DNA of 64,000 bases, from NCBI GenBank assembly GCA_029263415.1, contig JAJCXN010000056.1, positions 186,001 through 250,000 of the forward strand, given 5' to 3'. Every line of letters begins with the position of its first letter. Positions within the stretch are counted from its first letter, which is position 1. Below the pieces are notes generated by a model. That model saw nothing but the letters and a program-made list of their open reading frames with translations. It was not told where the DNA came from and searched no databases. This DNA is from Acidobacteriota bacterium (GTDB lineage: Bacteria; Acidobacteriota; Thermoanaerobaculia; Multivoradales; Multivoraceae). Positions 1 to 64,000 of the stretch are shown here, one piece after another. The translations under genes were made by a program, and so were the position numbers.

Positions 1-2
1 TC

Positions 3-902
3 GACGCTCTCGAAGAGAAGTACCCAGAAACCCCAATCGTTCCCGCGGGCCCCAAGCAAAGGCTCGTCGCTTATCTGCTCGAAGCGTACGGCGACGAGTG
101 GCTGAAGCTGCCGGCGATGCACTACCGCTGGAATCACTGCTTGGATTGGATCTTGGCCGAGTTCGGAAGTCTCTCCGCGCCAGACGCAACGCCTGAAGAA
201 CAGCTAGAGATCGGTCGTAAGAATGCGGGCCGTTTTCACGGATCCCTACCCTTACTCGGCGTTCACCCAACCACAGAAGCTGCCATCGAGGCTTCGTATG
301 AGGCATTCCTCGCGGACTTCGACGCTCATCTGGCGCAGCACCCCTTCCTGCTAGGAACTCGCCCAAGCCTCGCCGACTTTGGCCTCTTCGGCGCTCTTTA
401 TGCTCACTTGTATCGTGATCCCTACCCCGGCGAACTAATGCGTCGTACCGCCCCGAACGTCGCCGCGTGGGTCAACCGCCTGCGTGAGGATCGAACCAAC
501 GAGGGAGAGTTCCTAGACAACGATGAGGTGCCCGACTCACTCTTGCCGATCCTGCAGCGCTGGGCGAGCGAGTACGGACCTGTTCTACGCGACACTGCGC
601 AGCTGTTCAACACCTGGGCGGAAGAGAACCTGCAAGGCTCCGGCGAGCCTGTTCGGATCCCTCGAGGCATCGGCCAGCATCGGTTCACGTTGCTAGCGGG
701 AGAGGAGGGCGAAGTCACTGCCGAACGCGCCGTGTTCCCCTACAACTTGTGGATGTTGCAACGCGCGCTGGACCACTTTGGTGCTTTGACAGCGGAAGAC
801 CAAGCCGGCTGCCGCCAGTTGCTGAGGTCGATCGACGCCGCGGACATCCTGGAGCTTGAGTTCCGGCGATTGAATTTGGTGGACTTCAAACTTTCAGCGT
901 AG
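3..902 (+). CDS. Glutathione S-transferase family protein (5' end outside window)
   Basis: The frame is open from base 3, so this gene enters from the left edge and its start and most of the thioredoxin-like domain are missing. The first visible residues, ending in LPAMHYRW, together with the segment HPFLLGTRPSLADFGLFGAL, are typical of the all-helical C-terminal domain of GST-family proteins, including the conserved S-x-A-D-F helix that caps the active site. The protein continues about 120 residues beyond the usual GST fold into a tail with a YNLWMLQRAL segment. GSTs conjugate or reduce electrophiles with glutathione; the substrate cannot be told here. An internal ATG at 117 lies inside the conserved domain and is not the start. 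It ends 48 bp before the trhA-like gene. Confidence 0.8.
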   Translation, partial: DALEEKYPETPIVPAGPKQRLVAYLLEAYGDEWLKLPAMHYRWNHCLDWILAEFGSLSAPDATPEEQLEIGRKNAGRFHGSLPLLGVHPTTEAAIEASYEAFLADFDAHLAQHPFLLGTRPSLADFGLFGALYAHLYRDPYPGELMRRTAPNVAAWVNRLREDRTNEGEFLDNDEVPDSLLPILQRWASEYGPVLRDTAQLFNTWAEENLQGSGEPVRIPRGIGQHRFTLLAGEEGEVTAERAVFPYNLWMLQRALDHFGALTAEDQAGCRQLLRSIDAADILELEFRRLNLVDFKLSA

Positions 903-950
903 GGAGCAGAGGAGCGTCGCAACTCGAATCCCTGCGCTACGATCGCGATC

Positions 951-1667
951 ATGACCGAGGTTCAGCCAAACCAATTCAACACCAAGGCAAGCGGTGGCAA
1001 GAAACGTGGACTGCCGCCACGGGAACAAACGCCGGCAGAGGAGGTCGCCAACTCGGTGACCCACGGCATCGGCCTGTTGCTCTCGATCGCTGGCCTCGCG
1101 ATCCTTGTGGCATTCGCAACCAAGTTCGGCAACGCTTGGCACATTGCGTCGTGCAGCGTTTTTGGCGGAGCCTTGGTGTTCCAGTACGCCACGTCGACGC
1201 TCTACCACGGAATCTGGCATGCAGGTACCAAACGAGTCCTGCGTGTGTTCGATCACTGCGCGATCTTCGTGCTCATCGCCGGTACTTACACGCCCTTCGC
1301 ATTGGTCAACCTGCGCCACAACGGTGGCTGGATCCTGTTCGGCGTGATCTGGGGCCTGGCGGTGATCGGCATCGTCACTCGGTTGGGTCCGATCCTGGGA
1401 ACCGAGCGTCGCGAATGGCTGCGGCTGGCGCTCTATCTCGCCATGGGATGGACGGCGGTCGCCGCGATCGTGCCGATGATGCGCACAATCGCACCCGGCG
1501 GACTAATGCTTGTGGCCTTGGGCGGTTTGGCCTACACCGGCGGCGTAGTGTTCTACACCCGCCACAAGATGCGCTATCACCACGCGGTATGGCACGGCTT
1601 TGTGCTCGGCGGTAGCACTTGCCACTTCTTCGCTGTTCTGTTCTATGTGATTCCGATGGGGAGCTAA
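951..1667 (+). CDS. trhA: Hemolysin III / TrhA family integral membrane protein
   Basis: This 238-residue protein has seven hydrophobic segments and the signature motifs of the TrhA/YqfA/hemolysin III family of the CREST superfamily: SVTHGIG near residue 35, STLYHG near 85, FDHCAIFVLIAGTYTPF around 100-117, and a C-terminal HxxxH region (HAVWHGFVLGGSTCHFFAV). In CREST proteins the conserved histidines and Asp/Glu bind a metal and are thought to form a hydrolase site in the membrane; bacterial members are linked to membrane-energetics homeostasis. The ATG at 951 is preceded by a poor ribosome site. The thioesterase gene starts 8 bp after its stop, so the two are probably co-transcribed. Confidence 0.9.
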   Translation: MTEVQPNQFNTKASGGKKRGLPPREQTPAEEVANSVTHGIGLLLSIAGLAILVAFATKFGNAWHIASCSVFGGALVFQYATSTLYHGIWHAGTKRVLRVFDHCAIFVLIAGTYTPFALVNLRHNGGWILFGVIWGLAVIGIVTRLGPILGTERREWLRLALYLAMGWTAVAAIVPMMRTIAPGGLMLVALGGLAYTGGVVFYTRHKMRYHHAVWHGFVLGGSTCHFFAVLFYVIPMGS

Positions 1668-1674
1668 GAAATCG

Positions 1675-2226
1675 ATGCTGGACACTGACAACAACCGCAC
1701 AGGGACCGGCGCCGCGGAGGCTGACCAGCCCGCCAAGGACAGAGGTCCCCTGTGGTACGAGCCGGGCCCCGACCAGCTGATCGGCCCTGGCCATCGCGTG
1801 GGCGACCTCCTCGAAGCGCCCAACTGGCGAGCGATCCAGCAAGACAAGGACTACCTCCTAGTAGAGGCGCCGATGCCCGAACACGTGCTCAACCCACGCG
1901 GTCACCTGTTCGGTGGTTTCACCCCCATCTACTGCGACTTCATGGCCATCTTCGTCGCGCGCCAGACCGAGCGAGACGTCGACGTGCATCGCTGGGCCGG
2001 CTGGATGGCCACCCGCGACATGCGCATCGAGTACCTCAGGCCGGTGATCAACTCACCGCTGAGGATCGAAGGGCGAGCACTCCATCGCGGGCGCAAGAAC
2101 CACCTGGTCGAAGTGCGGTTTTTAGGCGACTCAAACGAGCTGTTGGTGCTCTCTCACGTCAAGATGGTCGAAGTCCCGGGTCCCCCACCGACGGACCCGG
2201 CCTGGGAGCAGATGGGACGGGGCTAA
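1675..2226 (+). CDS. PaaI-like hotdog-fold thioesterase
   Basis: The 183-residue protein carries a hotdog thioesterase core from about residue 60. The motif HVLNPRGHLFGGF fits the NxxGxxhGG helix start of PaaI/YbgC-type acyl-CoA thioesterases, followed by the long central helix and strands ending in LLVLSHVKMVEV. Such enzymes hydrolyse acyl-CoA thioesters in the cytosol; chain-length preference is not visible. The first 50 residues (TGTGAAEADQPA and onward) are polar and may be disordered. It lies 8 bp downstream of trhA and converges on the ELWxxDGT gene with only 15 bp between the two stops. Confidence 0.75.
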   Translation: MLDTDNNRTGTGAAEADQPAKDRGPLWYEPGPDQLIGPGHRVGDLLEAPNWRAIQQDKDYLLVEAPMPEHVLNPRGHLFGGFTPIYCDFMAIFVARQTERDVDVHRWAGWMATRDMRIEYLRPVINSPLRIEGRALHRGRKNHLVEVRFLGDSNELLVLSHVKMVEVPGPPPTDPAWEQMGRG

Positions 2227-2241
2227 GTCCTGCCCCGGAGG

Positions 2242-5200
2242 TCAGTGCCCACGGAATTCGTCGGGAAACGCTCCAATATCTGCGTCGCCACAGATTGAAC
2301 CCTGTTCGTTCCAGTAGATCTTCTCCAGACCAGTCATTGTGTCGACCACGGTGATCGTGTACTCAACATCCGAAAGGCCGCCGTAGAACAGCCACCAGTT
2401 GTCATTGATCGTACGGCCATCGATCACCTTGATCGCTAGCTCGATGTTCTGGTCGGTGAAGAACCAGAAGTACCCGGTCTCATCGTCAGTGCCACCAGGA
2501 TCGACTACCGCGATACCGACACCCGGTTCCGGTTCGCCCAACACCTGGAAGTCAACACTGACGCGAAAGCGATCGTCTTGCAGGCATAAGACAGTCTCGC
2601 CACAGACAGGAGGTTCCTCGACGGGGTGAGTTTCTAGGACACGGGAGGCAACCGGGCCTGACACCGTTGAGTCGTCCGTCGGCGCCAGGTCGTCGAGCTC
2701 CGGCTCCAGGGCGAACGCAGTCAGATCCAGGGCCCCACAGATGTCCCCCTGCTCATTGCTGTACGTGCGCGACTCACCACTCCAGGTGTCAGTGACCGTC
2801 AACCAGTAGCTCACATCGGACAATGCACCATAGAACACCCAAAAATGATCGCTAAAGCTGCGGGCGTCCAACACCTTAAACACCAGCTCCACATTGCCTT
2901 CCTCGAAGAACCAGAAGCGTCCAGTATCAGTCCGAAACGGCTGCGCCCGCCCGCGGCCGCGATCACCGCTAACGCGATCGAACCACTCCGCTTCAACAGC
3001 AAAGCGCCCTGCGCCCAAACAGGCACGGGTCTCAGAAGGTTCACATGCTGTGCGGAGCGCAGATCGGTCGATGGAGAACAGTTCTCGTCCGACGTCGGAT
3101 CGGTAAGCGGCGAAATACATCTTGTCGCCCGACGCTTCCATCTCCTTTGGACCTGAACCCACCGGGCCCGGTTCGACATCGATCTGCCTGGTTCCGGCCA
3201 CGGTGCCATCGGTGAGCCATAGCTCTGTTCCGTTCTCAGCTGTCGTAGCCGCAAAGGCAAGCACACCATCTACGATCTCAGCGGCATTCACTTGCTGGGC
3301 TGAGACCGAGACTCCTAAGTTCAGAGTGCCCGCGACAGTTCCATCCGTAACCCAGAGTTCGGATCGGCCAATCGCGCGGGTCGCCGAGAAGTAGGCCAAC
3401 CCGGCAGGACCTGAGCGCGGTGCGCTGAGTGACTCGAATTCTCCTAGAACGACGGTTCCGGAAAGAGTCGCGTCACTGGAACTGAGCTGTCGAGTCGGAC
3501 CGGGCTCGCCGTCCCCTGGATCCGAGGCGAGGCTCGCACTCTGGTAGACAAACCGCCCGCGAACACCAACGCCCAAGCTTCCGTAGGGAGGGTCCGTTGG
3601 TGGATTGCCGAGATCAAAAACGACCCGCTGTCGCGCACTTGGTAAGTCCAGGTTACCGTCGCTCAAATCGATGGTCGCTAGAAACGAGGATGAGTCCTGA
3701 CCCGTTACCAAAACGTAAGCGTGCTCCTCGGTCACCGCCTGAACGCTATGCCGAATCATGGCGGCACTCAGGAGTCGAGAGCCACTGGGAGTGCCGTCGC
3801 TGATCCAGACGGAAGTCTGGTTCCCATTTGTGTTCACCCCAGGCCCCCAAGTCAAGGCCGCAGCACCGCGTCTCGTCCTGAACCCGACCAGCGGGGATGA
3901 GTCGGCTATGGCCAGATCACCGACGAGCTCAGTGGTGCCATCCAGGGTGCCATCACTAGCCCACAAACTGACCGCCGTTGAGCCACTGCCGGAGGGTTCA
4001 CTGGTCCGCAGCACCACCCTACTTCCCACCTGAACACTGCCGGAGATGAAACGCTGCGGAGCCCCTGGCGGAGGCTCAAGAACGGTTTCCTCTAGACCGG
4101 TCGCTGGATCAAGCGCCACGACCGTCTTTGGATTCATCGCCGGCGAAGCATCGACGATCAGTCGAGCGCCGGTCTCGTGCACCACCATGCGGTCTGCCGC
4201 GATCAACTCGGGGCCCGACTGAGCACCCGGCAGCACCCAGAGATCACGCGCATCCTCTTCAATCAAGCCCGGCGGATCCGCAGGAGCGAACAGCAAGCCG
4301 AGATCTGAACGGAACAAGTGTTGGGGCATTGAGGACGCAAGGTCAGGTGTCAGTGCTGCGACGAACGTCGTTCCCGGGCTTGTGCCGTCACTCCGCCACA
4401 GCTCGAGGCCTCGGCCACTCCCACCGTCCGCGATCAACAGGGCGCTACCGTTGACGATCGGCAGGGCCGCATCACCAAACGACGCTCCGTCGATCGAAAC
4501 GAAGGTATGAACTGCGCTGCCGACCCCAAGCCCGTTGCTGGTCATGACCAGTCCGGAACCATTGACCTGATCGAGCCATACGACCTGCTCTGCGCCAAGT
4601 ACGCTAATACCCTGTGGTTTCGCAGACTCGCTATTCCGAGCGAGCACGAACGTACCTACGTTGGTCGAGTTGGTGGCGAGAACTCGACCACCGGCGGGAC
4701 CGTCGGGTTGTGCGAACACCAATCGTTGCCCCATAACCTGCGCTTCGCTCCAACATTCACTGGTCGAGAACTGTCCCACAACCTGTACCTCGATTGCGCT
4801 TGCTCCAACCAGCAAGACCTGACACCCCCCTAGCGACCGGCGGTAGGTGAAGGCGCGCTCTTGAAGTGAGTTTCCACTTGCAGTGCTGATCCGCAATGGC
4901 GTCACCGACGCAGCATCCGCGCTAACCAGCTCTAGGCCGTTGTGGTCGATGTAGAACAATCCATCCTCAGCGCTGGCTGTCTGCATGACTGCAAGAGCGC
5001 CATCTCTAAACGGCAACATCGAAACGACCGACGGTGTCGCGATCGGCGCAACGGACTCCTCGATCCCGAGACCAAGTCGCAGGACCCACAAAGAGCCTTC
5101 ACCCGACTCCACTTCCTGGCTCACGACCAGAATCACATCCGCAGGTGGGTTGGTGTTCGGCCCAGGCAACGGAGCACGACCGAGCGCGAAGCCAACCGCC

Positions 5201-5778
5201 GGCAGCTCGGTGACCACTTCGAGGCCACCAGCAGGGTCATAGACGTACAACCGCTGCTGCCCAGGCTGTGCTTGCCCAAGAAAGTAGGTTTTGCCGTCCC
5301 GTTGTTGGAAGTCAGAGTTGCCTCCGTTGAGCTCAACGAACCCGTCGCAAGGCCCCGGACACAAGTCGCTGAACAGGGTCGTTCCTTCAAGGGTTCCGTC
5401 GGTCCGCCACAGCTCGCGACCAACTCCGGCTTCACTAAAGCCCGCGAAAACCATCAGAGCAGTACCGTCGCCAAGCTCGACGCCAAACAACTCGCCGTCT
5501 GCCGATCGACCACTGCCCTCGACCAGCATCCGTGTACCCGCTTGTGTGCCATTGGTGAACCACAACTCCACACGGTCATCCGGGTGGATCCGCGAGAAGA
5601 GGATGCCGTCACCCAAGGTCATCCAGTCCCCGGTTCGAGTACCGATCGGGGCTGCACCCGGCGCAAAATCGAGCGCTAGATCCACCTGTTGGGCGGCACA
5701 TACAGCTGGCCAGACCAGCAGAGCGGTCGCGACTGCAATCAGCCGGCGACGCGAATCAAGAAGAAAGCTGCGAAGCAC
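2242..5778 (-). CDS. Secreted ELWxxDGT-repeat protein with duplicated C-terminal FWFF domain
   Basis: The protein has about 1178 residues and begins with a signal peptide ending near CAAQQ. The body is built of repeats of the ELWxxDGTxxGT type (ELWRTDGTLEGT, SELWVTDGTVAGT, ELWLTDGTVAGT), probably a beta-propeller-like exported protein. The last 250 residues hold two copies of a roughly 100-residue domain with the pattern RF-x-V, YFWFF, N-x-E-L, K-V-x-D, WxFYGxLSDV, N-x-Q-G and a C-terminal AF. The two copies are separated by a linker containing paired cysteines. I chose GTG at 5778 because GGAGG sits 6 bases upstream; the longer frame from a TTG at 5799 lacks this. Function is unknown; surface or secreted location is inferred. 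Confidence 0.8.
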   Translation of the reverse strand: MLRSFLLDSRRRLIAVATALLVWPAVCAAQQVDLALDFAPGAAPIGTRTGDWMTLGDGILFSRIHPDDRVELWFTNGTQAGTRMLVEGSGRSADGELFGVELGDGTALMVFAGFSEAGVGRELWRTDGTLEGTTLFSDLCPGPCDGFVELNGGNSDFQQRDGKTYFLGQAQPGQQRLYVYDPAGGLEVVTELPAVGFALGRAPLPGPNTNPPADVILVVSQEVESGEGSLWVLRLGLGIEESVAPIATPSVVSMLPFRDGALAVMQTASAEDGLFYIDHNGLELVSADAASVTPLRISTASGNSLQERAFTYRRSLGGCQVLLVGASAIEVQVVGQFSTSECWSEAQVMGQRLVFAQPDGPAGGRVLATNSTNVGTFVLARNSESAKPQGISVLGAEQVVWLDQVNGSGLVMTSNGLGVGSAVHTFVSIDGASFGDAALPIVNGSALLIADGGSGRGLELWRSDGTSPGTTFVAALTPDLASSMPQHLFRSDLGLLFAPADPPGLIEEDARDLWVLPGAQSGPELIAADRMVVHETGARLIVDASPAMNPKTVVALDPATGLEETVLEPPPGAPQRFISGSVQVGSRVVLRTSEPSGSGSTAVSLWASDGTLDGTTELVGDLAIADSSPLVGFRTRRGAAALTWGPGVNTNGNQTSVWISDGTPSGSRLLSAAMIRHSVQAVTEEHAYVLVTGQDSSSFLATIDLSDGNLDLPSARQRVVFDLGNPPTDPPYGSLGVGVRGRFVYQSASLASDPGDGEPGPTRQLSSSDATLSGTVVLGEFESLSAPRSGPAGLAYFSATRAIGRSELWVTDGTVAGTLNLGVSVSAQQVNAAEIVDGVLAFAATTAENGTELWLTDGTVAGTRQIDVEPGPVGSGPKEMEASGDKMYFAAYRSDVGRELFSIDRSALRTACEPSETRACLGAGRFAVEAEWFDRVSGDRGRGRAQPFRTDTGRFWFFEEGNVELVFKVLDARSFSDHFWVFYGALSDVSYWLTVTDTWSGESRTYSNEQGDICGALDLTAFALEPELDDLAPTDDSTVSGPVASRVLETHPVEEPPVCGETVLCLQDDRFRVSVDFQVLGEPEPGVGIAVVDPGGTDDETGYFWFFTDQNIELAIKVIDGRTINDNWWLFYGGLSDVEYTITVVDTMTGLEKIYWNEQGSICGDADIGAFPDEFRGH

Positions 5779-5906
5779 CAAGCACCTCCGAGAAAGCAAG
5801 GTTCAAGACCTACACGACCAGGTACTCAGTCTACGACGGCCAATGGTCAAGCGTCCCCAGTTGATGATGTCTGCAGAACCTTAGTGATCGTCTCTGAAGG
5901 GAACGG

Positions 5907-6668
5907 TCACAGAACGTGATCGCGAAACGCACCGGAATAGGATCGGCTGACAATCAGCTGCGTTCCCCCTCTCACCTGCAGCTGATATCGACCAGAACCC
6001 AACGGGGTCAAGCTCTCGATCCGGCGATCGTTGACCAGGGCGCTGCGGTGGATACGGAGAAATCCGCGCTGGGCGAGGAGTTGTTCCATCTCGGACAGAG
6101 TGCGCTCGATCAAATGGCCCTCCGCGCCACAATGCAGTTTCACGTAATCGCCGTTCGCCTCGATCCAGTCGATCTCCTCAACCGCCACCGGTACGATGCG
6201 CTGCCCCTTCTTCACCAGCAGCCGGTCGGGAGTCGACGTCAAAGCATCGGCCAGTAACTGTTGCACTTCCGCGCGCGTGAGCGATCGACGTGACTCGGTC
6301 ACCCGATCGATCGCCGCATCGAACCGCTCCTGGGTCACCGGCTTGACCAGGTAGTCGATGGCCTGCGTCTCAAACGCTCTCACCGCGTAGCGGTTGTAGG
6401 CGGTGACAAAGATGACGGTGGCCTTCGTTTGATCGCGGCGGCTGAGCTCATCGAGCAACTGAAAGCCATCGAGACCGGGCATCTCAATATCGAGTAGCAC
6501 CAACTCGGGCTTGGGGCCGGGCGCGGTGATCTGATCCAGCGCTTGGGTTCCCGAGCCGGCCTCTCCGATCAGCTCAAGATCGCTCCGCGCCGTCACCATC
6601 CGGCGCAGAACATCGCGCGCCAGTGGCTCGTCGTCGACGATCACCACTTGCAGAGGCTGATTGCTCAC
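5907..6668 (-). CDS. LytTR-family response regulator
   Basis: This 253-residue protein has an N-terminal receiver domain starting VVIVDDEPLARD with the phospho-acceptor Asp in LLDIEMPG near residue 57 and the Lys in YLVKPV near 107, then a LytTR DNA-binding domain from about residue 145 (RIVPVAVEEIDWIEANGDYVKLH, HRSALVNDRRIESLTPLGSGRY). LytTR regulators bind imperfect direct repeats upstream of their targets. The start codon is GTG at 6668 and overlaps the stop of the upstream histidine kinase gene (GTGA), so the pair is translationally coupled and almost certainly a cognate two-component system. Confidence 0.93.
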   Translation of the reverse strand: MSNQPLQVVIVDDEPLARDVLRRMVTARSDLELIGEAGSGTQALDQITAPGPKPELVLLDIEMPGLDGFQLLDELSRRDQTKATVIFVTAYNRYAVRAFETQAIDYLVKPVTQERFDAAIDRVTESRRSLTRAEVQQLLADALTSTPDRLLVKKGQRIVPVAVEEIDWIEANGDYVKLHCGAEGHLIERTLSEMEQLLAQRGFLRIHRSALVNDRRIESLTPLGSGRYQLQVRGGTQLIVSRSYSGAFRDHVL

Positions 6669-7858
6669 GAAGACTCAAGCGGTAGATCGATGGTAATCAC
6701 TGCTCCTTCACCACTGGGACCAACATTGCCCACTTCCAACGAAAACGACTCTCCATACTGGTTCTCCAGGCGAGACCGCGTGATGCGCAGGCCGTTGCCG
6801 CGCCCCCGACCCGAGTGGCTAGCTGCATCCACCGCACCGGTTTCGAAATCGCCACTGTTGGGACCGGCCGAGAGGCCGCTAGTGGGGCCGGCAGAGAAGC
6901 CAACCCCGGTGTCACGCACCATCAGCCTAAGGCCAGCCTGACCGTTGCGGCTCTCGGCGTTCTCGGTCAACTGCGCTGTGACCGTGATCTCACCGCCCTC
7001 GACCTGGGCCGCGATTCCATGATGAACCGCGTTCTCCACCAACGGTTGCAGCAAGAGTGGCGGCACTAAGGCCTGCTTGACCTTCGGATCGACCTCAACG
7101 CTCACGGTGAGGCGCTCACCGAAGCGAACCGACTCGATACCCAGATAACTCTCAACCAAGCGCAGTTCGGTGGCCAGGGGCACCAGGCTCTGATCCGTGA
7201 CTTCGAGGGTTTCTCGCATGAGGTCAGACAAGCCAGCGACCATCGACTTTGCTTCTTCCGGGCGATCAGGAATCAGCGAGTAGATCGAATTGAGCGTGTT
7301 GAACAAGAAGTGTGGCCTCAACTGGGCACGCAAAGCGCGCAGTTCCGCCTCGCGCATCAAGAGCCGCAGTTGACCCGCGCGCCGTTCTTCGAGGCGCAAC
7401 TTGCGAGCGGTCCTGACCACCACCATGCCCGCCACCACCACGCCGTACATCATGCCCGCTTGCAGCCAACGCCAGTAGCCGCTCGTTTCACTGCGGATGC
7501 TCGCAACCTCGGGCCCGGCGGTGGCACTCAAGAACGCATGGAAACCAAGCTCCCACACTGCCACCAGCACGATCGCGAGCACAGCATGCACAAGCAACTT
7601 GAGGCCGCCACTCTTGCCGTCCAGGCGCGGCAAGAGCGCCCAAACGGGATTGATCAGGACAACCAGAATCCCGCATTGTAAGAACGAAGACTCAAACGAC
7701 CACAAGAAACTCAATCCCTCTTGCGCGGTCAAGACGATCGCAAGCAAGGAGGCGCCGGCCAACCACAGCGTTAGGACTAGAGCCGCGCGGCGCCACCACG
7801 ACGTGCTGAGCACGTCGCGATCGGTGTCGACCAAAGAGATGGGGCTACTTTGATGCAT
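6665..7858 (-). CDS. LytS-type sensor histidine kinase
   Basis: This 397-residue kinase has four membrane segments in the first 150 residues, a short coiled region, then the His_kinase domain with the phospho-accepting His in LRPHFLFNTLNSI (about residue 200) and a HATPase domain (NAVHHG N-box, DTGVGF G1 box, GNGLRITRSRLE G2 box). The ATP-lid region holds an unusual insertion made of an 8-residue duplication (SAGPTSGL then SAGPNSGD) between the G1 and G2 boxes. There is no extracellular sensor domain, so the signal is likely perceived in or at the membrane. Its stop overlaps the start of the LytTR regulator, and the TPR gene ends 49 bp upstream of it. Confidence 0.92.
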   Translation of the reverse strand: MHQSSPISLVDTDRDVLSTSWWRRAALVLTLWLAGASLLAIVLTAQEGLSFLWSFESSFLQCGILVVLINPVWALLPRLDGKSGGLKLLVHAVLAIVLVAVWELGFHAFLSATAGPEVASIRSETSGYWRWLQAGMMYGVVVAGMVVVRTARKLRLEERRAGQLRLLMREAELRALRAQLRPHFLFNTLNSIYSLIPDRPEEAKSMVAGLSDLMRETLEVTDQSLVPLATELRLVESYLGIESVRFGERLTVSVEVDPKVKQALVPPLLLQPLVENAVHHGIAAQVEGGEITVTAQLTENAESRNGQAGLRLMVRDTGVGFSAGPTSGLSAGPNSGDFETGAVDAASHSGRGRGNGLRITRSRLENQYGESFSLEVGNVGPSGEGAVITIDLPLESS

Positions 7859-7907
7859 CGTGGATCGCTAGGTTACCGAGTTTCCATGACCAGAAAGTCC
7901 CAAACGA

Positions 7908-8714
7908 CTACTGCTCACCAAGAGCCGGCAACAGCTGATAGCGAATCCAACCCATCTCAGGATTGATCGCCAAAGCCTGCTGGTAGACCGCACGGGCCTC
8001 TGCCGTCTTGTCCTGCGCCGCCAAGGCCTGACCAAGCCACGCCAGAGTGTCGAGATATCCCCAACTCGGCCACTCTGGCTGATCGTTGCCGGCCTGATCA
8101 GCGAAGATCGACACCGCCTCTCGTAGCAGAGTCTCGGCCTTCTTGATACTGCCGCCGAACATCTTTGGGGTGTTGAACTTGGAGATGCCCTCCTGCATCT
8201 TCACCCGCGGGTTGTCTGGAGCCATGCGCGCGGCCTTCGAGATGAGCTGGCCAGACCGCGGCCCGAGCGACATGCTGAGACCGGGATCCATGCCAATTCG
8301 AAAGCCCATGATCCCGGACAAGAGGCCCATCGCTTCGGCAGCCTCTTCACTCCTTGCTGGTGCGGTCTCGATGACCATCTCGAGATCCTTCTGAGCCGCC
8401 TTGAGCAGCTCGGCGTTCTTTGCCGGATCGCCGCCACCGAACTGGAGCGTAGCCATGCGGTAGCGGCAGTAGGCCAAGGCATAGCGCGAAGCATTGGTCG
8501 GCGACTTTTCGTTGAACGCGAGCAGCTTGTCGTGCACAGACTGAAGCCCATCAGCCTCGCCACCGACTAGAGGGTCGATCGACCGCGCAAGCTGAAGGAT
8601 CTCATCAGCTGCTTCCTCAACCATGACGCCCGGAGTCGCCAGCGACACATGCGCGGGAAGCAAAACAAGCAGCCACAGAACCACCGGAGCAAACCGAATC
8701 AATGAAGTATGCAT
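7908..8714 (-). CDS. Exported TPR-containing protein
   Basis: The 268-residue protein begins with a signal peptide (hydrophobic VVLWLLVLLPAHVSLA near residues 11-26). The mature part is helical with TPR-like units; the clearest is LGQALAAQDKTAEARAVYQQALAINPEMG at the C terminus, and KMFGGSIKKAETLLREAV is a second. A ribosome-binding AGGAG lies 8 bases before the ATG at 8714. It is the first gene of a probable operon with the LytS kinase and LytTR regulator, 49 bp away, so it may report on or belong to the same envelope response. The substrate or partner is unknown. Confidence 0.75.
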   Translation of the reverse strand: MHTSLIRFAPVVLWLLVLLPAHVSLATPGVMVEEAADEILQLARSIDPLVGGEADGLQSVHDKLLAFNEKSPTNASRYALAYCRYRMATLQFGGGDPAKNAELLKAAQKDLEMVIETAPARSEEAAEAMGLLSGIMGFRIGMDPGLSMSLGPRSGQLISKAARMAPDNPRVKMQEGISKFNTPKMFGGSIKKAETLLREAVSIFADQAGNDQPEWPSWGYLDTLAWLGQALAAQDKTAEARAVYQQALAINPEMGWIRYQLLPALGEQ

Positions 8715-8808
8715 AGAGAGATCTCCTATTTCTGAATGACGGAAAAGGACCTTAGGCCCGACCAGCGAAAGAGACTGAATCCTTTGAAGGCACGAGCACC
8801 CTGCTCGA

Positions 8809-11800
8809 TTAGCGCCTCAATGAAACCCCAAAGTAGATCGTGCGACCGAATGCAGTGCGTGCGACGCGACGCTCGCGCCAATCGGCCGAATAGACGTAGC
8901 GGAAGGCATTGCGGCGATCAAAGACATCGTTGATGCCCACAAAAGCCAGCAGGCTGGTCCCGTTGCCCACCGCAAAAGGTCGACTGGCGCTCAGGTCTAC
9001 CCGGCGAAAGCCGGGCAGACGGTCGGAATTGATCTCGGCGTAGATCGGGGTGAGACCAAACTCGGTGGCCTCGGTACCGATTACCGGCGTCGTCGGACGC
9101 CCGGTGGCAAACCGAAACCCTAGGCTCGCACTCACACCCCATGGCATCGCCTTATGAGCGACCAGCTGAATCGTGTTGGGTATTGCAAAGTCTGGCTTGA
9201 AAGCTTGAGTCGGAGTTTCATAGCGACCATTATCCTGCCAGGGGGTGTAGAGCCGTTCCGCTTCAAGGTAGGTGTAGGCGGCGAAGCCACGCCAACCTGA
9301 GCGCAAGCCGGGACTGGTGTCACTGGTTTGGAACCCCAGGAACATGTCGACACCGCGCGCGAAGCCATTTCCGGTGCTCGCATACACAGGGGGTCCGGAC
9401 TCGTTCACTTCCATAGGCAGGTCGTCGTAGCGCTTGTCATAGGCCTCGATCCGTATCTGCCAGGGGTCGCCCGCTGTGTGCAGTTGCCACGACACAACGC
9501 GGTGCTCAGCCACCGCGATTCCGAGAGCTCCGAAGTCAATGCCTTGAGACAAATACTCGATGGCTGGCGCTTGGTGATAGCGACCCCAAGCGACCCGGAA
9601 ATGCGACTCTGATCCGGCTCTCAAACTCAGCGATACGCGAGGGTCCCAAGCCGTACTGTCGGGAGCACTCCAACTGTCATGGCGAATTCCAACGTTGAGC
9701 GCGACTCGCCTGCCCACCGACCGTTCGGCTTCGACGTAGGCGCCGACGCGCCTCCGCGGCACCGCAATGTTCCACAGGCGCAAACCCTGGTCGCCGGAAA
9801 AATCGCCGCCCACCGTGGGCAGCGTGCCTAGCGATCGATGTTCGATTTCTTCAACCACCGAACCACCGCGTAGCAGCCATGTAGGAATCGGCTTCTCCAC
9901 GTCCAACCGAGCACGCCTTGTGCGATCGCCAGTGTGAATGTTGAGTACCCCGATCTCCACCTCGCTCGAGTGATCGCCAGAGCTCAAGGCCAACGAGAAC
10001 GAGGCTGGACCCAGGCCTTCCCGCCCATCGGGGCCCTTCGCGACGCCGTTCCATGCAAGCACAGCCACCCGATCTTCGTCACCTGAGTCGATCAGACCGG
10101 CAAAGTTGCCATTCTCGAGTTCCGTTCCCAGTGAGGACGTTTGGTCATAGGCGCTCAAGGACACGGTGTGTCGATCGTTCGGTTGCATCACCACGCGACC
10201 GCTTAAGTCGGTCCCACTGGGCGGCTTGCGGAAGTCCAGTTGCGAGTCATTCAGGTCGACCAACGCACGAGCGTCACGTCGGTTCGTAGCCAGCCGCACC
10301 GAACCGGTCTGGCCCACCGGGCTCTCAAGACTTGCCGACACAGCACCGAGGCCCACTGTCACCGTGAGGCTGCGCACCGAATTGGGCGGCCGCGTTGAAA
10401 GTTCCAGGACGGCCGAAAGGCTGTTGCCATACCGCGCCGGAAACCCGCCGGCACTCAAACTCAACCCCTCCAGCTCAAAAGCGTCAACGCTGCCGAAGAA
10501 TCCGCCAGTTGGCGTCTCGTTACGATAGGGGTGGTCCAGCAAAGCTCGATCCAGGTAAGTCGCGACCTCGCTCGTGTCGCCACCTCGCACAAACAGTCCC
10601 GAGCCTTCGTCGAGCTTGATCACTCCAGGCAAGGTCTGGGTCGCAAACATCGGGTCTGCGTTGGCTCCGGCAGTCGCCACGATGTCTAAGAAGCCAAACT
10701 CTTGCTGAGGTTGCAAAGATTCGTCGGTGGGCGACAGGGCCTCGACCACGATCGCTTCTTGAAAGCGCGAGACGCGCATGGTGAGATCGACCGTGACCGG
10801 CAAGTCGGCCACAAAGAAGCGTTCGATCACGGGATCGAACCCAGCGTAGGCGGCTACCAATTCGAGGGCATCAGTTCCGTTCTCAACCAACGGAAGTACT
10901 CCCGCGATCGCGAAACGGCCGTCGGCATCGGTTCGCACAGAGAGGAAGGCTGTGGTTTGCCCGGCTGCGCGCAATCCCACTTCAACGTGCGACAAGCGGT
11001 AGCCACTAGGAGCCGCAACCTCACCTCGCACCAACAGGTTCAGATCGTCCGCACCCTCGCCCAGCACCTCGCCTGGCACTTCGTCCGTATCACTCTCGTC
11101 GGTATCACTCTCGTCCGCACCCATGTCCCCACTCTCGTCCGCGGTCGCCACGTCTTCGGCGGTCGACACTTCGCTACGCGACCGTGAAGCTGCTGTCTTC
11201 GACGCAGATGTGAACTTGGCTGGCTCTCCCGGCAGATCGAGCCGGTCCATGTCGACCACCCGACCGCGGTGAATCACCAGCGAGACCGTCGCGGTGTTGC
11301 CAATGTCTTCGATCGGAGAAGCGTCGAAGACGATCAAGTTTGCAAGATCACCTGATGCCATACCAATCGACTGCGAGAGCAGCTTTGAGGCATTCGTGCT
11401 CGACGCCCGCAACGCTGCCCATGGCGACAACCCCGCCTCCACCAGAAGCTTGAGTTCGCGATGAACAGACGGCCCTTGGAAGGTGCCGGGGTTGCCCGCA
11501 TCGCTGCCGGTCAGCAGCGTGACCCCGGCGCGGTGCAACTGCGCAACCGCATCCAGGAATCCTTGCCGATCTTCGATTTGTGCCTCGCGCCAGCGGGCCA
11601 TTCGCTCGGGTAGTGGAGTTGTGCGGTCGTTGTACGTCTCCCTCAGCTCATCCAGCGAAGTTCGAGTGTAGAGCGGACCTTCGAGTTCGCCGGGCTTATC
11701 GAGAAAGTGAGAAAGATCAAGATGAACCGCCAAGGTCGGGATGCTAGCCGTGCCCTCTTTGACCATCAGATCGACCAGTGGCTGGGGCACCGGATCGTGA

Positions 11801-12603
11801 TCGGTATGAGTGATCGCATCGACACCCGCAGTCACCGCCTCCATCGCATCCGGCCAGTAGCTGGTGTGGGCCACCACCTGGATCCCGTGCTGGTGTGCCT
11901 CGTCAATGATCGCCTCCATGGTGGCCCGATCGATCGACGGCAGGGTCTCGTGCGAGGCGAGGTAGATGAGTTTGATCACATCCGGCTTCAGAACCGCCAA
12001 ACGGGAGACCTCCGCTCGCGCTTGCTGCGGGTTCTCCACTTCATGAGCAGGGTTCGGGAACTGCGTCCCGTGTCCATCGGGGCAAGTGAAAGCAGCACCG
12101 GCGGTATAGAAGTCGGAACCCACCACTGCTTCTGAGTCAGCGCGTTGCAAGTCGCGCAGCTCCAGCGCTTCCTCTTCGAAGCTCGAGAGGTCCAAGAACC
12201 CGGTTACGCCAACCGAGAGCATGCGTTCCGCGGTGCCCTCGATGCCGAACACTTCGACCTCACCCCGCGGCCCAGCGTTGCCGTAGCTGTGAACGTGGAG
12301 ATCGCTGAGCCCCGGAGCGATGAACTTCGACTCGAGATCAAGCACCTCTCCGGAAAAGCCGTCTGGCAGCGCGGGCAGCCGCTCGACGATCACTCCGTTC
12401 TCGAGGATAAGCACTTCGACGGTCTCGGTCTCCGCCACCGGGTCGAGCACGGTGCCATTGATCAGAGCCAAGCGTTCGGCACTCAACCCCACGGAGAAGA
12501 ACAGAATGAGCACAGCGACCCCGAGGGTGGTGCTGGTGGCGGTGGTCGGTGGATTGGGCTCGGTGTTGGAAGATCGCATCGTGTTTCGGCAGCTCCTTGG
12601 CAT
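8809..12603 (-). CDS. Amidohydrolase fused to TonB-dependent-receptor-like barrel
   Basis: One uninterrupted 1264-residue frame joins two proteins normally encoded separately. After a membrane or signal segment (residues 24-42) comes a metal-dependent amidohydrolase: GLSDLHVHSYG carries the HxH metal ligands (about 103 and 105), KPDVIKLIY a candidate bridging Lys, VVAHTSYW and AITHTDHD further His ligands, and LLTGSDAG the catalytic Asp (about 372). An acidic linker (about 480-520, DESDT twice) leads to a carboxypeptidase-regulatory-like beta-sandwich, a plug-like segment (LPGVIKLDEGSGLFVRGG, ARYGNSLSAVLELSTR) and about 500 residues of beta-barrel strands ending GVSLRR. Inferred topology is a periplasmic hydrolase tethered to an outer-membrane channel. 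The start is uncertain: ATG 12603 or ATG 12579 with an AGGAG upstream. Confidence 0.85.
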   Translation of the reverse strand: MPRSCRNTMRSSNTEPNPPTTATSTTLGVAVLILFFSVGLSAERLALINGTVLDPVAETETVEVLILENGVIVERLPALPDGFSGEVLDLESKFIAPGLSDLHVHSYGNAGPRGEVEVFGIEGTAERMLSVGVTGFLDLSSFEEEALELRDLQRADSEAVVGSDFYTAGAAFTCPDGHGTQFPNPAHEVENPQQARAEVSRLAVLKPDVIKLIYLASHETLPSIDRATMEAIIDEAHQHGIQVVAHTSYWPDAMEAVTAGVDAITHTDHDPVPQPLVDLMVKEGTASIPTLAVHLDLSHFLDKPGELEGPLYTRTSLDELRETYNDRTTPLPERMARWREAQIEDRQGFLDAVAQLHRAGVTLLTGSDAGNPGTFQGPSVHRELKLLVEAGLSPWAALRASSTNASKLLSQSIGMASGDLANLIVFDASPIEDIGNTATVSLVIHRGRVVDMDRLDLPGEPAKFTSASKTAASRSRSEVSTAEDVATADESGDMGADESDTDESDTDEVPGEVLGEGADDLNLLVRGEVAAPSGYRLSHVEVGLRAAGQTTAFLSVRTDADGRFAIAGVLPLVENGTDALELVAAYAGFDPVIERFFVADLPVTVDLTMRVSRFQEAIVVEALSPTDESLQPQQEFGFLDIVATAGANADPMFATQTLPGVIKLDEGSGLFVRGGDTSEVATYLDRALLDHPYRNETPTGGFFGSVDAFELEGLSLSAGGFPARYGNSLSAVLELSTRPPNSVRSLTVTVGLGAVSASLESPVGQTGSVRLATNRRDARALVDLNDSQLDFRKPPSGTDLSGRVVMQPNDRHTVSLSAYDQTSSLGTELENGNFAGLIDSGDEDRVAVLAWNGVAKGPDGREGLGPASFSLALSSGDHSSEVEIGVLNIHTGDRTRRARLDVEKPIPTWLLRGGSVVEEIEHRSLGTLPTVGGDFSGDQGLRLWNIAVPRRRVGAYVEAERSVGRRVALNVGIRHDSWSAPDSTAWDPRVSLSLRAGSESHFRVAWGRYHQAPAIEYLSQGIDFGALGIAVAEHRVVSWQLHTAGDPWQIRIEAYDKRYDDLPMEVNESGPPVYASTGNGFARGVDMFLGFQTSDTSPGLRSGWRGFAAYTYLEAERLYTPWQDNGRYETPTQAFKPDFAIPNTIQLVAHKAMPWGVSASLGFRFATGRPTTPVIGTEATEFGLTPIYAEINSDRLPGFRRVDLSASRPFAVGNGTSLLAFVGINDVFDRRNAFRYVYSADWRERRVARTAFGRTIYFGVSLRR

Positions 12604-12748
12604 TGCTGAATCACCCTACGGCGAAGATCTCACCGCTGTTGCCAATCAATCGACGAACGGCACGCTGGGGCCGACGAACAGCACGATCGACTCGCGCTGC
12701 GCCTCCAACCCACATCCGAAGGTCGTCCAGGCTCCGTCCCCACCCGGT

Positions 12749-13756
12749 TCAGTCCCGACCGCGCTCCAGAAGCCACAGCACATCGCTGACGTTCTCATGC
12801 AAGTAGGCGCACTCGGCCTCCTGGCCGGCGGCGAACGCCAGCAGCTCGGTCGCTAGCCCTGGATACTCGACGGCAAGCGCTTCCGCGCGATGACGGATCA
12901 AGCGGTTCTCTTCGAAGTGATCGGGCTCATTCTCAGTTGACCCGATCGGCGCTGACCCAGCCTGGTCGTGCTTGTCGGGCCGATCGTGCTTGACATACTC
13001 GTCGCACGCGCCGCGCTGAGCGGACTGAGCGGACTGAGCGGACTGGTCGGACTGGTCGGACTGGTCGGGCTGGTCGGGCTGGCCGGGCTGGCCGGGCTGG
13101 TCGGGCTGGTCGGGCTGGTCGATCACTGCGCGCACGACACGATCCCCGCACGACTCGAGCTGTTCGATCATCGCGTCTCGAGTGAGGTAGTCGGCAAAGC
13201 CCTCAAAGTCGCTGGACCCACCTTCGCGCAAAACGACGTCGTTGATCGCAATGAATCCGCCCGGGACCACGAAGCGGCGCAGGGCCGCGATCGTTGCAGA
13301 CCACGACCCGAGCACGTCGCCCAAGGCTGCCATCACCACGACGTCATATCGATCGCATCCTGGAACCGCGCCTGGGCCGGCAACTGCGTCAGACACCGAT
13401 CTTGATAGCGCCAAGATGTCGCCCACTGCAAACGTACAAAGACAAGAGACTCCGGTGACGAGGGCCGCCTCCTCGCAAGCCGCAATAAACGGCGCATGAA
13501 GATCGATGCCGTCGACCCGCCAAGCCAGTTCGTCCGCAATCTCTACTGCCACTGCCCCCTTGCCACAACCGAGATCGAGAACCCGCGTGGTACTGGGTAG
13601 CTCCAGCGACGCCAACAGTTCGACGATCCATTCAGCGTCGCCACCGAGTTCGTCGAGGTCAGCCAGCAACTCGCTCGCGAACGGGAGGAGCTTCTCGTCC
13701 ATCTCGAGTGCGTAGGCGACCATTGCGGTCTCAGAGCGGGAACGCTGTTCAGGCAC
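12749..13756 (-). CDS. SAM-dependent methyltransferase with PDQ tandem-repeat insert
   Basis: A class I methyltransferase fold is shown by motif [17 protein letters not shown] and the acidic residue in VDGIDLH, followed by [14 protein letters not shown] and [13 protein letters not shown]. After the core a low-complexity insert of QPD, QPG, QSD and QSA triplets, encoded by twelve 9-bp units at 13016-13123, separates the catalytic core from a helical C-terminal end. I favour GTG at 13756, which has AGAGAGG seven bases upstream and overlaps the stop of the MBL gene by 8 bp; ATG 13723 or ATG 13786 are alternatives. The substrate is unknown. It lies between the MBL hydrolase and the fused amidohydrolase-receptor on the same strand. 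Confidence 0.75.
13016..13123 (-). repeat. Twelve 9-bp tandem repeats inside the methyltransferase gene
   Basis: On the plus strand the units read ctgagcgga (three), ctggtcgga (two), ctggtcggg (two), ctggccggg (two), ctggtcggg (two) and ctggtcgat. The unit is a multiple of three, so copy-number change keeps the frame and lengthens or shortens the QPD/QSA tract. The ordered gradient of unit variants indicates expansion in situ. Confidence 0.95.
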
Positions 13757-14756
13757 GCACAAACCTCTCTTCCCCACCCGCAACATCCGCAGGAATCCTG
13801 CGCACTATGCCCGCGGCCGACAGTCGTTCGAGATGCAAGGTGATACTGCGCCGTTCGATCCAATCGGCCCCCTCGACCTGATCCCCCGGGCGGTAGATGA
13901 AGCGATGTTCGATCATCTCCGTCAGCGTGCGCGGTGCCCCGAGGAAGGAGAGCATCTGTTGCTCACGCTCTGAAATCCGCAATGTGTATTTGGCTAGACG
14001 CGCAACGAAGGTCTCCTGATCCACAGCAGCGATGTGATGCCCGGTCACGAACCAGCGGGCCGTCCAGTCCTTGGCCAGCTCAAGCGTGCGCTCGAATTCG
14101 ATCAGGCTCGACGCCGCGTCGCCGTAGTACGGACCGAAGCCAGACAGGTCAATGTCGGCGAGAAACACCACGTCTTGCTCGCCCGGCGACTCAGACAAAC
14201 CGGCAGAGACAGGCGACCCAGTAGGAGGCGGCCCAGTTGAGCCAGGCAACCCAGTCGAGACAGACTGCTCGACCCTCAAAGCGCAGTGTCCAGCCGTGTG
14301 ACCGGGCGTGTGCAGCGCACGCACCGAAACACCGCCAAGATCCCAGGCGTGACCGTCTTGGTAGATCTTCGCGTCGGGGCGGGCCCTAAAGTGAAAGCGG
14401 TCTTGAACGATCTGACGCCAGCGCGACGCGCGGGGCTCCGGCATGCCGAACAACTCCATGAACCCATCGAGCGACTGAATGCCGGCAGCATCTCCGCTGT
14501 GGATCCACAACGGAAGCTCGCTCACCAGCGGGTGGACCAGACCCGGGATGTGATCCTCATGACAATGAGAAAGCACCACGAAGTCCGGCGCCGGTAGCTC
14601 CCCACCAAAGGCGGACTCGAGTTCGCCCAGCAGCGACAGTGGCGCGTCAATCAAAACAGTACGCTCCGAGCCCTGTACCAAGAGGCCGTTGGCATCGGGA
14701 TAGCGGCCATTGGTTTCCCCGGTGATCAGCCAGGTGTTCTTGGTGAGTTGCTGCAT
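13749..14756 (-). CDS. MBL-fold metallo-hydrolase
   Basis: The 335-residue protein has the metallo-beta-lactamase fold signature: VVLSHCHEDHIPGL (the HxHxDH-type zinc site, near residue 85), VRALHTPGHTAGHCAL with the next His, VVFLADIDLSGFG with the bridging Asp, and VTGHHIAAVD late in the fold. A Gly/Pro/Ser-rich insert (about residues 163-195) interrupts the strand before VVFLADID. After residue 250 a winged-helix-like tail (MLSFLGAPRTLTEMIEHR, ITLHLERLSAAGIVRR) resembles the C-terminal domain of LACTB2-type MBL hydrolases. The substrate is unknown. Its last bases overlap the methyltransferase start, giving a coupled pair, and it diverges from the Tricorn gene. Confidence 0.85.
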   Translation of the reverse strand: MQQLTKNTWLITGETNGRYPDANGLLVQGSERTVLIDAPLSLLGELESAFGGELPAPDFVVLSHCHEDHIPGLVHPLVSELPLWIHSGDAAGIQSLDGFMELFGMPEPRASRWRQIVQDRFHFRARPDAKIYQDGHAWDLGGVSVRALHTPGHTAGHCALRVEQSVSTGLPGSTGPPPTGSPVSAGLSESPGEQDVVFLADIDLSGFGPYYGDAASSLIEFERTLELAKDWTARWFVTGHHIAAVDQETFVARLAKYTLRISEREQQMLSFLGAPRTLTEMIEHRFIYRPGDQVEGADWIERRSITLHLERLSAAGIVRRIPADVAGGEERFVRA

Positions 14757-14867
14757 CTGTTCTCTTGTGCCTTCCGCTCAGTGATTGGAGCTCGGAGAGC
14801 GTACACTCCGGAAATCACCTTTTGAGCGGCTCGCGCTCGACCTTCCCTCATTCCAGTTGGAGACACG

Positions 14868-17800
14868 ATGACCGTGAAACGGCTTTCTATAGCAATAATC
14901 CTGACGACTCTCGTCGCGAGTTCCAGCTCTGCAATCGACGTCAGCGACACCCGTTTGCTCACTCAGCCCGCCCTTTCGGCCGAGCACGTCGCCTTTGTCT
15001 ATGCGGAAGATCTCTGGGTCGCTAATCGCGACGGCTCAAACGTGAAGCGCCTGACATCTCACGAGTCCAACGTCTGGGAGCCACGCTTCTCCCCGGATGG
15101 CAAGACCATCGCCTTCAGCGCAGCCTTCGACGGCAACATCGATGTCTACACCGTGGCAGTTACCGGCGGCGCACCGCGCCGACTCACCTTTCACCCCGGT
15201 AGAGACACAGTCCAAGGCTTCACCCCCGATGGACGCGAGGTCTTGTTCGCATCCGGCCGCAGCGTCTTTACCAACCGCTACGTACAGTTGTACACCGTTG
15301 CACTCGACGCAGGCATTGGATCGGCACACAGCGCAAAGCAACTGCCGATCCCCAACGGGTTGCGCGGTACCTACTCGCCCGACGGCAAGAAGATCGCCTA
15401 CATCCCCATCGCCGAGCGCTTCGGCCAATGGAAGAATTATCGTGGCGGCACCACCTCGCGTATCTGGATCTACGACACCAACGATCACTCTGTAGTGCAA
15501 GTGCCGCAGCCCGAGGGCCGCTGCAACGACACCGATCCCGCTTGGATCGGATCGACGGTCTACTTCCGTTCTGATCGCAACGGTGAGTTCAACCTGTTCT
15601 CCTACACCGCTGGCGATGCTGATGTCACCGCGCACACTGACTATCCGGCCTGGCCAATCGAACGCGTGAGTTCAAGCGGCCGCGACCTGGTCATCGAACA
15701 GGCCGGCTACCTGCACACCTGGACCCCAGGAGATTCCGCCCCGCTTAAGCTCACCATCGGTGTAGTTGACGACCTCGACGAGACCCGTGAGCGCTGGGTC
15801 GACGGTGGCGAGTGGATCCGCAATGCAGCCCTCGCTCCTGGTGGTGAACGCGCTGTCTTTGAGTATCGCGGCGAGATCGTCACCTTGCCTGCGAAGAAGG
15901 GAAGTGCTCGCAATCTCACCGGCACCATGGGTGCGCATGAGCGCAGTCCTTCGTGGTCACCCGACGGATCACAGATCGCCTACTTCTCGGATGAAAGCGG
16001 CGAGTACCAACTATTGATCGGCAACCAAGACGGCAGCGGCGAACCCACAGTGTTTGATCTCAACGGCAGCGGCTACTACGAGAACCTGTCGTGGTCACCA
16101 GACGGCAAGCACCTCGCGTTCATCGATAACTCGTGGACGCTCTACTTGTTCGAACCTGCGAGCGAGAAACTGACCGAGATTGCTCAGGACCCGTTCTTTG
16201 GTCCCCCAGGGGTGCGCGCTCTCGCCTACGACTTCTCCCCAGACTCACATTGGTTCGCTTACACCCACAATAGCGACGCGAACATCGCCAGCGTCTGGTT
16301 CTACGACCTGAAGACTGGAGAACGACACCAAGTCACCGACGGCCTCAGCGAGGCGGCTGACCCCGTGTTTGATGAGAGCGGCAAGTACCTCTACTTCCTC
16401 TCCTCCACTGATGCCGGCCCGATCAAGAACTGGTTCGCCATGTCCAACGCCGACATGGAGATCTCGCACAACATCTACGTCGCAGTCCTGGAGTCTGACG
16501 CGGACTCGCCGCTAGCTCCTGAGAGCGACGAGGTCGAGGTGGCTGAATCGGATGCTGACTCGAGTTCAGCCGACGAGCCAAAGGGCGACAAAGATGGCGA
16601 CTCAAAGGGCGAAGCAAAGAACGCCGAGGCCAGTGAGGACACCAAGGACAGCGCAGTCACCGTCGACTTCAACGGGCTTTCTCAACGCATCTTGGCAGTA
16701 CCAACGCCCACTGGCACCTACTCCGATCTGGCCGCTGGTAAAGACGGCGTGATCTTCTATCGCCGCACCAACGACGACGGCCCCAAGCTCTACAACTTCG
16801 ACTTCAGCGATCGCGAGGAGAAGGAACTGCTGGGCAACGCGTCTGGATACGTCCTGTCGCAGGACAACAAGAAACTGCTCTACGTCTCGGGCAGAAGTTG
16901 GGGCATCGCACCAGCTGGCGGCAAAATCAATACTGGGGACACACGTCTGGCGATCGACAAGCTGACCGTCAAGGTTGATCCACGCGCCGAGTGGGAGCAG
17001 ATCTTTCGCGAGGTGTGGCGGATCCAGCGCGACTTCTTCTACGCGCCCAACATGCACGGCGCAGACTGGGACGCGATGGGCGAGAAGTACTCCGCGCTGT
17101 TGGATGACGTTGCCACTCGCGCGGACCTCAACCGGCTGCTGCGCTGGATGTGTAGCGAGCTTGCGGTTGGTCACCACCGCGTTGGCGGCGGCGATGAGCG
17201 AGTCGACACCGACCGGGTTCCGGGCGGCCTCCTGGGCGCGAACTACGAAGTGGCAGGCGACCGCTATCGGTTCAAGAAGGTGTTTGGCGGGCTTAACTGG
17301 AACCCTCAATTGCGCGCTCCGCTCACCGAACCCGGAGTCTCAGTCAAGACTGGCGAGTACCTACTCGCAGTGCGCGGTCGCGATCTCACCACCCAAGACA
17401 ACCTCTACGCTCACTTCGAGAACACATCAGGCAAGGTCATCGAGATCACCGTCGGACCTAATCGCGACGGCTCCGACTCTCGCACCGTGTCCGTAGTTCC
17501 AGTGGGGAACGAGTCGGCACTACGCAACCGAGACTGGGTCGAAGGCAATCTCAAGAAGGTCCACGACGCCACCGACGGACGCGTGGCCTATGTGTATGTG
17601 CCCAACACCACCAATCTTGGCCACACCTACTTCAAGCGTTACTTCTTCCCACAAGTCGACAAGCAGGCAATCATCGTTGACGAGCGCTTCAACGGTGGCG
17701 GCCAGGTCGCCGACTACTACATCGACCACCTGCGTCGGCCCAAGATTAGCTACTGGGCTACCCGCTATGGCAAAGATATCGCCACGCCCACCGGATCGAT

Positions 17801-18203
17801 CCAAGGGCCCAAGGTGATGCTGATCGACGAGACCGCGGGCTCGGGTGGCGATCTGCTGCCTTGGATGTTCAACAAGCTCGGCATTGGCAAACTGATTGGC
17901 AAGCGCACCTGGGGCGGCCTCGTGGGCACACTCGGCTTCCCAGTGTTGCTCGACGGTGGTTCTGTCACCGCACCGAACCTCGCCATCTGGACCGAGGACG
18001 GTTTCGTGGTCGAGAACGCTGGTGTGCCACCCGACATCGAAGTCGAACAATGGCCCGCCGATGTGATCGCCGGTCGCGACCCACAGCTCGAGAAGGCAAT
18101 CGAAGTGGTGCTCCAAGAACTGGAAGCCAACCCACCCGTTGCACCCCAGCGCCCACCCTTCCCGGTGCGAGCATCCGAAAGCTCAAGGGTCCAGCCCCAA
18201 TGA
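14868..18203 (+). CDS. Tricorn protease homologue (S41 family)
   Basis: The 1111-residue exported protein begins with a signal peptide (residues 1-24). It has two beta-propellers built of WD40/TolB-like blades (FSPDGKTIAFSAAFDGNIDVY, WSPDGKHLAFIDNS), an acidic low-complexity loop (about 540-600), a PDZ domain and a C-terminal S41 protease domain. Candidate catalytic residues are His769 or His770 in ELAVGHHRV, and nucleophile Ser992 in ETAGSGGD. The oxyanion neighbourhood GTLGFPVLLDGG and ENAGVPPDIEV match Tricorn cores. Tricorn trims oligopeptides of 6-12 residues to shorter ones; here action is periplasmic. TTGGAG lies just before the ATG. The stop overlaps the carbamoyltransferase start (ATGA). 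Confidence 0.93.
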   Translation: MTVKRLSIAIILTTLVASSSSAIDVSDTRLLTQPALSAEHVAFVYAEDLWVANRDGSNVKRLTSHESNVWEPRFSPDGKTIAFSAAFDGNIDVYTVAVTGGAPRRLTFHPGRDTVQGFTPDGREVLFASGRSVFTNRYVQLYTVALDAGIGSAHSAKQLPIPNGLRGTYSPDGKKIAYIPIAERFGQWKNYRGGTTSRIWIYDTNDHSVVQVPQPEGRCNDTDPAWIGSTVYFRSDRNGEFNLFSYTAGDADVTAHTDYPAWPIERVSSSGRDLVIEQAGYLHTWTPGDSAPLKLTIGVVDDLDETRERWVDGGEWIRNAALAPGGERAVFEYRGEIVTLPAKKGSARNLTGTMGAHERSPSWSPDGSQIAYFSDESGEYQLLIGNQDGSGEPTVFDLNGSGYYENLSWSPDGKHLAFIDNSWTLYLFEPASEKLTEIAQDPFFGPPGVRALAYDFSPDSHWFAYTHNSDANIASVWFYDLKTGERHQVTDGLSEAADPVFDESGKYLYFLSSTDAGPIKNWFAMSNADMEISHNIYVAVLESDADSPLAPESDEVEVAESDADSSSADEPKGDKDGDSKGEAKNAEASEDTKDSAVTVDFNGLSQRILAVPTPTGTYSDLAAGKDGVIFYRRTNDDGPKLYNFDFSDREEKELLGNASGYVLSQDNKKLLYVSGRSWGIAPAGGKINTGDTRLAIDKLTVKVDPRAEWEQIFREVWRIQRDFFYAPNMHGADWDAMGEKYSALLDDVATRADLNRLLRWMCSELAVGHHRVGGGDERVDTDRVPGGLLGANYEVAGDRYRFKKVFGGLNWNPQLRAPLTEPGVSVKTGEYLLAVRGRDLTTQDNLYAHFENTSGKVIEITVGPNRDGSDSRTVSVVPVGNESALRNRDWVEGNLKKVHDATDGRVAYVYVPNTTNLGHTYFKRYFFPQVDKQAIIVDERFNGGGQVADYYIDHLRRPKISYWATRYGKDIATPTGSIQGPKVMLIDETAGSGGDLLPWMFNKLGIGKLIGKRTWGGLVGTLGFPVLLDGGSVTAPNLAIWTEDGFVVENAGVPPDIEVEQWPADVIAGRDPQLEKAIEVVLQELEANPPVAPQRPPFPVRASESSRVQPQ

Positions 18204-19174
18204 GACCTCCGGCTCTCAATCGAGATCCAAAGCATCTGATCGATTGGAAGCACTGGCCTGACAAGGAGGTGCAGTTGATGCTGCGGCTCGCTCGCAAAGT
18301 CATGCATCATCGTTGGGAGTACCAAGGTCATATGCAAGGCAACACTTTGGTGATGCTTTTCCAGAAGACCTCTACTCGTACCCGGGTGTCGTTCGAGGCT
18401 GGAATGACCGAGTTAGGAGGGCACGCCATCAACCTCGAGTGGGAGAAGAGTAACTTCACTCTCAGCAAGGTCGGTCTCGAAACGCGCTACCTAAGCCGCA
18501 ACGCCGCCATCATCATGGCGCGCTTGAAGGCTCATGACGACGTGCTCGAGATGGCCCGCGCCGCGACCGTGCCGATCATCAACGGCTGCTGCAACATGTA
18601 CCACCCGTGCCAAGCACTGGCCGACATGCTGACCATTTCCGAGGACCGCGCTCAGGCGGGCACGTTGGGTTCGGACGAGTCGATCGCCGGCACCAAGCTC
18701 ACCTTCATCGGCGCCTACAACAACGTGGTCAACTCACTTGTATCAATCTCAGCGGCTTTAGGCGTGAAGCTGACCCTGGTCTGCCCATTGCGGGACGAAG
18801 CCAGCATCGATCAAGAATCAAGGCAACGGCTCAAAGACCGCGGTCTGCTCACCGAAACGCTCGATGTGAAAGCTGCCGTCAAGGACGCTGACTACGTCTA
18901 CACCGACACCTGGCTCGACATGGAGTTCTTTAACGACCCATCGTTCGCTGAAGAGAAGGAGCGGCGCATAGAACTCATGCTGCCGTACCAGATCAACGCT
19001 GAGTTACTCGCGGACAGCAACGCCAAGATCATGCACGACATGCCGATTCACCCCGGCTACGAGATGGCGGAAGAAGTGATCGAGTGCGAGCAGTCGATCA
19101 TCTTTGATCAAGCTGAGAACCGGTTGGAGGCTCAGAAAGCGATCATGCTGCACCTGCTGCATGGGTTGACGTAG
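18200..19174 (+). CDS. Ornithine-carbamoyltransferase-like enzyme with altered substrate loops
   Basis: The 324-residue enzyme has the carbamoyl-phosphate site of the family: STRTR at residues 58-62, HPCQ at 135-138, and the closing helix AENRLEAQKAI. The two loops that bind the amino-acid substrate in ornithine carbamoyltransferases are changed: the D-x-x-SMG loop reads DTWLDME (236-242) and the HCLP motif reads HDMP (279-282), so the usual Cys is absent. The acceptor may therefore not be ornithine. The frame is open far upstream (to 17861), but ATG 18200 is the start because it overlaps the Tricorn stop in an ATGA coupling. No arginine-biosynthesis gene lies nearby. Confidence 0.85.
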   Translation: MRPPALNRDPKHLIDWKHWPDKEVQLMLRLARKVMHHRWEYQGHMQGNTLVMLFQKTSTRTRVSFEAGMTELGGHAINLEWEKSNFTLSKVGLETRYLSRNAAIIMARLKAHDDVLEMARAATVPIINGCCNMYHPCQALADMLTISEDRAQAGTLGSDESIAGTKLTFIGAYNNVVNSLVSISAALGVKLTLVCPLRDEASIDQESRQRLKDRGLLTETLDVKAAVKDADYVYTDTWLDMEFFNDPSFAEEKERRIELMLPYQINAELLADSNAKIMHDMPIHPGYEMAEEVIECEQSIIFDQAENRLEAQKAIMLHLLHGLT

Positions 19175-19191
19175 GTCGGTTCACCCCTGAC

Positions 19192-19219
19192 TAGGGTCTG
19201 CTGAGTAGGGTCTGCCTGG
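19192..19219. repeat. 14-bp tandem duplication just after the carbamoyltransferase stop
   Basis: Two adjacent 14-bp units, tagggtctgctgag and tagggtctgcctgg, lie 18 bp after the stop codon; 12 of 14 positions match. Confidence 0.8.
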
Positions 19220-19233
19220 TTGCATGCGCAGCT

Positions 19234-19512
19234 CTACCTGTAGTGATAGCGCGCCATCAGGAAGTGCACGCAGCCATCTGCCCGATACACCAAGCGGTGC
19301 TCTTGGGTGATACGCCGAGACCACAGTTCGGCACCCAATAAGCGGAGCGGCTCCCGGTTTCCCCAGGCCCGAAGTCGGATTCCTGGGCGTGTCCGCCACC
19401 AGCCGAAGGACCCTGGTGGCAGTTGCAGGCCGCAGAGCGACCGAATAGCACAGGTCCTCGCGCAACTCAGGTTGAGAGACAGCCAGCATCCGTTCGGACA
19501 CCTTGTCAGCAA
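19234..19512 (-). pseudogene. yoeB: Decayed YoeB-type toxin gene (frameshifted)
   Basis: Two overlapping minus-strand frames together spell a YoeB/Txe endoribonuclease. The upstream frame gives PELREDLCY, then VLRLVADTPRNPTSGLGKP. The downstream frame continues with REPLRLLGAELWSRRITQEHRLVY and ends ARYHYR, the typical C terminus with WSRR, EHRLVY and RYHY. One extra G near 19352, in a run coding GKP/EP, joins the two frames, so the gene carries a +1 insertion. The central WVETD-type segment is also eroded (YSVALRPATA). YoeB toxins cleave ribosome-bound mRNA; this copy should be dead. The matching antitoxin relic lies directly upstream. Confidence 0.8.
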
Positions 19513-19539
19513 CGGACCTTTCCCCGTTGCCGTGGGCGC

Positions 19540-19650
19540 CTACCTTTCGGCTTCGCCAAGCCCGACTGACGTTCCCGCCTCAGCGACTTCGCCGCAGAGG
19601 CTGGCTAGCGACGCGCGCGCTTGGGTGTAGCTAACTTCTCTATGATCCAT
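19540..19650 (-). pseudogene. yefM: Truncated YefM/Phd-type antitoxin remnant
   Basis: From ATG at 19650 the minus strand reads MDHREVSYTQARASLASLCG followed by EVAEAGTSV, a close match to the N terminus of Phd/YefM antitoxins (the SYTQARANLASLCDEV pattern that forms the DNA-binding domain). The frame then runs into unrelated residues and a TAG at 19540; the toxin-neutralising C-terminal half is lost or unrecognisable. It sits immediately upstream of the yoeB relic in the normal antitoxin-toxin order. At 37 codons it would be missed by length-filtered gene callers. Confidence 0.75.
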
Positions 19651-19663
19651 GACCGAAGCCAAC

Positions 19664-19690
19664 AACACGTACAGGTTTCCTGTATGTGTT
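19664..19690. promoter_or_regulatory. 12-bp inverted repeat next to the yefM relic
   Basis: Arms aacacgtacagg (19664-19675) and cctgtatgtgtt (19679-19690) are complementary except one position, with a 3-base loop. The palindrome lies 14-40 bp upstream of the relic antitoxin start, where YefM operators containing a TGTACA-like core normally sit, so it may be a surviving operator. It is also 37 bp past the stop of the giant minus-strand gene and could act as its terminator hairpin, although no T-run follows. Confidence 0.45.
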
Positions 19691-19726
19691 GATGCAACGC
19701 TGCGTTAGTCATGCATGGGCAGCCAC

Positions 19727-22700
19727 CTAGTCGATCGAGATCTCCACCACTGAGCCGGGCCGCACATCCACCACTTCCGAGGTGATCAGCTCATCCATCG
19801 AACTGATCTCCACGGTCCACACGCCGGCCGGGATCTCCTGTGTCGTCGCGGAAAGCATTGTCTGCGTTCGATCTCTTAGCATCAGACGCATTGGCCAGCG
19901 CACGATCGTTCCACCGGCGTCGATCAAGCGCAGCGACAGGACGCCGTGCGGGCCAACCTCGCCCGGTTTGCTCGAGGTTAGATGCAGACGGCCTGTCTCG
20001 GGGTAGGTAACATCGAAGCTGTTGAAGCCACCCTCGGGTTCTGCGAGCACGGTCACCGGCCGAACCACTTGAACCAGGCCGCTGACTACGTACAACGTGA
20101 ACCGGCCAACTGGCACATCTTCGATCGTCCAACCTAGGGAACCACCACCACTCTGAACCACCGCCCCGGAGCTATCGACCAACGCCATGAAACCGTTTTC
20201 GGGTGCGCGACCACTCCAACGAAGCCGTAACTTGACCCCCGACGCCATCACCAACTGAAGAGGGGCTCCATCATCGGCAACCCAAGAGGTGTTTGCTCTT
20301 GAGTACCCTTGCAACGTGGCTTGCACGGAATACCTACCGGTGGCCGGCAGTCTCACCAACAAGCTAAAGTTGCCATCCGCATCCGTCTGCGCACTCGCGG
20401 CGGCGAGGGCGTATGTGTCCGACGCCTCGCCCGAAATCATGACGACATTCGCGCCAGCTATTCCTTCGCCCTCTTCGTCGATCACGCGTCCGACGACAGG
20501 TAGCGACTCGATCTCAATCAAGATGTCCTGATCACCCGCTACTTCAATCGTTTCGGTATGGAGGAGAGTGTCCTGAGACAGCACTGCGAGACGCACCGGC
20601 CCGGCGCTCACGCCGTCCAACTCGAAACGACCATCGGGATCGGTTTGGGCGTACCCCTCAGACCTCGAAATCTGGCTCATCGCCGAAACCGCCAAAGAGC
20701 CTCCCGGCGCCCCATTCAGAAGAACCTGGCCACTGATCCGCACATCACCGAACTCGAAGTTCACCTCCACGTCTCCTGAGGGTGGAACGTTGACCGTCTT
20801 CGTTCTGGAAGAAAGGCCCACCCGCTGCCGATGATCAAGCATCAGTCGGATCATCCCCGGAGCCACGTTGGACAGCTCGTAGCTTCCATCAAAGCCAACC
20901 TCAGCAACCAGGGGTGAACCCCCGCCTACCCAACCGATGGTGACTACACGCAATCCAGAGAGGGCATTCTCAGGAAGCCCAGAGACCAAGCCAAAAACCC
21001 GAGCTCCTTGAGCTAGTCGGATCTCGATGTTCTCGACCGGTTCCGCCACCTCGATAGGCCCCGTAGCCTTCGGCGCATGGCCGTCGGCTTGGGCACTGAA
21101 GGTCAACGTGCCTTTGAGTTGCTCGTCAAAACGGAACCTTCCCGTCTGATCGGTCGCAGTCCGTGCCCAGGTCGAGACGTGCTGTGCGCCCGAGTTGTTG
21201 GCAGTCACAAGAGCCCCGGCCACCGCTTGCCCCTCCGATCCGAGCACCACCCCACTCACTGGATATCCCTCTTCCAAGACCAGATCCAACACTTGGATCC
21301 CTTCGCGAACGGTTACTGCCGTTTGCAACTGGGTAAAACCGTCCGCATAGGCCAGCACCTGCACCACGCCGGGAGTGAGCCCTCGTAGCTGGTAGGTCCC
21401 GCCACTGAAGTTGATCGACCGATTGTTGTCCACGGTGATTCCCCCACTCGCCACGGGGCTGCCGTCACCATCGACCACACGTCCCTCAAGCCCGGCACCG
21501 GTTTGAAGCGTCACATTGAGCACCTCCCCATCCCACACAGCAGCAGGACCGGTACTCACGACATCCCCAGATGAACTCAGCACGAGATCGAACTCGGCAA
21601 GTCCACCCTCAGCATCCCAAACCTCGATCTGGATCTTTCCTGGGCGAAGACGGCCCATCACTCCCTCCCCACTCCGCATGGAATGGGACGACGACCCGCC
21701 GCCGGTTCGATCAGTAATCCGCGGCCGGTTCGCCAACTCACCCTTTGAGTCGACCACTTTCACCTTGAGGCTGAACGTCCGCCGCACCTGAACTTCGACC
21801 GACCGGTCCTGGTCCAGTTCCACGGGCTCCCACTCGCTCTCGTACTCGGGCGCCTCGACGTGCAGAGAGTAGCTACCGTCCGCAAGATTCTCATAGCGAA
21901 AGGCACCTTCCGAGTCGCTGCCAGTAAGTTGGTCTTCGTCGTATCCGCGACTGAATCTAGAGGCGTTTCCAGTCAGCACGAGTTGGAGATCCGCCACTCC
22001 TTCGCCGTTCTCATCGATCACGTGGCCACTGAGAACAAGGCCCTTGGATAGCGAAATTGTGCCGATCTCAGAATCAGTCTCTGGAAGCTCAATCCCCGAA
22101 ATAGCCGTCGGCGCGAAACCCACCGCTGACACTGCCAGCCTCACCTTGACCGGCTCGAGGTCTCGCACCTCAAAGCGCCCTTCGCCGTCGGTGGTGGTCA
22201 CTGCGAGTGGCTCTGAACCCAAACCCAATTCCTGACGCATCTGACTCGCACCATTCCCTATGCCCGGCATCACTTCAAGCATTGCACCAGGAATCGGCTG
22301 ATCGTTCTCATCGGTCACCCACCCGACTTGAGTGGCACCGGGGACCAGCACGACTTCGAGGGTCTCCAAACTAGTCTGCGCTTCCCCACGCGGGGCCAGC
22401 AAGCGCTGGTGACGGCGGTATCCCGGACGATAGACCTCCAAACGATAGGTGGTTTCGGCGGTCATTGGGCCCAGTAGGCCCGATCCATCTAAGCCCGTTG
22501 AGGCAAGCAAAGCGGTTCTTCGTCGATGGCGATTCATTTGCGTCAGCTCTTCGACCACCGACAGCGACACCCCAGGAATCGGTTCCCGATCCTCATCTAG
22601 CGTGGTGATGCGGAGCCCTCGCGCCGGCTGAACGATGATCCGCTGGTGTTCTCCGAACTCCGTATGGATCAGGTTGATCCCTGCGTCAGCCACGCGAACG

Positions 22701-23782
22701 GTCAGATCGTGCGATCGACTCGGAACCTGGTCGCTGACGGCAAAGCGATAACCGCCATCCTGAACTGTGCGAGCCATTGCAGAGCGAGGTGCGGTGGACC
22801 AGACGAACACGCCCTCCACTCCACGGTCTGAGCCGTCCACTACCTTTCCTTCCACCCAACGCCGCTTGATTGGGACCTCGCCCACTTTGCTTCCATTCTT
22901 CGGTGGCCGGTGCAGCAGCCCGAAGTGATGATGGATGACGTCGCCCGCAACCTCCGCTTCGACCACCATCGGCATCGGGTTGTCTTTCGTCGCCATCTTC
23001 GGCACAGCAACCAGCGCTTCACCATCTCGGTTGGTCCGAGCCAAGGCGAGCCGGCCGCCTTCAATCAACAAGACAGCTTCCGGCAGCGGCTTTCCGTCCA
23101 GGGTGAGGCGGACTCTCCGTTCGGGCGCTCGTAGCAGGGTGATGCTGTTCCAGTCGCCTTCGGCAAGCATCTCCCAGGGGACGTTGCGATTGGCACCCGG
23201 CACAAACCCCGGCGCCGCGATGTCGACCTGAGCACGATCCTGAGCCACCCACAGCGTCGCGACGCCTCTCGCGTTGGATCGTGCGGCGACCGACACCGGC
23301 GGTCCGTAGAGCGGATTCGAGCGGTTCCGGTAGGAGGCAACCCGCACCAGTGCACCCGCCACCGGCCTGCCATCATCATCGGCCAACTTGAGGTCGAGCC
23401 GATGGGCCTCGGGCATCATGATCGGACCCAGATCTTGGTGCGAGTCGCTCGGTCCAAGCGTGTGGGAAATAGACGCCATGCCTTGCGCACCGTACTCGAG
23501 ATACCACAGCCCCGGCTCGGGCACTTCAATTGCGTAGCTACCATCTTGCGCGGTACGGGTAGATGTCACCGACGCTCCGCTCTTGCCCGCCGCCTTCAGC
23601 TCCATCAGCGCCGCGAACTCAACGTTTGTCGTCATTCGCCGGACGTGTACGGTGGCACCCGCGATTGGAACTTCGGAAGGATCAACCACGGATCCGCGAA
23701 CGGTGTAGCTCTGCGCGATCGCAGGTACAGAAGCGAGCAATAACAAACTACCGGTGATCAAGCCAAGCGCTAACCGCTGCAT
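19727..23782 (-). CDS. Giant exported protein of repeated carboxypeptidase-regulatory-like domains (paralogue B)
   Basis: The 1351-residue protein has a clear signal peptide (MQRLALGLITGSLLLLASVP, cut near AIAQ) and about a dozen beta-sandwich domains of the CarboxypepD_reg/SdrD-B-like type, each starting with a G-x-V-x-D/N-x-x-G-x-P-V-x-G-A pattern (VRGSVVDPSEVPIAGATV, LSGHVIDENGEGVADLQLV, VVGRVIDEEGEGIAGANVV). No catalytic domain, anchor or C-terminal sorting signal is visible. It is the second gene of a tandem pair, 50 bp after its 1396-residue paralogue, with a strong ribosome site (AGGGGGGA) before ATG 23782. A long extracellular or periplasmic stalk or scaffold is inferred; function is unknown. 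Confidence 0.8.
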   Translation of the reverse strand: MQRLALGLITGSLLLLASVPAIAQSYTVRGSVVDPSEVPIAGATVHVRRMTTNVEFAALMELKAAGKSGASVTSTRTAQDGSYAIEVPEPGLWYLEYGAQGMASISHTLGPSDSHQDLGPIMMPEAHRLDLKLADDDGRPVAGALVRVASYRNRSNPLYGPPVSVAARSNARGVATLWVAQDRAQVDIAAPGFVPGANRNVPWEMLAEGDWNSITLLRAPERRVRLTLDGKPLPEAVLLIEGGRLALARTNRDGEALVAVPKMATKDNPMPMVVEAEVAGDVIHHHFGLLHRPPKNGSKVGEVPIKRRWVEGKVVDGSDRGVEGVFVWSTAPRSAMARTVQDGGYRFAVSDQVPSRSHDLTVRVADAGINLIHTEFGEHQRIIVQPARGLRITTLDEDREPIPGVSLSVVEELTQMNRHRRRTALLASTGLDGSGLLGPMTAETTYRLEVYRPGYRRHQRLLAPRGEAQTSLETLEVVLVPGATQVGWVTDENDQPIPGAMLEVMPGIGNGASQMRQELGLGSEPLAVTTTDGEGRFEVRDLEPVKVRLAVSAVGFAPTAISGIELPETDSEIGTISLSKGLVLSGHVIDENGEGVADLQLVLTGNASRFSRGYDEDQLTGSDSEGAFRYENLADGSYSLHVEAPEYESEWEPVELDQDRSVEVQVRRTFSLKVKVVDSKGELANRPRITDRTGGGSSSHSMRSGEGVMGRLRPGKIQIEVWDAEGGLAEFDLVLSSSGDVVSTGPAAVWDGEVLNVTLQTGAGLEGRVVDGDGSPVASGGITVDNNRSINFSGGTYQLRGLTPGVVQVLAYADGFTQLQTAVTVREGIQVLDLVLEEGYPVSGVVLGSEGQAVAGALVTANNSGAQHVSTWARTATDQTGRFRFDEQLKGTLTFSAQADGHAPKATGPIEVAEPVENIEIRLAQGARVFGLVSGLPENALSGLRVVTIGWVGGGSPLVAEVGFDGSYELSNVAPGMIRLMLDHRQRVGLSSRTKTVNVPPSGDVEVNFEFGDVRISGQVLLNGAPGGSLAVSAMSQISRSEGYAQTDPDGRFELDGVSAGPVRLAVLSQDTLLHTETIEVAGDQDILIEIESLPVVGRVIDEEGEGIAGANVVMISGEASDTYALAAASAQTDADGNFSLLVRLPATGRYSVQATLQGYSRANTSWVADDGAPLQLVMASGVKLRLRWSGRAPENGFMALVDSSGAVVQSGGGSLGWTIEDVPVGRFTLYVVSGLVQVVRPVTVLAEPEGGFNSFDVTYPETGRLHLTSSKPGEVGPHGVLSLRLIDAGGTIVRWPMRLMLRDRTQTMLSATTQEIPAGVWTVEISSMDELITSEVVDVRPGSVVEISID

Positions 23783-23832
23783 ATCTTCCCCCTATCTATT
23801 CTTCCTCGTCGCTCTAACCGCCAGCACAAACA

Positions 23833-26800
23833 TCACTCCGACACCACGCGCGAGCTGCCGTCATCGAACACCGTCACCCTCTTGCGCGCAACGACAACTC
23901 CCGAACGCTCGAACTCTAGGAGCCAATGGCCCACTGCCAGGTCGAACCCTCGTTGAACCATGGATGACCGTACTTCCGGCCGCAGAGCTCCTCCTCGTGG
24001 GTATGCCAGCAACCGCCCGCTGCCATCGATAACTCGCATTTGCACGGGATCTCGAACGGGATCCTCAGTCTCGGGAACAACGACCCTGACCCGTCCACTT
24101 GGAGGCCAATCGAGGTCGATGGTCGTCGGCAGGCCCGTGTCGCCGCTCACTTCGACGGGCGTCGACACCTGCACCAGGCCCGCTACTACAAAGAGCGTCC
24201 ATTCCCCGATCGGCGCGTGCTCGATGGTCCAACGGTCGTTGCTCAGATAGGAATCGAGCACTACGCGCCCGGACCGATCGGCCAATGCGACGCGCCCGCT
24301 CTTCGGACGACGCCCGAGCCAATGGATCTCGATTGGCGCCGTATCGCTCAAGGAGAGTTCCAGGAATGCTGCACTCTCACCACTCCACAATTTCACAGCG
24401 CCCCCGAAACCGCGGGCATTGGCGCTGACCAGGTAACCCTCCGGCGGTGCCTTGCCCTGTCGAAGCGGCAGCGAGAACAAGCCTTCTGCATCGGTCATTG
24501 CAAACATCGTTTGGATGCCGGTCCAAGTCGGCGCGTCGCTGGTGAGCTGAACGCGTGCTTTGTTGACCGGCGAGCCGTCGGGCGCAGTGACCCGACCTCG
24601 AAGGTCAAAAACCTCCAGAGAGATCAGGAGATCCTGATCCGCGAACACGTCAACGGACTGTTCGTGCAGCGTTGAGCCGTTCAAAGCCAGGCGCAGGGTA
24701 CCGGTACCGTCGTCGAGGTGGTTGATCGAAAACCTGCCCTCGTCGTCGGTGATCGTGCCCCCCAACGAGACGTTCTGCGGACCCTCGAGGCTCACCGTGA
24801 CCCCCGACTGTGGCGCCTCACCTCGCATGACAATCCCACTCAGGCGATGGTCTGCAACCACAAAGTCATACTCCAGTTCGCCGCCAACCGGCACAATGAT
24901 CGCGCGGCGACGCACCCCGTCAAGATCCGGACCAGACAACGAAAGCCGAGCAGGGCCAGCGCTCAGATCCTTCAGCTCGTAGCCTCCATCGAAGCTAAGG
25001 CTCACGCTCGACCCATCGTCCGTCGAGATGCGCAGCGTGTCAAACCGCTCGGAACCTGTGCCCAACACTCGACCGAACACCCTTGCTCCCGCCTTCATCT
25101 CGAGATCGACACCAGCAACATCGGCATCCACCATCACCGGGTCGAGTGGGACGCTTGCTGAATAGCCTTCCTTGAGAGCACCCAAGATGTATGAACCACT
25201 CGCAAGATTGTCGATCACGAAGCCGCCGTCTACATCGGAGATGGCAGATGGGCGCCCTGCGGAAAACCAGCGGTTGTTGATCGTACTTCCTCTGACTTGA
25301 GCGCCGCTCACCGGTCGACCAGCGGAATCTCGGATGGTTCCTGCCAACTGCCATCCGCGCTCGAACTGAATGTTGTGGATCGTGGTCCCTTCACCCTCTA
25401 GGGTGATTCGCTCACGATATGGCGGCTCCCCCTCAGCACTAGCGTTGAGCATGAACGGTCCAACGCTCAAGTCATCGATCTCATAACGACCGTCAATGAT
25501 GGTTGCGCTGTTCAAGCTGCCGCTGTTGATGGACCCAACTGCTACCGGGACTCCGTCTGCATCGACCACCGTGCCCGTCAGCTTGAGGTTGCCGCCTGCG
25601 ATGCGGAGCGTGAGCTCGAAGCCGTCCCAGCTGACCTCCGGGAAGGTCGAAGAGGGCGTGCCGTCCTCGCTGAGTGTCACCGGCACATCCTGGAGAAGAC
25701 GAGCCGAACCGTTGCGGGTCACGGAGAACGAGAGGTCGCCGGCGGCGAGTCCGTAGAGCGTGCCGTACCCTTGCTCGAAACGGCCCTGCCCTGATTTGGT
25801 TTTGTCGTTGACGTCCCGTGCGCGGTAGTTGACGACAACTCGTCCGACCGGATCGTCGTCGACGTCGACGACCCCAACCGGCAAACCCATCCCTCTGAAT
25901 AGCTCGATCTCGACTGCTCGACTCGCCGCGAGCTCAACCTTCTCCCAGAAGCCTCGAAAGCCCCGCTCCTCAACCGAGACAAAATAGGAGCCTGCCTCCA
26001 GATCGACGAACCGAAAAGCACCTTCTTCATCCGCCTGCGCGACGCGTGGATTGGCCATCGACATGTATCGGGATCCCTTGCGTTCCGGCCCATCCAGATT
26101 GACACGTGCACCTTCGATGGCTTCACCGTTCTCGTCCAAGACGGCGCCCGTCAGCTCAAGGCCCTCGACCATGGTAAGCGTACCGATCTCGGCGTCATGG
26201 GCCAGAACCTCGACCCCCGCCACACTCATGGGCCCGTACCCACTCGCTGAGACCTTCAGCTCGATCCTGCCTGGTGAAAGATCGTGCAGCTCGAACCGTC
26301 CCTCTGCATCACTCAATGTTGTCACCAATGGCTCAAGTTTGAGCAGATGCTGCAGAAAGCGTTGCAGCTCATCCTTGGCCGAGCGTGGCACCTCAATCAC
26401 GGCACCTGCGATCGCTCGCCCGTCAGGGTCCTCCACCCAACCGACTTGCACCGATCCGTATTCGAGCACCACACTCAGTTCTCGGTCCGAGGCACCTTTT
26501 CCCGTCGGCGCCAGCTCGGTCTGGAACCGACGGAATCCAGGCAAGTAGACCTCCACTGAATACGCTGAGTCCGGATCGAGCGGGCTCAGTCGAGCAACAC
26601 CGTTCGCAGCAGTTGATGCAACCAGCCGTGAGGACCGCTTGATCGAGGTGAAATCGAATTCTTGCTTCTCTGCCGCTACCAATACCCCCAACAACGGCGC
26701 CTCGGTCTCATCCGTCACCGTGATGTGCAATCCTGCCGACCGCTCCAAAACAATTCGGGCAGCTCGTTCGATCGGCAGTTCAGCAGCGAGCCAGCCTGGT

Positions 26801-28023
26801 GCCGCCACGTGGATCTTCAACGCGTGATGGACGGCATCGCCGGTCGACCAACGCTTCGGGCGACCCAGCGGGGCACCGTCTGACCCGCGCTGCAGGAGGT
26901 CAGTGTTGACGGTCAGTTCAAAGCGGCCTCCTTCATCCGTTTGGACCGTGGTAGAGCGCGGATCAGCAACCCAAACCTTGGCTAGGGCAATCGGCCGACC
27001 CTCAGGATCCACAACGCGCCCCTTCACCAACTGAGACACAAGCGAAATGGTCTGCACGGGCTCAGTGGTTGTGGCGCCTTCGCTAGTGCCCGACCTCGCC
27101 GGCACGATAGGTACGTGCGAGTGCAGGAGATCCCCTCCAGGAGCGATTACCGTAACCCAGGGTTCCGTGCCTACGTCGGTCGCGGTCGGCATCGTCAATG
27201 TGGCCGACCCGTCCGGGTCGGTGATCGCGCTCGGTAGCGACCCGCCGTAGAGCAACAGCGCGGCTTGAGTTGCCGGTTCACCATCCACCAGCACGCGAAC
27301 GCCATGCTCAACGCCCCGCTTGAGGACGACCGTGGTCGTGGCCAAACGCGCAGCTTCGGTGCGCGTGGTCAGCAGATCCACACGCTGGCCCTCCACCGGC
27401 ACGAAGCCTTCGGCCACTACACTTATCCACCCAAACCCCGCTGCGAGTTGGAATCCTGCAAAGCCCTTGGCGTTCGTAGTCGCCGATTGAGCCACCTGAT
27501 CGCTGAGAGTCAGGTCATCCGCAGCCGCCGCCATGTCGACCAGGACTCGAGCGCCGACCACCGGCTTGCCGGAGCTGTCCTCAACGGAGAAGGCCACGCG
27601 CTCAGCCACTGAAAGCCGAATCGGAGGTAGCTCCAGATCACCGGTGCTCCAAGGCAACAGATGAAGGACGCGCGCGGTGCCCGGAGCGCTTAACTCCAGG
27701 CGCCAGGGACCGAAGTCAGGTAGCGCGATCGAAAAGTGCCCGTTTTGGTCCGATCGAGCCTCGATCGCAGCCGCCTCCGCTCTCCCCTCTGCGAGCGCCT
27801 GAAAGTACTCGATGTCCTCGAGCATCGAGCGCTGCGGAAACAACCGCACAATCGCTCCACTCAAACCCACACCGTCCTGGTCGACAACCTCACCCCGCAC
27901 CGTCCGTGCAACCGTGTCGTCCTGTGCGCCGAGCGCCGAGGTCGCTAGGCAGAGCGCGGCGAGTAGCAGACTGATGTGGCTTGCGAACCTGTATTGGTGC
28001 CGGTCCTGACAGAACTTGCTCAA
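23833..28023 (-). CDS. Giant exported protein of repeated carboxypeptidase-regulatory-like domains (paralogue A)
   Basis: The 1396-residue protein has the same plan as its downstream neighbour. A signal peptide (ISLLLAALCLATSALGAQ) is followed by many CarboxypepD_reg-like beta-sandwich domains (VRGEVVDQDGVGLSGAIV, LTGTVVDADGVPVAVGSI, LAGTIRDSAGRPVSGAQV, LRGRVTAPDGSPVNKARV). Matching landmarks show duplication of a whole gene: the N-terminal block with MEL/EYFQAL, VQVGWVxDxxxxPIxGAxxEV, and the C-terminal WTIE/GxxTLxVVxGLVQV block. The start is TTG at 28023 with GGGAG eight bases before it. It is the first gene of the two-gene unit. Role unknown; extracytoplasmic location is inferred. Confidence 0.8.
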   Translation of the reverse strand: MSKFCQDRHQYRFASHISLLLAALCLATSALGAQDDTVARTVRGEVVDQDGVGLSGAIVRLFPQRSMLEDIEYFQALAEGRAEAAAIEARSDQNGHFSIALPDFGPWRLELSAPGTARVLHLLPWSTGDLELPPIRLSVAERVAFSVEDSSGKPVVGARVLVDMAAAADDLTLSDQVAQSATTNAKGFAGFQLAAGFGWISVVAEGFVPVEGQRVDLLTTRTEAARLATTTVVLKRGVEHGVRVLVDGEPATQAALLLYGGSLPSAITDPDGSATLTMPTATDVGTEPWVTVIAPGGDLLHSHVPIVPARSGTSEGATTTEPVQTISLVSQLVKGRVVDPEGRPIALAKVWVADPRSTTVQTDEGGRFELTVNTDLLQRGSDGAPLGRPKRWSTGDAVHHALKIHVAAPGWLAAELPIERAARIVLERSAGLHITVTDETEAPLLGVLVAAEKQEFDFTSIKRSSRLVASTAANGVARLSPLDPDSAYSVEVYLPGFRRFQTELAPTGKGASDRELSVVLEYGSVQVGWVEDPDGRAIAGAVIEVPRSAKDELQRFLQHLLKLEPLVTTLSDAEGRFELHDLSPGRIELKVSASGYGPMSVAGVEVLAHDAEIGTLTMVEGLELTGAVLDENGEAIEGARVNLDGPERKGSRYMSMANPRVAQADEEGAFRFVDLEAGSYFVSVEERGFRGFWEKVELAASRAVEIELFRGMGLPVGVVDVDDDPVGRVVVNYRARDVNDKTKSGQGRFEQGYGTLYGLAAGDLSFSVTRNGSARLLQDVPVTLSEDGTPSSTFPEVSWDGFELTLRIAGGNLKLTGTVVDADGVPVAVGSINSGSLNSATIIDGRYEIDDLSVGPFMLNASAEGEPPYRERITLEGEGTTIHNIQFERGWQLAGTIRDSAGRPVSGAQVRGSTINNRWFSAGRPSAISDVDGGFVIDNLASGSYILGALKEGYSASVPLDPVMVDADVAGVDLEMKAGARVFGRVLGTGSERFDTLRISTDDGSSVSLSFDGGYELKDLSAGPARLSLSGPDLDGVRRRAIIVPVGGELEYDFVVADHRLSGIVMRGEAPQSGVTVSLEGPQNVSLGGTITDDEGRFSINHLDDGTGTLRLALNGSTLHEQSVDVFADQDLLISLEVFDLRGRVTAPDGSPVNKARVQLTSDAPTWTGIQTMFAMTDAEGLFSLPLRQGKAPPEGYLVSANARGFGGAVKLWSGESAAFLELSLSDTAPIEIHWLGRRPKSGRVALADRSGRVVLDSYLSNDRWTIEHAPIGEWTLFVVAGLVQVSTPVEVSGDTGLPTTIDLDWPPSGRVRVVVPETEDPVRDPVQMRVIDGSGRLLAYPRGGALRPEVRSSMVQRGFDLAVGHWLLEFERSGVVVARKRVTVFDDGSSRVVSE

Positions 28024-28401
28024 TCGAGAGACTCCCTCACGCGGTTTGGTTCGGCGATCCAGGCCTGAAGAAATGCCAAGCTACGGCTCGCTCACGCGCA
28101 CCGAGTGGTCGACCGAGACGCAGCCAGCACCAATCGCCGGTTTCATGTAGCAACATACGTCTCCGGATCCTTACTTATTGCAATCCTTTGCACCCTCAAC
28201 ACGCCAACGACAATATCGAAGGGCTGCACCCGCTTGGCGAACCTCTTGTTGAGCTCACAGAACAGGTGTCAAGCACACGACACACTCTTGGTACTCACCC
28301 ACGGTATAGCCTCCACGACCAATTGGTCAGTAAGCGGTGACCTCCTCGACAACTTCTTCATCGCTCGGAAAGCCACGATCTCGAATGGACCCAGCCATAA
28401 C
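28024..28401. other. 378-bp divergent intergenic region
   Basis: This lies between the TTG start of giant paralogue A (minus) and the ATP-grasp gene (plus), so it must hold both promoters. The frame of the ATP-grasp gene stays open back to 28105, but the extra residues do not look like a protein. I see no convincing promoter pair, repeat or RNA gene. Confidence 0.4.
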
Positions 28402-29292
28402 ATGCGAACCAAGAACACTAGCGTCGCCCTCCTCACATACCGGGTGTCCCCAGACCCCACGGCCGACGATGCCCTGCTCCTGGCTGCCCTCTCGGAGACA
28501 GGCATGCAAACTGAGGCGGTGCCATGGGACGCAGACGACGCACTCGAACGCCTCGCGCGGCACGACCTCGCCATCATCCGCTCGACCTGGAACTACACTG
28601 AGGTCTTCGAACAATTCAACGACTGGCTCAGCGCGGTAGCAGCAGCCGAGATCCGACTCTGCAACAGCCCCGCAACGGTCCGTTGGAACGCGGACAAGAT
28701 CTACCTGCGCGAACTCGACGATCAAGGTCATGCAACCGTCGAGACTTTATGGCTCGATCGCAACCAACCAGTGAACCTGGCGCAGGCCCTCGAACACCTC
28801 GGAACCCAGCGTGCAGTGGTCAAGCCCCGCATCTCAGCGACCGCGAGAGGCCTCTTCCCTACTAGCATCAAGACGGCCGAGGAGGATCAACACCGACTGG
28901 ATGAGCTGCTCGCGACCCACGACGCGATGCTGCAACCGTTCGCGAACGAGATCGTCGAACAGGGGGAATGGTCGCTGATGTACTTCGGCGCTCGATTCAG
29001 CCACGCCGTGATCAAACGACCGAAGCAAGGCGACCATCGCGTCCAGAGCAACTTTGGGGGCAGCCACCAACCGGCCACGCCTTCAGCGACCCTGATCGAA
29101 GACGGCCAACGCCTCGTCGACGCGGCCCAAGAGCGAGAGGGCGCACCGCTGCTCTACGCGAGGGTTGATGGGGTCGAGCGGAACGACCGCCTGGTCTTGA
29201 TGGAACTCGAGCTGATCGAGCCAGAACTCTTCCTGAGAGCTGATCAAGAAGCGGCGAGGCGCTTGGTACGGGCACTTCGACAGCGAATCTGA
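28402..29292 (+). CDS. ATP-grasp ligase, DcsG (O-ureido-serine cyclo-ligase)-like
   Basis: The 296-residue protein shows the ATP-grasp layout of the DcsG/prokaryotic glutathione-synthetase-like group: an N-terminal pre-ATP domain with LAIIRSTWNY, then NSPATVRWNADKIYLREL, VVKPRISATARG (nucleotide-binding Lys), MLQPFANEIVEQGEWSLMYF, FSHAVIKRPKQGDHRVQ and the metal-binding end LMELELIEPELFL. These enzymes form a carboxyl-amine bond through an acyl phosphate. DcsG itself makes cycloserine, but most relatives are uncharacterised, and no other dcs gene is nearby. I use ATG 28402; the frame is open further up but not protein-like. It is 228 bp upstream of the aminotransferase/PGT pair on the same strand. 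Confidence 0.75.
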   Translation: MRTKNTSVALLTYRVSPDPTADDALLLAALSETGMQTEAVPWDADDALERLARHDLAIIRSTWNYTEVFEQFNDWLSAVAAAEIRLCNSPATVRWNADKIYLRELDDQGHATVETLWLDRNQPVNLAQALEHLGTQRAVVKPRISATARGLFPTSIKTAEEDQHRLDELLATHDAMLQPFANEIVEQGEWSLMYFGARFSHAVIKRPKQGDHRVQSNFGGSHQPATPSATLIEDGQRLVDAAQEREGAPLLYARVDGVERNDRLVLMELELIEPELFLRADQEAARRLVRALRQRI

Positions 29293-29482
29293 ATCCAGAC
29301 CGACAGACACTCAGACGCGCGCCCGCCCCGGAACGCTCGGACGACAACCCGCCCGCATCGTCACACTTCCGCGGCTAACAGTTCGGAGTGAGTCAAGGGT
29401 AGGCATTGACCGACTCCAAGCAGCGCCGACTCGGGGACGGGACGGAACTCGCTCATGCACTCTCCAACCTGATTCATCCGCG

Positions 29483-29510
29483 TTGATCAAAAGGCGATCC
29501 CTGCGATAAT
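29483..29510 (+). promoter_or_regulatory. Candidate sigma70 promoter for the DegT/PGT unit
   Basis: TTGATC (29483-29488) and GATAAT (29505-29510) are 16 bp apart. The GATAAT ends only 10 bases before the ATG at 29521, and no Shine-Dalgarno sequence lies between, so the transcript would be leaderless or nearly so. The -10 box also sits inside an inverted repeat aggcgat/atcgcct (29492-29515) that could be an operator. Confidence 0.5.
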
Positions 29511-29520
29511 CGCCTCACTC

Positions 29521-30744
29521 ATGGGAACCACTCCATCTCACTCTGTACCCTTCTTCCGGCCCGAACTCACCGAGCGTGAGATCGCCGCCGTGGTCGCTAC
29601 CCTGCGCTCAGGCTGGCTGACCACTGGCCCTAGGACTGCGGAATTCGAGGCGGCCTTCGCGGAAGCGGTCGGCGCAAAGCACGCGGTGGCCCTCAACTCG
29701 GCAACGGCCGGCCTCCATCTCGCGACTCATACACTAGGACTGGCACGTAAGCAGGCGGTGCTGGTTCCCACCATGACCTTTGCCGCGACCGCGGAAGTGG
29801 TTCGCTACGCCGACGCGATTCCTATTTTGGTCGATTGCCGCGAAGACAACCTCGGCATCGATCTCAACGATGCGCGCATCAAGCTCGAAAGGCTGCGTCG
29901 AGGCGATCTCTCTCACCAAACACCAGCACTACCGGCCGACACCGAAGTAGTAGGCATCTTGCCGGTTCATGTGGGTGGCTTGATGCTGGATATGGACGAG
30001 ATCTCGGCCTTCGCGCAGCAGCATCGCTTGTGGATCGTGGAGGACGCGGCACACGCCTTCCCCGCCGCATATCGCACAACCTCGGGTACACCTTGGCGCC
30101 GAGCAGGAGAGGGAACGGCAGATGTCAGCTGTTTCTCGTTCTATGCCAACAAAACCATCACCACTGGTGAAGGCGGCATGGCGGTCATGGACGATGCTGA
30201 TCGCGCTCAAGAGCTACGCTCACTCGCACTGCACGGCCTCTCCACCGACGCCTGGGGTCGCTACACCTCCAAGGGATCCTGGGACTACCGAATCCTCGCG
30301 CCCGGATACAAGTACAACCTAACCGACATCGCAGCTGCGCTAGGCCTAGAACAACTCCGGCGGGCTGAAGAACTGCGCAGACAACGCGAACGTGTCGCCG
30401 AACGTTTCTTAGAGCACCTCAAGGGGTGCGAGGGCATCGCCATGCCGCCGACTGACACCGACCGGCTTCACTCCTGGCACCTGTTCCAGATCAGACTGAC
30501 CAAGGCTGGACCGAGTCGCGAGACGTTCCTAGAGCGTCTGCGTGAAGGAGGGGTGGGGCACTCCGTTCACTGGCGACCGCTGCATCTGCACCCCTACTAC
30601 CAGCAGTGTGGCTGGCGCGACACCGACGCACCCACAGCCAGCCGTATCTGGTCATCCTCGGTGAGCTTGCCCATCTTTCCCGCGATGCGCGACGAGGAAG
30701 TGGACCACGTCATTCGGGTAGTGCGCAGCGCGGCTGAGGCCTAG
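29521..30744 (+). CDS. DegT/DnrJ/EryC1/StrS-family PLP aminotransferase
   Basis: The 407-residue enzyme is a sugar-nucleotide aminotransferase. Landmarks are FRPELTEREIAAVVATLRSG at the N terminus, LNSATAGLHLA (PLP phosphate-binding), DAAHAFPA near residue 180, and the Schiff-base Lys in SFYANKTITTGEGGM near residue 220, then WDYRILAPGYKYNLTDIAAAL and SVHWRPLHLHPYY. The family converts keto-sugars of UDP/dTDP to amino sugars for glycans (PglE, ArnB, Per). The following gene, 7 bp away, is a phosphoglycosyl transferase of the PglC type, suggesting a PglE-PglC-like step in glycan or exopolysaccharide assembly. The substrate is unknown. Confidence 0.9.
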   Translation: MGTTPSHSVPFFRPELTEREIAAVVATLRSGWLTTGPRTAEFEAAFAEAVGAKHAVALNSATAGLHLATHTLGLARKQAVLVPTMTFAATAEVVRYADAIPILVDCREDNLGIDLNDARIKLERLRRGDLSHQTPALPADTEVVGILPVHVGGLMLDMDEISAFAQQHRLWIVEDAAHAFPAAYRTTSGTPWRRAGEGTADVSCFSFYANKTITTGEGGMAVMDDADRAQELRSLALHGLSTDAWGRYTSKGSWDYRILAPGYKYNLTDIAAALGLEQLRRAEELRRQRERVAERFLEHLKGCEGIAMPPTDTDRLHSWHLFQIRLTKAGPSRETFLERLREGGVGHSVHWRPLHLHPYYQQCGWRDTDAPTASRIWSSSVSLPIFPAMRDEEVDHVIRVVRSAAEA

Positions 30745-30751
30745 GTCACTA

Positions 30752-31432
30752 GTGGGGCACCAACCCGGATTGCCGCGCTGGTTCGAATGGGCGGCTGCTC
30801 TCATCGCAATCGTTGGGCTTTCTCCCATCATGTTGATGGTCGCGCTGGTGATCCGCGCAACATCTGCCGGGCCAGCTCTGTTCCGTCAACAGCGCGTTGG
30901 CCTCCATGGAAAGCCCTTCGAGCTGCTCAAGTTCCGAACGATGACGGTGCGAACCGAAAACGACGACGAGTTGGGCTCAGAGATCACGGTCAGCGGCGAT
31001 CAACGCGTCACAACTGTCGGCCGTCTCCTCCGAGCCTCGAAGCTGGATGAGCTACCGGAACTGCTTAACATTGCCCGCGGGGATATGTCGGTGGTGGGCC
31101 CTCGCCCCGAAGTACCACGTTACGTCGATCTTGAAGACCAAGCCTGGAAGCTGGTGCTCTCGGTGCGGCCCGGGCTCACCGACACAGTCACGCTGTTGTT
31201 GCGCAACGAGGAAGCCATTTTGAAAGCAGGCGCTGCACGCACCGGCCTCGATCCGGAGGCCTTCTACCGTCAGCACCTTTTGCCCTTCAAGCTCGAGAAA
31301 GGCGCGGCCTCCCTAGCGCAAAGAAGCGTCTGGGAAGATACCAAGATAGCATTGCGAACGGCGGGCGCGATCCTCGGTGGAGGCACCGATGCCGAGTCGG
31401 TGCTCGAGCTCATTCTCAGCGAGAAGTCTTAG
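30752..31432 (+). CDS. Bacterial sugar transferase (undecaprenyl-phosphate phosphoglycosyl transferase)
   Basis: The 226-residue protein is a small monotopic phosphoglycosyl transferase. One hydrophobic re-entrant segment lies near the N terminus (WAAALIAIVGLSPIMLMVAL), then RQQRVGLHGKPFELLKFRTM, the catalytic Asp-Glu in LRASKLDELPELLNI, and GDMSVVGPRPEVPRY. Such enzymes transfer a phospho-sugar from a nucleotide sugar to undecaprenyl phosphate at the inner face of the membrane, starting glycan synthesis. It lacks the N-terminal membrane and CoA-binding-like domains of WbaP-type proteins, so it is PglC-sized. The start is GTG at 30752, 7 bp after the aminotransferase stop. Confidence 0.9.
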   Translation: MGHQPGLPRWFEWAAALIAIVGLSPIMLMVALVIRATSAGPALFRQQRVGLHGKPFELLKFRTMTVRTENDDELGSEITVSGDQRVTTVGRLLRASKLDELPELLNIARGDMSVVGPRPEVPRYVDLEDQAWKLVLSVRPGLTDTVTLLLRNEEAILKAGAARTGLDPEAFYRQHLLPFKLEKGAASLAQRSVWEDTKIALRTAGAILGGGTDAESVLELILSEKS

Positions 31433-31729
31433 CCTGATACTTCAGAGCTGCGCTGAATCAAAGACAAGTCGCTTGCATGCGGCCCCCACGCTGCCCTCTA
31501 GCAAACTGTGGTGAAGCTCCCGCGCGGCTGAGTTCGAGCGCCGTCCCGCGGGAGGCTTACGCACTGGGCTCCAGATGTCCCACCTAGACCCCGCAGATCA
31601 CCGCGCTCAGCCACACGCGAGTTCCGCCACAGCTGCCAGGGCCTCATCGCTGCATTGTCCATAAAGCGATCTCAGTGACGACTGGTGCACGAGCACAGCT
31701 GCACCAGCAAAGCCGAGCGTGCGCGACCT
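31433..31729. other. 297-bp intergenic region
   Basis: This lies between the converging sugar transferase and the secreted 310-residue protein. It contains the inverted repeat listed separately at 31514-31558. I see no gene-like frame or other structure. Confidence 0.4.
31514..31558. terminator. GC-rich inverted repeat, possible bidirectional terminator
   Basis: Arms aagctcccgcg (31514-31524) and cgcgggaggctt (31547-31558) pair except for one bulged base, around a 22-base loop. It sits between convergent genes, a normal place for a shared terminator, but no T-run follows, so termination is only inferred. Confidence 0.35.
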
Positions 31730-32662
31730 CTAGGGCTTGGGTGTACTGAACACGCCGGATCGTTGTGGGCCATTGCTGTTCAACGGGATGATGCTGCCAG
31801 GGGGTCGAGTAGCAAGCGCCGCCAGGTCCTTGCGAACGCGTTCGTTGTAGGCGGCTGCGTCTTCTGGGCTAGCGAACCGTTGGCGTGGGAACACCACTCC
31901 AGGAAACGCTCCTGAACGGCTCGATCCGAAGCCAAAGCCTCGGTGCCCTTGGCGATCCGATTTCCGGGCCGCTTGCCGCCCTTCATCTAGCGCCTTCTCG
32001 GCGAGCTTGATGGAGGCTAGGGCGACTTGGTTGTCACCGACGCCTCCAGCCTGCCGCGAAGTTGTCCCTCTCTCAGATCGCCGCAGTTCAGGAGATCGCC
32101 GCGGCCGGTCAGACGCGACGCGGGCAGCCCGATCATCTGGCGTCATCCACTCTCCGTCGTACAGCACCATGCCGCGCAGTCGCATGGCATCAGACCGCGC
32201 GATCCAACCCACAGACTCCACCCGTTCGTAGCCGAGACCGGTCAACAAAGGCTTGAGCCCTTCGAGCCCGGCATCGAGGCGCGCAGCGAACAACGCCGCT
32301 TGCCCGGCCTGCGTTGCAAGCCCATTGGCGAGACCCCACCGCGACAACTGTAGCCAGTTGGCAGCACCGCTACGTGGATCTTCAAGCAGGGCTGTGTGCC
32401 GTCGCTGAAACTCGGCGATCGGCGTATCGGCGACCACCACCTCGCTGACCTGCGCTAGGGGCAAAGTCAGCTTCCCGATCGCCATCTCGATGATGACGTG
32501 GGTATCCGTGGTTCTAGTGACTACCTCCTCAAACACGCTGCCGTTGGTCAGATACACATCATCCGCCCGCAGCGGCCCGGATGCCACCGCCAGCGTCGCT
32601 AAAGCGAACGCCTTAGCGGTGAAAGCGAGCGATCTCGAACGAGTGCGATTGGCTGAGCCCAT
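31730..32662 (-). CDS. Exported protein of unknown function
   Basis: The 310-residue protein has a signal peptide (FALATLAVASGPLRAD, cut near residue 33). The mature N terminus is a small beta-rich unit (DVYLTNGSVFEEVVTR, VIIEMAIGKLTLPLAQVSEVVV), followed by a helical segment resembling TPRs (WLQLSRWGLANGLATQAGQAALFAARL), and ARSDAMRLRGMVLYDGEWMTPDD. The last 100 residues are basic and low-complexity, with FPRQRFASPEDAAAYNERVRKDLAAL near the end. The layout is that of exported proteins seen in Acidobacteriota-like genomes, but I know no function. A purine-rich AAGGGAG lies seven bases before ATG 32662. Confidence 0.65.
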   Translation of the reverse strand: MGSANRTRSRSLAFTAKAFALATLAVASGPLRADDVYLTNGSVFEEVVTRTTDTHVIIEMAIGKLTLPLAQVSEVVVADTPIAEFQRRHTALLEDPRSGAANWLQLSRWGLANGLATQAGQAALFAARLDAGLEGLKPLLTGLGYERVESVGWIARSDAMRLRGMVLYDGEWMTPDDRAARVASDRPRRSPELRRSERGTTSRQAGGVGDNQVALASIKLAEKALDEGRQAARKSDRQGHRGFGFGSSRSGAFPGVVFPRQRFASPEDAAAYNERVRKDLAALATRPPGSIIPLNSNGPQRSGVFSTPKP

Positions 32663-32961
32663 CTGAAGTCTCCCTTAGGAGGAGTGTGCGCCGAAAGGGT
32701 AGATACGGAGAGGAGGATCTAGGTCTGCAACTCCCAGCCGTCCCAGGAGATTCCCTACCGCAAAACCAGCCCACCAACATTGTAACCACTCGCGACCTTT
32801 CCCGAAACAACGCCCACCGAGCCCGGGCACAAGTTGATCAGCACCTGCCGCTCTAGCCCCGATCAACCAGGACCGCTCGGTAGTGACCCACACCGGGCCC
32901 GAAGAAAGCTCCCCTTGAGCCCAACACGCCTGAGATCCAGGAGCAACGATCACTCAAACGT

Positions 32962-33081
32962 CGCGATGATGCGACCAGGACGCACCTCTCTCTGCCAACG
33001 CCTCACTCTCAACAAGAACGATCACGCGAGCACCACCCGCAGGCCCACTCACCTGGCGACGCACCGAAGGTGCTTGGAGCC
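32962..33081. repeat. Direct repeat, copy 1
   Basis: About 120 bp nearly identical to copy 2 (33136-33254). Shared landmarks are gaccaggacgcacctc, caacgcctcactctcaac, cgagcaccacccgcaggccc and gcaccgaaggtgcttggagc. Differences are small indels in a CT-rich stretch near 32985-32996 and one substitution near 33059. Confidence 0.9.
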
Positions 33082-33135
33082 CAGTGGCCCAATAGAGCGC
33101 GGATCCACTTCTAACCTGGTAGCCCTCTACGAATC

Positions 33136-33254
33136 CGCGACGAAGTGACCAGGACGCACCTCCTCTTCCAACGCCTCACTCTCAACAAGAACGATCACGC
33201 GAGCACCACCCGCAGGCCCACTCACCTGGCGGCGCACCGAAGGTGCTTGGAGCC
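33136..33254. repeat. Direct repeat, copy 2
   Basis: Second copy of the 120-bp unit, offset 174 bp from copy 1, ending 10 bp before the stop of the choice-of-anchor-B gene. The end of each copy contains a small inverted repeat caccgaaggtg. Confidence 0.9.
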
Positions 33255-33264
33255 AGCAAGTGAC

Positions 33265-33304
33265 TCAGTTAGACCCCGTGGTATTCACCACGGGGTCTAA
33301 CTGA
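33265..33304. terminator. Perfect 17-bp hairpin containing the stop codon
   Basis: tcagttagaccccgtgg (33265-33281) and its exact complement (33288-33304) flank a 6-base loop. The stem encodes the last residues (LDPVVNTTGS region) and the TGA of the minus-strand choice-of-anchor-B gene. It is strong enough to stop transcription or protect the mRNA 3' end; there is no clear T-tract. Confidence 0.6.
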
Positions 33305-34764
33305 ACCCACGCAGTAGCGTCTCCGGACTCGAACCCATCCGCGAAAATCCCGGTCTCAACCGGCAAGTTCACACGTAGTACAAAGAGCCCACGGTTGATG
33401 TCGCTGAGAATCACGTTGCCACTTGGAAAATAGGGGTAGACGCTCCACGCCCCACGAAAATTGGTCGAGTCACTCGACGGATACGAGTCGAAGAACGCCA
33501 CTTCAGTCATCGACGTTGGATTCTCGAGATCGTTCAACTTCAGTACCCGCAAACCGCGCTCGTAGTTCGCCTGGTACGTATGGTTTCCTAGAACGTACTG
33601 GTTGTGATCGATCGAGTTGCCGGCCGCCAGGAATGTGCCTTCGAAGACCGGGTTATCGAGGTCTGTTAGATCCATCACCAGGGTCTTGGTGATTGGCGAA
33701 CTCGCGCCGCCCTCGTCACCCTCATCATCGAAGATGAAGTATCGATGATCTTCGGTTAGCCAACCTTGGTGCGTGTAGGCCGAATTGACGTATCCGGTTC
33801 GGCTGAGCTGGGACGGCAGACCCACCGTATCCGGACCGGTCACATTCATGTCAACGATAGTGACCGTGTCCTCGTTCGAGGCGATACAGATTTCCTTGCC
33901 AAAGTGGTCTCGATCAGGGCCCATGTAGGTGACGCACTGCGCGTCGTGGGTGTAGCCGTCCGCGGCGAAACACCCCTTGAAAACAGGTTCGTTGTACAGC
34001 ACACCGCTTGAGTTGACCAGATCCACCATGTGCAGGCCTCCCGCACACGTTGTGCCAGGGTTCGCAGCCTGCAAGTAGGCGCCGACGACATAGCCGAAGC
34101 CCGAATCTTCGTTGATCACCATATTGTGAGCCGAATCGAAGTCTGTGTAGTGCCCGACCGTCGAAAACGTACAGGGCAGCGTCGCGCACAAGTTCTCGGC
34201 GCGAAGACTGTGCAGATCAAAGATTTGCAGCCCGGTCCCCACAGCTCGATCGGCAACAATGTAGGCGTAGTTCTGGTAAGTCTTGACGTCTCTCCAAAGC
34301 CGAATCTGCACACTCGCGCTCGGAAGATTGCCGAGATAGACCGGATTCACCGGATCCGTTACGTCCACAAAAGAGGTACCCGTGTCGCGACCGAACAGAG
34401 CGTACTCTCTGCCGGTGTCCGGATCGGTCCAACCCCAGATATCCGCCCCTTCACCGCCACCAAGGTTGGCCAAGGAGAGGTGGCCCAGCAGATCGACGTT
34501 GCTGCACGGGAACTCGCTACCGATCATTCCGCCGACGCAGTTAGTCCCACCCCTGGTCGCTACGTCGTAGTGAAAACGGGCGTGCGTGCCGTGCGCCATC
34601 TTCTCGGCCTCCTCGTCCGTCAGGTGAGGCATAACGATCTTGAGCCGATCGGCCATCAAACAGGCCTCGACGGCTGAAGGAGCCCAAAACCACCCGACAA
34701 TCGTCAGCAAGACGATCCAGGGAGCCGTGCTGGTCATGGCAGAGTGCTGAGTGTTGAACAACAT
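33265..34764 (-). CDS. Choice-of-anchor B family secreted protein with C-terminal DGFESGD tag
   Basis: The protein (about 499 residues from ATG 34764; ATG 34737 is also possible) has a hydrophobic export signal (WIVLLTIVGWFWAPSAVEA). The body has LVIVD-like propeller repeats typical of choice-of-anchor B proteins: ADIWGWTDPDTGREYALFG, TSFVDVTDPVNPVYLGNLPS, LQIFDLHSLR, HTYQANYERGLRVLKLNDLENP. It ends with IFADGFESGDATAWVQ, a short C-terminal tag that also ends the LPMO-like protein at 38.6 kb. Function is unknown; family members are extracellular and use varied anchors. The frame extends to 34947, but those residues overlap the divergent phospholipase D gene and are not protein-like. Confidence 0.8.
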   Translation of the reverse strand: MLFNTQHSAMTSTAPWIVLLTIVGWFWAPSAVEACLMADRLKIVMPHLTDEEAEKMAHGTHARFHYDVATRGGTNCVGGMIGSEFPCSNVDLLGHLSLANLGGGEGADIWGWTDPDTGREYALFGRDTGTSFVDVTDPVNPVYLGNLPSASVQIRLWRDVKTYQNYAYIVADRAVGTGLQIFDLHSLRAENLCATLPCTFSTVGHYTDFDSAHNMVINEDSGFGYVVGAYLQAANPGTTCAGGLHMVDLVNSSGVLYNEPVFKGCFAADGYTHDAQCVTYMGPDRDHFGKEICIASNEDTVTIVDMNVTGPDTVGLPSQLSRTGYVNSAYTHQGWLTEDHRYFIFDDEGDEGGASSPITKTLVMDLTDLDNPVFEGTFLAAGNSIDHNQYVLGNHTYQANYERGLRVLKLNDLENPTSMTEVAFFDSYPSSDSTNFRGAWSVYPYFPSGNVILSDINRGLFVLRVNLPVETGIFADGFESGDATAWVQLDPVVNTTGSN

Positions 34765-34853
34765 CGGACGAGGCCTCGTAAGATCAATTGGCGAGAGCAA
34801 AGAGGCGGCCAGGGGCGCTGGTCCGGACGAAGAGCACTCGAGAAACCAATAGC

Positions 34854-36449
34854 ATGTTATCAATCTATCTTCGTCCGCCAAGAACCCGTCAAAGTCACAC
34901 ACGGGCCGCCATTGCGGCCTTCGCAACCCTACTCGTCTTCTGCGCAAGCCTTGCCTCCGCCGCTGCAGAAGGCCACCAAGTCGTGCTGCTCGACGAACAC
35001 GACCACGCCCTCCAGTATCGGTTGCAATCGATCGACCAAGCCACGCGGAGCATCGATCTCTCCACGTTCATCATCGAGCCGGATCCGATAGCGCTCGACA
35101 TCCTTTGGCATCTTGAAGCGGCTGCTGAGCGTGGCGTTCGCGTCCGTCTCCTGCTCGACGCGCAGTTCAATCGACTGCCGCTGCCGCTGGTCGCTCAGTT
35201 GATCGACGCGGGCATTGAGATCCGGCACTACCACCCGTTCCGGTGGTACAAGCCAGGGTGGATCAACACCCGACTGCACGACAAAATGCTATTGACCGAT
35301 GCTCAATGTGGGGATGCTGCCCAGATCGAGGGAGGCCTGATCGAGGGAGGCCTGATCGAGGCTGCCAAGATCGGGGCAACCCAAATCCAGTCCGCCCAGA
35401 CCAACGTTACGCAGGCCAAGATTGCGCAAACCACGGGTACACCGGAACCGCCTGCAACAATGATCCTCGGCGGCCGCAACATTTCCCAGCCCTACTTCGG
35501 CATCGCAGGACGCCTCCCACGCGCCTACGTTGACCGCGACATCCTGGTCACGGGCCCTTCGACCACCCGCGGTTGCCAGTACTTCGGTGCGCTGTGGTCC
35601 AGTCGACAGACCCGCTTTCCCAAGCTCGGCACTCGAGACCCCAGTCGAAGTGAAGCCCTCTGCGAACGCCATCCCCGTGTGTCTCGCGGCGGCTGCAAAC
35701 GCGAGCTGCTCCGTCGCGATCAAGAGTTCATCGGCGCAAGAGCCACGCTTGCTAGAGCGCATGCAAACGGCTGGCACCCCAAACCAGATGCACCACCCCA
35801 ACGGTTCCAGGTCGCAACGATCGAGTTCTTGGCAGATCCGGTGGGTGACAAAGATCTCGATTTGCCGATCGTCAACCGGCTGTTCCCCCAAGACGATCGG
35901 ATCGGACCGCAACTTCTTCAGGTCCTGGAGCGCGCCAGCGAAAGCTTGGTGGTCGAGTCGCCCTACATGGTTCCTTCTCGGGGCTTCCGCAACGCTGTGA
36001 GGCGAGCCCGTGGCCGTGGTCTGAAGCTTCGCATCCTGACCAACTCGTTGCTCACCACTGACAACCTGCTGCCTCAGGCCGCATATCGCAACGCGCAGTC
36101 GTGGCTTCTCGATCAGGGGATCGAGCTTTGGGAGTACGCAGGTGCCGAATCGATGCACGCCAAGTCAGCTGTGCTCGATGGCCGCATTGGCATCGTCGGC
36201 AGCTACAACCTGGATCCCCGATCGGAGCATCTCAACACCGAAGTCGCTCTGGTGATTGACGACCCAGCCTTTGCGCGGGCGTTACTCGCTTCGATGGATC
36301 GTCGACTGGAGCAGTCGTGGCACCTGACCCACGAAGGCATCGCCAACCTCGATGCACAGAGCCGTCGTTATCCTGGAGTGAAACCCAAAAAGATCCTCCT
36401 GATGACCCTGCTGAGAGCCATCACTCCGGTGCTCAAGCGGCAGATCTAG
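34854..36449 (+). CDS. Phospholipase D family protein with pentad-repeat insertion
   Basis: The 531-residue exported protein has two PLD domains. Signal peptide: FATLLVFCASLASAAAEG. First HKD: TRLHDKMLLTD, His142. Second: ESMHAKSAVLDGRIGIVGSYN, His435. Both retain H-x-K and the GG/GS-x-N element. Between the first HKD and its GGRN partner lies a stretch of about 40 residues in 5-residue units (QIEGG, LIEGG, LIEAA, KIGAT, QIQSA) encoded by 15-bp tandem units. PLD enzymes hydrolyse or transfer phosphodiester head groups; the two-domain, cardiolipin-synthase-like layout suggests phospholipid action in the periplasm. Upstream ATG 34788 overlaps the divergent gene region, so ATG 34854 before the signal peptide is preferred. 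Confidence 0.85.
   Translation: MLSIYLRPPRTRQSHTRAAIAAFATLLVFCASLASAAAEGHQVVLLDEHDHALQYRLQSIDQATRSIDLSTFIIEPDPIALDILWHLEAAAERGVRVRLLLDAQFNRLPLPLVAQLIDAGIEIRHYHPFRWYKPGWINTRLHDKMLLTDAQCGDAAQIEGGLIEGGLIEAAKIGATQIQSAQTNVTQAKIAQTTGTPEPPATMILGGRNISQPYFGIAGRLPRAYVDRDILVTGPSTTRGCQYFGALWSSRQTRFPKLGTRDPSRSEALCERHPRVSRGGCKRELLRRDQEFIGARATLARAHANGWHPKPDAPPQRFQVATIEFLADPVGDKDLDLPIVNRLFPQDDRIGPQLLQVLERASESLVVESPYMVPSRGFRNAVRRARGRGLKLRILTNSLLTTDNLLPQAAYRNAQSWLLDQGIELWEYAGAESMHAKSAVLDGRIGIVGSYNLDPRSEHLNTEVALVIDDPAFARALLASMDRRLEQSWHLTHEGIANLDAQSRRYPGVKPKKILLMTLLRAITPVLKRQI
35322..35441 (+). repeat. 15-bp tandem units coding pentapeptide repeats inside the PLD gene
   Basis: About eight 15-bp units start at cagatcgagggaggc. 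The first three are nearly identical; later ones diverge. Codon phase is kept, so the protein gains five-residue repeats. This is an in-frame expansion in a catalytic-domain loop. Confidence 0.85.
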
Positions 36450-36475
36450 CCAGCGCCGAGCGTCACTACCCGCAA

Positions 36476-36874
36476 CTAGGAAGTGCTCGGCACTTCAGCG
36501 ATGCATTCGATCTCGACCAACGCTCCGAGCGGGTTTGCCCGCACCGCAATCGTGGTTCGAGCCGGTCGATGATCGTCGAATCGGCGTTCGTACACTGCGT
36601 TCATGCCAGCAAAGTCATCCATCGAGGCGAGATACACATTGGTCTTCACCACTTGCTGAAGCGAAGCATGCAAACCGCCGAGCACCAGTTCCAGATTGTC
36701 CAAGACTCTCTCCGTTTGCGCACCAATTTCGTTTCCGGTCAACTTTCCCGTCGCCGGATCAATCGGGGTCTGTCCTGAACAAAACACCAACCGAAGTCCA
36801 CCCGAGTCGTGCGACACCGCGTGGGAGTATGGGCCGATCGCTTCAGGCGCGCCATCGATGTTGTGCTTCTGCAT
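36476..36874 (-). CDS. ridA: RidA (YjgF/YER057c/UK114) family protein
   Basis: The 132-residue protein is a typical RidA: IGPYSHAV near the N terminus, LVFCSGQTPIDPATGKL, QTERVLDNLELVL, VVKTNVYLASMDDF, FNDHRPARTTIAV-type segment with the catalytic Arg, and VEIECIAEV at the C terminus. RidA hydrolyses reactive enamine/imine intermediates made by PLP enzymes such as threonine dehydratase. AGGAG lies seven bases upstream of ATG 36874. It converges with the PLD gene (26 bp gap) and diverges from the first acyltransferase gene. Confidence 0.93.
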   Translation of the reverse strand: MQKHNIDGAPEAIGPYSHAVSHDSGGLRLVFCSGQTPIDPATGKLTGNEIGAQTERVLDNLELVLGGLHASLQQVVKTNVYLASMDDFAGMNAVYERRFDDHRPARTTIAVRANPLGALVEIECIAEVPSTS

Positions 36875-36994
36875 CTTCTCTCCTGTAATCGCTGTTCGGC
36901 TCCGAGCCTATCGCCCTGACATCAGCGCTTGATGGTACGTTCCTGGCAAACACTCCTCGCCTGAGTGCTGAGCCGTGAAAGAATCCCGCGCACA

Positions 36995-37735
36995 ATGTCT
37001 CTGATCAACAACACGGCTACCCTCACTTTCTGTCGCATCGTCTTTTCGCTGATGAACCGCAGCAAGGTTCTGGGTAAAGACCGCCTGCCCAAGTCGCATG
37101 ACGGGCTGCTCCTGGCTTGCGTTCACCTCAGCCACTACGACCCATTCGCGATCAGCGTCCTGGTACGCAAGAAGGTCGCCTGGATGGCCCGGATCGAGTC
37201 GTTTCAAACGCCAGTTTCGGACTTTCTCACCACTCATTGCGGCGCTTTCCGAATCGACCGATTCGGCAAGGCCCTGCCCGGAATCCGGGACGGCCTCAGA
37301 CGCTTAGAGCGCGGCGAACTGGTCGGTATCTACCCCGAAGGCGAAGTCTTGTCCGGTGCCGACTCTGTGCTGAACGGCGCACCGATGAAGCGCGGCGTTG
37401 GACTGTTGGCTCGCCGATCGGGCGCTCCCGTGGTGCCTTGCATCGTGCTCAACAGCGAGCACTTCAGCAAGGTGGTGTCTTGGCTACCATTCAAGACCGG
37501 ACGGCTCTGGCTTGCCTACGGCCAACCGCTCTACGCCGACCCGAGCTTGCCCCATGGCCGCGCCTCGCGGGCAGAATTGACCGAACGACTCGAAGTCGCT
37601 TTCCGCGAGCTGCATCAAGAGATGGTCGAGAAGTTTAGCGTGCCCGCCGAATGCTGCCCTGTGAAGAGCTTTAGTGGCGGCGGCGTAGGGCCGTTCAAAG
37701 CTGAACTGTCGACCAGTACCGCGGCCGACTCCTAG
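36995..37735 (+). CDS. plsC: 1-acyl-sn-glycerol-3-phosphate acyltransferase (PlsC-like)
   Basis: The 246-residue protein has PlsC block I HLSHYD (HX4D), the acyltransferase block with FRIDRFGKAL, and the FPEG-type block IYPEGEV, then a VPCIVLNS block. Such enzymes acylate lysophosphatidic acid to phosphatidic acid at the inner membrane. ATG 36995 is chosen; a GTG at 36965 is in frame but lacks a ribosome site. A paralogue follows 46 bp later, so a gene duplication produced two acyltransferases with perhaps different acyl or head-group preference. Confidence 0.88.
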   Translation: MSLINNTATLTFCRIVFSLMNRSKVLGKDRLPKSHDGLLLACVHLSHYDPFAISVLVRKKVAWMARIESFQTPVSDFLTTHCGAFRIDRFGKALPGIRDGLRRLERGELVGIYPEGEVLSGADSVLNGAPMKRGVGLLARRSGAPVVPCIVLNSEHFSKVVSWLPFKTGRLWLAYGQPLYADPSLPHGRASRAELTERLEVAFRELHQEMVEKFSVPAECCPVKSFSGGGVGPFKAELSTSTAADS

Positions 37736-37781
37736 AATCGCGAATCGGTCGCCAAACCCTGCAATCTGCCTGACTTCCTCT

Positions 37782-38513
37782 ATGGTCAAGACCGAGCAAA
37801 GAGCCAGCAAGCTCAGAGAGTTGACGCCCAAGCGTCAGCACCCACTCTTCTTTCGCGTGATGCACTTTCTGGCCCGCGTGGTGTACTTCCTCTCTAGCCG
37901 ATCCGTGGAGCTCGGAGTCCAACACACGGCCACGGAAGGCGGCCTGCTCGTCGCCTGCAACCACCTGAGCCCCTACGACGTTCCGTGTGTGTTGAAGGCC
38001 AGCAAACGACCCTTCGATTTCATCAGCTTAGAGCGGTTCGCCACCATGTTCTTCGTCGGATGGTTCTTCCGCCATCTCAACGTGATTTTCTTGAAGCGCG
38101 GTGGCGATCTAGGAGACAGCGCCACCCTCAAGGAAGCAGCGAAACGCTTGCGCCAAGGACGTGCCATAGGCATCTTCCCTGAGGCTGAGATGCGCAGCGA
38201 AGAGACCTCTGCGATCGCAACAGGTGAGTTCTATGAAGGATTCGGCAAACTCGCCGTCCTAGGTCGGGCGAAGCTTGTTCCCGCCGTGGTGCTCGACTCC
38301 AAGAACTTCGGTCGACCCTCAGGGTGGCTACCCTGGCCGCGAACTGAGTGGGGAGTCATTTACGGTGAACCGATCGAGATTCCCAAGGGATGCAGTTCCA
38401 TAGAGGCGGCAGAGCGACTCGAGCAGGCGTGGCTGGACTCGCTCCGTCGACTGGAGCCCCAGTTACGCGCGGCTCTGAACGAGCGCTTCGGTCCCAAGCC
38501 GATTCCAGAATAG
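37782..38513 (+). CDS. 1-acyl-sn-glycerol-3-phosphate acyltransferase paralogue
   Basis: The 243-residue protein repeats the plan of its upstream neighbour: CNHLSPYDVP (HX4D), VIFLKRGGDLGD, IGIFPEAEMRS in place of FPEG, and VPAVVLDSKNF. The EGT-type Gly of the FPEG block is replaced by Ala (PEAE), which is unusual and may affect glycerol-phosphate binding. It has no clear ribosome site before ATG 37782 and probably shares the transcript of the upstream gene. Confidence 0.82.
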   Translation: MVKTEQRASKLRELTPKRQHPLFFRVMHFLARVVYFLSSRSVELGVQHTATEGGLLVACNHLSPYDVPCVLKASKRPFDFISLERFATMFFVGWFFRHLNVIFLKRGGDLGDSATLKEAAKRLRQGRAIGIFPEAEMRSEETSAIATGEFYEGFGKLAVLGRAKLVPAVVLDSKNFGRPSGWLPWPRTEWGVIYGEPIEIPKGCSSIEAAERLEQAWLDSLRRLEPQLRAALNERFGPKPIPE

Positions 38514-38528
38514 GCTCCGGCCGAGGCC

Positions 38529-38556
38529 TTGCGCGAGCAGCGATTTTGTATATAGT
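38529..38556 (+). promoter_or_regulatory. Candidate sigma70 promoter close to the LPMO-like gene start
   Basis: TTGCGC (38529-38534) and TATAGT (38551-38556) are 16 bp apart in an otherwise GC-rich area. ATG 38566 lies only 9 bases past the -10 box and has no Shine-Dalgarno sequence, so the mRNA may be leaderless, as for the aminotransferase at 29521. Confidence 0.5.
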
Positions 38557-38565
38557 GTTTTGGCT

Positions 38566-39141
38566 ATGCGCAAACCTTCTATACTCCGCCGCCCTGTCCT
38601 CGTCGCCCAAATCGCACTCCTCAGCTTGGGCCTCTGCTCCCACGCAGCATTCAGCCACAGCCGTATGCTCTCGCCAGCTGGGCGTACCTCGACCGACCCA
38701 GGCACACAAAGTATCCTCGACAACGCCGGGCTCAACTTCGACGATCCTTGCGGTCCACCCACCGAGATTCCACCCGGCCCACCGACAGCCACCTGGGCGG
38801 CCGGATCTGATCAGCTGGTGGAGATCGACCATCGGGTCAATCACGGTGGCGAGACGTACCAGCTCTTCATCTCGTTCGATGGAGGCCAGACCTTCGCGGA
38901 GGCCCTCCCACCGAATCAGTCTCAAGCGGGCGCAATCGACTACCAAACCGGCGGCATTCCCACCAGCGGAGACAGCTTTCCGCGGTTCCTCATCGGCTTG
39001 CCAGCAACCAGCGGTGCAGCCGTCCTGCGCTACACCGATGGCACCTACTTCAACTGCGCCGACATCACACTGACCGACGGAGGCGTTGAGATCTTTGGTG
39101 ACGGCTTCGAACTGGGCGACCTCTCTGCCTGGTCGGAGTAA
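38566..39141 (+). CDS. LPMO-like secreted copper-site protein with DGFExGD C-terminal tag
   Basis: The 191-residue precursor has a signal peptide (IALLSLGLCSHAAFS) directly followed by HSRMLSPAGR, which puts His31 at the mature N terminus as required for a histidine-brace copper site. The second candidate ligand is His93 in DHRVNHGGETYQLFIS. PCGPPTEIPPGPPTATW and the C-terminal RYTDGTYFNCADITL resemble SCE4755-type polysaccharide-monooxygenase-like proteins. The end, EIFGDGFELGDLSAWS, is a short tag also seen at the end of the 33.3-kb secreted protein. Oxidative polysaccharide cleavage is inferred, not shown. Start ATG 38566; a TTG at 38560 is in frame. Confidence 0.7.
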   Translation: MRKPSILRRPVLVAQIALLSLGLCSHAAFSHSRMLSPAGRTSTDPGTQSILDNAGLNFDDPCGPPTEIPPGPPTATWAAGSDQLVEIDHRVNHGGETYQLFISFDGGQTFAEALPPNQSQAGAIDYQTGGIPTSGDSFPRFLIGLPATSGAAVLRYTDGTYFNCADITLTDGGVEIFGDGFELGDLSAWSE

Positions 39142-39189
39142 GGCCTGGTCAGAAGTAGGGCCTTGATCAGAATAGGGCCTTGATCAGAA
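39139..39189. repeat. 17-bp tandem triplication beginning at the stop codon
   Basis: Three units follow directly: taaggcctggtcagaag (which starts with the TAA of the LPMO-like gene), then two identical copies of tagggccttgatcagaa. Since 17 is not a multiple of three, the repeat lies wholly outside the reading frame. Confidence 0.92.
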
Positions 39190-39311
39190 TGGATCCGGTC
39201 CACAGGTCTAACAATGGAGCCGATGCGGACGCGGACGGCTGTCCTTCAGCGCGCCCGCGATCCGAACAACACGTCATCGAAGCGCTCTGGCCTCGACCAC
39301 CACTGGTTCAA

Positions 39312-41000
39312 CTAGTGCCCGCCAGCTGTCTCGATATCCTCCGCGGGCGGATTGCGCCGTTGCTGCTCGACCATCTCAGCGGCGTCTGCTAGCAGCTGCT
39401 TGGCGTCGAAGACGATGCCGTCCTTGATCGTCCAGCGAACACCACCGACCCGTTCAGGCTTGCCGATCTCGTCGTTGAGTCGCACAGCACCGGTGCCAAA
39501 CAGAACCTTCATGTTCTGAATCGGGCTCTCTTCGACTACCAACAGGTCGGCGAGCATTCCCGCACGAACGATGCCACGATCAACAGGTTTGCCAGTGGGC
39601 TTGGCAAGCTCCATAGCGCCGTGCATCGTGGCAGAGCGAATCACCTCGAGAGGGTGAAAGCCCGCCTCCTGCAGCAGTTCGAGTTCGAGGATAGTGCCGA
39701 AGCCGTAGGTCTGGTAGATGAAGCCAGAATCCGAACCTACCGTCACTTTGCCGCCCAGATTCTTGTACTCGTTGAGGAACTGCATCCACACGCGATAGAA
39801 GTTCTTCCATGCGATCTCGTCTGAAAGCGTCCAGTCATACCAGTACGACCCGTGATCTTCTCGGCTTGGCTCATAGAAGTCTGCCAAGGTGGGCAGCGTG
39901 TAATCCTGGTGCCAGTCTGCGGTACGAGCGCGCATGACATCGCGACCGGCAGAGTAGATGGTCATGGTCGGGTTCAAGTAGAAATCCAAAGCGAGAAACT
40001 CGTTGAGCAGCGCGTTCCAGCGCTCTCCTCCTGGCTCAACCAAGCTCCATTGACGTGCAACTTGTCCGAACCGGAATTGCTCGTCCATGTAGTTCATGTC
40101 AGCGGGCCACGGCTGAACGTCAGCACCTGCGTACATTGACTCGAACAGTCCGTAGAAGTGAGTCATGCTGCCCAAGCCCGCACGAGCGGCATCCAACGCG
40201 TTCATCTGAGCCACGCCCATCTGCGCGAGATGAGCGGTAGATCCCATACCGTTCGACGTCGCCTCGTCGATCAGCGCAGCCATGATCTCAGGCGGATACG
40301 CACCGAGCTTGAGACCATCGACGCCCTTTTCGGCAGCGTACCTGACCCATTCGCGGGCATCGTCAACGGTGTGGATCTTGCGATCCTTCCATTCCTTGCC
40401 GCTACCTGGACGCTGGTACGAGACGATGCGTGGCGCGGTGATGGCATTCGCGGCCGAGCGAGCCTTCTCCCCCAGCGCCCACTCAAGCGGGCCGGTAGGG
40501 ACACCCCGCACCGTAGTAATACCGTGAGCGAGCCATAGCTTGTAGACGTACTCCGCTTCCGCCGCCTTCGGCACACCCCCGGTATGCACATGTAGGTCGA
40601 TGATTCCTGGAAGCACCCAGGCGCCGCTCACATCGAGTTCGTGGGTTGCGCCCTTGGGCCTCTTCTTCTCGTCGATCTCGAGCATGGGTGCTCCAACCGT
40701 CTTCACCTCAACAATTCGGTTGCCCTCGATCACAATGTCGACCGGCCCGATCGGTGGAGATCCGGTACCGTCGACCAAGGTCGCTCCGCGCAAGATCAAC
40801 CGGTCAAACGGTCCCTCGCCTTCTGCTCGATCGGGACCGGGCAGGACATCCTCGCGTTCCTCTTGGTCTTCATCCACCCCTTCGGCAACTGCTTCCACGG
40901 CGACCACCTGTGCGTGAGTAGGTCCAATACCAAGCCCGACCACCAAAGTCGCGAGCACTAACCACAGACTTCGCACTTCTGAAACTCCACAAAAACTCAT
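39312..41000 (-). CDS. Exported amidohydrolase
   Basis: The 562-residue protein has a signal peptide (SLWLVLATLVVGLGIGPTHA) and an amidohydrolase-superfamily domain: LILRGATLVDGTG, the HxH in GIIDLHVHTGG, VDGLKLGAYPPEIM with a candidate bridging Lys, GSTAHLAQMG, GSMTHFYGL, and VTVGSDSGF with the late Asp. The group includes imidazolonepropionase-like and Xaa-Pro dipeptidase-type enzymes; the substrate is unknown. I use ATG 41000, which has AAAGGAA seven bases upstream, rather than TTG 41021. It is related in fold to the N-terminal half of the fused receptor gene at 8.8 kb. Confidence 0.85.
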   Translation of the reverse strand: MSFCGVSEVRSLWLVLATLVVGLGIGPTHAQVVAVEAVAEGVDEDQEEREDVLPGPDRAEGEGPFDRLILRGATLVDGTGSPPIGPVDIVIEGNRIVEVKTVGAPMLEIDEKKRPKGATHELDVSGAWVLPGIIDLHVHTGGVPKAAEAEYVYKLWLAHGITTVRGVPTGPLEWALGEKARSAANAITAPRIVSYQRPGSGKEWKDRKIHTVDDAREWVRYAAEKGVDGLKLGAYPPEIMAALIDEATSNGMGSTAHLAQMGVAQMNALDAARAGLGSMTHFYGLFESMYAGADVQPWPADMNYMDEQFRFGQVARQWSLVEPGGERWNALLNEFLALDFYLNPTMTIYSAGRDVMRARTADWHQDYTLPTLADFYEPSREDHGSYWYDWTLSDEIAWKNFYRVWMQFLNEYKNLGGKVTVGSDSGFIYQTYGFGTILELELLQEAGFHPLEVIRSATMHGAMELAKPTGKPVDRGIVRAGMLADLLVVEESPIQNMKVLFGTGAVRLNDEIGKPERVGGVRWTIKDGIVFDAKQLLADAAEMVEQQRRNPPAEDIETAGGH

Positions 41001-41042
41001 AAGCCATTCCTTTCGCGACAAGCGCGGTCCACGGATCGCGTT

Positions 41043-41597
41043 TTACGCGGCACCGTACGATTTTTCGAACAAGGCTCGGATGGCCTTCTCTCCGGCCTCA
41101 GATACGGTGCGTGTCCCGGTTGCAGAGAAGGTTCCGGCAGGAAGTATGGGGTCACCATCGACCCACTCGGTGCCTTGCCAGGTGAACCAAGCAGCTCGAT
41201 CTTGATCGAAGACATGAACGTCTCGATTGAAAAACTTGGCAAGCTCGACGCCCCAGCCAGTGCCGCCTTTGACCGTCCCATCCTTCTGGATCCAACCCAG
41301 AGTGAACAAGCTGTCGCCGCGGCGCACAATGTGAAAAATGGACTGGATCACACGACGAATACCCTTGCCGCGTGCGAACCGGCGTCCCAACCGCTCGAAC
41401 ACCAGCGACATGCTGACGGTGCCCTTTTCGAGCTCTTCATCGCTAAGAACCTCAACTGTTCCCTTGTGAGCCATGCGATGTCCCTCGAATGAGAGGGTCG
41501 TCTCTGGAATGCCCCACTCTTCAGCCATAGCTCCGAACATCGCCTCCGTGCCTTTGTGTCCGCCGCTAATCAAGTGAGCTCTTGTTCGATCATTCAT
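41043..41597 (-). CDS. SLOG-superfamily Rossmann-like nucleotide-binding protein
   Basis: The 184-residue protein has HLISGGHKGTEAMFGAMAEE near the N terminus and DSLFTLGWIQKDG, then KGGTGWGVELAKFF and RDVHVFDQDRAAWFTW, the pattern of the SLOG family (DprA/LOG-like, with GG-x-GT-D/E and GGTGW loops) seen in phage and bacterial proteins. SLOG domains bind nucleotides or nucleotide-derived ligands; some act as sensors in defence systems. No effector domain is attached and no defence gene is next to it. It ends 42 bp upstream of nothing recognisable on its own strand other than the amidohydrolase. Confidence 0.65.
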   Translation of the reverse strand: MNDRTRAHLISGGHKGTEAMFGAMAEEWGIPETTLSFEGHRMAHKGTVEVLSDEELEKGTVSMSLVFERLGRRFARGKGIRRVIQSIFHIVRRGDSLFTLGWIQKDGTVKGGTGWGVELAKFFNRDVHVFDQDRAAWFTWQGTEWVDGDPILPAGTFSATGTRTVSEAGEKAIRALFEKSYGAA

Positions 41598-42234
41598 CCG
41601 CGTCGTTACCCTTTGCTTGGAGAGACCCTTCGCTTGGAGAGCAGGTCACCTAAGCTGGGATTCTCCCCCAGCCCACTCCATGTCGTTTGCTAGATCTCCT
41701 TACTATAACTACACCGCGACCACGAGCCACGTCCACGGGCCTAGAGGAGTCGACCTGGATTCCAGCTGAGGACGTACTCGCGATGAGACTGAGTCCCATA
41801 CCAGATAGACTATTTGTCGCTTCGTTCTGTTCGCGACTACTGCGGTTTTACCCGACCGACGCAGGCTAGTCATTGGTTTTGTAGAGGTCCCGCAGTCGAC
41901 TGCGAATCTCGGTTGCCCGTTTTGCTGCCGCCAGCATCCCGCTAGAAGGCGTCAGCGCTCATCCATGTCCCAAGAGGCCGTGTTGATTGTGCAACCGTTT
42001 CAACTGCAACAGAACCGATTCGTCGCTCCGCACCTCACTGAGGGTGCGTCGAGTGGGCAGTGCTCTGCCGCTCCCTTCGCCTCGAGACCACGTCGTCTCG
42101 CTGGCGCGCTTTGCCTTAGATGGTCAAAGCCAGCTCTCACCAGACTCTGAGATTCAGAAGTTCAACACTCAGAAGCTCTTCAGCGTCTCCGCTGTAGATT
42201 TTCTAGTATTTCAATGAAAATGAGGAAATGAAGA
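41598..42234. other. 637-bp divergent intergenic region
   Basis: Between the SLOG gene (minus) and the Tat-signal protein (plus). Near 41611-41643 a 16-bp element (ctttgcttggagagac, then cttcgcttggagagca) is duplicated. A possible decayed frame on the minus strand at 41866-42123 is listed separately. GAGGAAATGAAG just before ATG 42235 is the ribosome site of the next gene. Confidence 0.5.
41866..42123 (-). pseudogene. Possible remnant of an unidentified gene
   Basis: One minus-strand frame is open for 86 codons apart from a single TGA at 41959-41961. It reads protein-like on both sides: RSDESVLLQLKRLHNQHG before, and MLAAAKRATEIRSRLRDLY after, ending in TAG. There is no start codon of good quality. 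The helical, charged composition looks like a small cytoplasmic or DNA-binding protein, but I cannot name a family. Chance is not excluded. Confidence 0.25.
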
Positions 42235-42801
42235 ATGGCCTTAACACGACGAACGTTTGTCTCCGCAATCGGAATCGGCGGATTCAGTGCTGCAGGTTTT
42301 GCCAGCTCCGCTCCCGCCGCCTCTAGTCTTTTCTCCCGCGAACCGGATCAAAGGGTTGCCGGGATCGAGATTGATCGCGAACAACGAAGCCTTCGCTTCA
42401 CCCGTCCCATCGCGCGGATCGAGTTCAAGGCGGCTCTGCGGCAATTGAAAGTTCCCCATCGTTGGCAGCTTGCCGACAGTATCAACCTGCACGGTTGGCG
42501 CATCGAGACTCCGAATCTCGCCCGAGGATTCGGCTGGTCGACGGTGAAGTTCGACGGCACCATCACCGAATCGTGGGCCGAGCTCAAGATCGAGTCCTTC
42601 GACGGCCACCAGGAGTTCACGGTCGCGGTTGGCGATGAACGCCTGCAAACCGAAGAGCAGCGGGTCCACTTTCGCTGCGACCGCTTCCCCCAAGTGCAGT
42701 TGCACGACCTGACCGGTCGCCACATTCGGCGCGATCACCTCCAGTTGTTGGGTACCACCGGGCCTGCAGCAAGAGTTCATCGACTGGTGGCGGTGACCTA
42801 G
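42235..42801 (+). CDS. Tat-exported protein of unknown function
   Basis: The 188-residue protein starts MALTRRTFVSAIGIGGFSAA, a twin-arginine signal (RRTF) with a weak hydrophobic core and a cleavage site near SAPAAS. The mature part has alternating short beta segments (VAGIEIDREQRSLRFTRPIARIEFKAAL) and ends RVHRLVAVT. I do not recognise a family. Tat export suggests it folds or binds a cofactor in the cytoplasm first. A good ribosome site (GAGGAAATGAAGA) precedes the ATG. Confidence 0.65.
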   Translation: MALTRRTFVSAIGIGGFSAAGFASSAPAASSLFSREPDQRVAGIEIDREQRSLRFTRPIARIEFKAALRQLKVPHRWQLADSINLHGWRIETPNLARGFGWSTVKFDGTITESWAELKIESFDGHQEFTVAVGDERLQTEEQRVHFRCDRFPQVQLHDLTGRHIRRDHLQLLGTTGPAARVHRLVAVT

Positions 42802-42818
42802 GCATCGTTCGGCACGGT

Positions 42819-42856
42819 GGGGGTTCGGTGGGGGCGCGGCGGGGTTTCGGCAGGGG
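42819..42856 (+). other. Potential G-quadruplex motif
   Basis: Four G-tracts (5, 5, 4 and 4 Gs at 42819, 42830, 42841 and 42853) are separated by loops of 6, 6 and 8 bases on the coding strand, 18 bp after the stop of the Tat protein gene. It could stall RNA polymerase between the two genes; folding is untested. Confidence 0.4.
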
Positions 42857-42893
42857 TTCGGCAGGCGTGCCGAAGCTACGCCGAACACTTCGG
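42857..42893. terminator. Two adjacent small hairpins after the Tat-protein gene
   Basis: TTCGGCA-ggcg-TGCCGAA (42857-42874) is a perfect 7-bp stem with a 4-base loop, and CCGAA-cac-TTCGG (42881-42893) a second 5-bp stem. Together with the G-rich tract just before them they form a likely termination or processing region. Confidence 0.4.
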
Positions 42894-42964
42894 TTAGGCT
42901 TCCACGCCACTCGGCGTCACCCGCTAGACCTTTGCCAAATCAGCCGTTCAGGAGAAGAGCCAGA

Positions 42965-44314
42965 ATGTTCGACGGAACGCCTTCACCGAGAATCATGAAG
43001 CCCAGCCGCAGCCTGTTGATAGGCCTCTTGCTTCCTCTAGCGCTGGTTGCGCCCGGGCAAGCCCAGTTCGCGAAGCTGTCCACCCTGATCCCGGGTTTCT
43101 TCGATCGAACAGTAGAGCTCTTCCCGTCTGCCCACGAAGCCCACTTCGCGGACTCGAGCAACGTCATCCGCGATGCTGGACTGCAAGTCAACTCCAGCAT
43201 CGTCAGCCAGCTGTCCACCTTCCCAATCGGAACATCGGCCGGTGGTTTCACCTACGAGTTCGACGAAGAGCTGGGTATCTTCGAACGCACCACAACCACG
43301 TTTGGCAGCCTCTTCGCCGAGCGCGCCGAGACCATTGGGCAAGGTAAGTGGAACTTCGGCATGAACTCGTTCAGCGTCGAGTACGACAAGATCGACGACC
43401 TCGATCTGCGGAATGGCGATATTGCTTTCGGGCTCAACCATCTGGATACCAACGCGGACGGCACCACCGTTGAGACCTTCTTTGAAGGCGACCTGATCGA
43501 CGTGCGAGCATCTCTACTGCTCAGTACCGACACCACCACCTTCTTCGGCAACTATGGAGTGACCGATCGCTTCGACGTCGCAGTCGCGATTCCGATCGTC
43601 AGTGTCAATCTAGGAATCCAACTGGATCAAGAGATCATTCGACACGCGAGCGAGGGCTTCACAGACCCTGCGTTCCATCGTTTCGTCAATGGTACTGATA
43701 CTGATCGAGACACCATCCGGGGCTCGGCGAGCGGCGTAGGTGACATTCTGCTGCGTGGCAAGTACAACTTGGCTCGCAATGAGCACGGTGGTTTTGCAGT
43801 CGCGGTCGATATCCGGCTTCCAACGGGTGATGAAGCCGATCTCCTCGGTACCGGCACCACCCAAACCAAGCTGTTCTTCATTGCATCACAGCGCTTCGGC
43901 CGATTCGCTCCGCACTTGAACGTGGGTTATACACAATCCGGGAGCGCCGACGCCGTGGTCGGTGAGCTGCCAGACGAGTTCAACGTCACCGCCGGCTTCT
44001 CCCTCAGCGTGCATCCCAAAGTTACCGTGTTTGCTGACCTTGTCTGGCGAACGTTGCTCGACGCGCAACAGATCGAAACCCGCCAGGACACGCACCTGTT
44101 CAAGCGGTTCGACAGCGACATTGTTGAACAAAGCCTACGCAACGTCCTCGACACCCGTACGCAAGACGTCAACATCGCCAACGGCGCCTTCGGAATCAAG
44201 GTCAACCTGGTAGGCGACCTGCTGCTCACAGCAAATGTCTCGTTCTCGCTGACCGACAATGGCTTGCGAGACGAGGACTTGGTGCCCTTGATCGGCCTCG
44301 ACTATTCCTTCTAG
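42965..44314 (+). CDS. Outer-membrane transporter-like protein (MetA-pathway/phenol family)
   Basis: The protein (about 449 residues) has a signal peptide (LLIGLLLPLALVAPGQAQ) and many amphipathic beta strands, several ending in aromatic residues, finishing LVPLIGLDYSF with the C-terminal Phe typical of outer-membrane barrels. VDIRLPTGDEADLLGTG and SASGVGDILLRGKYNL match the transporter family linked to MetA pathways of phenol degradation. The strands and closing Phe support outer-membrane location; the transported compound is unknown. ATG 42965 is chosen because AGGAGAAG lies upstream; the in-frame ATG at 42995 and the frame open from 42932 are weaker. Confidence 0.75.
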   Translation: MFDGTPSPRIMKPSRSLLIGLLLPLALVAPGQAQFAKLSTLIPGFFDRTVELFPSAHEAHFADSSNVIRDAGLQVNSSIVSQLSTFPIGTSAGGFTYEFDEELGIFERTTTTFGSLFAERAETIGQGKWNFGMNSFSVEYDKIDDLDLRNGDIAFGLNHLDTNADGTTVETFFEGDLIDVRASLLLSTDTTTFFGNYGVTDRFDVAVAIPIVSVNLGIQLDQEIIRHASEGFTDPAFHRFVNGTDTDRDTIRGSASGVGDILLRGKYNLARNEHGGFAVAVDIRLPTGDEADLLGTGTTQTKLFFIASQRFGRFAPHLNVGYTQSGSADAVVGELPDEFNVTAGFSLSVHPKVTVFADLVWRTLLDAQQIETRQDTHLFKRFDSDIVEQSLRNVLDTRTQDVNIANGAFGIKVNLVGDLLLTANVSFSLTDNGLRDEDLVPLIGLDYSF

Positions 44315-44366
44315 GTCTGGTCGTTCTAGGTCTGGTTGTTCTAGGTCTGGACTTTTAGGTCTGGAC
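44309..44366. repeat. 15-bp tandem repeat that includes the stop codon
   Basis: Units ttctaggtctggtcg, ttctaggtctggttg, ttctaggtctggact and a partial fourth run from the last Phe codon of the outer-membrane protein. As 15 is a multiple of three, the in-frame TAG is repeated at 44312, 44327 and 44342, giving three successive in-frame stops. Confidence 0.92.
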
Positions 44367-44451
44367 CGACCTTGAGTGATCCGAGCTCAGGCTAGGCGAC
44401 GCGCTGCGGCACGCTTGATCAGCTTAGGTGCTACTAACGAAAGCGGGCGGG

Positions 44452-46599
44452 CTAGATGCTTTCCAACACCCAACGACCGCCAACCTTGCGAAACTGAATT
44501 GTGCGGGTGACGACATTGTTCTGTCGGCTGCCTGCCTTCGGCGTGATACTCCGCGCAACGCGGCAAGTGGCTGACGCAGTGCTCGCGCCAAGGCCGACAT
44601 CGAAAACGCAACGGCTGATCTTGACCTCCATGGCCTGAGCGTTTTCGAAACTACTTTCAATGCGACCGAACTGACGTGCGGAGAGACTGGGCCAAATAGC
44701 CCGCAAAGCCCTCCCATCCATTGCACTAATTGCGTTCGCGTAACTGTCAAGGACGCGTTCGAGCGCTGGACGAGGATCGACCGGTGTCACCGCCTTTGCC
44801 TCGACTGCCTCGACCGGTTTGGGCTTCGCTTTGGCAGGAGTGACGTTCTGCTCAGTACCCTTGGGTTCGTTTGCTATCGACTGGAGCGGTGGCGACTGTA
44901 CGACAGCAGCAGGCTTTGGAGATTCCGCCGCTGACCGGGTGCCGGCCGACTCAGTCACGGCGCCGGCACGCGCGGTCTCGACAGCTAGGGGCGCTGCACG
45001 AGCTACTTGCGAAGGGATTGCTTCGGTTCGCACGGGAGGCGTTCGAACCGGTTGAGGCCTCGGTTCAGGAGCGAGGTCCGGCGACTGAACTTGCGGGGTC
45101 TGTGCCTGTGGTGTTTGTGTCTGTGGGCTTTGCACCTGTGAGGCCCGGGCCTGCGGGGTCTGTGCACGCGGGGTCTGTGCACGCGGGGTCGCTGCCTGTG
45201 AAGTCTGTGCCTGCTCCGATCGAGGCTCAGACGGCGTTGGTTTAGCGTCGGCCACCGAAGTCGGCGGGGTCTCGACCACTCCAGGTTGCCCCGGCACAGG
45301 AGATGTGCTTGCGTCCACTTGCTCGCGCTCAGCATCTGCTACCGACAACTCCGAGGCGGTTGATCCTGCGGTCTCCTCGTTCGGCGAAGTCCTGTCAGTC
45401 CCGCTCGTGGTGTCGACACCCGCACTGCGCGCAAGCCCAAACCACACAGCACCGACGGCAACCAATGCCATCGCTGCGACCGCAAGCACGGATGGTCGAG
45501 ACGCCTTGCTGAACATCTGAGACATCGACGATTCGGTCATTCTGACTTCGCCGATGGTCCCGTCTGTCTCAGCCTGAATCTGAGCGCTCTCGATCACCGT
45601 GGCCTGCAGGTCGTTTGCAGTGGGGACCGGTGTCGCAGAGCGAGCCGTCTGAGCAAGGGCCGCCGGTCCGGGCGCTAGCGCTTCGGGGCTGGCCATGTGC
45701 TCGTCCGTGATCGAAGGCTTGACAAGTCGGGTGGTATCGGCGGGACCAGTCTTGCCAGAAGAACTGAGTTTGGTTGGCGCCACTCCGGTGTCGCCGGCAA
45801 TGCGCTGCAGAACATCGGTGAATGTGTTGGGGCGGCCGTCAGGATCCTTGCTAAGGCAATCATCAAGAAGCTTCGAGAGGTGAGCCGGAATCTCAGGCAT
45901 CACCGTCATCAACGACTCGTGCCGGTCATGATTGATCTTGTACAGCAACGAGGAAATGGTGGTGCCCGAGAACGGGCGCTTGTACGAGAACAGTTCATAG
46001 CCGAGCACACCGAACGAGAAGATGTCGCAGCGATGATCGACCTCAACGTCCGAGACCTGCTCTGGTGCAAGGTAGGCGGCCGTTCCGATCATCATTCCAG
46101 TTTGGGTGAGCTGAACATCCCCTGCATTGGCCAACTTCGCGATGCCGAAGTCCATCACCTTGACTGAACCATCGTCGAGTAGTCGTACGTTGCCCGGTTT
46201 GATGTCTCGATGAATCACACCGCGCTTGTGCGCTTGTTCGAGGCCACGCGAAATCGCAGTCAGTATCTGGAGCTTGCGACCCAGCGGCAGCGGGCGGCGA
46301 GAGCTGATGACTGCGGCCAGGTCATTGCCGGAGAGGTACTCTTGAACGATGTAGGGCACCCCATTCTCGACACCCAGGTCATGAATGGTGGTGATATTGG
46401 GGTGCTGCAGAGACGCCACAATCTCCGCCTCGCGTTGAAAACGCAGGCGCAGGCCTTCGTCATCCGAGCTGCAGGTCTTGATCGCCACCGATCGTTTGAG
46501 GATCGGGTCGTGACCTTCATAGACAACGCCGAAGCCACCCTTTCCGATCTCTCGGATGACTTCGTACTTGCCGAACTTCTCGGGCGGTGAATTCTGCAT
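44452..46599 (-). CDS. Transmembrane serine/threonine protein kinase with NTF2-like C-terminal domain
   Basis: The protein is about 715 residues from ATG 46599. The kinase domain is complete: glycine loop IGKGGFGVVYEG, Lys in SVAIKTC, HRDIKPGNV catalytic loop, and VMDFGIAKL (DFG). A single membrane segment (VLAVAAMALVAVGAVWFGLA) follows, then a long Gln/Thr/Pro-rich linker with QTP pentads (coded near 45087-45200), and a C-terminal domain (LDSYANAISAMDGRALRAIWP, NNVVTRTIQFRKVGGRWVLESI) with an NTF2-like/SnoaL look. The extracellular C terminus may bind a ligand; the partner and signal are unknown. It runs divergently from the YHS gene. Confidence 0.85.
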   Translation of the reverse strand: MQNSPPEKFGKYEVIREIGKGGFGVVYEGHDPILKRSVAIKTCSSDDEGLRLRFQREAEIVASLQHPNITTIHDLGVENGVPYIVQEYLSGNDLAAVISSRRPLPLGRKLQILTAISRGLEQAHKRGVIHRDIKPGNVRLLDDGSVKVMDFGIAKLANAGDVQLTQTGMMIGTAAYLAPEQVSDVEVDHRCDIFSFGVLGYELFSYKRPFSGTTISSLLYKINHDRHESLMTVMPEIPAHLSKLLDDCLSKDPDGRPNTFTDVLQRIAGDTGVAPTKLSSSGKTGPADTTRLVKPSITDEHMASPEALAPGPAALAQTARSATPVPTANDLQATVIESAQIQAETDGTIGEVRMTESSMSQMFSKASRPSVLAVAAMALVAVGAVWFGLARSAGVDTTSGTDRTSPNEETAGSTASELSVADAEREQVDASTSPVPGQPGVVETPPTSVADAKPTPSEPRSEQAQTSQAATPRAQTPRAQTPQARASQVQSPQTQTPQAQTPQVQSPDLAPEPRPQPVRTPPVRTEAIPSQVARAAPLAVETARAGAVTESAGTRSAAESPKPAAVVQSPPLQSIANEPKGTEQNVTPAKAKPKPVEAVEAKAVTPVDPRPALERVLDSYANAISAMDGRALRAIWPSLSARQFGRIESSFENAQAMEVKISRCVFDVGLGASTASATCRVARSITPKAGSRQNNVVTRTIQFRKVGGRWVLESI
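45087..45200 (-). repeat. 15-bp tandem repeats coding a QTP-rich linker
   Basis: The plus strand shows repeated cggggtctgtg-type units 15 bp apart. They encode QAQTP, QVQSP and RAQTP pentads in the kinase linker. The frame is kept by the multiple-of-three period. Confidence 0.85.
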
Positions 46600-46823
46600 A
46601 AGTGCTAGCAGCAACGTAACAGTTGGTTGGTTCGAGGTATCCGGGTGGGGACCCTGCGCGAACGGGTCACATCTCAGCAAGCCGGCGCTCACCCAGATTA
46701 CCAAAGTCAACCGTCCACAGCGCCCTGCCCAGATCGGCAGTCAGGTCGCCAGCACCCATCTGAGATCGACTTCGGACCGTACCCTTCGACGACGGAACAA
46801 TGTGGAGAAGGCGCCTGAACATC

Positions 46824-47321
46824 ATGACCAAGACACAACTCTTAACCCGATCACTCAAACCGACTAGCGCCCTGGTTGGCACGGCCGTCCTGCTTGCCAC
46901 CTTGGCAATGAGTGCACCAATCTTTGCAGCACCTGCTGACGGCGGCCCGGTCTACACCGCTCGCTTCAGCGATCTAGCCATTGGCGGCTACGACGCAGTC
47001 GCCTACTTCATTGATGGCGCCCCAGCCAAGGGCAGCAGCGAGTTCGAAGTCCAACATCGTGGCGTCACTTGGCGTTTTGCAAGCGCAGCGAACCTCACAA
47101 CCTTCCAACAAGACCCAACCAAGTACTCGCCGCAGTACGGCGGCTATTGCGCTTGGGCAATGGCGGGTGGCGACAAGGCGGCCGGCAAACCCCCATATTG
47201 GAAGATCGTCGACGGAAAACTCTATTTGAACTACAGCAGCGGAGTTCAAACCAAGTGGCTCAAGGACATCGAGGGCTTCGTCAAAAAGGCCGACGAGCAC
47301 TGGGCGAAACTCACTCACTAG
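46824..47321 (+). CDS. Exported YHS-domain protein
   Basis: The 165-residue protein (from ATG 46824; ATG 46800 also in frame) has a signal peptide (GTAVLLATLAMSAPIFAA). The YHS-type domain follows: AIGGYDAVAYFIDGAPAKG, GVTWRFASAANLTTFQQDP, YSPQYGGYCAWAMAGG, the last with the Tyr-Gly-Gly-Tyr-Cys signature of this group. YHS domains are small and often metal- or haem-associated. The C terminus is a helix (WLKDIEGFVKKADEHWAKL). The protein is periplasmic; its role is unknown. It diverges from the Ser/Thr kinase gene. Confidence 0.8.
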   Translation: MTKTQLLTRSLKPTSALVGTAVLLATLAMSAPIFAAPADGGPVYTARFSDLAIGGYDAVAYFIDGAPAKGSSEFEVQHRGVTWRFASAANLTTFQQDPTKYSPQYGGYCAWAMAGGDKAAGKPPYWKIVDGKLYLNYSSGVQTKWLKDIEGFVKKADEHWAKLTH

Positions 47322-47350
47322 TCTCGCTAGACGGTTTGCTGGCTCTCTTC

Positions 47351-47386
47351 ACTAATGGTCGAACTAATGGTCGAACTAATGGCCGA
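47351..47386. repeat. 12-bp tandem triplication after the YHS gene
   Basis: Units actaatggtcga, actaatggtcga and actaatggccga lie about 30 bp after the stop codon of the YHS gene, in the gap before the convergent PhzF gene. Confidence 0.9.
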
Positions 47387-47484
47387 ACCGCTAGGCGCCG
47401 AAGAAGCCGCGTTTGCTCACGTCGGCGATCTGCGGCCTCTGGCAGAGGTTCGACGAACCTAGCAACGCACCTGGAGTACTGCTC

Positions 47485-48378
47485 CTAAACGACCAACTCT
47501 CCGCGAACAACGGTCACCGCGCTACCCTGGAGCGCCACCCGTTGCTCGCGCACCTCAACACCAACGAAGCCTCCTCGTGGCGAGGCTTGATACCCAAGAA
47601 GAGTGTTCGATTTCAGCCGACTAGCCCAGTAGGGCGCAAGCGCGCAGTGCGCTGAGCCAGTGACTGGGTCTTCAGGGACACCAACCGCAGGCCCGAAGAA
47701 TCGGGAAACGAAGTCGGGACGCTGGCTCTGACCAGTCAGCGGAACCTGATCGTTTGAGCCGACCCGAGCGGTAACGATAATCCCGCGTGCACTAACCGCC
47801 GCCAATAGTCGAAGATCTGGCACCAACTCCCGCACGAACGCCACTGAATCAACCTCGACCACGTAGTCGTCCTCACCACTCCTTCCGATCCAGCGCGGCA
47901 TCAAACCCAGCCCCTCCAACAAACCGTCGGGCGGTTCACACGACCGTGGCGCTCGAGCCGGAAAGTCAAGCTCGATCAACCGCTCGCCATCGACCACGAT
48001 CGGCGTCGCAGTCAAAATGCCACTGCGCGTGTCGAACCGAATGGGCTCGAGACCCGATGTTGATTGGCTCCCGCCATTCTCAGCCATCTCGAACAGCGCG
48101 TGCGCCGAGGCCAGCGTGGCATGTCCGCACAGATCCACCTCAACATCAGGCGTGAACCATCGAAGCTTCCGAGTCCCAGCATCACTTGCTGGTTCAACGA
48201 AAGCGGTCTCCGACAGATTCATCTCGGCGGCGAGCTGTTGCGCCCACCCGCCGTCGTCCAACTGCCCGTCGAGTAGGCAAACGGCGGCTGGATTTCCCTC
48301 GAACGGCCTTAGCGCAAAGGCATCAATCTGGAAGAATGGAAGGCGCCGGCCTTGGTCCTGCGTGTTGAAGGTGCTCAT
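47485..48378 (-). CDS. PhzF-family isomerase
   Basis: The 297-residue protein shows the PhzF (diaminopimelate-epimerase fold) signatures: QIDAFALRPFEGNPAAVCLLD near the N terminus, LAAEMNLSETAFVEP with the catalytic Glu (about residue 56), DLCGHATLASAHALFE, and GVPEDPVTGSAHCALAPYW near residue 230. PhzF enzymes isomerise or hydrolyse small cyclic substrates; specificity cannot be called here. The 14-bp repeats lie just upstream of its start. It converges with the YHS gene and diverges from the amidase gene. Confidence 0.9.
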   Translation of the reverse strand: MSTFNTQDQGRRLPFFQIDAFALRPFEGNPAAVCLLDGQLDDGGWAQQLAAEMNLSETAFVEPASDAGTRKLRWFTPDVEVDLCGHATLASAHALFEMAENGGSQSTSGLEPIRFDTRSGILTATPIVVDGERLIELDFPARAPRSCEPPDGLLEGLGLMPRWIGRSGEDDYVVEVDSVAFVRELVPDLRLLAAVSARGIIVTARVGSNDQVPLTGQSQRPDFVSRFFGPAVGVPEDPVTGSAHCALAPYWASRLKSNTLLGYQASPRGGFVGVEVREQRVALQGSAVTVVRGELVV

Positions 48379-48402
48379 CGGCTGAGAGTCTAGTCCCTGC
48401 TT

Positions 48403-48466
48403 GATTGCTGAGTCTGGATTGCTGAATCTTGATCGCTGAGTCTGGATTGCTGAGCTTGGATCGCTG
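48403..48466. repeat. 14-bp tandem repeat array between PhzF and amidase starts
   Basis: Units gattgctgagtctg, gattgctgaatctt, gatcgctgagtctg, gattgctgagcttg and gatcgctg follow without gap. The array lies in the 154-bp divergent promoter region of the PhzF and amidase genes and may alter promoter spacing or bind a protein. Confidence 0.9.
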
Positions 48467-48532
48467 CGCCGAATGACTTCAACCGGTAAACTATGCGCTT
48501 GCCCTTAACTCGCTGACACAAAAGCACTTAGA

Positions 48533-49750
48533 GTGCAATCCATCTCACCGCCCCTCGACATGAGCGAAAACCTCCCCCCCCACCGCCTCAAGAAGACTCT
48601 TCTCGAGGGTGCAGTGACCAACAACGTCCAGGTCATTCATCGGCAGTTTCCGAACACCAAACTAGCTGCTCCCGGGAAGCGGGACCTTCGCCGGCCGCTG
48701 CTCGCGCTGATAGTTGGAGTGTTGTTTGCGCCCTTCGTTGCGGTCGCCGTATCACCTAGGCTCACCGAACAATACGCCACCTGGATCTACTGGTTACCAG
48801 GCACGAGCGCCATCAAGGGAACCCTCGCATTTGGGGCCACCTCTCCCGGAGACACTGGAACTGTTTCCTCCCGCGGCGATCTCGAACAACATGGGCTCCA
48901 AGCCAACCCGCCCGGACAAGCCCGGACCGATCGCGGCGCTTTGGTTGCCTCGACAGCAGACCGCATCGAGGATCTCAGCCTCCGTTTCGAAGAGCCTACG
49001 AGGCTCGATCGCAAGATTTTCGACCTTGGCGTGCACAGAGTGATTGTCGATCCCGGGCACGGAGGCGCACACTCAGGAACCTCCGTGGGGAACCTCGCCG
49101 AGAAAGAGATCACTCTCGATATCGGACTCAGAGTGCGCGACCTACTCGAGGAGAGTGGTCTTGAGGTCTTTATGACTCGGGTGGACGACACCACCGTGGA
49201 ACTGGACGACCGCATCGCCTTCGCCAATGACTCACGCGGTGATGTCTTCTTGTCAATCCACGTGAACTGGCTCGGTGCGCGCACGGTGCGAGGCATCGAG
49301 ACCTTCTATCTCGGCACCACTACCGATCCTGAGATCAGTCGGCGAGCCTCGGTAGAGAATCGTAATTCGGGCTACTCGCTCACCGACTTTCGTTCACTCT
49401 TGGACGGCATCTACGTCGACCTGCGGCGCGATGAGTCGCGCGAACTTGCCACCCAGGTGCACCGCGCAATGCTGGGAGCCATCAAGCAGCAGAACCCCAA
49501 GGTGCGCGATCGAGGTGTGAAACAAGCACCGTTCGTGGTTCTTGTTGGTACTGACATGCCTGCGATTCTTGCCGAAGTGTCTGCGATCAACAACCGCGAA
49601 GAGGCTGCCCTCTTGCGTACCGACGCATACCGCGCCACCATCGCCAACGCTCTGGCCGACGGGGTTGTGGCCTATGCTGAACTACTTCAGCCTGGGTCCC
49701 TCAGTGAGCCGGCTGCCACAACACTTCCAGCGCAGCTCAACCGCTTGTAG
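48533..49750 (+). CDS. N-acetylmuramoyl-L-alanine amidase (Amidase_3)
   Basis: The 405-residue protein has one membrane or signal segment (LLALIVGVLFAPFVAVAVSP) followed by a low-complexity region and then a zinc amidase domain: VIVDPGHGGAHSG (zinc His), NLAEKEITLDIGLRVRDLLE (Glu), RVDDTTVELDDRIAFAN, FLSIHVNW (zinc His), and VLVGTDMPAILAEVSAINN with the catalytic Glu. It cleaves the amide between muramic acid and the peptide stem of peptidoglycan in the periplasm, for cell separation or turnover. A GTG at 48533 is used; ATG 48560 is a possible start. Ninety-three bp downstream is the MamK-like actin gene, which suggests a link to cell shape or division. Confidence 0.88.
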   Translation: MQSISPPLDMSENLPPHRLKKTLLEGAVTNNVQVIHRQFPNTKLAAPGKRDLRRPLLALIVGVLFAPFVAVAVSPRLTEQYATWIYWLPGTSAIKGTLAFGATSPGDTGTVSSRGDLEQHGLQANPPGQARTDRGALVASTADRIEDLSLRFEEPTRLDRKIFDLGVHRVIVDPGHGGAHSGTSVGNLAEKEITLDIGLRVRDLLEESGLEVFMTRVDDTTVELDDRIAFANDSRGDVFLSIHVNWLGARTVRGIETFYLGTTTDPEISRRASVENRNSGYSLTDFRSLLDGIYVDLRRDESRELATQVHRAMLGAIKQQNPKVRDRGVKQAPFVVLVGTDMPAILAEVSAINNREEAALLRTDAYRATIANALADGVVAYAELLQPGSLSEPAATTLPAQLNRL

Positions 49751-49843
49751 AGAAGTAGAACCGAATGCTCACAAGAGCCCGCCACCAACCAAACTCCCAA
49801 ACGACGCCACTGAGGCCCAAAGTCAAAGGACCAGTATCCCACC

Positions 49844-50899
49844 ATGAGTAGAGCCCCACTGAAAGTCGGCATCGACCTCGGCACCTCGAGAAGCTCCATC
49901 AGCACATCCGAAGGCAAGCGCCATGTCGTCGATAGCTATGTCGGTTGGCCAGTCGATCTAGTTGCAAGGAAAGTCCTTCAGCAAGACGTACTGATCGGCC
50001 AGCAAGCCATTGAAAAGCGCACCATGCTTGATCTCCACCGCCCGCTCGAACGCGGCGTGATCAAGGAAGGATCGGAGAAGGAGGTCGAAGCGGTGAGGGC
50101 TCTGCTCGAGCATCTCCTCAGCAGCGCTTGCAAAACCGAAGAAGGCGCAACGATCGACCCTGCCCACATCCACGCGGTCGTTGGCGTGCCGGCCGAGGCA
50201 TTGCGCTCGAGCAAGCAACAACTGCGCAAGTCGATGAAGGGGTTGGTCGGCAGCCTGATGATCGTTTCAGAACCGTTCGCGGTGGCCTATGGACTGGAGG
50301 CACTTCTCCACTCGTTGATCATTGATGCTGGCGCTGGCACTGTCGATTTCTGCACCATGAACGGTCGCTACCCGACCGACGACGATCAACGGACCTTGTC
50401 CAACGCGGGCGACTCTGTGGACGACGTGCTCTATTCGCTGGTCAGCGAACGTTACCCGGAAGCGGCGTTCTCTCGCCACATGATCAAAGGCTGGAAAGAA
50501 GACTTCTCGTTCATCGGCACACCCCGCGAACCGGTCTCGGTGGAAGTCCCGGTGCGTGGCAAACCCACCAGGATCGACATTACCAACGAGATGAAGACAG
50601 CTTGCGAGACGCTGGTCGATCCATTGTGCGACACCATGATCGAACTCATTTCACGCGTCGAGCCCGAGTTCCAAGGCTTGGTGCGCAACAACGTGATCCT
50701 CGCCGGCGGCACGGGCTTGATCCGGGGACTAGGCGGCGCGCTTGAGCGCACCTTGGCCGAACTCGGTGGCGGTAGAGTCCGCGTGATCCAAGACCCGGTT
50801 TACGTTGGCGCAGACGGTGGGTTGGCGATAGCGCAAGACGCAAGCGCCTCTGAGTGGGAACAGCTCGGCGTGCCCAGCTCGCAACGCTTGAACGCGTAA
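49844..50899 (+). CDS. MamK-like bacterial actin ATPase
   Basis: The 351-residue protein has the actin fold: phosphate-1 VGIDLGTSRSS (8-18), PLERGVIKEGSEKE, phosphate-2 IIDAGAGTVDF, and adenosine ILAGGTGLIRGL near the C terminus. DQRTLSNAGDSVDDVL, SVEVPVRGKPTRIDI and DPVYVGADGGLAIA give a closer match to MamK than to MreB. MamK aligns magnetosomes in magnetotactic bacteria, but no mam gene lies in this window, and relatives outside them have unclear roles. It follows the amidase gene with a 93-bp gap and is followed by a 13-bp duplication and the convergent methyltransferase. Confidence 0.8.
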   Translation: MSRAPLKVGIDLGTSRSSISTSEGKRHVVDSYVGWPVDLVARKVLQQDVLIGQQAIEKRTMLDLHRPLERGVIKEGSEKEVEAVRALLEHLLSSACKTEEGATIDPAHIHAVVGVPAEALRSSKQQLRKSMKGLVGSLMIVSEPFAVAYGLEALLHSLIIDAGAGTVDFCTMNGRYPTDDDQRTLSNAGDSVDDVLYSLVSERYPEAAFSRHMIKGWKEDFSFIGTPREPVSVEVPVRGKPTRIDITNEMKTACETLVDPLCDTMIELISRVEPEFQGLVRNNVILAGGTGLIRGLGGALERTLAELGGGRVRVIQDPVYVGADGGLAIAQDASASEWEQLGVPSSQRLNA

Positions 50900-50924
50900 A
50901 TAGACGCCAAGAATAGACGTCAAG
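50899..50924. repeat. 13-bp tandem duplication at the stop of the MamK-like gene
   Basis: Units aatagacgccaag and aatagacgtcaag begin at the last base of the stop codon and differ at one position. Confidence 0.8.
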
Positions 50925-50928
50925 CGAC

Positions 50929-51780
50929 CTAGCGCTCGGCAACCAGGTAGGAGACGTAGCCGCCTTCGTTGTCGAGCCGTTTCTTGCGCTTGAAATCGCC
51001 GTCGGGCTCGTCGGCGTCGTCATCCCAACCCTCAGCGTAAACGTGGCTCGCGCTGAACCCTGCTTGAGCCAGGAGTTCGCGCAACTCTGGGAGCATCCAC
51101 AAACGCCAGTCGTAACGGAATGCCTTCTTGATCTTAGGACCACCTTTGATCTTGAAGTGAATGAAGCAGCGCAGCGAGCGATCAATCGCGTTGAGCCGGT
51201 GCTGATCCCAGTGGTAGGTGAACTCAGGCACCTCGGTGCCGTCGGGGTCGACCTGTGCGGGATATCTGGTCTTCTCAAGCAGTTCTTGTTCCGATTCCAC
51301 ACCGCCAAAGAGGTCCATCAAAAACAGGCCGCCTTGGTTCAGCGATGCGTGCACGCTACTGAAGTAGTCGCGCAGGGCAGCTCGTTCAGTAAAGATGAAG
51401 TAGGAGAAGTTAAACGCCACTTGGACGTCAACGGTCGGGCTCTTGGCAGTGCGCACGTCTTCTTGGCTTAAGACGACCTGGCTGCCGTGGTCACCCAGCA
51501 AACCGATCCGGTGCTTGCGGCCCCATTCCAATGTCGGCTCGTCAAGATCCACGCCATACGCAACGCGCGTCGGATCACGCTTGATCCATTCAGCGCACAG
51601 GGCTGCGGTACCACAGAAGTCCTCACGTAGGCTGCCAGGTTCACCGCCACGCAGCTCTTCGTACACGTCTTCGATGAAGTCGACGTCCGCGTCGACGTTC
51701 TGCACCGACGCTTCATACAAGTGGTGCAACGACAACCCTATGTAGGGCGCGAGCAGTTGAGCTGGTGTGGGTTTGTTCAT
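50929..51780 (-). CDS. Class I SAM-dependent methyltransferase
   Basis: The 283-residue protein starts MNKPTPAQLLAPYIGLSLHH and contains EDFCGTAALCAEW, VAYGVDLDEPTLEWG and VQVAFNFSYFIFTERAALRD, which fit SAM methyltransferase motifs I-IV with a modified motif I (EDFCGTA). AFRYDWRLWMLPELRELLAQAGF near the C terminus is the post-motif helix. The substrate is unknown. I use ATG 51780, which has AAGGCGA upstream, not the in-frame start at 51843. It converges with the MamK-like gene. Confidence 0.75.
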   Translation of the reverse strand: MNKPTPAQLLAPYIGLSLHHLYEASVQNVDADVDFIEDVYEELRGGEPGSLREDFCGTAALCAEWIKRDPTRVAYGVDLDEPTLEWGRKHRIGLLGDHGSQVVLSQEDVRTAKSPTVDVQVAFNFSYFIFTERAALRDYFSSVHASLNQGGLFLMDLFGGVESEQELLEKTRYPAQVDPDGTEVPEFTYHWDQHRLNAIDRSLRCFIHFKIKGGPKIKKAFRYDWRLWMLPELRELLAQAGFSASHVYAEGWDDDADEPDGDFKRKKRLDNEGGYVSYLVAER

Positions 51781-51837
51781 TCGTTCGCCTTGAGGTTCGG
51801 TGTGCTGCTGAGCGGCGGCGAGTCTAGCGAAGCATTG

Positions 51838-51851
51838 CCGCACCGGTGCGG
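51838..51851. promoter_or_regulatory. 14-bp perfect palindrome in a divergent promoter region
   Basis: CCGCACCGGTGCGG is fully self-complementary and lies between the methyltransferase (starts 51780, minus) and the small membrane protein (starts 51930, plus). It is a plausible operator; no known regulator site matches. Confidence 0.35.
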
Positions 51852-51929
51852 TATCCGCGCGGGTAAGATGCTGGGCATCACCCGGAAACTTTGGTCGCTC
51901 ACCTGAGCCGGCCTCAAAGGAGTTCGATC

Positions 51930-52307
51930 ATGCGCACAGGCATCGCCGTCGTTGTTGGCTTTATCGTCTGGACCGTCTTGTGGCTCGGCACCAACGCCGC
52001 CCTCGCCGGAGCCCTACCGGACCGTTTTGCGGATGACGGCTCCACCAGTGACGTCACCATCCTGGTTTTGATTCTGATCTTGAGCGCGGTGTTCTCGTTC
52101 ATCAGCGGTTGGCTCACAGCTAAAGTAGCCAAAGCCGCCGACAATCGGCCTGCGACCATTCTGGGCGTTGTGTTGTTGCTGGTCGGGATCGCAGTACAGA
52201 TCGGCTATTGGGATCTAATGCCGATCTGGTACCACCTCGTCTTCCTGGCTCTCTTGTTCCCGGTTGCGGTCGCTGGTGGTCGTCAAGGCATGAGCACCGC
52301 CAACTAG
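51930..52307 (+). CDS. Small multi-pass membrane protein
   Basis: The 125-residue protein has four hydrophobic segments (GIAVVVGFIVWTVLWLGTNA, ILVLILILSAVFSFISGWL, ILGVVLLLVGIAVQIGYW, LVFLALLFPVAVAGG). AAAGGAG lies seven bases before ATG 51930. It is 33 bp upstream of the sodium/solute symporter gene and probably in its operon. No function is known. Confidence 0.75.
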   Translation: MRTGIAVVVGFIVWTVLWLGTNAALAGALPDRFADDGSTSDVTILVLILILSAVFSFISGWLTAKVAKAADNRPATILGVVLLLVGIAVQIGYWDLMPIWYHLVFLALLFPVAVAGGRQGMSTAN

Positions 52308-52340
52308 CCGCCGGCCAGCGCCGTCTCGAGGGAAACTCAA

Positions 52341-54098
52341 ATGGCACTCGCACAAGCAGACTGGATTGTCTTTGGCGTCTACGCCGCCCTGACCCTTGTT
52401 ATTGGCCTTTGGGCCGCCCGACGTGCTCGGACCACCAAGGGCTTCTTCTTGGGCGGCCGCAACATGCCGTGGTGGCTCCTGGGAACGTCGATGGTGGCGA
52501 CCACCTTCTCCACCGACACACCCAATCTCGTCGCTGACATCACCCGTCAAGACGGCGTCGCTGGCAACTGGGTGTGGTGGGCGTTCCTCCTGACCGGAAT
52601 GCTCACAGCCTTCGTCTACGCAGGCCTGTGGCGTCGCACTGGCGTGACCACGGACCTCGAGTTCTATGAGCTGCGCTACAGCGGCAAGGCAGCATCCTTC
52701 CTGCGCGGTTTCCGGGCGGTCTATCTTGGTGTCTTCTTCAACATCATGGTGATGGCGTCGGTCACGCTAGCTGCGATCAAGATCGGTGGAGTTCTGTTCG
52801 GCACCTCACCGATCATCACCATCGCAATCGGTGCCTCTTTGGCCCTAGTCATCAGCCTCACCGGCGGCCTGGTAAGTGTCATCTGGACTGACTTGTTACT
52901 GTTTGCAGTCGCCATGATCGGCTCCGTTGCCGCGGCCGTCTGGGCCTTAGGCCACGCCGATGTCGGCGGGTTGCAAGCTCTGATGCAGCACGCAAGCGTC
53001 AGCAACAAGCTGGCCCTAGTACCAGACCTCAGCGATCCCGCTGCCTTCGTTCCTCTCCTGGTGATCCCGCTTGCGGTGCAGTGGTGGGCAACCTGGTACC
53101 CAGGGTCTGAACCCGGCGGCGGTGGCTACGCTGCCCAACGGATGCTCGCTGCCAAAGATGAGAACAACGCGATTGGTGCGGCCTTCTTTTTCAACGTTGC
53201 CCACTACGCGCTACGCCCATGGCCGTGGATCTTGGTCGCGCTTGCATCGCTGATCGTCTTTCCGGATCTCGAATCACTACGCACCGCCTTCCCGCAGGTC
53301 GACCCCACAGTGATCGGCCACGACCTCGCGTATCCTGCGATGCTTACGTTCCTACCTACCGGCCTGCTCGGCTTGGTGGTGGGCTCGCTTGCGGCGGCCT
53401 ACGTTTCCACGATCTCCACCCACCTCAATTGGGGATCTTCCTACATCGTCAACGATCTCTACCTTCGCTTCTTCAACCGCGATGCTGATGAGGCCTCGAT
53501 GTTGCGGGTCGGGCGCTGGTCGACATTGGCATTGATGGTGGTCGCAGCGCTTCTGGCGCTCGCCCTCGAGAGCGCGTTGCAAGCGTTCCAGATCCTGCTG
53601 CAGATCGGCGCTGGTACCGGACTGCTGTTCATCCTTCGATGGTTCTGGTGGCGCATCAATGCGTGGGCGGAGATCACCGGCATGATGGTCTCCTTTACTG
53701 TGGCACTGGTGTTCGCCTTTTCGCCGTTGGGTGATGTCTTCGTGCCATGGCAGCAGCTCGTGGTGGGTGTGTGCGTCACAACCCTCTCTTGGTTATTGGC
53801 AACCGTCCTCGGCCCAAAGACCGACACCGAGACGCTGCTCGCCTTTGCCAGGCTCGCCCGCCCGGGTGGGCCCGGTTGGCGACCCTACGTGGATTCGAGT
53901 GTTGCTGAGGCCCCATGGCAAGTCCCAGCCGGGATTGTTGCGATGTTGCTGGGTTGTGCAGCGGTCTACTCCACCCTATTCGCCACGGGCTACGTGCTCT
54001 ACGGTCGCTACCCGCTGGCTGCCTTGTGGATCACGATCGCTGGCGTCAGCGGTTTGACTCTCAAAAACTACTGGCGAACTCACTTGCGCCGATCTTGA
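52341..54098 (+). CDS. Sodium:solute symporter family transporter
   Basis: The 585-residue protein has about 13-14 membrane segments and the sodium:solute symporter (SSF) motifs: GLWAARRARTTKGFFLGGRNMPWWLLGTSMVATTFSTDTP with the first gate helix near residues 20-60, and RYSGKAASFLRG. SSF proteins couple Na+ to uptake of sugars, amino acids, nucleosides or vitamins; the substrate is unknown. The next gene, 27 bp on, encodes a GH109-like oxidoreductase, hinting at sugar or amino-sugar uptake, though this is inference. Confidence 0.88.
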   Translation: MALAQADWIVFGVYAALTLVIGLWAARRARTTKGFFLGGRNMPWWLLGTSMVATTFSTDTPNLVADITRQDGVAGNWVWWAFLLTGMLTAFVYAGLWRRTGVTTDLEFYELRYSGKAASFLRGFRAVYLGVFFNIMVMASVTLAAIKIGGVLFGTSPIITIAIGASLALVISLTGGLVSVIWTDLLLFAVAMIGSVAAAVWALGHADVGGLQALMQHASVSNKLALVPDLSDPAAFVPLLVIPLAVQWWATWYPGSEPGGGGYAAQRMLAAKDENNAIGAAFFFNVAHYALRPWPWILVALASLIVFPDLESLRTAFPQVDPTVIGHDLAYPAMLTFLPTGLLGLVVGSLAAAYVSTISTHLNWGSSYIVNDLYLRFFNRDADEASMLRVGRWSTLALMVVAALLALALESALQAFQILLQIGAGTGLLFILRWFWWRINAWAEITGMMVSFTVALVFAFSPLGDVFVPWQQLVVGVCVTTLSWLLATVLGPKTDTETLLAFARLARPGGPGWRPYVDSSVAEAPWQVPAGIVAMLLGCAAVYSTLFATGYVLYGRYPLAALWITIAGVSGLTLKNYWRTHLRRS

Positions 54099-54125
54099 AC
54101 TCTGACAACTTTGGATAACTAAGAC

Positions 54126-55547
54126 ATGACGAAAGACAACCAGGGTACAAATCGCCGCTCATTCCTTGCTGGAATGGGCCTGGCAGGCGGCGCGGGTCTC
54201 GCAGGGGTGGCAGCCACTAGCAGCGTGGGCTGCGCGGTGGATCAGGGCGCGGATCGAGGCGCGGTTGATCGAAGCACAAACGCCAACGCGGTTCCGATTA
54301 GCTCAACCCCACGCTCTGCGGACTTCTCCACTGCTCCCATCGATACCGTACGTATCGGTTTCGTTGGCGTCGGTCTGCAAGGTGGCAGCCATGTGCGCAA
54401 CTTCTTGAGAATCGACGGCATTGACGTGCGCGCACTCTGCGACATCGACGCTGCGCGTGCGAGTGAGGTGGCATCATGGGTCACTGAGGCGGGCTTCAAG
54501 GAACCCTCCCTTTATACCGGAGGCGACACCGACTGGCAGCGGATGATCGACCAAGAGCAGCTCGATCTCGTCTTCAACGCAACCCCCTGGCAATGGCACG
54601 TGCCGGTTTCGCTCGCAGCGATGGAAGCCGGCGTGCACGCAGCCATCGAAGTGCCAGCAGCCACCACCGTCGAGGACTGCTGGCGTTTGGTTGAAGCTGC
54701 AGAACGGACCCAACGCCACTGCGTGATGATGGAAAACTGCTGCTACGGCCGTTCAGAACTGATGACAATGGTCATGGCGCGACGCGGCCTATTCGGCGAG
54801 TTGCTGCACGTCGAAGGTGCCTATATCCACGACCTGCGCGCGATCAAACTTTCAGACGCCAACGAAGGCCTCTGGCGCTGGCAGCCCTCCACCGAGCGCG
54901 ACGCCAACCTCTACCCGACGCACGGGCTGGGCCCGGTCGCACAAGTGCTCGACATCAATCGCGGCGACCAGTTTGATCACTTGGTCAGCATGAGTTCACC
55001 GTCGCGAGGACTCGGCCTCTATGCCAACGAGCACCTGAGTGCCGACGACCCCCGGCGCGAAGCGCAATGGAAGCTCGGTGACATGAACACCAGCCTGATC
55101 AAGACCAAGCTTGGCCGCACGATTCTCCTCCAGCACGACACCACCACGCCGCGGCCCTACTCTCGGCTGCACCACATCCAGGGCACCAAGGGGACCTTTG
55201 CCGGCTTCCCCGATCGCATCTATGTCGAGGGCCGCCAGGAGGGCGGTCATCGCTGGGAGGACATCGAGTCTTACCGCGAGGAGTTCGAGCATCCGTTGTG
55301 GCGCAGGCTGGAAGAGGAAGCCGCTGGCGCAGGGCACGGCGGAATGGACTATCTCGAAGACTACCGACTGATCCAAGCCCTCAGGCTGGGCCAACCAATG
55401 GACATGAACGTCTACGACGCGGCCGCAGTTTCAGCAGCAGTCGAGCTCTCTGAACGTTCGGTCGCTCAAGGCAGTGCGCCGCAGCCCTACCCGGACTTCA
55501 CCCGTGGGCTTTGGCAAAGCAACGCTCAGCTTCCGATCGTGACCTAA
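54126..55547 (+). CDS. Gfo/Idh/MocA-family oxidoreductase, GH109-like, Tat/lipoprotein exported
   Basis: The 473-residue protein begins with a twin-arginine signal (NRRSFLAGMGLAGGAGLAG) and a lipobox-like Cys in SSVGC. The NAD-binding Rossmann motif is VRIGFVGVGLQGGSHVRNF, then VRALCDIDAAR. FNATPWQWHVPVSLAAMEAG and HCVMMENCCYGRSELMTMVM, then GLFGELLHVEGAYIHDLR, match the GH109 branch, which cleaves alpha-N-acetylgalactosamine using NAD as a catalytic cofactor. The mid-region has a short VDQGADRGAVDR low-complexity spot. It is third in a probable operon with the membrane protein and symporter. Confidence 0.85.
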   Translation: MTKDNQGTNRRSFLAGMGLAGGAGLAGVAATSSVGCAVDQGADRGAVDRSTNANAVPISSTPRSADFSTAPIDTVRIGFVGVGLQGGSHVRNFLRIDGIDVRALCDIDAARASEVASWVTEAGFKEPSLYTGGDTDWQRMIDQEQLDLVFNATPWQWHVPVSLAAMEAGVHAAIEVPAATTVEDCWRLVEAAERTQRHCVMMENCCYGRSELMTMVMARRGLFGELLHVEGAYIHDLRAIKLSDANEGLWRWQPSTERDANLYPTHGLGPVAQVLDINRGDQFDHLVSMSSPSRGLGLYANEHLSADDPRREAQWKLGDMNTSLIKTKLGRTILLQHDTTTPRPYSRLHHIQGTKGTFAGFPDRIYVEGRQEGGHRWEDIESYREEFEHPLWRRLEEEAAGAGHGGMDYLEDYRLIQALRLGQPMDMNVYDAAAVSAAVELSERSVAQGSAPQPYPDFTRGLWQSNAQLPIVT

Positions 55548-55657
55548 GCTCGGGCCCGACCGCGCACTCCGGACACAGTTTGGTTGGGTAACGCCCGCTT
55601 GAGGGCCAACTCGCAGCCCGCAATAACTGCGCCCCGACTGCACGCAATGGAACGCCA

Positions 55658-56548
55658 CTAGTCCCTCTGGCTCGACCCACTGGTCATTGCGCTCAGACGG
55701 CCAACCTTGATCCAAGCAAAGCGGCTAAGCAAAGAGCCCATTGGGAAGCTGATTGCGGCGAGCACCGGCAGACCGAGAACTAGAGGTACCGCCGACGCGA
55801 CCGTCATCAGAATCGGTGGAAGCCGGGTCCACTGTGGTACCGCGGCGTTCTCCCTCGCAACCGCCGACCGATCGATCGAGAGCAAAGCGATACCGGCCTC
55901 ACCAGCGATCGCGATCCAGAGTAGCCGCACCAAAACGGGATCACTCGAACCAAACAGGAGTAGCACGGACGCGGCGGACCCCAAACTGGCCAAGCCAAAG
56001 TGCACCGGCAGTCGCCGACGGTTCTGATGCCAAGCCGGGATCGTCGACACTCCGAGGAGGACCCCGGTGTAGGTGGCGAGCAATGCACCGAAAAGACCGC
56101 CGCAGATGAGCAGGGTCGTCATCAGCGGTCCAAGCGCTCCCGCGAACGGCGCCACCACAGGCAGATCAACGATGGTGCCGTTCACAGCGATCAGCAAAAG
56201 CCCTGAAACTCCACTGAATCCGACCAAGATCCACACGCCCATCGACATGGGTGACCTGACATTGAAACGACTCAGCATGTTTAGGAAACGCATGGGACGA
56301 CCCAGATCGCTGATCAACAGCATTGGGGAGATCACGGCGCCTGCACACGCCACCCAAACGCACTTGCGAACCAACGGGTCGAGCGCAGGTGCTCCGTCTG
56401 ACATCCGGGCAAGGCCCGCGACGGCGGCGATCAGAAGCGACATGCCTGCCACCCCGCCGACGAAGAAGTAGACCGGGATCTCCCAGGTCCAAACCGGCGG
56501 CTTGACCAGTGGCCGATCGGCGTAGCCTGAGGGCGCCCTGTCACTCAT
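55658..56548 (-). CDS. NrfD/PsrC-like membrane subunit of formate dehydrogenase
   Basis: The 296-residue protein has about eight membrane segments (WEIPVYFFVGGVAGMSLLIA near residue 22, then others to the C terminus) in the NrfD/PsrC pattern; WEIPVYFF and VISPMLLISDLG with RPMRFLNMLSRF are typical. NrfD proteins carry electrons between quinone and the Fe-S subunit. It starts with ATG 56548, which overlaps the stop of fdhB (ATGA). The frame continues far upstream (to 56863) in an unrelated, Arg-rich sequence that overlaps fdhB and is not coding. It is the last gene of the operon. Confidence 0.88.
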   Translation of the reverse strand: MSDRAPSGYADRPLVKPPVWTWEIPVYFFVGGVAGMSLLIAAVAGLARMSDGAPALDPLVRKCVWVACAGAVISPMLLISDLGRPMRFLNMLSRFNVRSPMSMGVWILVGFSGVSGLLLIAVNGTIVDLPVVAPFAGALGPLMTTLLICGGLFGALLATYTGVLLGVSTIPAWHQNRRRLPVHFGLASLGSAASVLLLFGSSDPVLVRLLWIAIAGEAGIALLSIDRSAVARENAAVPQWTRLPPILMTVASAVPLVLGLPVLAAISFPMGSLLSRFAWIKVGRLSAMTSGSSQRD

Positions 56549-57444
56549 AGTACAAACGCTAGCCAGCACGCGACCGCACTGAGCACGACGGTCAGCAAAG
56601 CCGAAGACCACGACGCGGCGAGGTAGGCGTAGGGCGCGGTGGGATTGCTGGGCTGGCCCCACAGATCCGCGGCGTCTCCCGCAGCGTCGCCCACGCTGCC
56701 ACCAACCAGAACGCTCATGGCGTGAATGCCGTTGACGTTGCCCTCTTGTCCGTCGTAAAGGACGGCGTCTGTGACTCCTCGTTGATGGAGCGTTTCGACG
56801 CGGACCTGGGCGTACTCTTTGAGATCTACCAGAGGTCCAAACATGATCGAATCCGTGGGGCACGCGTTAGCGCACGCGGGGATCTTGCCTTCCACCTGGC
56901 GGTCATAGCACAGCGTGCATTTGAACGCTCCGCCTTCGCCAGCGACAGCCTCACTAGATCCCGATGAGGGCGCAGTTCCCGCTATCGAACCGATAATCTC
57001 CGCAGTTGGGCGCCCCCGTCGGTCGATGACTCCGAACGGACAACTCACCACGCAATAGCCGCAGCCGTTACAGCGGTCGTCATCCACTAGGACCGATCCA
57101 ACCTCAGTACGCCAGATCGCGCCAGTCGGGCACGCTTCTAGGCAACCAGCACGCTCGCAGTGTTTGCACACATCCGAGAGGAACAACCAGCGCGGTAGTC
57201 CTTCTTCTGTCTCGGTCTCGACGAACTTCACATGGCGCCAAGTGCTGGCCCCTAGATCGCCGCTGTGGTCATAGGAGCGCGACCCGATGGCAGCACGCGC
57301 TCCTCCGTCGGATGGAACGTCGTTCCACTCCTTGCACGCTACCTCGCACGCCTTACAACCGATGCAGAGAGTTGGATCGGTGAGGAAGCCGACGGTGACG
57401 CCTCGTTCGACGTAGTTGTGCCGCTGGCCACGTTCGTTCTTCAC
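56545..57444 (-). CDS. fdhB: Formate dehydrogenase iron-sulfur subunit
   Basis: The 299-residue protein has four [4Fe-4S] motifs: CIGCKACEVACKEW (N terminus), CKHCERAGCLEACP, CNGCGYCVVSCP and CTLCYDRQVEGKIPACANAC. A C-terminal hydrophobic segment (LLTVVLSAVACWLAFVL) would anchor it. It passes electrons from the selenoprotein FdhA to the NrfD-like subunit. It starts at GTG 57444 and shares four bases with the fdhA stop (GTGA), with GAGGAG upstream, so translation is coupled. No Tat signal is seen. Confidence 0.93.
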   Translation of the reverse strand: MKNERGQRHNYVERGVTVGFLTDPTLCIGCKACEVACKEWNDVPSDGGARAAIGSRSYDHSGDLGASTWRHVKFVETETEEGLPRWLFLSDVCKHCERAGCLEACPTGAIWRTEVGSVLVDDDRCNGCGYCVVSCPFGVIDRRGRPTAEIIGSIAGTAPSSGSSEAVAGEGGAFKCTLCYDRQVEGKIPACANACPTDSIMFGPLVDLKEYAQVRVETLHQRGVTDAVLYDGQEGNVNGIHAMSVLVGGSVGDAAGDAADLWGQPSNPTAPYAYLAASWSSALLTVVLSAVACWLAFVL

Positions 57445-60400
57445 ACCAGCTCCTCTGACGCATCATCGCTCGCTGAACGGGCGCCATGACCGACGTTTGC
57501 GACACCGCCAGTGCGTGCAATCTCAAGCTCCGGATAGCGCTGCTCCAGCCATTGTAGAAGTTCACGGTCACCGGGCCGCCGACCAGGAACTACATCGCAG
57601 AGCAGTGCCTTCGATTCATGAATGCTGACGTTCGGCTCGGAGGAGAGAGGGATCAGATCATTGACCACGTCGCCGCGGTTCGGTCCGCTCGATCCCCAAT
57701 GGAAAGGCATCGCCACTTGATGAACGACGCGCGGTTTGCCATCTTGGCTGCCCATTCTGAGCGGCATCATGCGGCGAGTAACCAAGGCGCGCGCCTCCAC
57801 CGCACTGCGCAGATTGACGACGGTCACCCAGTCGCCGTCTTCGATCTGAAGCTCCCCTGCCAGTTCAAAAGAGATCTCGACGAACAACTCCGGTTGCAAT
57901 TCGCTCAAGCGCGACAGGGTGCGGCTCATGCCACCGGCAGTGTGGTGCTCAGTGAGTCGGTAGGTGGTGAGAACATAGGGAAACCGGCGATCGCCAAGAT
58001 CGGCAAACAGGTTGTCGGGGCGGTCGAATCGACCTGCGGCGGGATCGCTTTGCTGCGCATAGAGCGCGTTGGCCAGCGGCGACTCGAGCGGCTCATAGTG
58101 CGTCGGCAACGGGCCATCGACCAGGCCCTCCGGCACAAACAATTGACCGAGACCATCGTCCTGCATCAAGAATGGCGCGTCCCCTGGGTGTGCCGCCACT
58201 CCCTCCCCATTCAAGTCGGCGGCGGTATCGGGCCGTTTGTCCACCGGAAAGTCAGGGACGTCGTGGCCTGTCCATTGGCCTAGACTGTCGTCCCACCAGA
58301 CCAACGCTTTGCCCTTGCTCCACGGCTTACCGTCGGGGCGGGCGCTGGCGCGGTTGTAGAGAATCCGCCGATCCATGGGCCAGGCATAGCCCCAGCCATG
58401 ACCGTAGCGTCCGACGGGCTCTCTGCGGTACGCGCGGTTGACGCCATCCGGGCCGTAGACACCGGAGTAAATCCAGCAACCGCAGGCGGTGCTGCCGTCG
58501 TCGTTGAGTTCACTGAAGCCAGCGACCTGAGGGCCATGATGAACGTGGTTTTCACGGTCAAGCGCGCACACCGCCCCGGGTTGAGTTTCAGCCGCTCGCC
58601 CGGCTTGGCGATCAACCGTGCGCCAACCATTGATCTCCGCGAGCACAGCCTCGGTCTGTGGCTCACCCTTGATCGCGCCGTGCTCGACCTCGGGGTACCA
58701 CCAATCGAGCGACAACAACGCTGCGTCGCGATCAGCAGTCGCATTGCTCGAGTCGCTCTCCGCACGCGCCATGGCCTGCAACCGAAGAGCCAGCTGATGA
58801 ACGAACCAAGCCTCGCTTCGCTGGTCTGCTCGGGGCTCGACCGCCTGCTCTCGCCATTGCAACATCCGCTGCGTCTGAGTGAAGGTGCCAGCCTTCTCGA
58901 CATGCGCCGCGGCCGGAAGCAGGTAGACCTCAGTCTTGACGTCCTCGGTCACCAATTCACCGCGTTCGATCTCCGGCCCGTCTTTCCAAAAGGTCGCCGA
59001 TTCGATCTCAACCAGATCGCGAACCACGAGCCAATCGAGCTGAGCGAGCGCTTTGCGTTCGAGGCGACCATTCTGCGCACCCACCGAAGGGTTCTGCCCC
59101 ATCAAAAACAGGCCCTCAATGCCACCATCCGCCATCTCCAGCCAGTAGTGAAAGTGCGAGTGATCCTTGGTCACACGAGGAAGCAGTCCAAAGCCGTAGT
59201 CGTTCGCGTGGGTCGCCTTCTCTCCGTAGTAGGCCTTCAATAGGCTCACCATGTAGCGACGGCTGTTCGCCCACCAGCCGGTACGCGGCTGATGGGTTGC
59301 ACACCAACCATCAAGCGTCGTTTCGCCTACGCCCCCACGAGGCATTTTGAGGTACCCGGGCAAGATGTCATACAAAGTGGGAATGTCGGTCGAGCCTTGA
59401 ATCGACGCATGGCCGCGCAACGCCATCAGACCACCGCCAGGTCGACCGACGTTGCCAAGCAAGAGCTGAAGAATCGCAGCAGCACGAATGATCTGAACAC
59501 CCTTGGAATGCTGCGTCCAACCGACCGCGTAGCAGATGGCAGCTGTCTTGACAGGTCCGCTGGCGGCGATCAGGTGGTCTGCCACGGCTCGCAGGCGCTG
59601 CTCGGGCACCCCTGCGATCTCTTCGACCATGCTCGGTGTATAGCGTGCAAAGTGGCGCTTCAGCACCTGCAGGACACAGCGTGCATGCTCCATGGTGGGG
59701 TCACGGACCAGAACCCCGTCGGCATCCCGCTCAAGCTGCCAGGTCGAGGTGTCGTAGCTCTCTGCGTTCCAACCAGAAAACAGTCCACCGAGGTCGTCGG
59801 GGCCTTGGTAGTCCTCGTGCACCAGGGCACCGGCATTGGTATAGGCCTCGACGTACTCAGCAAAGTACGCCTTCTCTTTCAATACGATTGAGATCAGCCC
59901 ACCAAGGAAGGCTAGATCGCCACCGGCTCGGATCGGCATCCACAGATCCGCCTGCGCACTGGTGCGAGAAAAGCGAGGATCGACGTGGATCACTTTGGTG
60001 CCGCGCTCTTTGGCCTTCATCACCCAACGGAACCCAACAGGGTGAGCCTCCGCCATCGACGATCCTTGAATCAGGATGCAGTCCGCGTTCTCGAGATCCT
60101 GCAGCGAAGTGGTAGATCCGCCGCGGCCTAGCGTGGTGCCCAGACCGGGCACCGTAGCGCTATGTCAAATGCGCGCCTGATTGGAGACCGCCACCATGCC
60201 AAGTCCGGCGGTGAACAGTTTCTTGATCAGGTAGTTCTCTTCGTTGTCTAGAGTGGCGCCCCCTAGGTGCGCGACCGCCGTGGTATGACCAATACGCTCG
60301 CCGGTGTCGGCATCGCGATCGACCCAGTTCCGATTCCTGCTCGCCCAGGTTCGCTCGGCGATCTCGTCCATCGCCTGCTCCAGCGGAATGCGCTCCCACT

Positions 60401-60656
60401 CACTTGCTCCAGGCCGCCTGACCTTGGCCCAAATCAGTCGACCCTCGTGGGTGACCAACTCCTTGGAGGCCGAACCCTTGGGGCAGAGGGTGCCGGCGTT
60501 GATCGGGCTTTCCGGATCTCCTTCGATACTGGTTACCTTGCCGTCACGGTGGTACACCAACTGGCCGCAACCGACCGCGCAGTAAGGGCACACGCTGCGC
60601 GCACAGTCGGGACGCTGCGCATCGCGAGATCGAGTTTTCATGACAATTCGCTCCAT
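57441..60656 (-). CDS. fdhA: Selenocysteine-containing formate dehydrogenase catalytic subunit
   Basis: This is one 1071-residue enzyme, split into two apparent frames by a TGA at 60165-60167 that should be read as selenocysteine. The N-terminal part has the [4Fe-4S] motif CPYCAVGC, the GTLCPKGSA loop and MVAVSNQARI, directly before the TGA; the downstream part continues in the same frame with HSATVPGLGTTLGRGGSTTS, the FdnG/FdhA active-site neighbourhood where Sec or Cys ligates Mo/W. GFRWVMKAKERG, VGWTQHSKGVQIIRAAAILQ and the MGD-binding C terminus follow. It oxidises formate to CO2. ATG 60656 has AGGA upstream (60641 alternative). There is no Tat signal. Confidence 0.9.
60142..60167 (-). 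promoter_or_regulatory. Sec UGA and SECIS-like hairpin in fdhA
   Basis: The UGA is at 60167-60165. Eighteen bases later comes the apical loop GGUCU (60146-60142), closed by GGUGCCC and GGGCACC arms. Both the loop sequence and the 18-base distance equal those of the E. coli fdhF SECIS element recognised by SelB. The hairpin extends a few bases beyond the stated ends. Confidence 0.8.
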
Positions 60657-60730
60657 AGTTCCTGGTGCGGCCGTAGCCGACGATTGATCGTGTTGCTGCA
60701 ACCTTAGTCCACCGATCAAGTTTCGCCTGG

Positions 60731-60762
60731 TCAACGCTTCCACTGATCAACGCTTCCACTGG
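60731..60762. repeat. 16-bp tandem duplication after the ABC transporter stop
   Basis: Units tcaacgcttccactga and tcaacgcttccactgg adjoin between the stop of the ABC transporter (60767, minus) and the start of fdhA. Confidence 0.88.
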
Positions 60763-60766
60763 CGCC

Positions 60767-62611
60767 CTACAGATACCCCCGCTGCTGCAAGCGGAACAGC
60801 TCGGCGTAGCGCCCACCCTTGTCCATCAACTCTTCGTGGCTTCCTCGGTCGGTGATGCGCCCCTCATCCATCACGATGATGTCGTCGGCCATGCGCACGG
60901 TCGAGAAGCGATGAGAGATCAAGATCACCATGTCGTCCTCGGTCATCGATCTCACATGATCGAACACCTGCGCCTCTGCCGCCGCGTCCATCGCCGCAGT
61001 GGGCTCGTCCAACACAAAGATGTCCGCATCGCGCCGCATGAAAGCGCGCGACAAGGCCACTTTCTGCCACTGCCCGCCCGACAACTCTCGACCCGCGAAG
61101 AACCAGCGACCTAGCTGTGTCTTGTAGCCATCTGGCAGACCTTCGAGAAACGGCGCGGCCAATCCCCGCTCGGCAGACGACCGCCAGCGCTCCTCGTCAT
61201 CCACGGCCTCGATGTCACCTACACCAATGTTCTCTCCAGCCAAGAATTGGTAGCGCGCAAAGTCTTGGAAAACGACCGCGATCTTGCGCCGCAAGACCAC
61301 TGGATCCCACTCGCTCATCGGAACCCCCTCGAGCAGGATCTGGCCCTCATCGGGTTCGTACAGCCGTGTCAGCAGCTTGATTAGAGTGGTCTTGCCAGAG
61401 CCGTTGTCGCCTACCAAGGCGAGAGCACGGCCAGGCTTGATCTCCAGATCGATGTTGCGCACGGCCGGCGAGTCTGTACCTGGATAGCTGAAGGTGACGT
61501 TGTCGAAGCGCACTCCTGCACTGGAGTCTTTACCCACCATGGTGGCACCGCTCAACTCGGGAACGGGCTGTTCGAGGTACTCATACAGGTTAGACAGATA
61601 GAGATTGTCCTCGTACATGCCCCCAATCGCACTTAACGACGCTGCCACCGCCGCTTGTCCTTGCTTGAACAGCAGCAGGTACATCGTCATCTCGCCCAAG
61701 GTGATCCGACTCATCACCGCCGCCACCCCGATCCACGCGTAAGCGCCGTAGAAGGCAGCCGTGCTTACTAGGCCGAGAACAAAGCCCCAAGCGCCCCGTC
61801 GCAGAGTCAGTGATCGATCCTGCGCGTAGTGGCGGCCGAAGATCTCGCGATACTTGCCGAGCAGGTGAGGCCCTAATCCGAAGATCTGGACTTCCTTGGC
61901 ATAAGCGTCGTTTGCCATCACCGACTCGAGATACATCTGTTTGCGAGACTCAGGCGATCGCCAGCGAAACAGCTGAAAGGCGTCGCCTGAAAACTTAGCT
62001 TCGACGATGAAGGCGGGCAAGCCGGCAACGACCAGCAGAGCAACTGCCCACGGTGAGAATCCAAGCAGCAACACAGCGAAGGTTGCGATCGAAATCAAGT
62101 TCTGCATTAAGCCGAAGGTCTTGGTAACCAAGCTGACCGGGCGAGTTGAAGCTTGGCGCCGAGCGCGGGTGAGCTTGTCGTAGAACTCCGAATCCTCGAA
62201 CTGCGCAAGTTCGAGGGTGACCGCCTTCTCCAAGATCATCTCGTTGACACGAAAGCCAAGCTGGGCCTGGAGCAACGACTGACAGACCGCGATCGCTCGC
62301 TGGGATGCGGCAAGCGCGGCCATCACCACCCCTTCGACACCAATCCAATAAAGCACTGGTTGCCCCACGTCCCGCCAGCTGGCCCCCTCTTGAGCCGCAG
62401 CAGACGCTGCGACGACGGCGTCAACGATATGCCGACCGACCCAGGCTGCGGCCGCTGGCAGCACCGCTGCGACCAAGGTCGCCAACCCGAAACCGAGAGT
62501 CAGCCGACGGTTGGTCGTCCATACCAGTTCGATGGCCCGCTTGGAGTAGCGAAAGACCCCAAGGAACTGAGTGGGGCGCAGAGTGGTCGATTCGTCAGGA
62601 GGGGGCACCAT
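60767..62611 (-). CDS. ABC exporter-type transporter (fused permease and ATPase)
   Basis: The protein has about 614 residues from ATG 62611. The six-helix membrane domain covers roughly residues 20-330, then a nucleotide-binding domain with Walker A GDNGSGKTTLIKL, signature LSGGQWQKVALSRAF, and Walker B IFVLDEPTAAMDA with the H-loop LISHRFSTVR. It works as a dimer. The substrate is unknown; exporters of this half-size type move lipids, peptides or drugs. The frame is open to 62740, overlapping the end of the NamZ-like gene, and the start is uncertain. It sits between the NamZ-like gene and fdhA on one strand. Confidence 0.88.
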   Translation of the reverse strand: MVPPPDESTTLRPTQFLGVFRYSKRAIELVWTTNRRLTLGFGLATLVAAVLPAAAAWVGRHIVDAVVAASAAAQEGASWRDVGQPVLYWIGVEGVVMAALAASQRAIAVCQSLLQAQLGFRVNEMILEKAVTLELAQFEDSEFYDKLTRARRQASTRPVSLVTKTFGLMQNLISIATFAVLLLGFSPWAVALLVVAGLPAFIVEAKFSGDAFQLFRWRSPESRKQMYLESVMANDAYAKEVQIFGLGPHLLGKYREIFGRHYAQDRSLTLRRGAWGFVLGLVSTAAFYGAYAWIGVAAVMSRITLGEMTMYLLLFKQGQAAVAASLSAIGGMYEDNLYLSNLYEYLEQPVPELSGATMVGKDSSAGVRFDNVTFSYPGTDSPAVRNIDLEIKPGRALALVGDNGSGKTTLIKLLTRLYEPDEGQILLEGVPMSEWDPVVLRRKIAVVFQDFARYQFLAGENIGVGDIEAVDDEERWRSSAERGLAAPFLEGLPDGYKTQLGRWFFAGRELSGGQWQKVALSRAFMRRDADIFVLDEPTAAMDAAAEAQVFDHVRSMTEDDMVILISHRFSTVRMADDIIVMDEGRITDRGSHEELMDKGGRYAELFRLQQRGYL

Positions 62612-62700
62612 GGAGGTGCTGAGACTACTAGCACTCAGCTGCACTGAAGCGAAGGATCGTCTCGGGTGCCCGCGCCCGCAATCGAAGCGAGTTCCTCGCC

Positions 62701-63990
62701 CTACTCGTAGAGCAGGGCTCCCAACCGTCGAGAACGCCATGTCTTAGCGTCAGCAGCGACCACGGCTAGATGTTGGTCGAGCGGCTCTCCCCCGACCAGT
62801 TGATCGCGGGCTACGGGGGTACCCAGCAGCCAGGTCAAGGCCTCGCCACCGCGACGCAGTTCGAACTCGGGGTGCCGGGCCAACCGACTGAGCAACGTGA
62901 GACCCAGCGCGTACTGATCGATGCTGCCTGGGCCCGGCTCTAGGCGTAGGCCGTGACATTGCTCACCGAGGAACTTCGGAGCAGCAGCTGCCGCTGATGC
63001 CAAGGGCTTGAACTCGGTCGCGACTGCAACGACATTGAACTCAGCAAACAGCTGAATGAGGTCGGCACGCAGCGCTGGATCGAACCATGGTGCCCCGATC
63101 ATAAGGAAAGGTGCCTCGGTGCCGCGGCCTTCGGAGACATTGGTCGCCTCCAGCATGGCGGTGGCTGGATAAAGCAGAGCCGCGGATGGGCTGCGCAAGT
63201 TGGGCGACGGGTTGCGCCAATTGAGGCCGGTATCAGCCCAGGTTTGCGATCGACGCCAGCCTTCGAGCGGAATCACATACAGCCGACCGGCCGAAAGAAC
63301 GCTATATGAACGCGCCTCTTGGAAAGAGTGCATCGCCATTTCACCGACGGTCAAGCCCGAAACGAGTGTGCCCGGCGCCCGACTAACCAGGCTCAAGGCG
63401 ACCGAAGGATCACGCACAGGGCCCGAAACGTGCTGGCCTCCGAGTGGGTTCGGTCGATCGAGAACCACCACATCAAGGCCGGCGTCCAGTGCCGCTTGAA
63501 CGCTGAGCAACATGGTACTCGCGTAGGTATAGAAGCGAACCCCTGCGCCTTGCAAGTCGACAACCAGTACATCAAGGTCTGCGAGCTGCTCAGCGCTTGG
63601 GCTGGTGCGGGCACCGTAGAGGGAAACCACCTCAAGACCGCTATAAGCGTCCACTCCATCGACGACTGTTTCGCCGGCGGCAGCTGTTCCCCGCAAACCA
63701 TGCTCTGGAGAGAACAGCCGGCGAACGTCGTAGTCATGTCCAAGGAACACGTCAATCGCGTGCCGCCCAGTTCGGGTCATCGAAGCGCCGTGCACAACTA
63801 ACCCGATGCGTTGACTCTCAAACAACGGGTCTCCGTCGCGCTCGAGCACATCGAGGCCAGTCAGTACCACCGAAGGCTGTAGCGGCGCTGTGTCGGTCGA
63901 ATCAGGATTGGTGCGCTCGCCAGGGCCACATGAATAGAGGATCACCGCGCCAAGACAAACAACGATGACTCCGACCTGTCGTTTTCTCAT
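62701..63990 (-). CDS. namZ: NamZ-type (DUF1343, GH171) exo-beta-N-acetylmuramidase lipoprotein
   Basis: The 429-residue protein starts with a lipoprotein signal (VIVVCLGAVILYSC, Cys near residue 21). The DUF1343 domain follows: IGLVVHGASMTRTGRHAID, VRRLFSPEHGLRGTAAAGE, VDLQGAGVRFYTYASTM, VVLDRPNPLGG and GLNWRNPSPNLRSPSAALLYPATAM. Family member NamZ of Bacillus subtilis removes terminal MurNAc from peptidoglycan fragments. Here it would recycle wall fragments in the periplasm. ATG 63990 lies near the window edge with AGGGA almost abutting it; the promoter is outside the window. Confidence 0.85.
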   Translation of the reverse strand: MRKRQVGVIVVCLGAVILYSCGPGERTNPDSTDTAPLQPSVVLTGLDVLERDGDPLFESQRIGLVVHGASMTRTGRHAIDVFLGHDYDVRRLFSPEHGLRGTAAAGETVVDGVDAYSGLEVVSLYGARTSPSAEQLADLDVLVVDLQGAGVRFYTYASTMLLSVQAALDAGLDVVVLDRPNPLGGQHVSGPVRDPSVALSLVSRAPGTLVSGLTVGEMAMHSFQEARSYSVLSAGRLYVIPLEGWRRSQTWADTGLNWRNPSPNLRSPSAALLYPATAMLEATNVSEGRGTEAPFLMIGAPWFDPALRADLIQLFAEFNVVAVATEFKPLASAAAAAPKFLGEQCHGLRLEPGPGSIDQYALGLTLLSRLARHPEFELRRGGEALTWLLGTPVARDQLVGGEPLDQHLAVVAADAKTWRSRRLGALLYE

Positions 63991-64000
63991 TCCCTATCGC

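Follow-up and report, generated by a model that had tools for sequence, protein, structure and literature searches.

An amidohydrolase joined in frame to a TonB-dependent transporter in one acidobacterial genome

Described amidohydrolases and TonB-dependent transporters

Amidohydrolases of the Cog1228 type share a binuclear-metal ligand set (HxH, Lys, His, His and Asp), and several have been solved: the carboxypeptidase Cc2672 (3MTW), a Zn-dependent arginine carboxypeptidase (3BE7), an Xaa-Pro/hydrophobic dipeptidase (2QS8), two prolidases (3FEQ and 3MKV), ochratoxinase and ADH3. Substrates vary widely among the members, and the characterised structural relatives of the enzyme described here cleave the C-terminal residue (Arg/Lys, hydrophobic or Pro) off dipeptides or N-acyl derivatives (PMC11342369). 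Another amidohydrolase of the superfamily, a secreted one, deconjugates taurine bile salts (PMC13081902).

Two types of N-terminal extension are listed for TonB-dependent transporters, the transducer and the Oar-like extension, and neither is enzymatic. In these transporters, everything N-terminal to the plug is periplasmic. Oar-like transporters consist of a carboxypeptidase-regulatory domain, a TonB box, a plug and a barrel, in that order. No report of a fusion between an amidohydrolase and a TonB receptor was found in the open-access literature, which is weak evidence of absence. The gene described here lies in a window of 64,000 nucleotides (contig JAJCXN010000056.1, positions 186,001 to 250,000, of assembly GCA_029263415.1) and encodes both proteins as one chain (Table 1).

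One frame with two folded halves

The preliminary description reported a single open frame and left its strand unstated. The frame is confirmed; it runs on the minus strand from 12603 to 8809, with an ATG start, 1264 codons and zero internal stops. An alternative start is the ATG at codon 9, and both ATGs lie upstream of the hydrophobic segment LGVAVLILFFSVG at the N-terminus of the enzyme, which by hydropathy only is the one signal-like segment of the protein. Codon-position GC is even over the entire frame, linker included. A frame of this length, its even codon-position GC and two independent full-length domain matches are together far beyond chance. No sigma-70-like promoter was found near the gene, a test that is uninformative in Acidobacteriota.

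Table 1. Coordinates of the fusion gene, its parts and its cassette partners (positions in the window)
Feature	Residues	Position	Strand	Basis
Fusion gene (amidohydrolase, acidic linker, carboxypeptidase-regulatory domain, TonB box, plug, barrel)	1264 aa	8809..12603	-	
N-terminal region with Sec-type signal peptide, hydrophobic LGVAVLILFFSVG	hydrophobic from 27	12475..12603	-	Hydropathy and sequence
Amidohydrolase domain	45-456	11236..12471	-	Pfam, AF2 model, PDB fold matches
Metal ligands HxH	His103, His105	12289..12297	-	
Bridging (carboxylated) lysine position	Lys211	11971..11973	-	
Metal ligand	His246	11866..11868	-	
Metal ligand	His266	11806..11808	-	
Catalytic aspartate	Asp368	11500..11502	-	
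Acidic linker, predicted disordered	457-524 (~68 residues)	11032..11235	-	
Carboxypeptidase-regulatory-like (Oar-type) N-terminal extension	525-609	10777..11031	-	Pfam, alignment
TonB-box-like EAIVVEA	616-622	10738..10758	-	Alignment
Plug domain (LFVRGGD... HPYRNETPTGG)	about 623-740	10384..10737	-	Alignment, fold match
TonB-dependent transporter barrel	about 741-1264	8812..10383	-	Pfam, AF2 model, fold match
Exported TPR protein, conserved cassette partner		7908..8714	-	
LytS-type membrane histidine kinase, conserved cassette partner		6665..7858	-	
LytTR response regulator, conserved cassette partner		5907..6668	-	

The enzyme half matches Amidohydro_1 of Pfam at residues 94-450 (E 7e-20). 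It had been described as an exported hydrolase with its metal ligands in place, and both traits are present: besides the signal-like segment, the binuclear-metal set of the Cog1228 type is complete, and its six residues (His103, His105, Lys211, His246, His266 and Asp368) are invariant across the five closest enzyme sequences, free-standing ones included. In an AF2 model of residues 34-540, built on an alignment of 23 rows, pLDDT exceeds 92 nearly throughout the enzyme domain and falls below 50 in the linker from about residue 463 onward. The model has the amidohydrolase (beta/alpha)8 fold with a small beta-sandwich, and its leading PDB matches lie at Z 40-42 (9kov, 42.3; 3mtw, 40.9; 3be7, 40.8; 2p9b, 40.2; 2qs8, 40.0). 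Ochratoxin-degrading amidohydrolases and prolidases come next, and imidazolonepropionases and deaminases match at Z of 30 or less only. With the solved Cog1228-type enzymes named above, the fused enzyme shares a common fold over ~370 residues (Z 34-42) and a metal-ligand set of like type. Identity to them is 22-26%, so their substrates are not transferable to it, and the NCBIfam Xaa-Pro dipeptidase model NF051886 scores 98 bits, under its curated cut-off of 500. Unlike these enzymes, the fused one bears an outer-membrane transporter at its C-terminus.

The transporter half matches the TonB barrel family of Pfam at residues 919-1209 (E 5e-12). Its CarboxypepD_reg domain (525-609) falls below the curated Pfam cut-off in the fusion and is present in 17 of the 20 aligned barrels. 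Between this domain and the plug sits EAIVVEA, where relatives carry EQITVTP, DEIIVTP or the like, a likeness of sequence only. The plug is uncalled by Pfam in the fusion; it lines up with the plug that Pfam recognises in relatives, and it lies inside the fold match. An AF2 model of residues 505-1264 (alignment of 20 rows; mean pLDDT 80.7) is a 22-strand-type beta-barrel with an inserted N-terminal plug and matches FecA (Z 36.3, 557 residues aligned, rmsd 3.4 Å), BtuB (Z about 34) and many further TonB-dependent transporters. The source genome holds 11 TonB_C matches above cut-off. No STN signalling domain is matched by Pfam in the fusion, and the enzyme, linker and Oar-like domain fill the region before the TonB box. 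Domain search and structure prediction thus agree that both halves fold confidently and match known families, and composition, Pfam, alignment and fold matches bear out the proposed succession of acidic linker, carboxypeptidase-regulatory domain, plug and barrel. From the Oar-type domain onward the order is identical to that of Oar-like transporters, whereas in the fusion that domain is preceded by an entire enzyme bearing a signal peptide of its own. Its tested features of sequence and fold place the protein in both families, and the novelty is their combination.

The junction was examined as a possible sequencing error that had removed a stop codon. Asp and Glu make up 31% of linker residues 456-520, and the linker DNA contains a 15-bp x 2.8 tandem repeat at 11077-11117. 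Region 455-530 holds no signal-like hydrophobic segment (best 13-residue Kyte-Doolittle mean, 0.82), whereas unfused barrels of the same cassette start with a hydrophobic signal of their own, at 1.7 to 2.9 on the same scale. Two distant barrel relatives outside the cassette (G052 and G028) score 1.3; by eye their N-terminus seems different and STN-like, and their signal would lie upstream of the part displayed. A lost stop or a frameshift fails to explain the frame, because the barrel product after a stop in the linker would be unexportable; together with the even codon bias, the absence of a second signal peptide rules out this objection. No second copy of the linker DNA was found elsewhere in the genome (best other match, 20 bases), and repeat-driven misassembly was rejected on this ground. 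The fusion is thus a genuine joining of domains, so far unique to one acidobacterial genome.

Unfused relatives and the transporter cassette

The barrel of the fusion leads a conserved Acidobacteriota cassette of barrel, TPR protein, LytS kinase and LytTR regulator. The preliminary description was right on anatomy, export and domain order and missed this cassette. Among 72 genomes of the order, the barrel was found at E 1e-20 only in the window genome and in an Acidobacteria MAG (G004; WTGQ01000002), where a barrel with its own signal peptide is followed by TPR, LytS and LytTR genes in the order of the window. Identities between the two loci are 37% for the barrel, 37% for TPR, 34% for LytS and 43% for LytTR. 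All four genes also occur in JAICEG010000117 and in G334, the latter in the order of G004. A second order, with the barrel last, is found in G381, G346, G229, G254, G444 and G457, and a TPR gene with a barrel is seen in G281 and G412. The partners mostly adjoin the barrel, in both gene orders. In contrast to the fusion, the barrels of the other cassettes (G004, G334, JAICEG010000117, G381 and others) carry a signal peptide of their own and lack the enzyme, for instance as frames of 724-787 residues in JAICEG010000117 and G334. The tree pairs the window barrel with that of G304 as sisters (100/98) within a clade of unfused barrels, which makes an unfused ancestor the simplest reading. The G304 contig ends inside the barrel, and a search of the G304 assembly recovered the C-terminal piece but not the N-terminal half.

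At ~40% identity, the enzyme is most closely related to exported amidohydrolases that stand alone in genomes of the same order (G051, G057, G003 and G043), along with a free-standing paralogue in its own genome (G000:C48:134297-135526). These, with the fused domain, form one clade (100/99), with no resolved inner order and a long branch for the fused row. In the relatives and the paralogue the chain stops after the enzyme, and no cassette barrel adjoins it in the fetched stretches. Across 297 genomes drawn from the whole phylum, a search at E 1e-80 returned only two enzyme copies, both in the window genome, so the subfamily is rare. A methyltransferase gene and a metallo-beta-lactamase-fold gene lie near both the fused gene and the paralogue; they are related at superfamily level only, and a common neighbourhood was rejected. 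Amidohydrolases of the phylum are often multi-domain (PD40 propeller-amidohydrolase, amidohydrolase-CIA30 and tandem amidohydrolases), so the superfamily shows a tendency to fuse with other modules. Their partners are soluble modules, none of them outer-membrane, and it is the outer-membrane partner that is new within the material examined.

When all fetched loci were scanned with profiles, 58 distinct strong barrel genes emerged, and the window gene alone has both domains. A full-length protein scan of named genomes gave no second fusion, a barrel-profile scan gave three loci, every one unfused, and searches at class and phylum level, 1303 genome look-ups counting repeats, showed the window gene as the sole fusion. 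Enzyme and barrel were not neighbours in any other fetched locus, except that an amidohydrolase of a different subfamily lies ~3.5 kb from the G004 barrel. Stop-to-stop frames of 1050-1300 aa before other barrels appeared fusion-like but hold no further Pfam domain, and most likely reflect high-GC DNA that stays open ahead of the true start. Because no other of the 58 barrel genes was seen to carry the enzyme and the close enzyme relatives are free-standing, the fusion is a derived singleton, unless the truncated G304 gene shares its origin; because it is confined to the window genome among all those checked, it is recent or rare and not a conserved system; and because both parts are separate genes wherever else they are visible, the gene fusion is new. 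These searches confirm, for both halves, the earlier statement that such proteins are normally separate. The objection that homologues might always be two genes holds for all other relatives checked, whereas in the window genome the fusion stands.

A tethered enzyme and its alternatives

In the arrangement we propose, the gene of a free-standing secreted amidohydrolase would have fused in frame with that of the cassette's TonB-dependent transporter, a flexible acidic linker bridging the two; the transporter would have lost its own signal peptide and would use that of the enzyme. The product would be an outer-membrane protein that keeps its enzyme part tethered on the periplasmic side, beneath the plug. 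Since the sequence before the plug is periplasmic in TonB-dependent transporters, a periplasmic enzyme tethered below the pore is the most likely topology by homology, in line with the side assigned to it earlier, as the enzyme lies N-terminal to the TonB box and plug. The length of the disordered linker alone does not locate the enzyme at the pore exit. A cargo with an amide bond (a dipeptide, a short peptide or an N-acyl-amino acid) would enter by TonB-driven transport and be cleaved at or near the pore exit, and the product would be released into the periplasm. Our best guess is that the enzyme cleaves an amide or short peptide after its import, because the characterised relatives trim dipeptides and N-acyl derivatives (PMC11342369) and the secreted superfamily member acts on taurine bile salts (PMC13081902). 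The cyclic substrate once suggested finds no support; the closest solved relatives cut C-terminal amino acids off dipeptides or N-acyl-amino acids (PMC11342369). Judged from sequence, there is an even chance that the enzyme is tethered to a working importer and trims its imported amide cargo. The balance tips slightly against a more specific reading, an importer whose built-in catalytic N-terminal extension cuts cargo at the periplasmic exit, as a third type of extension beside the transducer and the Oar-like one. Coupling of enzyme to import has no backing from conserved gene association, because the fusion is seen in one genome and the two genes are not neighbours in the other fetched loci.

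The barrel may instead only anchor or stabilise a periplasmic amidohydrolase whose amides are unrelated to the barrel's cargo. Such tethering fits a linker predicted to be flexible, relatives that function as free proteins, an enzyme-barrel association that is not conserved elsewhere, and secreted amidohydrolases of the phylum that are also joined to unrelated modules (propeller repeats, CIA30 or second amidohydrolases). It is nevertheless unlikely: the TonB box, plug and barrel are intact and conserved with those of regulated unfused relatives, which argues for a working transporter. By analogy with the N-terminal signalling domain of FecA-type transducers, the enzyme domain could signal to LytS/LytTR by way of the TPR protein, perhaps as the producer or destroyer of an inducer, and the adjoining of TPR, LytS and LytTR genes to most barrels would suit this. 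However, cassettes everywhere else are without the enzyme, the fusion lacks an STN domain, and LytS/LytTR is not a sigma/anti-sigma pair, so that a signalling role appears quite unlikely.

Improbable too, and ranking below signalling, is that cleavage in the acidic linker follows export of the whole chain and separates a soluble enzyme from a normal transporter. The sole remaining signal peptide is that of the enzyme, and the linker would be protease-accessible because it is predicted to be disordered, but no known selection favours one chain over two genes. An assembly that joined two loci would account for a fusion seen in a single genome, in 60 contigs, and absent from every other genome searched, and the linker does contain the short 15-bp tandem repeat. 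This explanation is very improbable, since the genome offers no other copy of the linker DNA to mislead an assembler, and a random join would hardly preserve the frame, coincide with a domain boundary, keep the codon composition even and leave out just the barrel's signal peptide.

If the proposed fusion of enzyme and importer is true, an outer-membrane transporter would tolerate a 45-kDa folded enzyme before its TonB box. By a 'Rosetta stone' argument, the substrate of the enzyme would then hint at the cargo of a regulated orphan transporter cassette of the Acidobacteriota. The chief value of the fusion, on the basis of one genome and sequence analysis, is as a clue to what this widespread cassette may carry.

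The barrel–TPR–LytS–LytTR cassette and its downstream gene

The cassette, in which a TonB-type barrel is accompanied by an exported TPR protein, a LytS kinase and a LytTR regulator, is conserved across Acidobacteriota in two gene orders; a literature search turned up no paper on this combination. In the variant cassette at locus L062 (genome G230), the barrel frame ends early and the LytTR gene follows directly, without the TPR and kinase genes, an arrangement that reflects either a deletion or an assembly gap. In the window, the LytTR gene is followed downstream, after a gap of 107 bp, by a gene in the same orientation for an 1185-aa protein with many ELWxTDGTxxGT-like repeats (no Pfam match), and the two may share one transcription unit.

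Coordinates of the features discussed
Feature	Location	Positions	Strand
ELWxTDGTxxGT-repeat protein	window	2242-5799	-
Cassette copy	window	5907-8714	-
Other cassette copies	L022, L061, L063-L071, L074
Variant cassette	L062	6601-8872
Methyltransferase gene	window	12749-13786
Tandem repeat within it	window	13010-13121
Tricorn-type protease	window	14868-18203	+
Adjoining 1351- and 1396-aa proteins	window	19727-28023	-
Second amidohydrolase-family gene	window	39315-41042	-

Other amidohydrolases

The second amidohydrolase-family gene of the window is only distantly related. Further amidohydrolase fusions occur in the phylum (L087, L080, L077, L085 and L078), with CIA30, as tandem amidohydrolases or with a PD40 propeller.

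Repeats and acidic inserts

The two adjoining proteins consist largely of carboxypeptidase-regulatory-like repeats (7 and 10, respectively), and the 9/27-bp tandem repeat inside the methyltransferase gene encodes a PDQPGQ/SDQSAQ-rich insert. The Tricorn-type protease carries an acidic low-complexity insert (ESDEVEVAESDADSSSADEPKGDKDGDSKGE) that closely resembles the linker of the amidohydrolase–barrel fusion; acidic inserts of this kind may be common in this genome.
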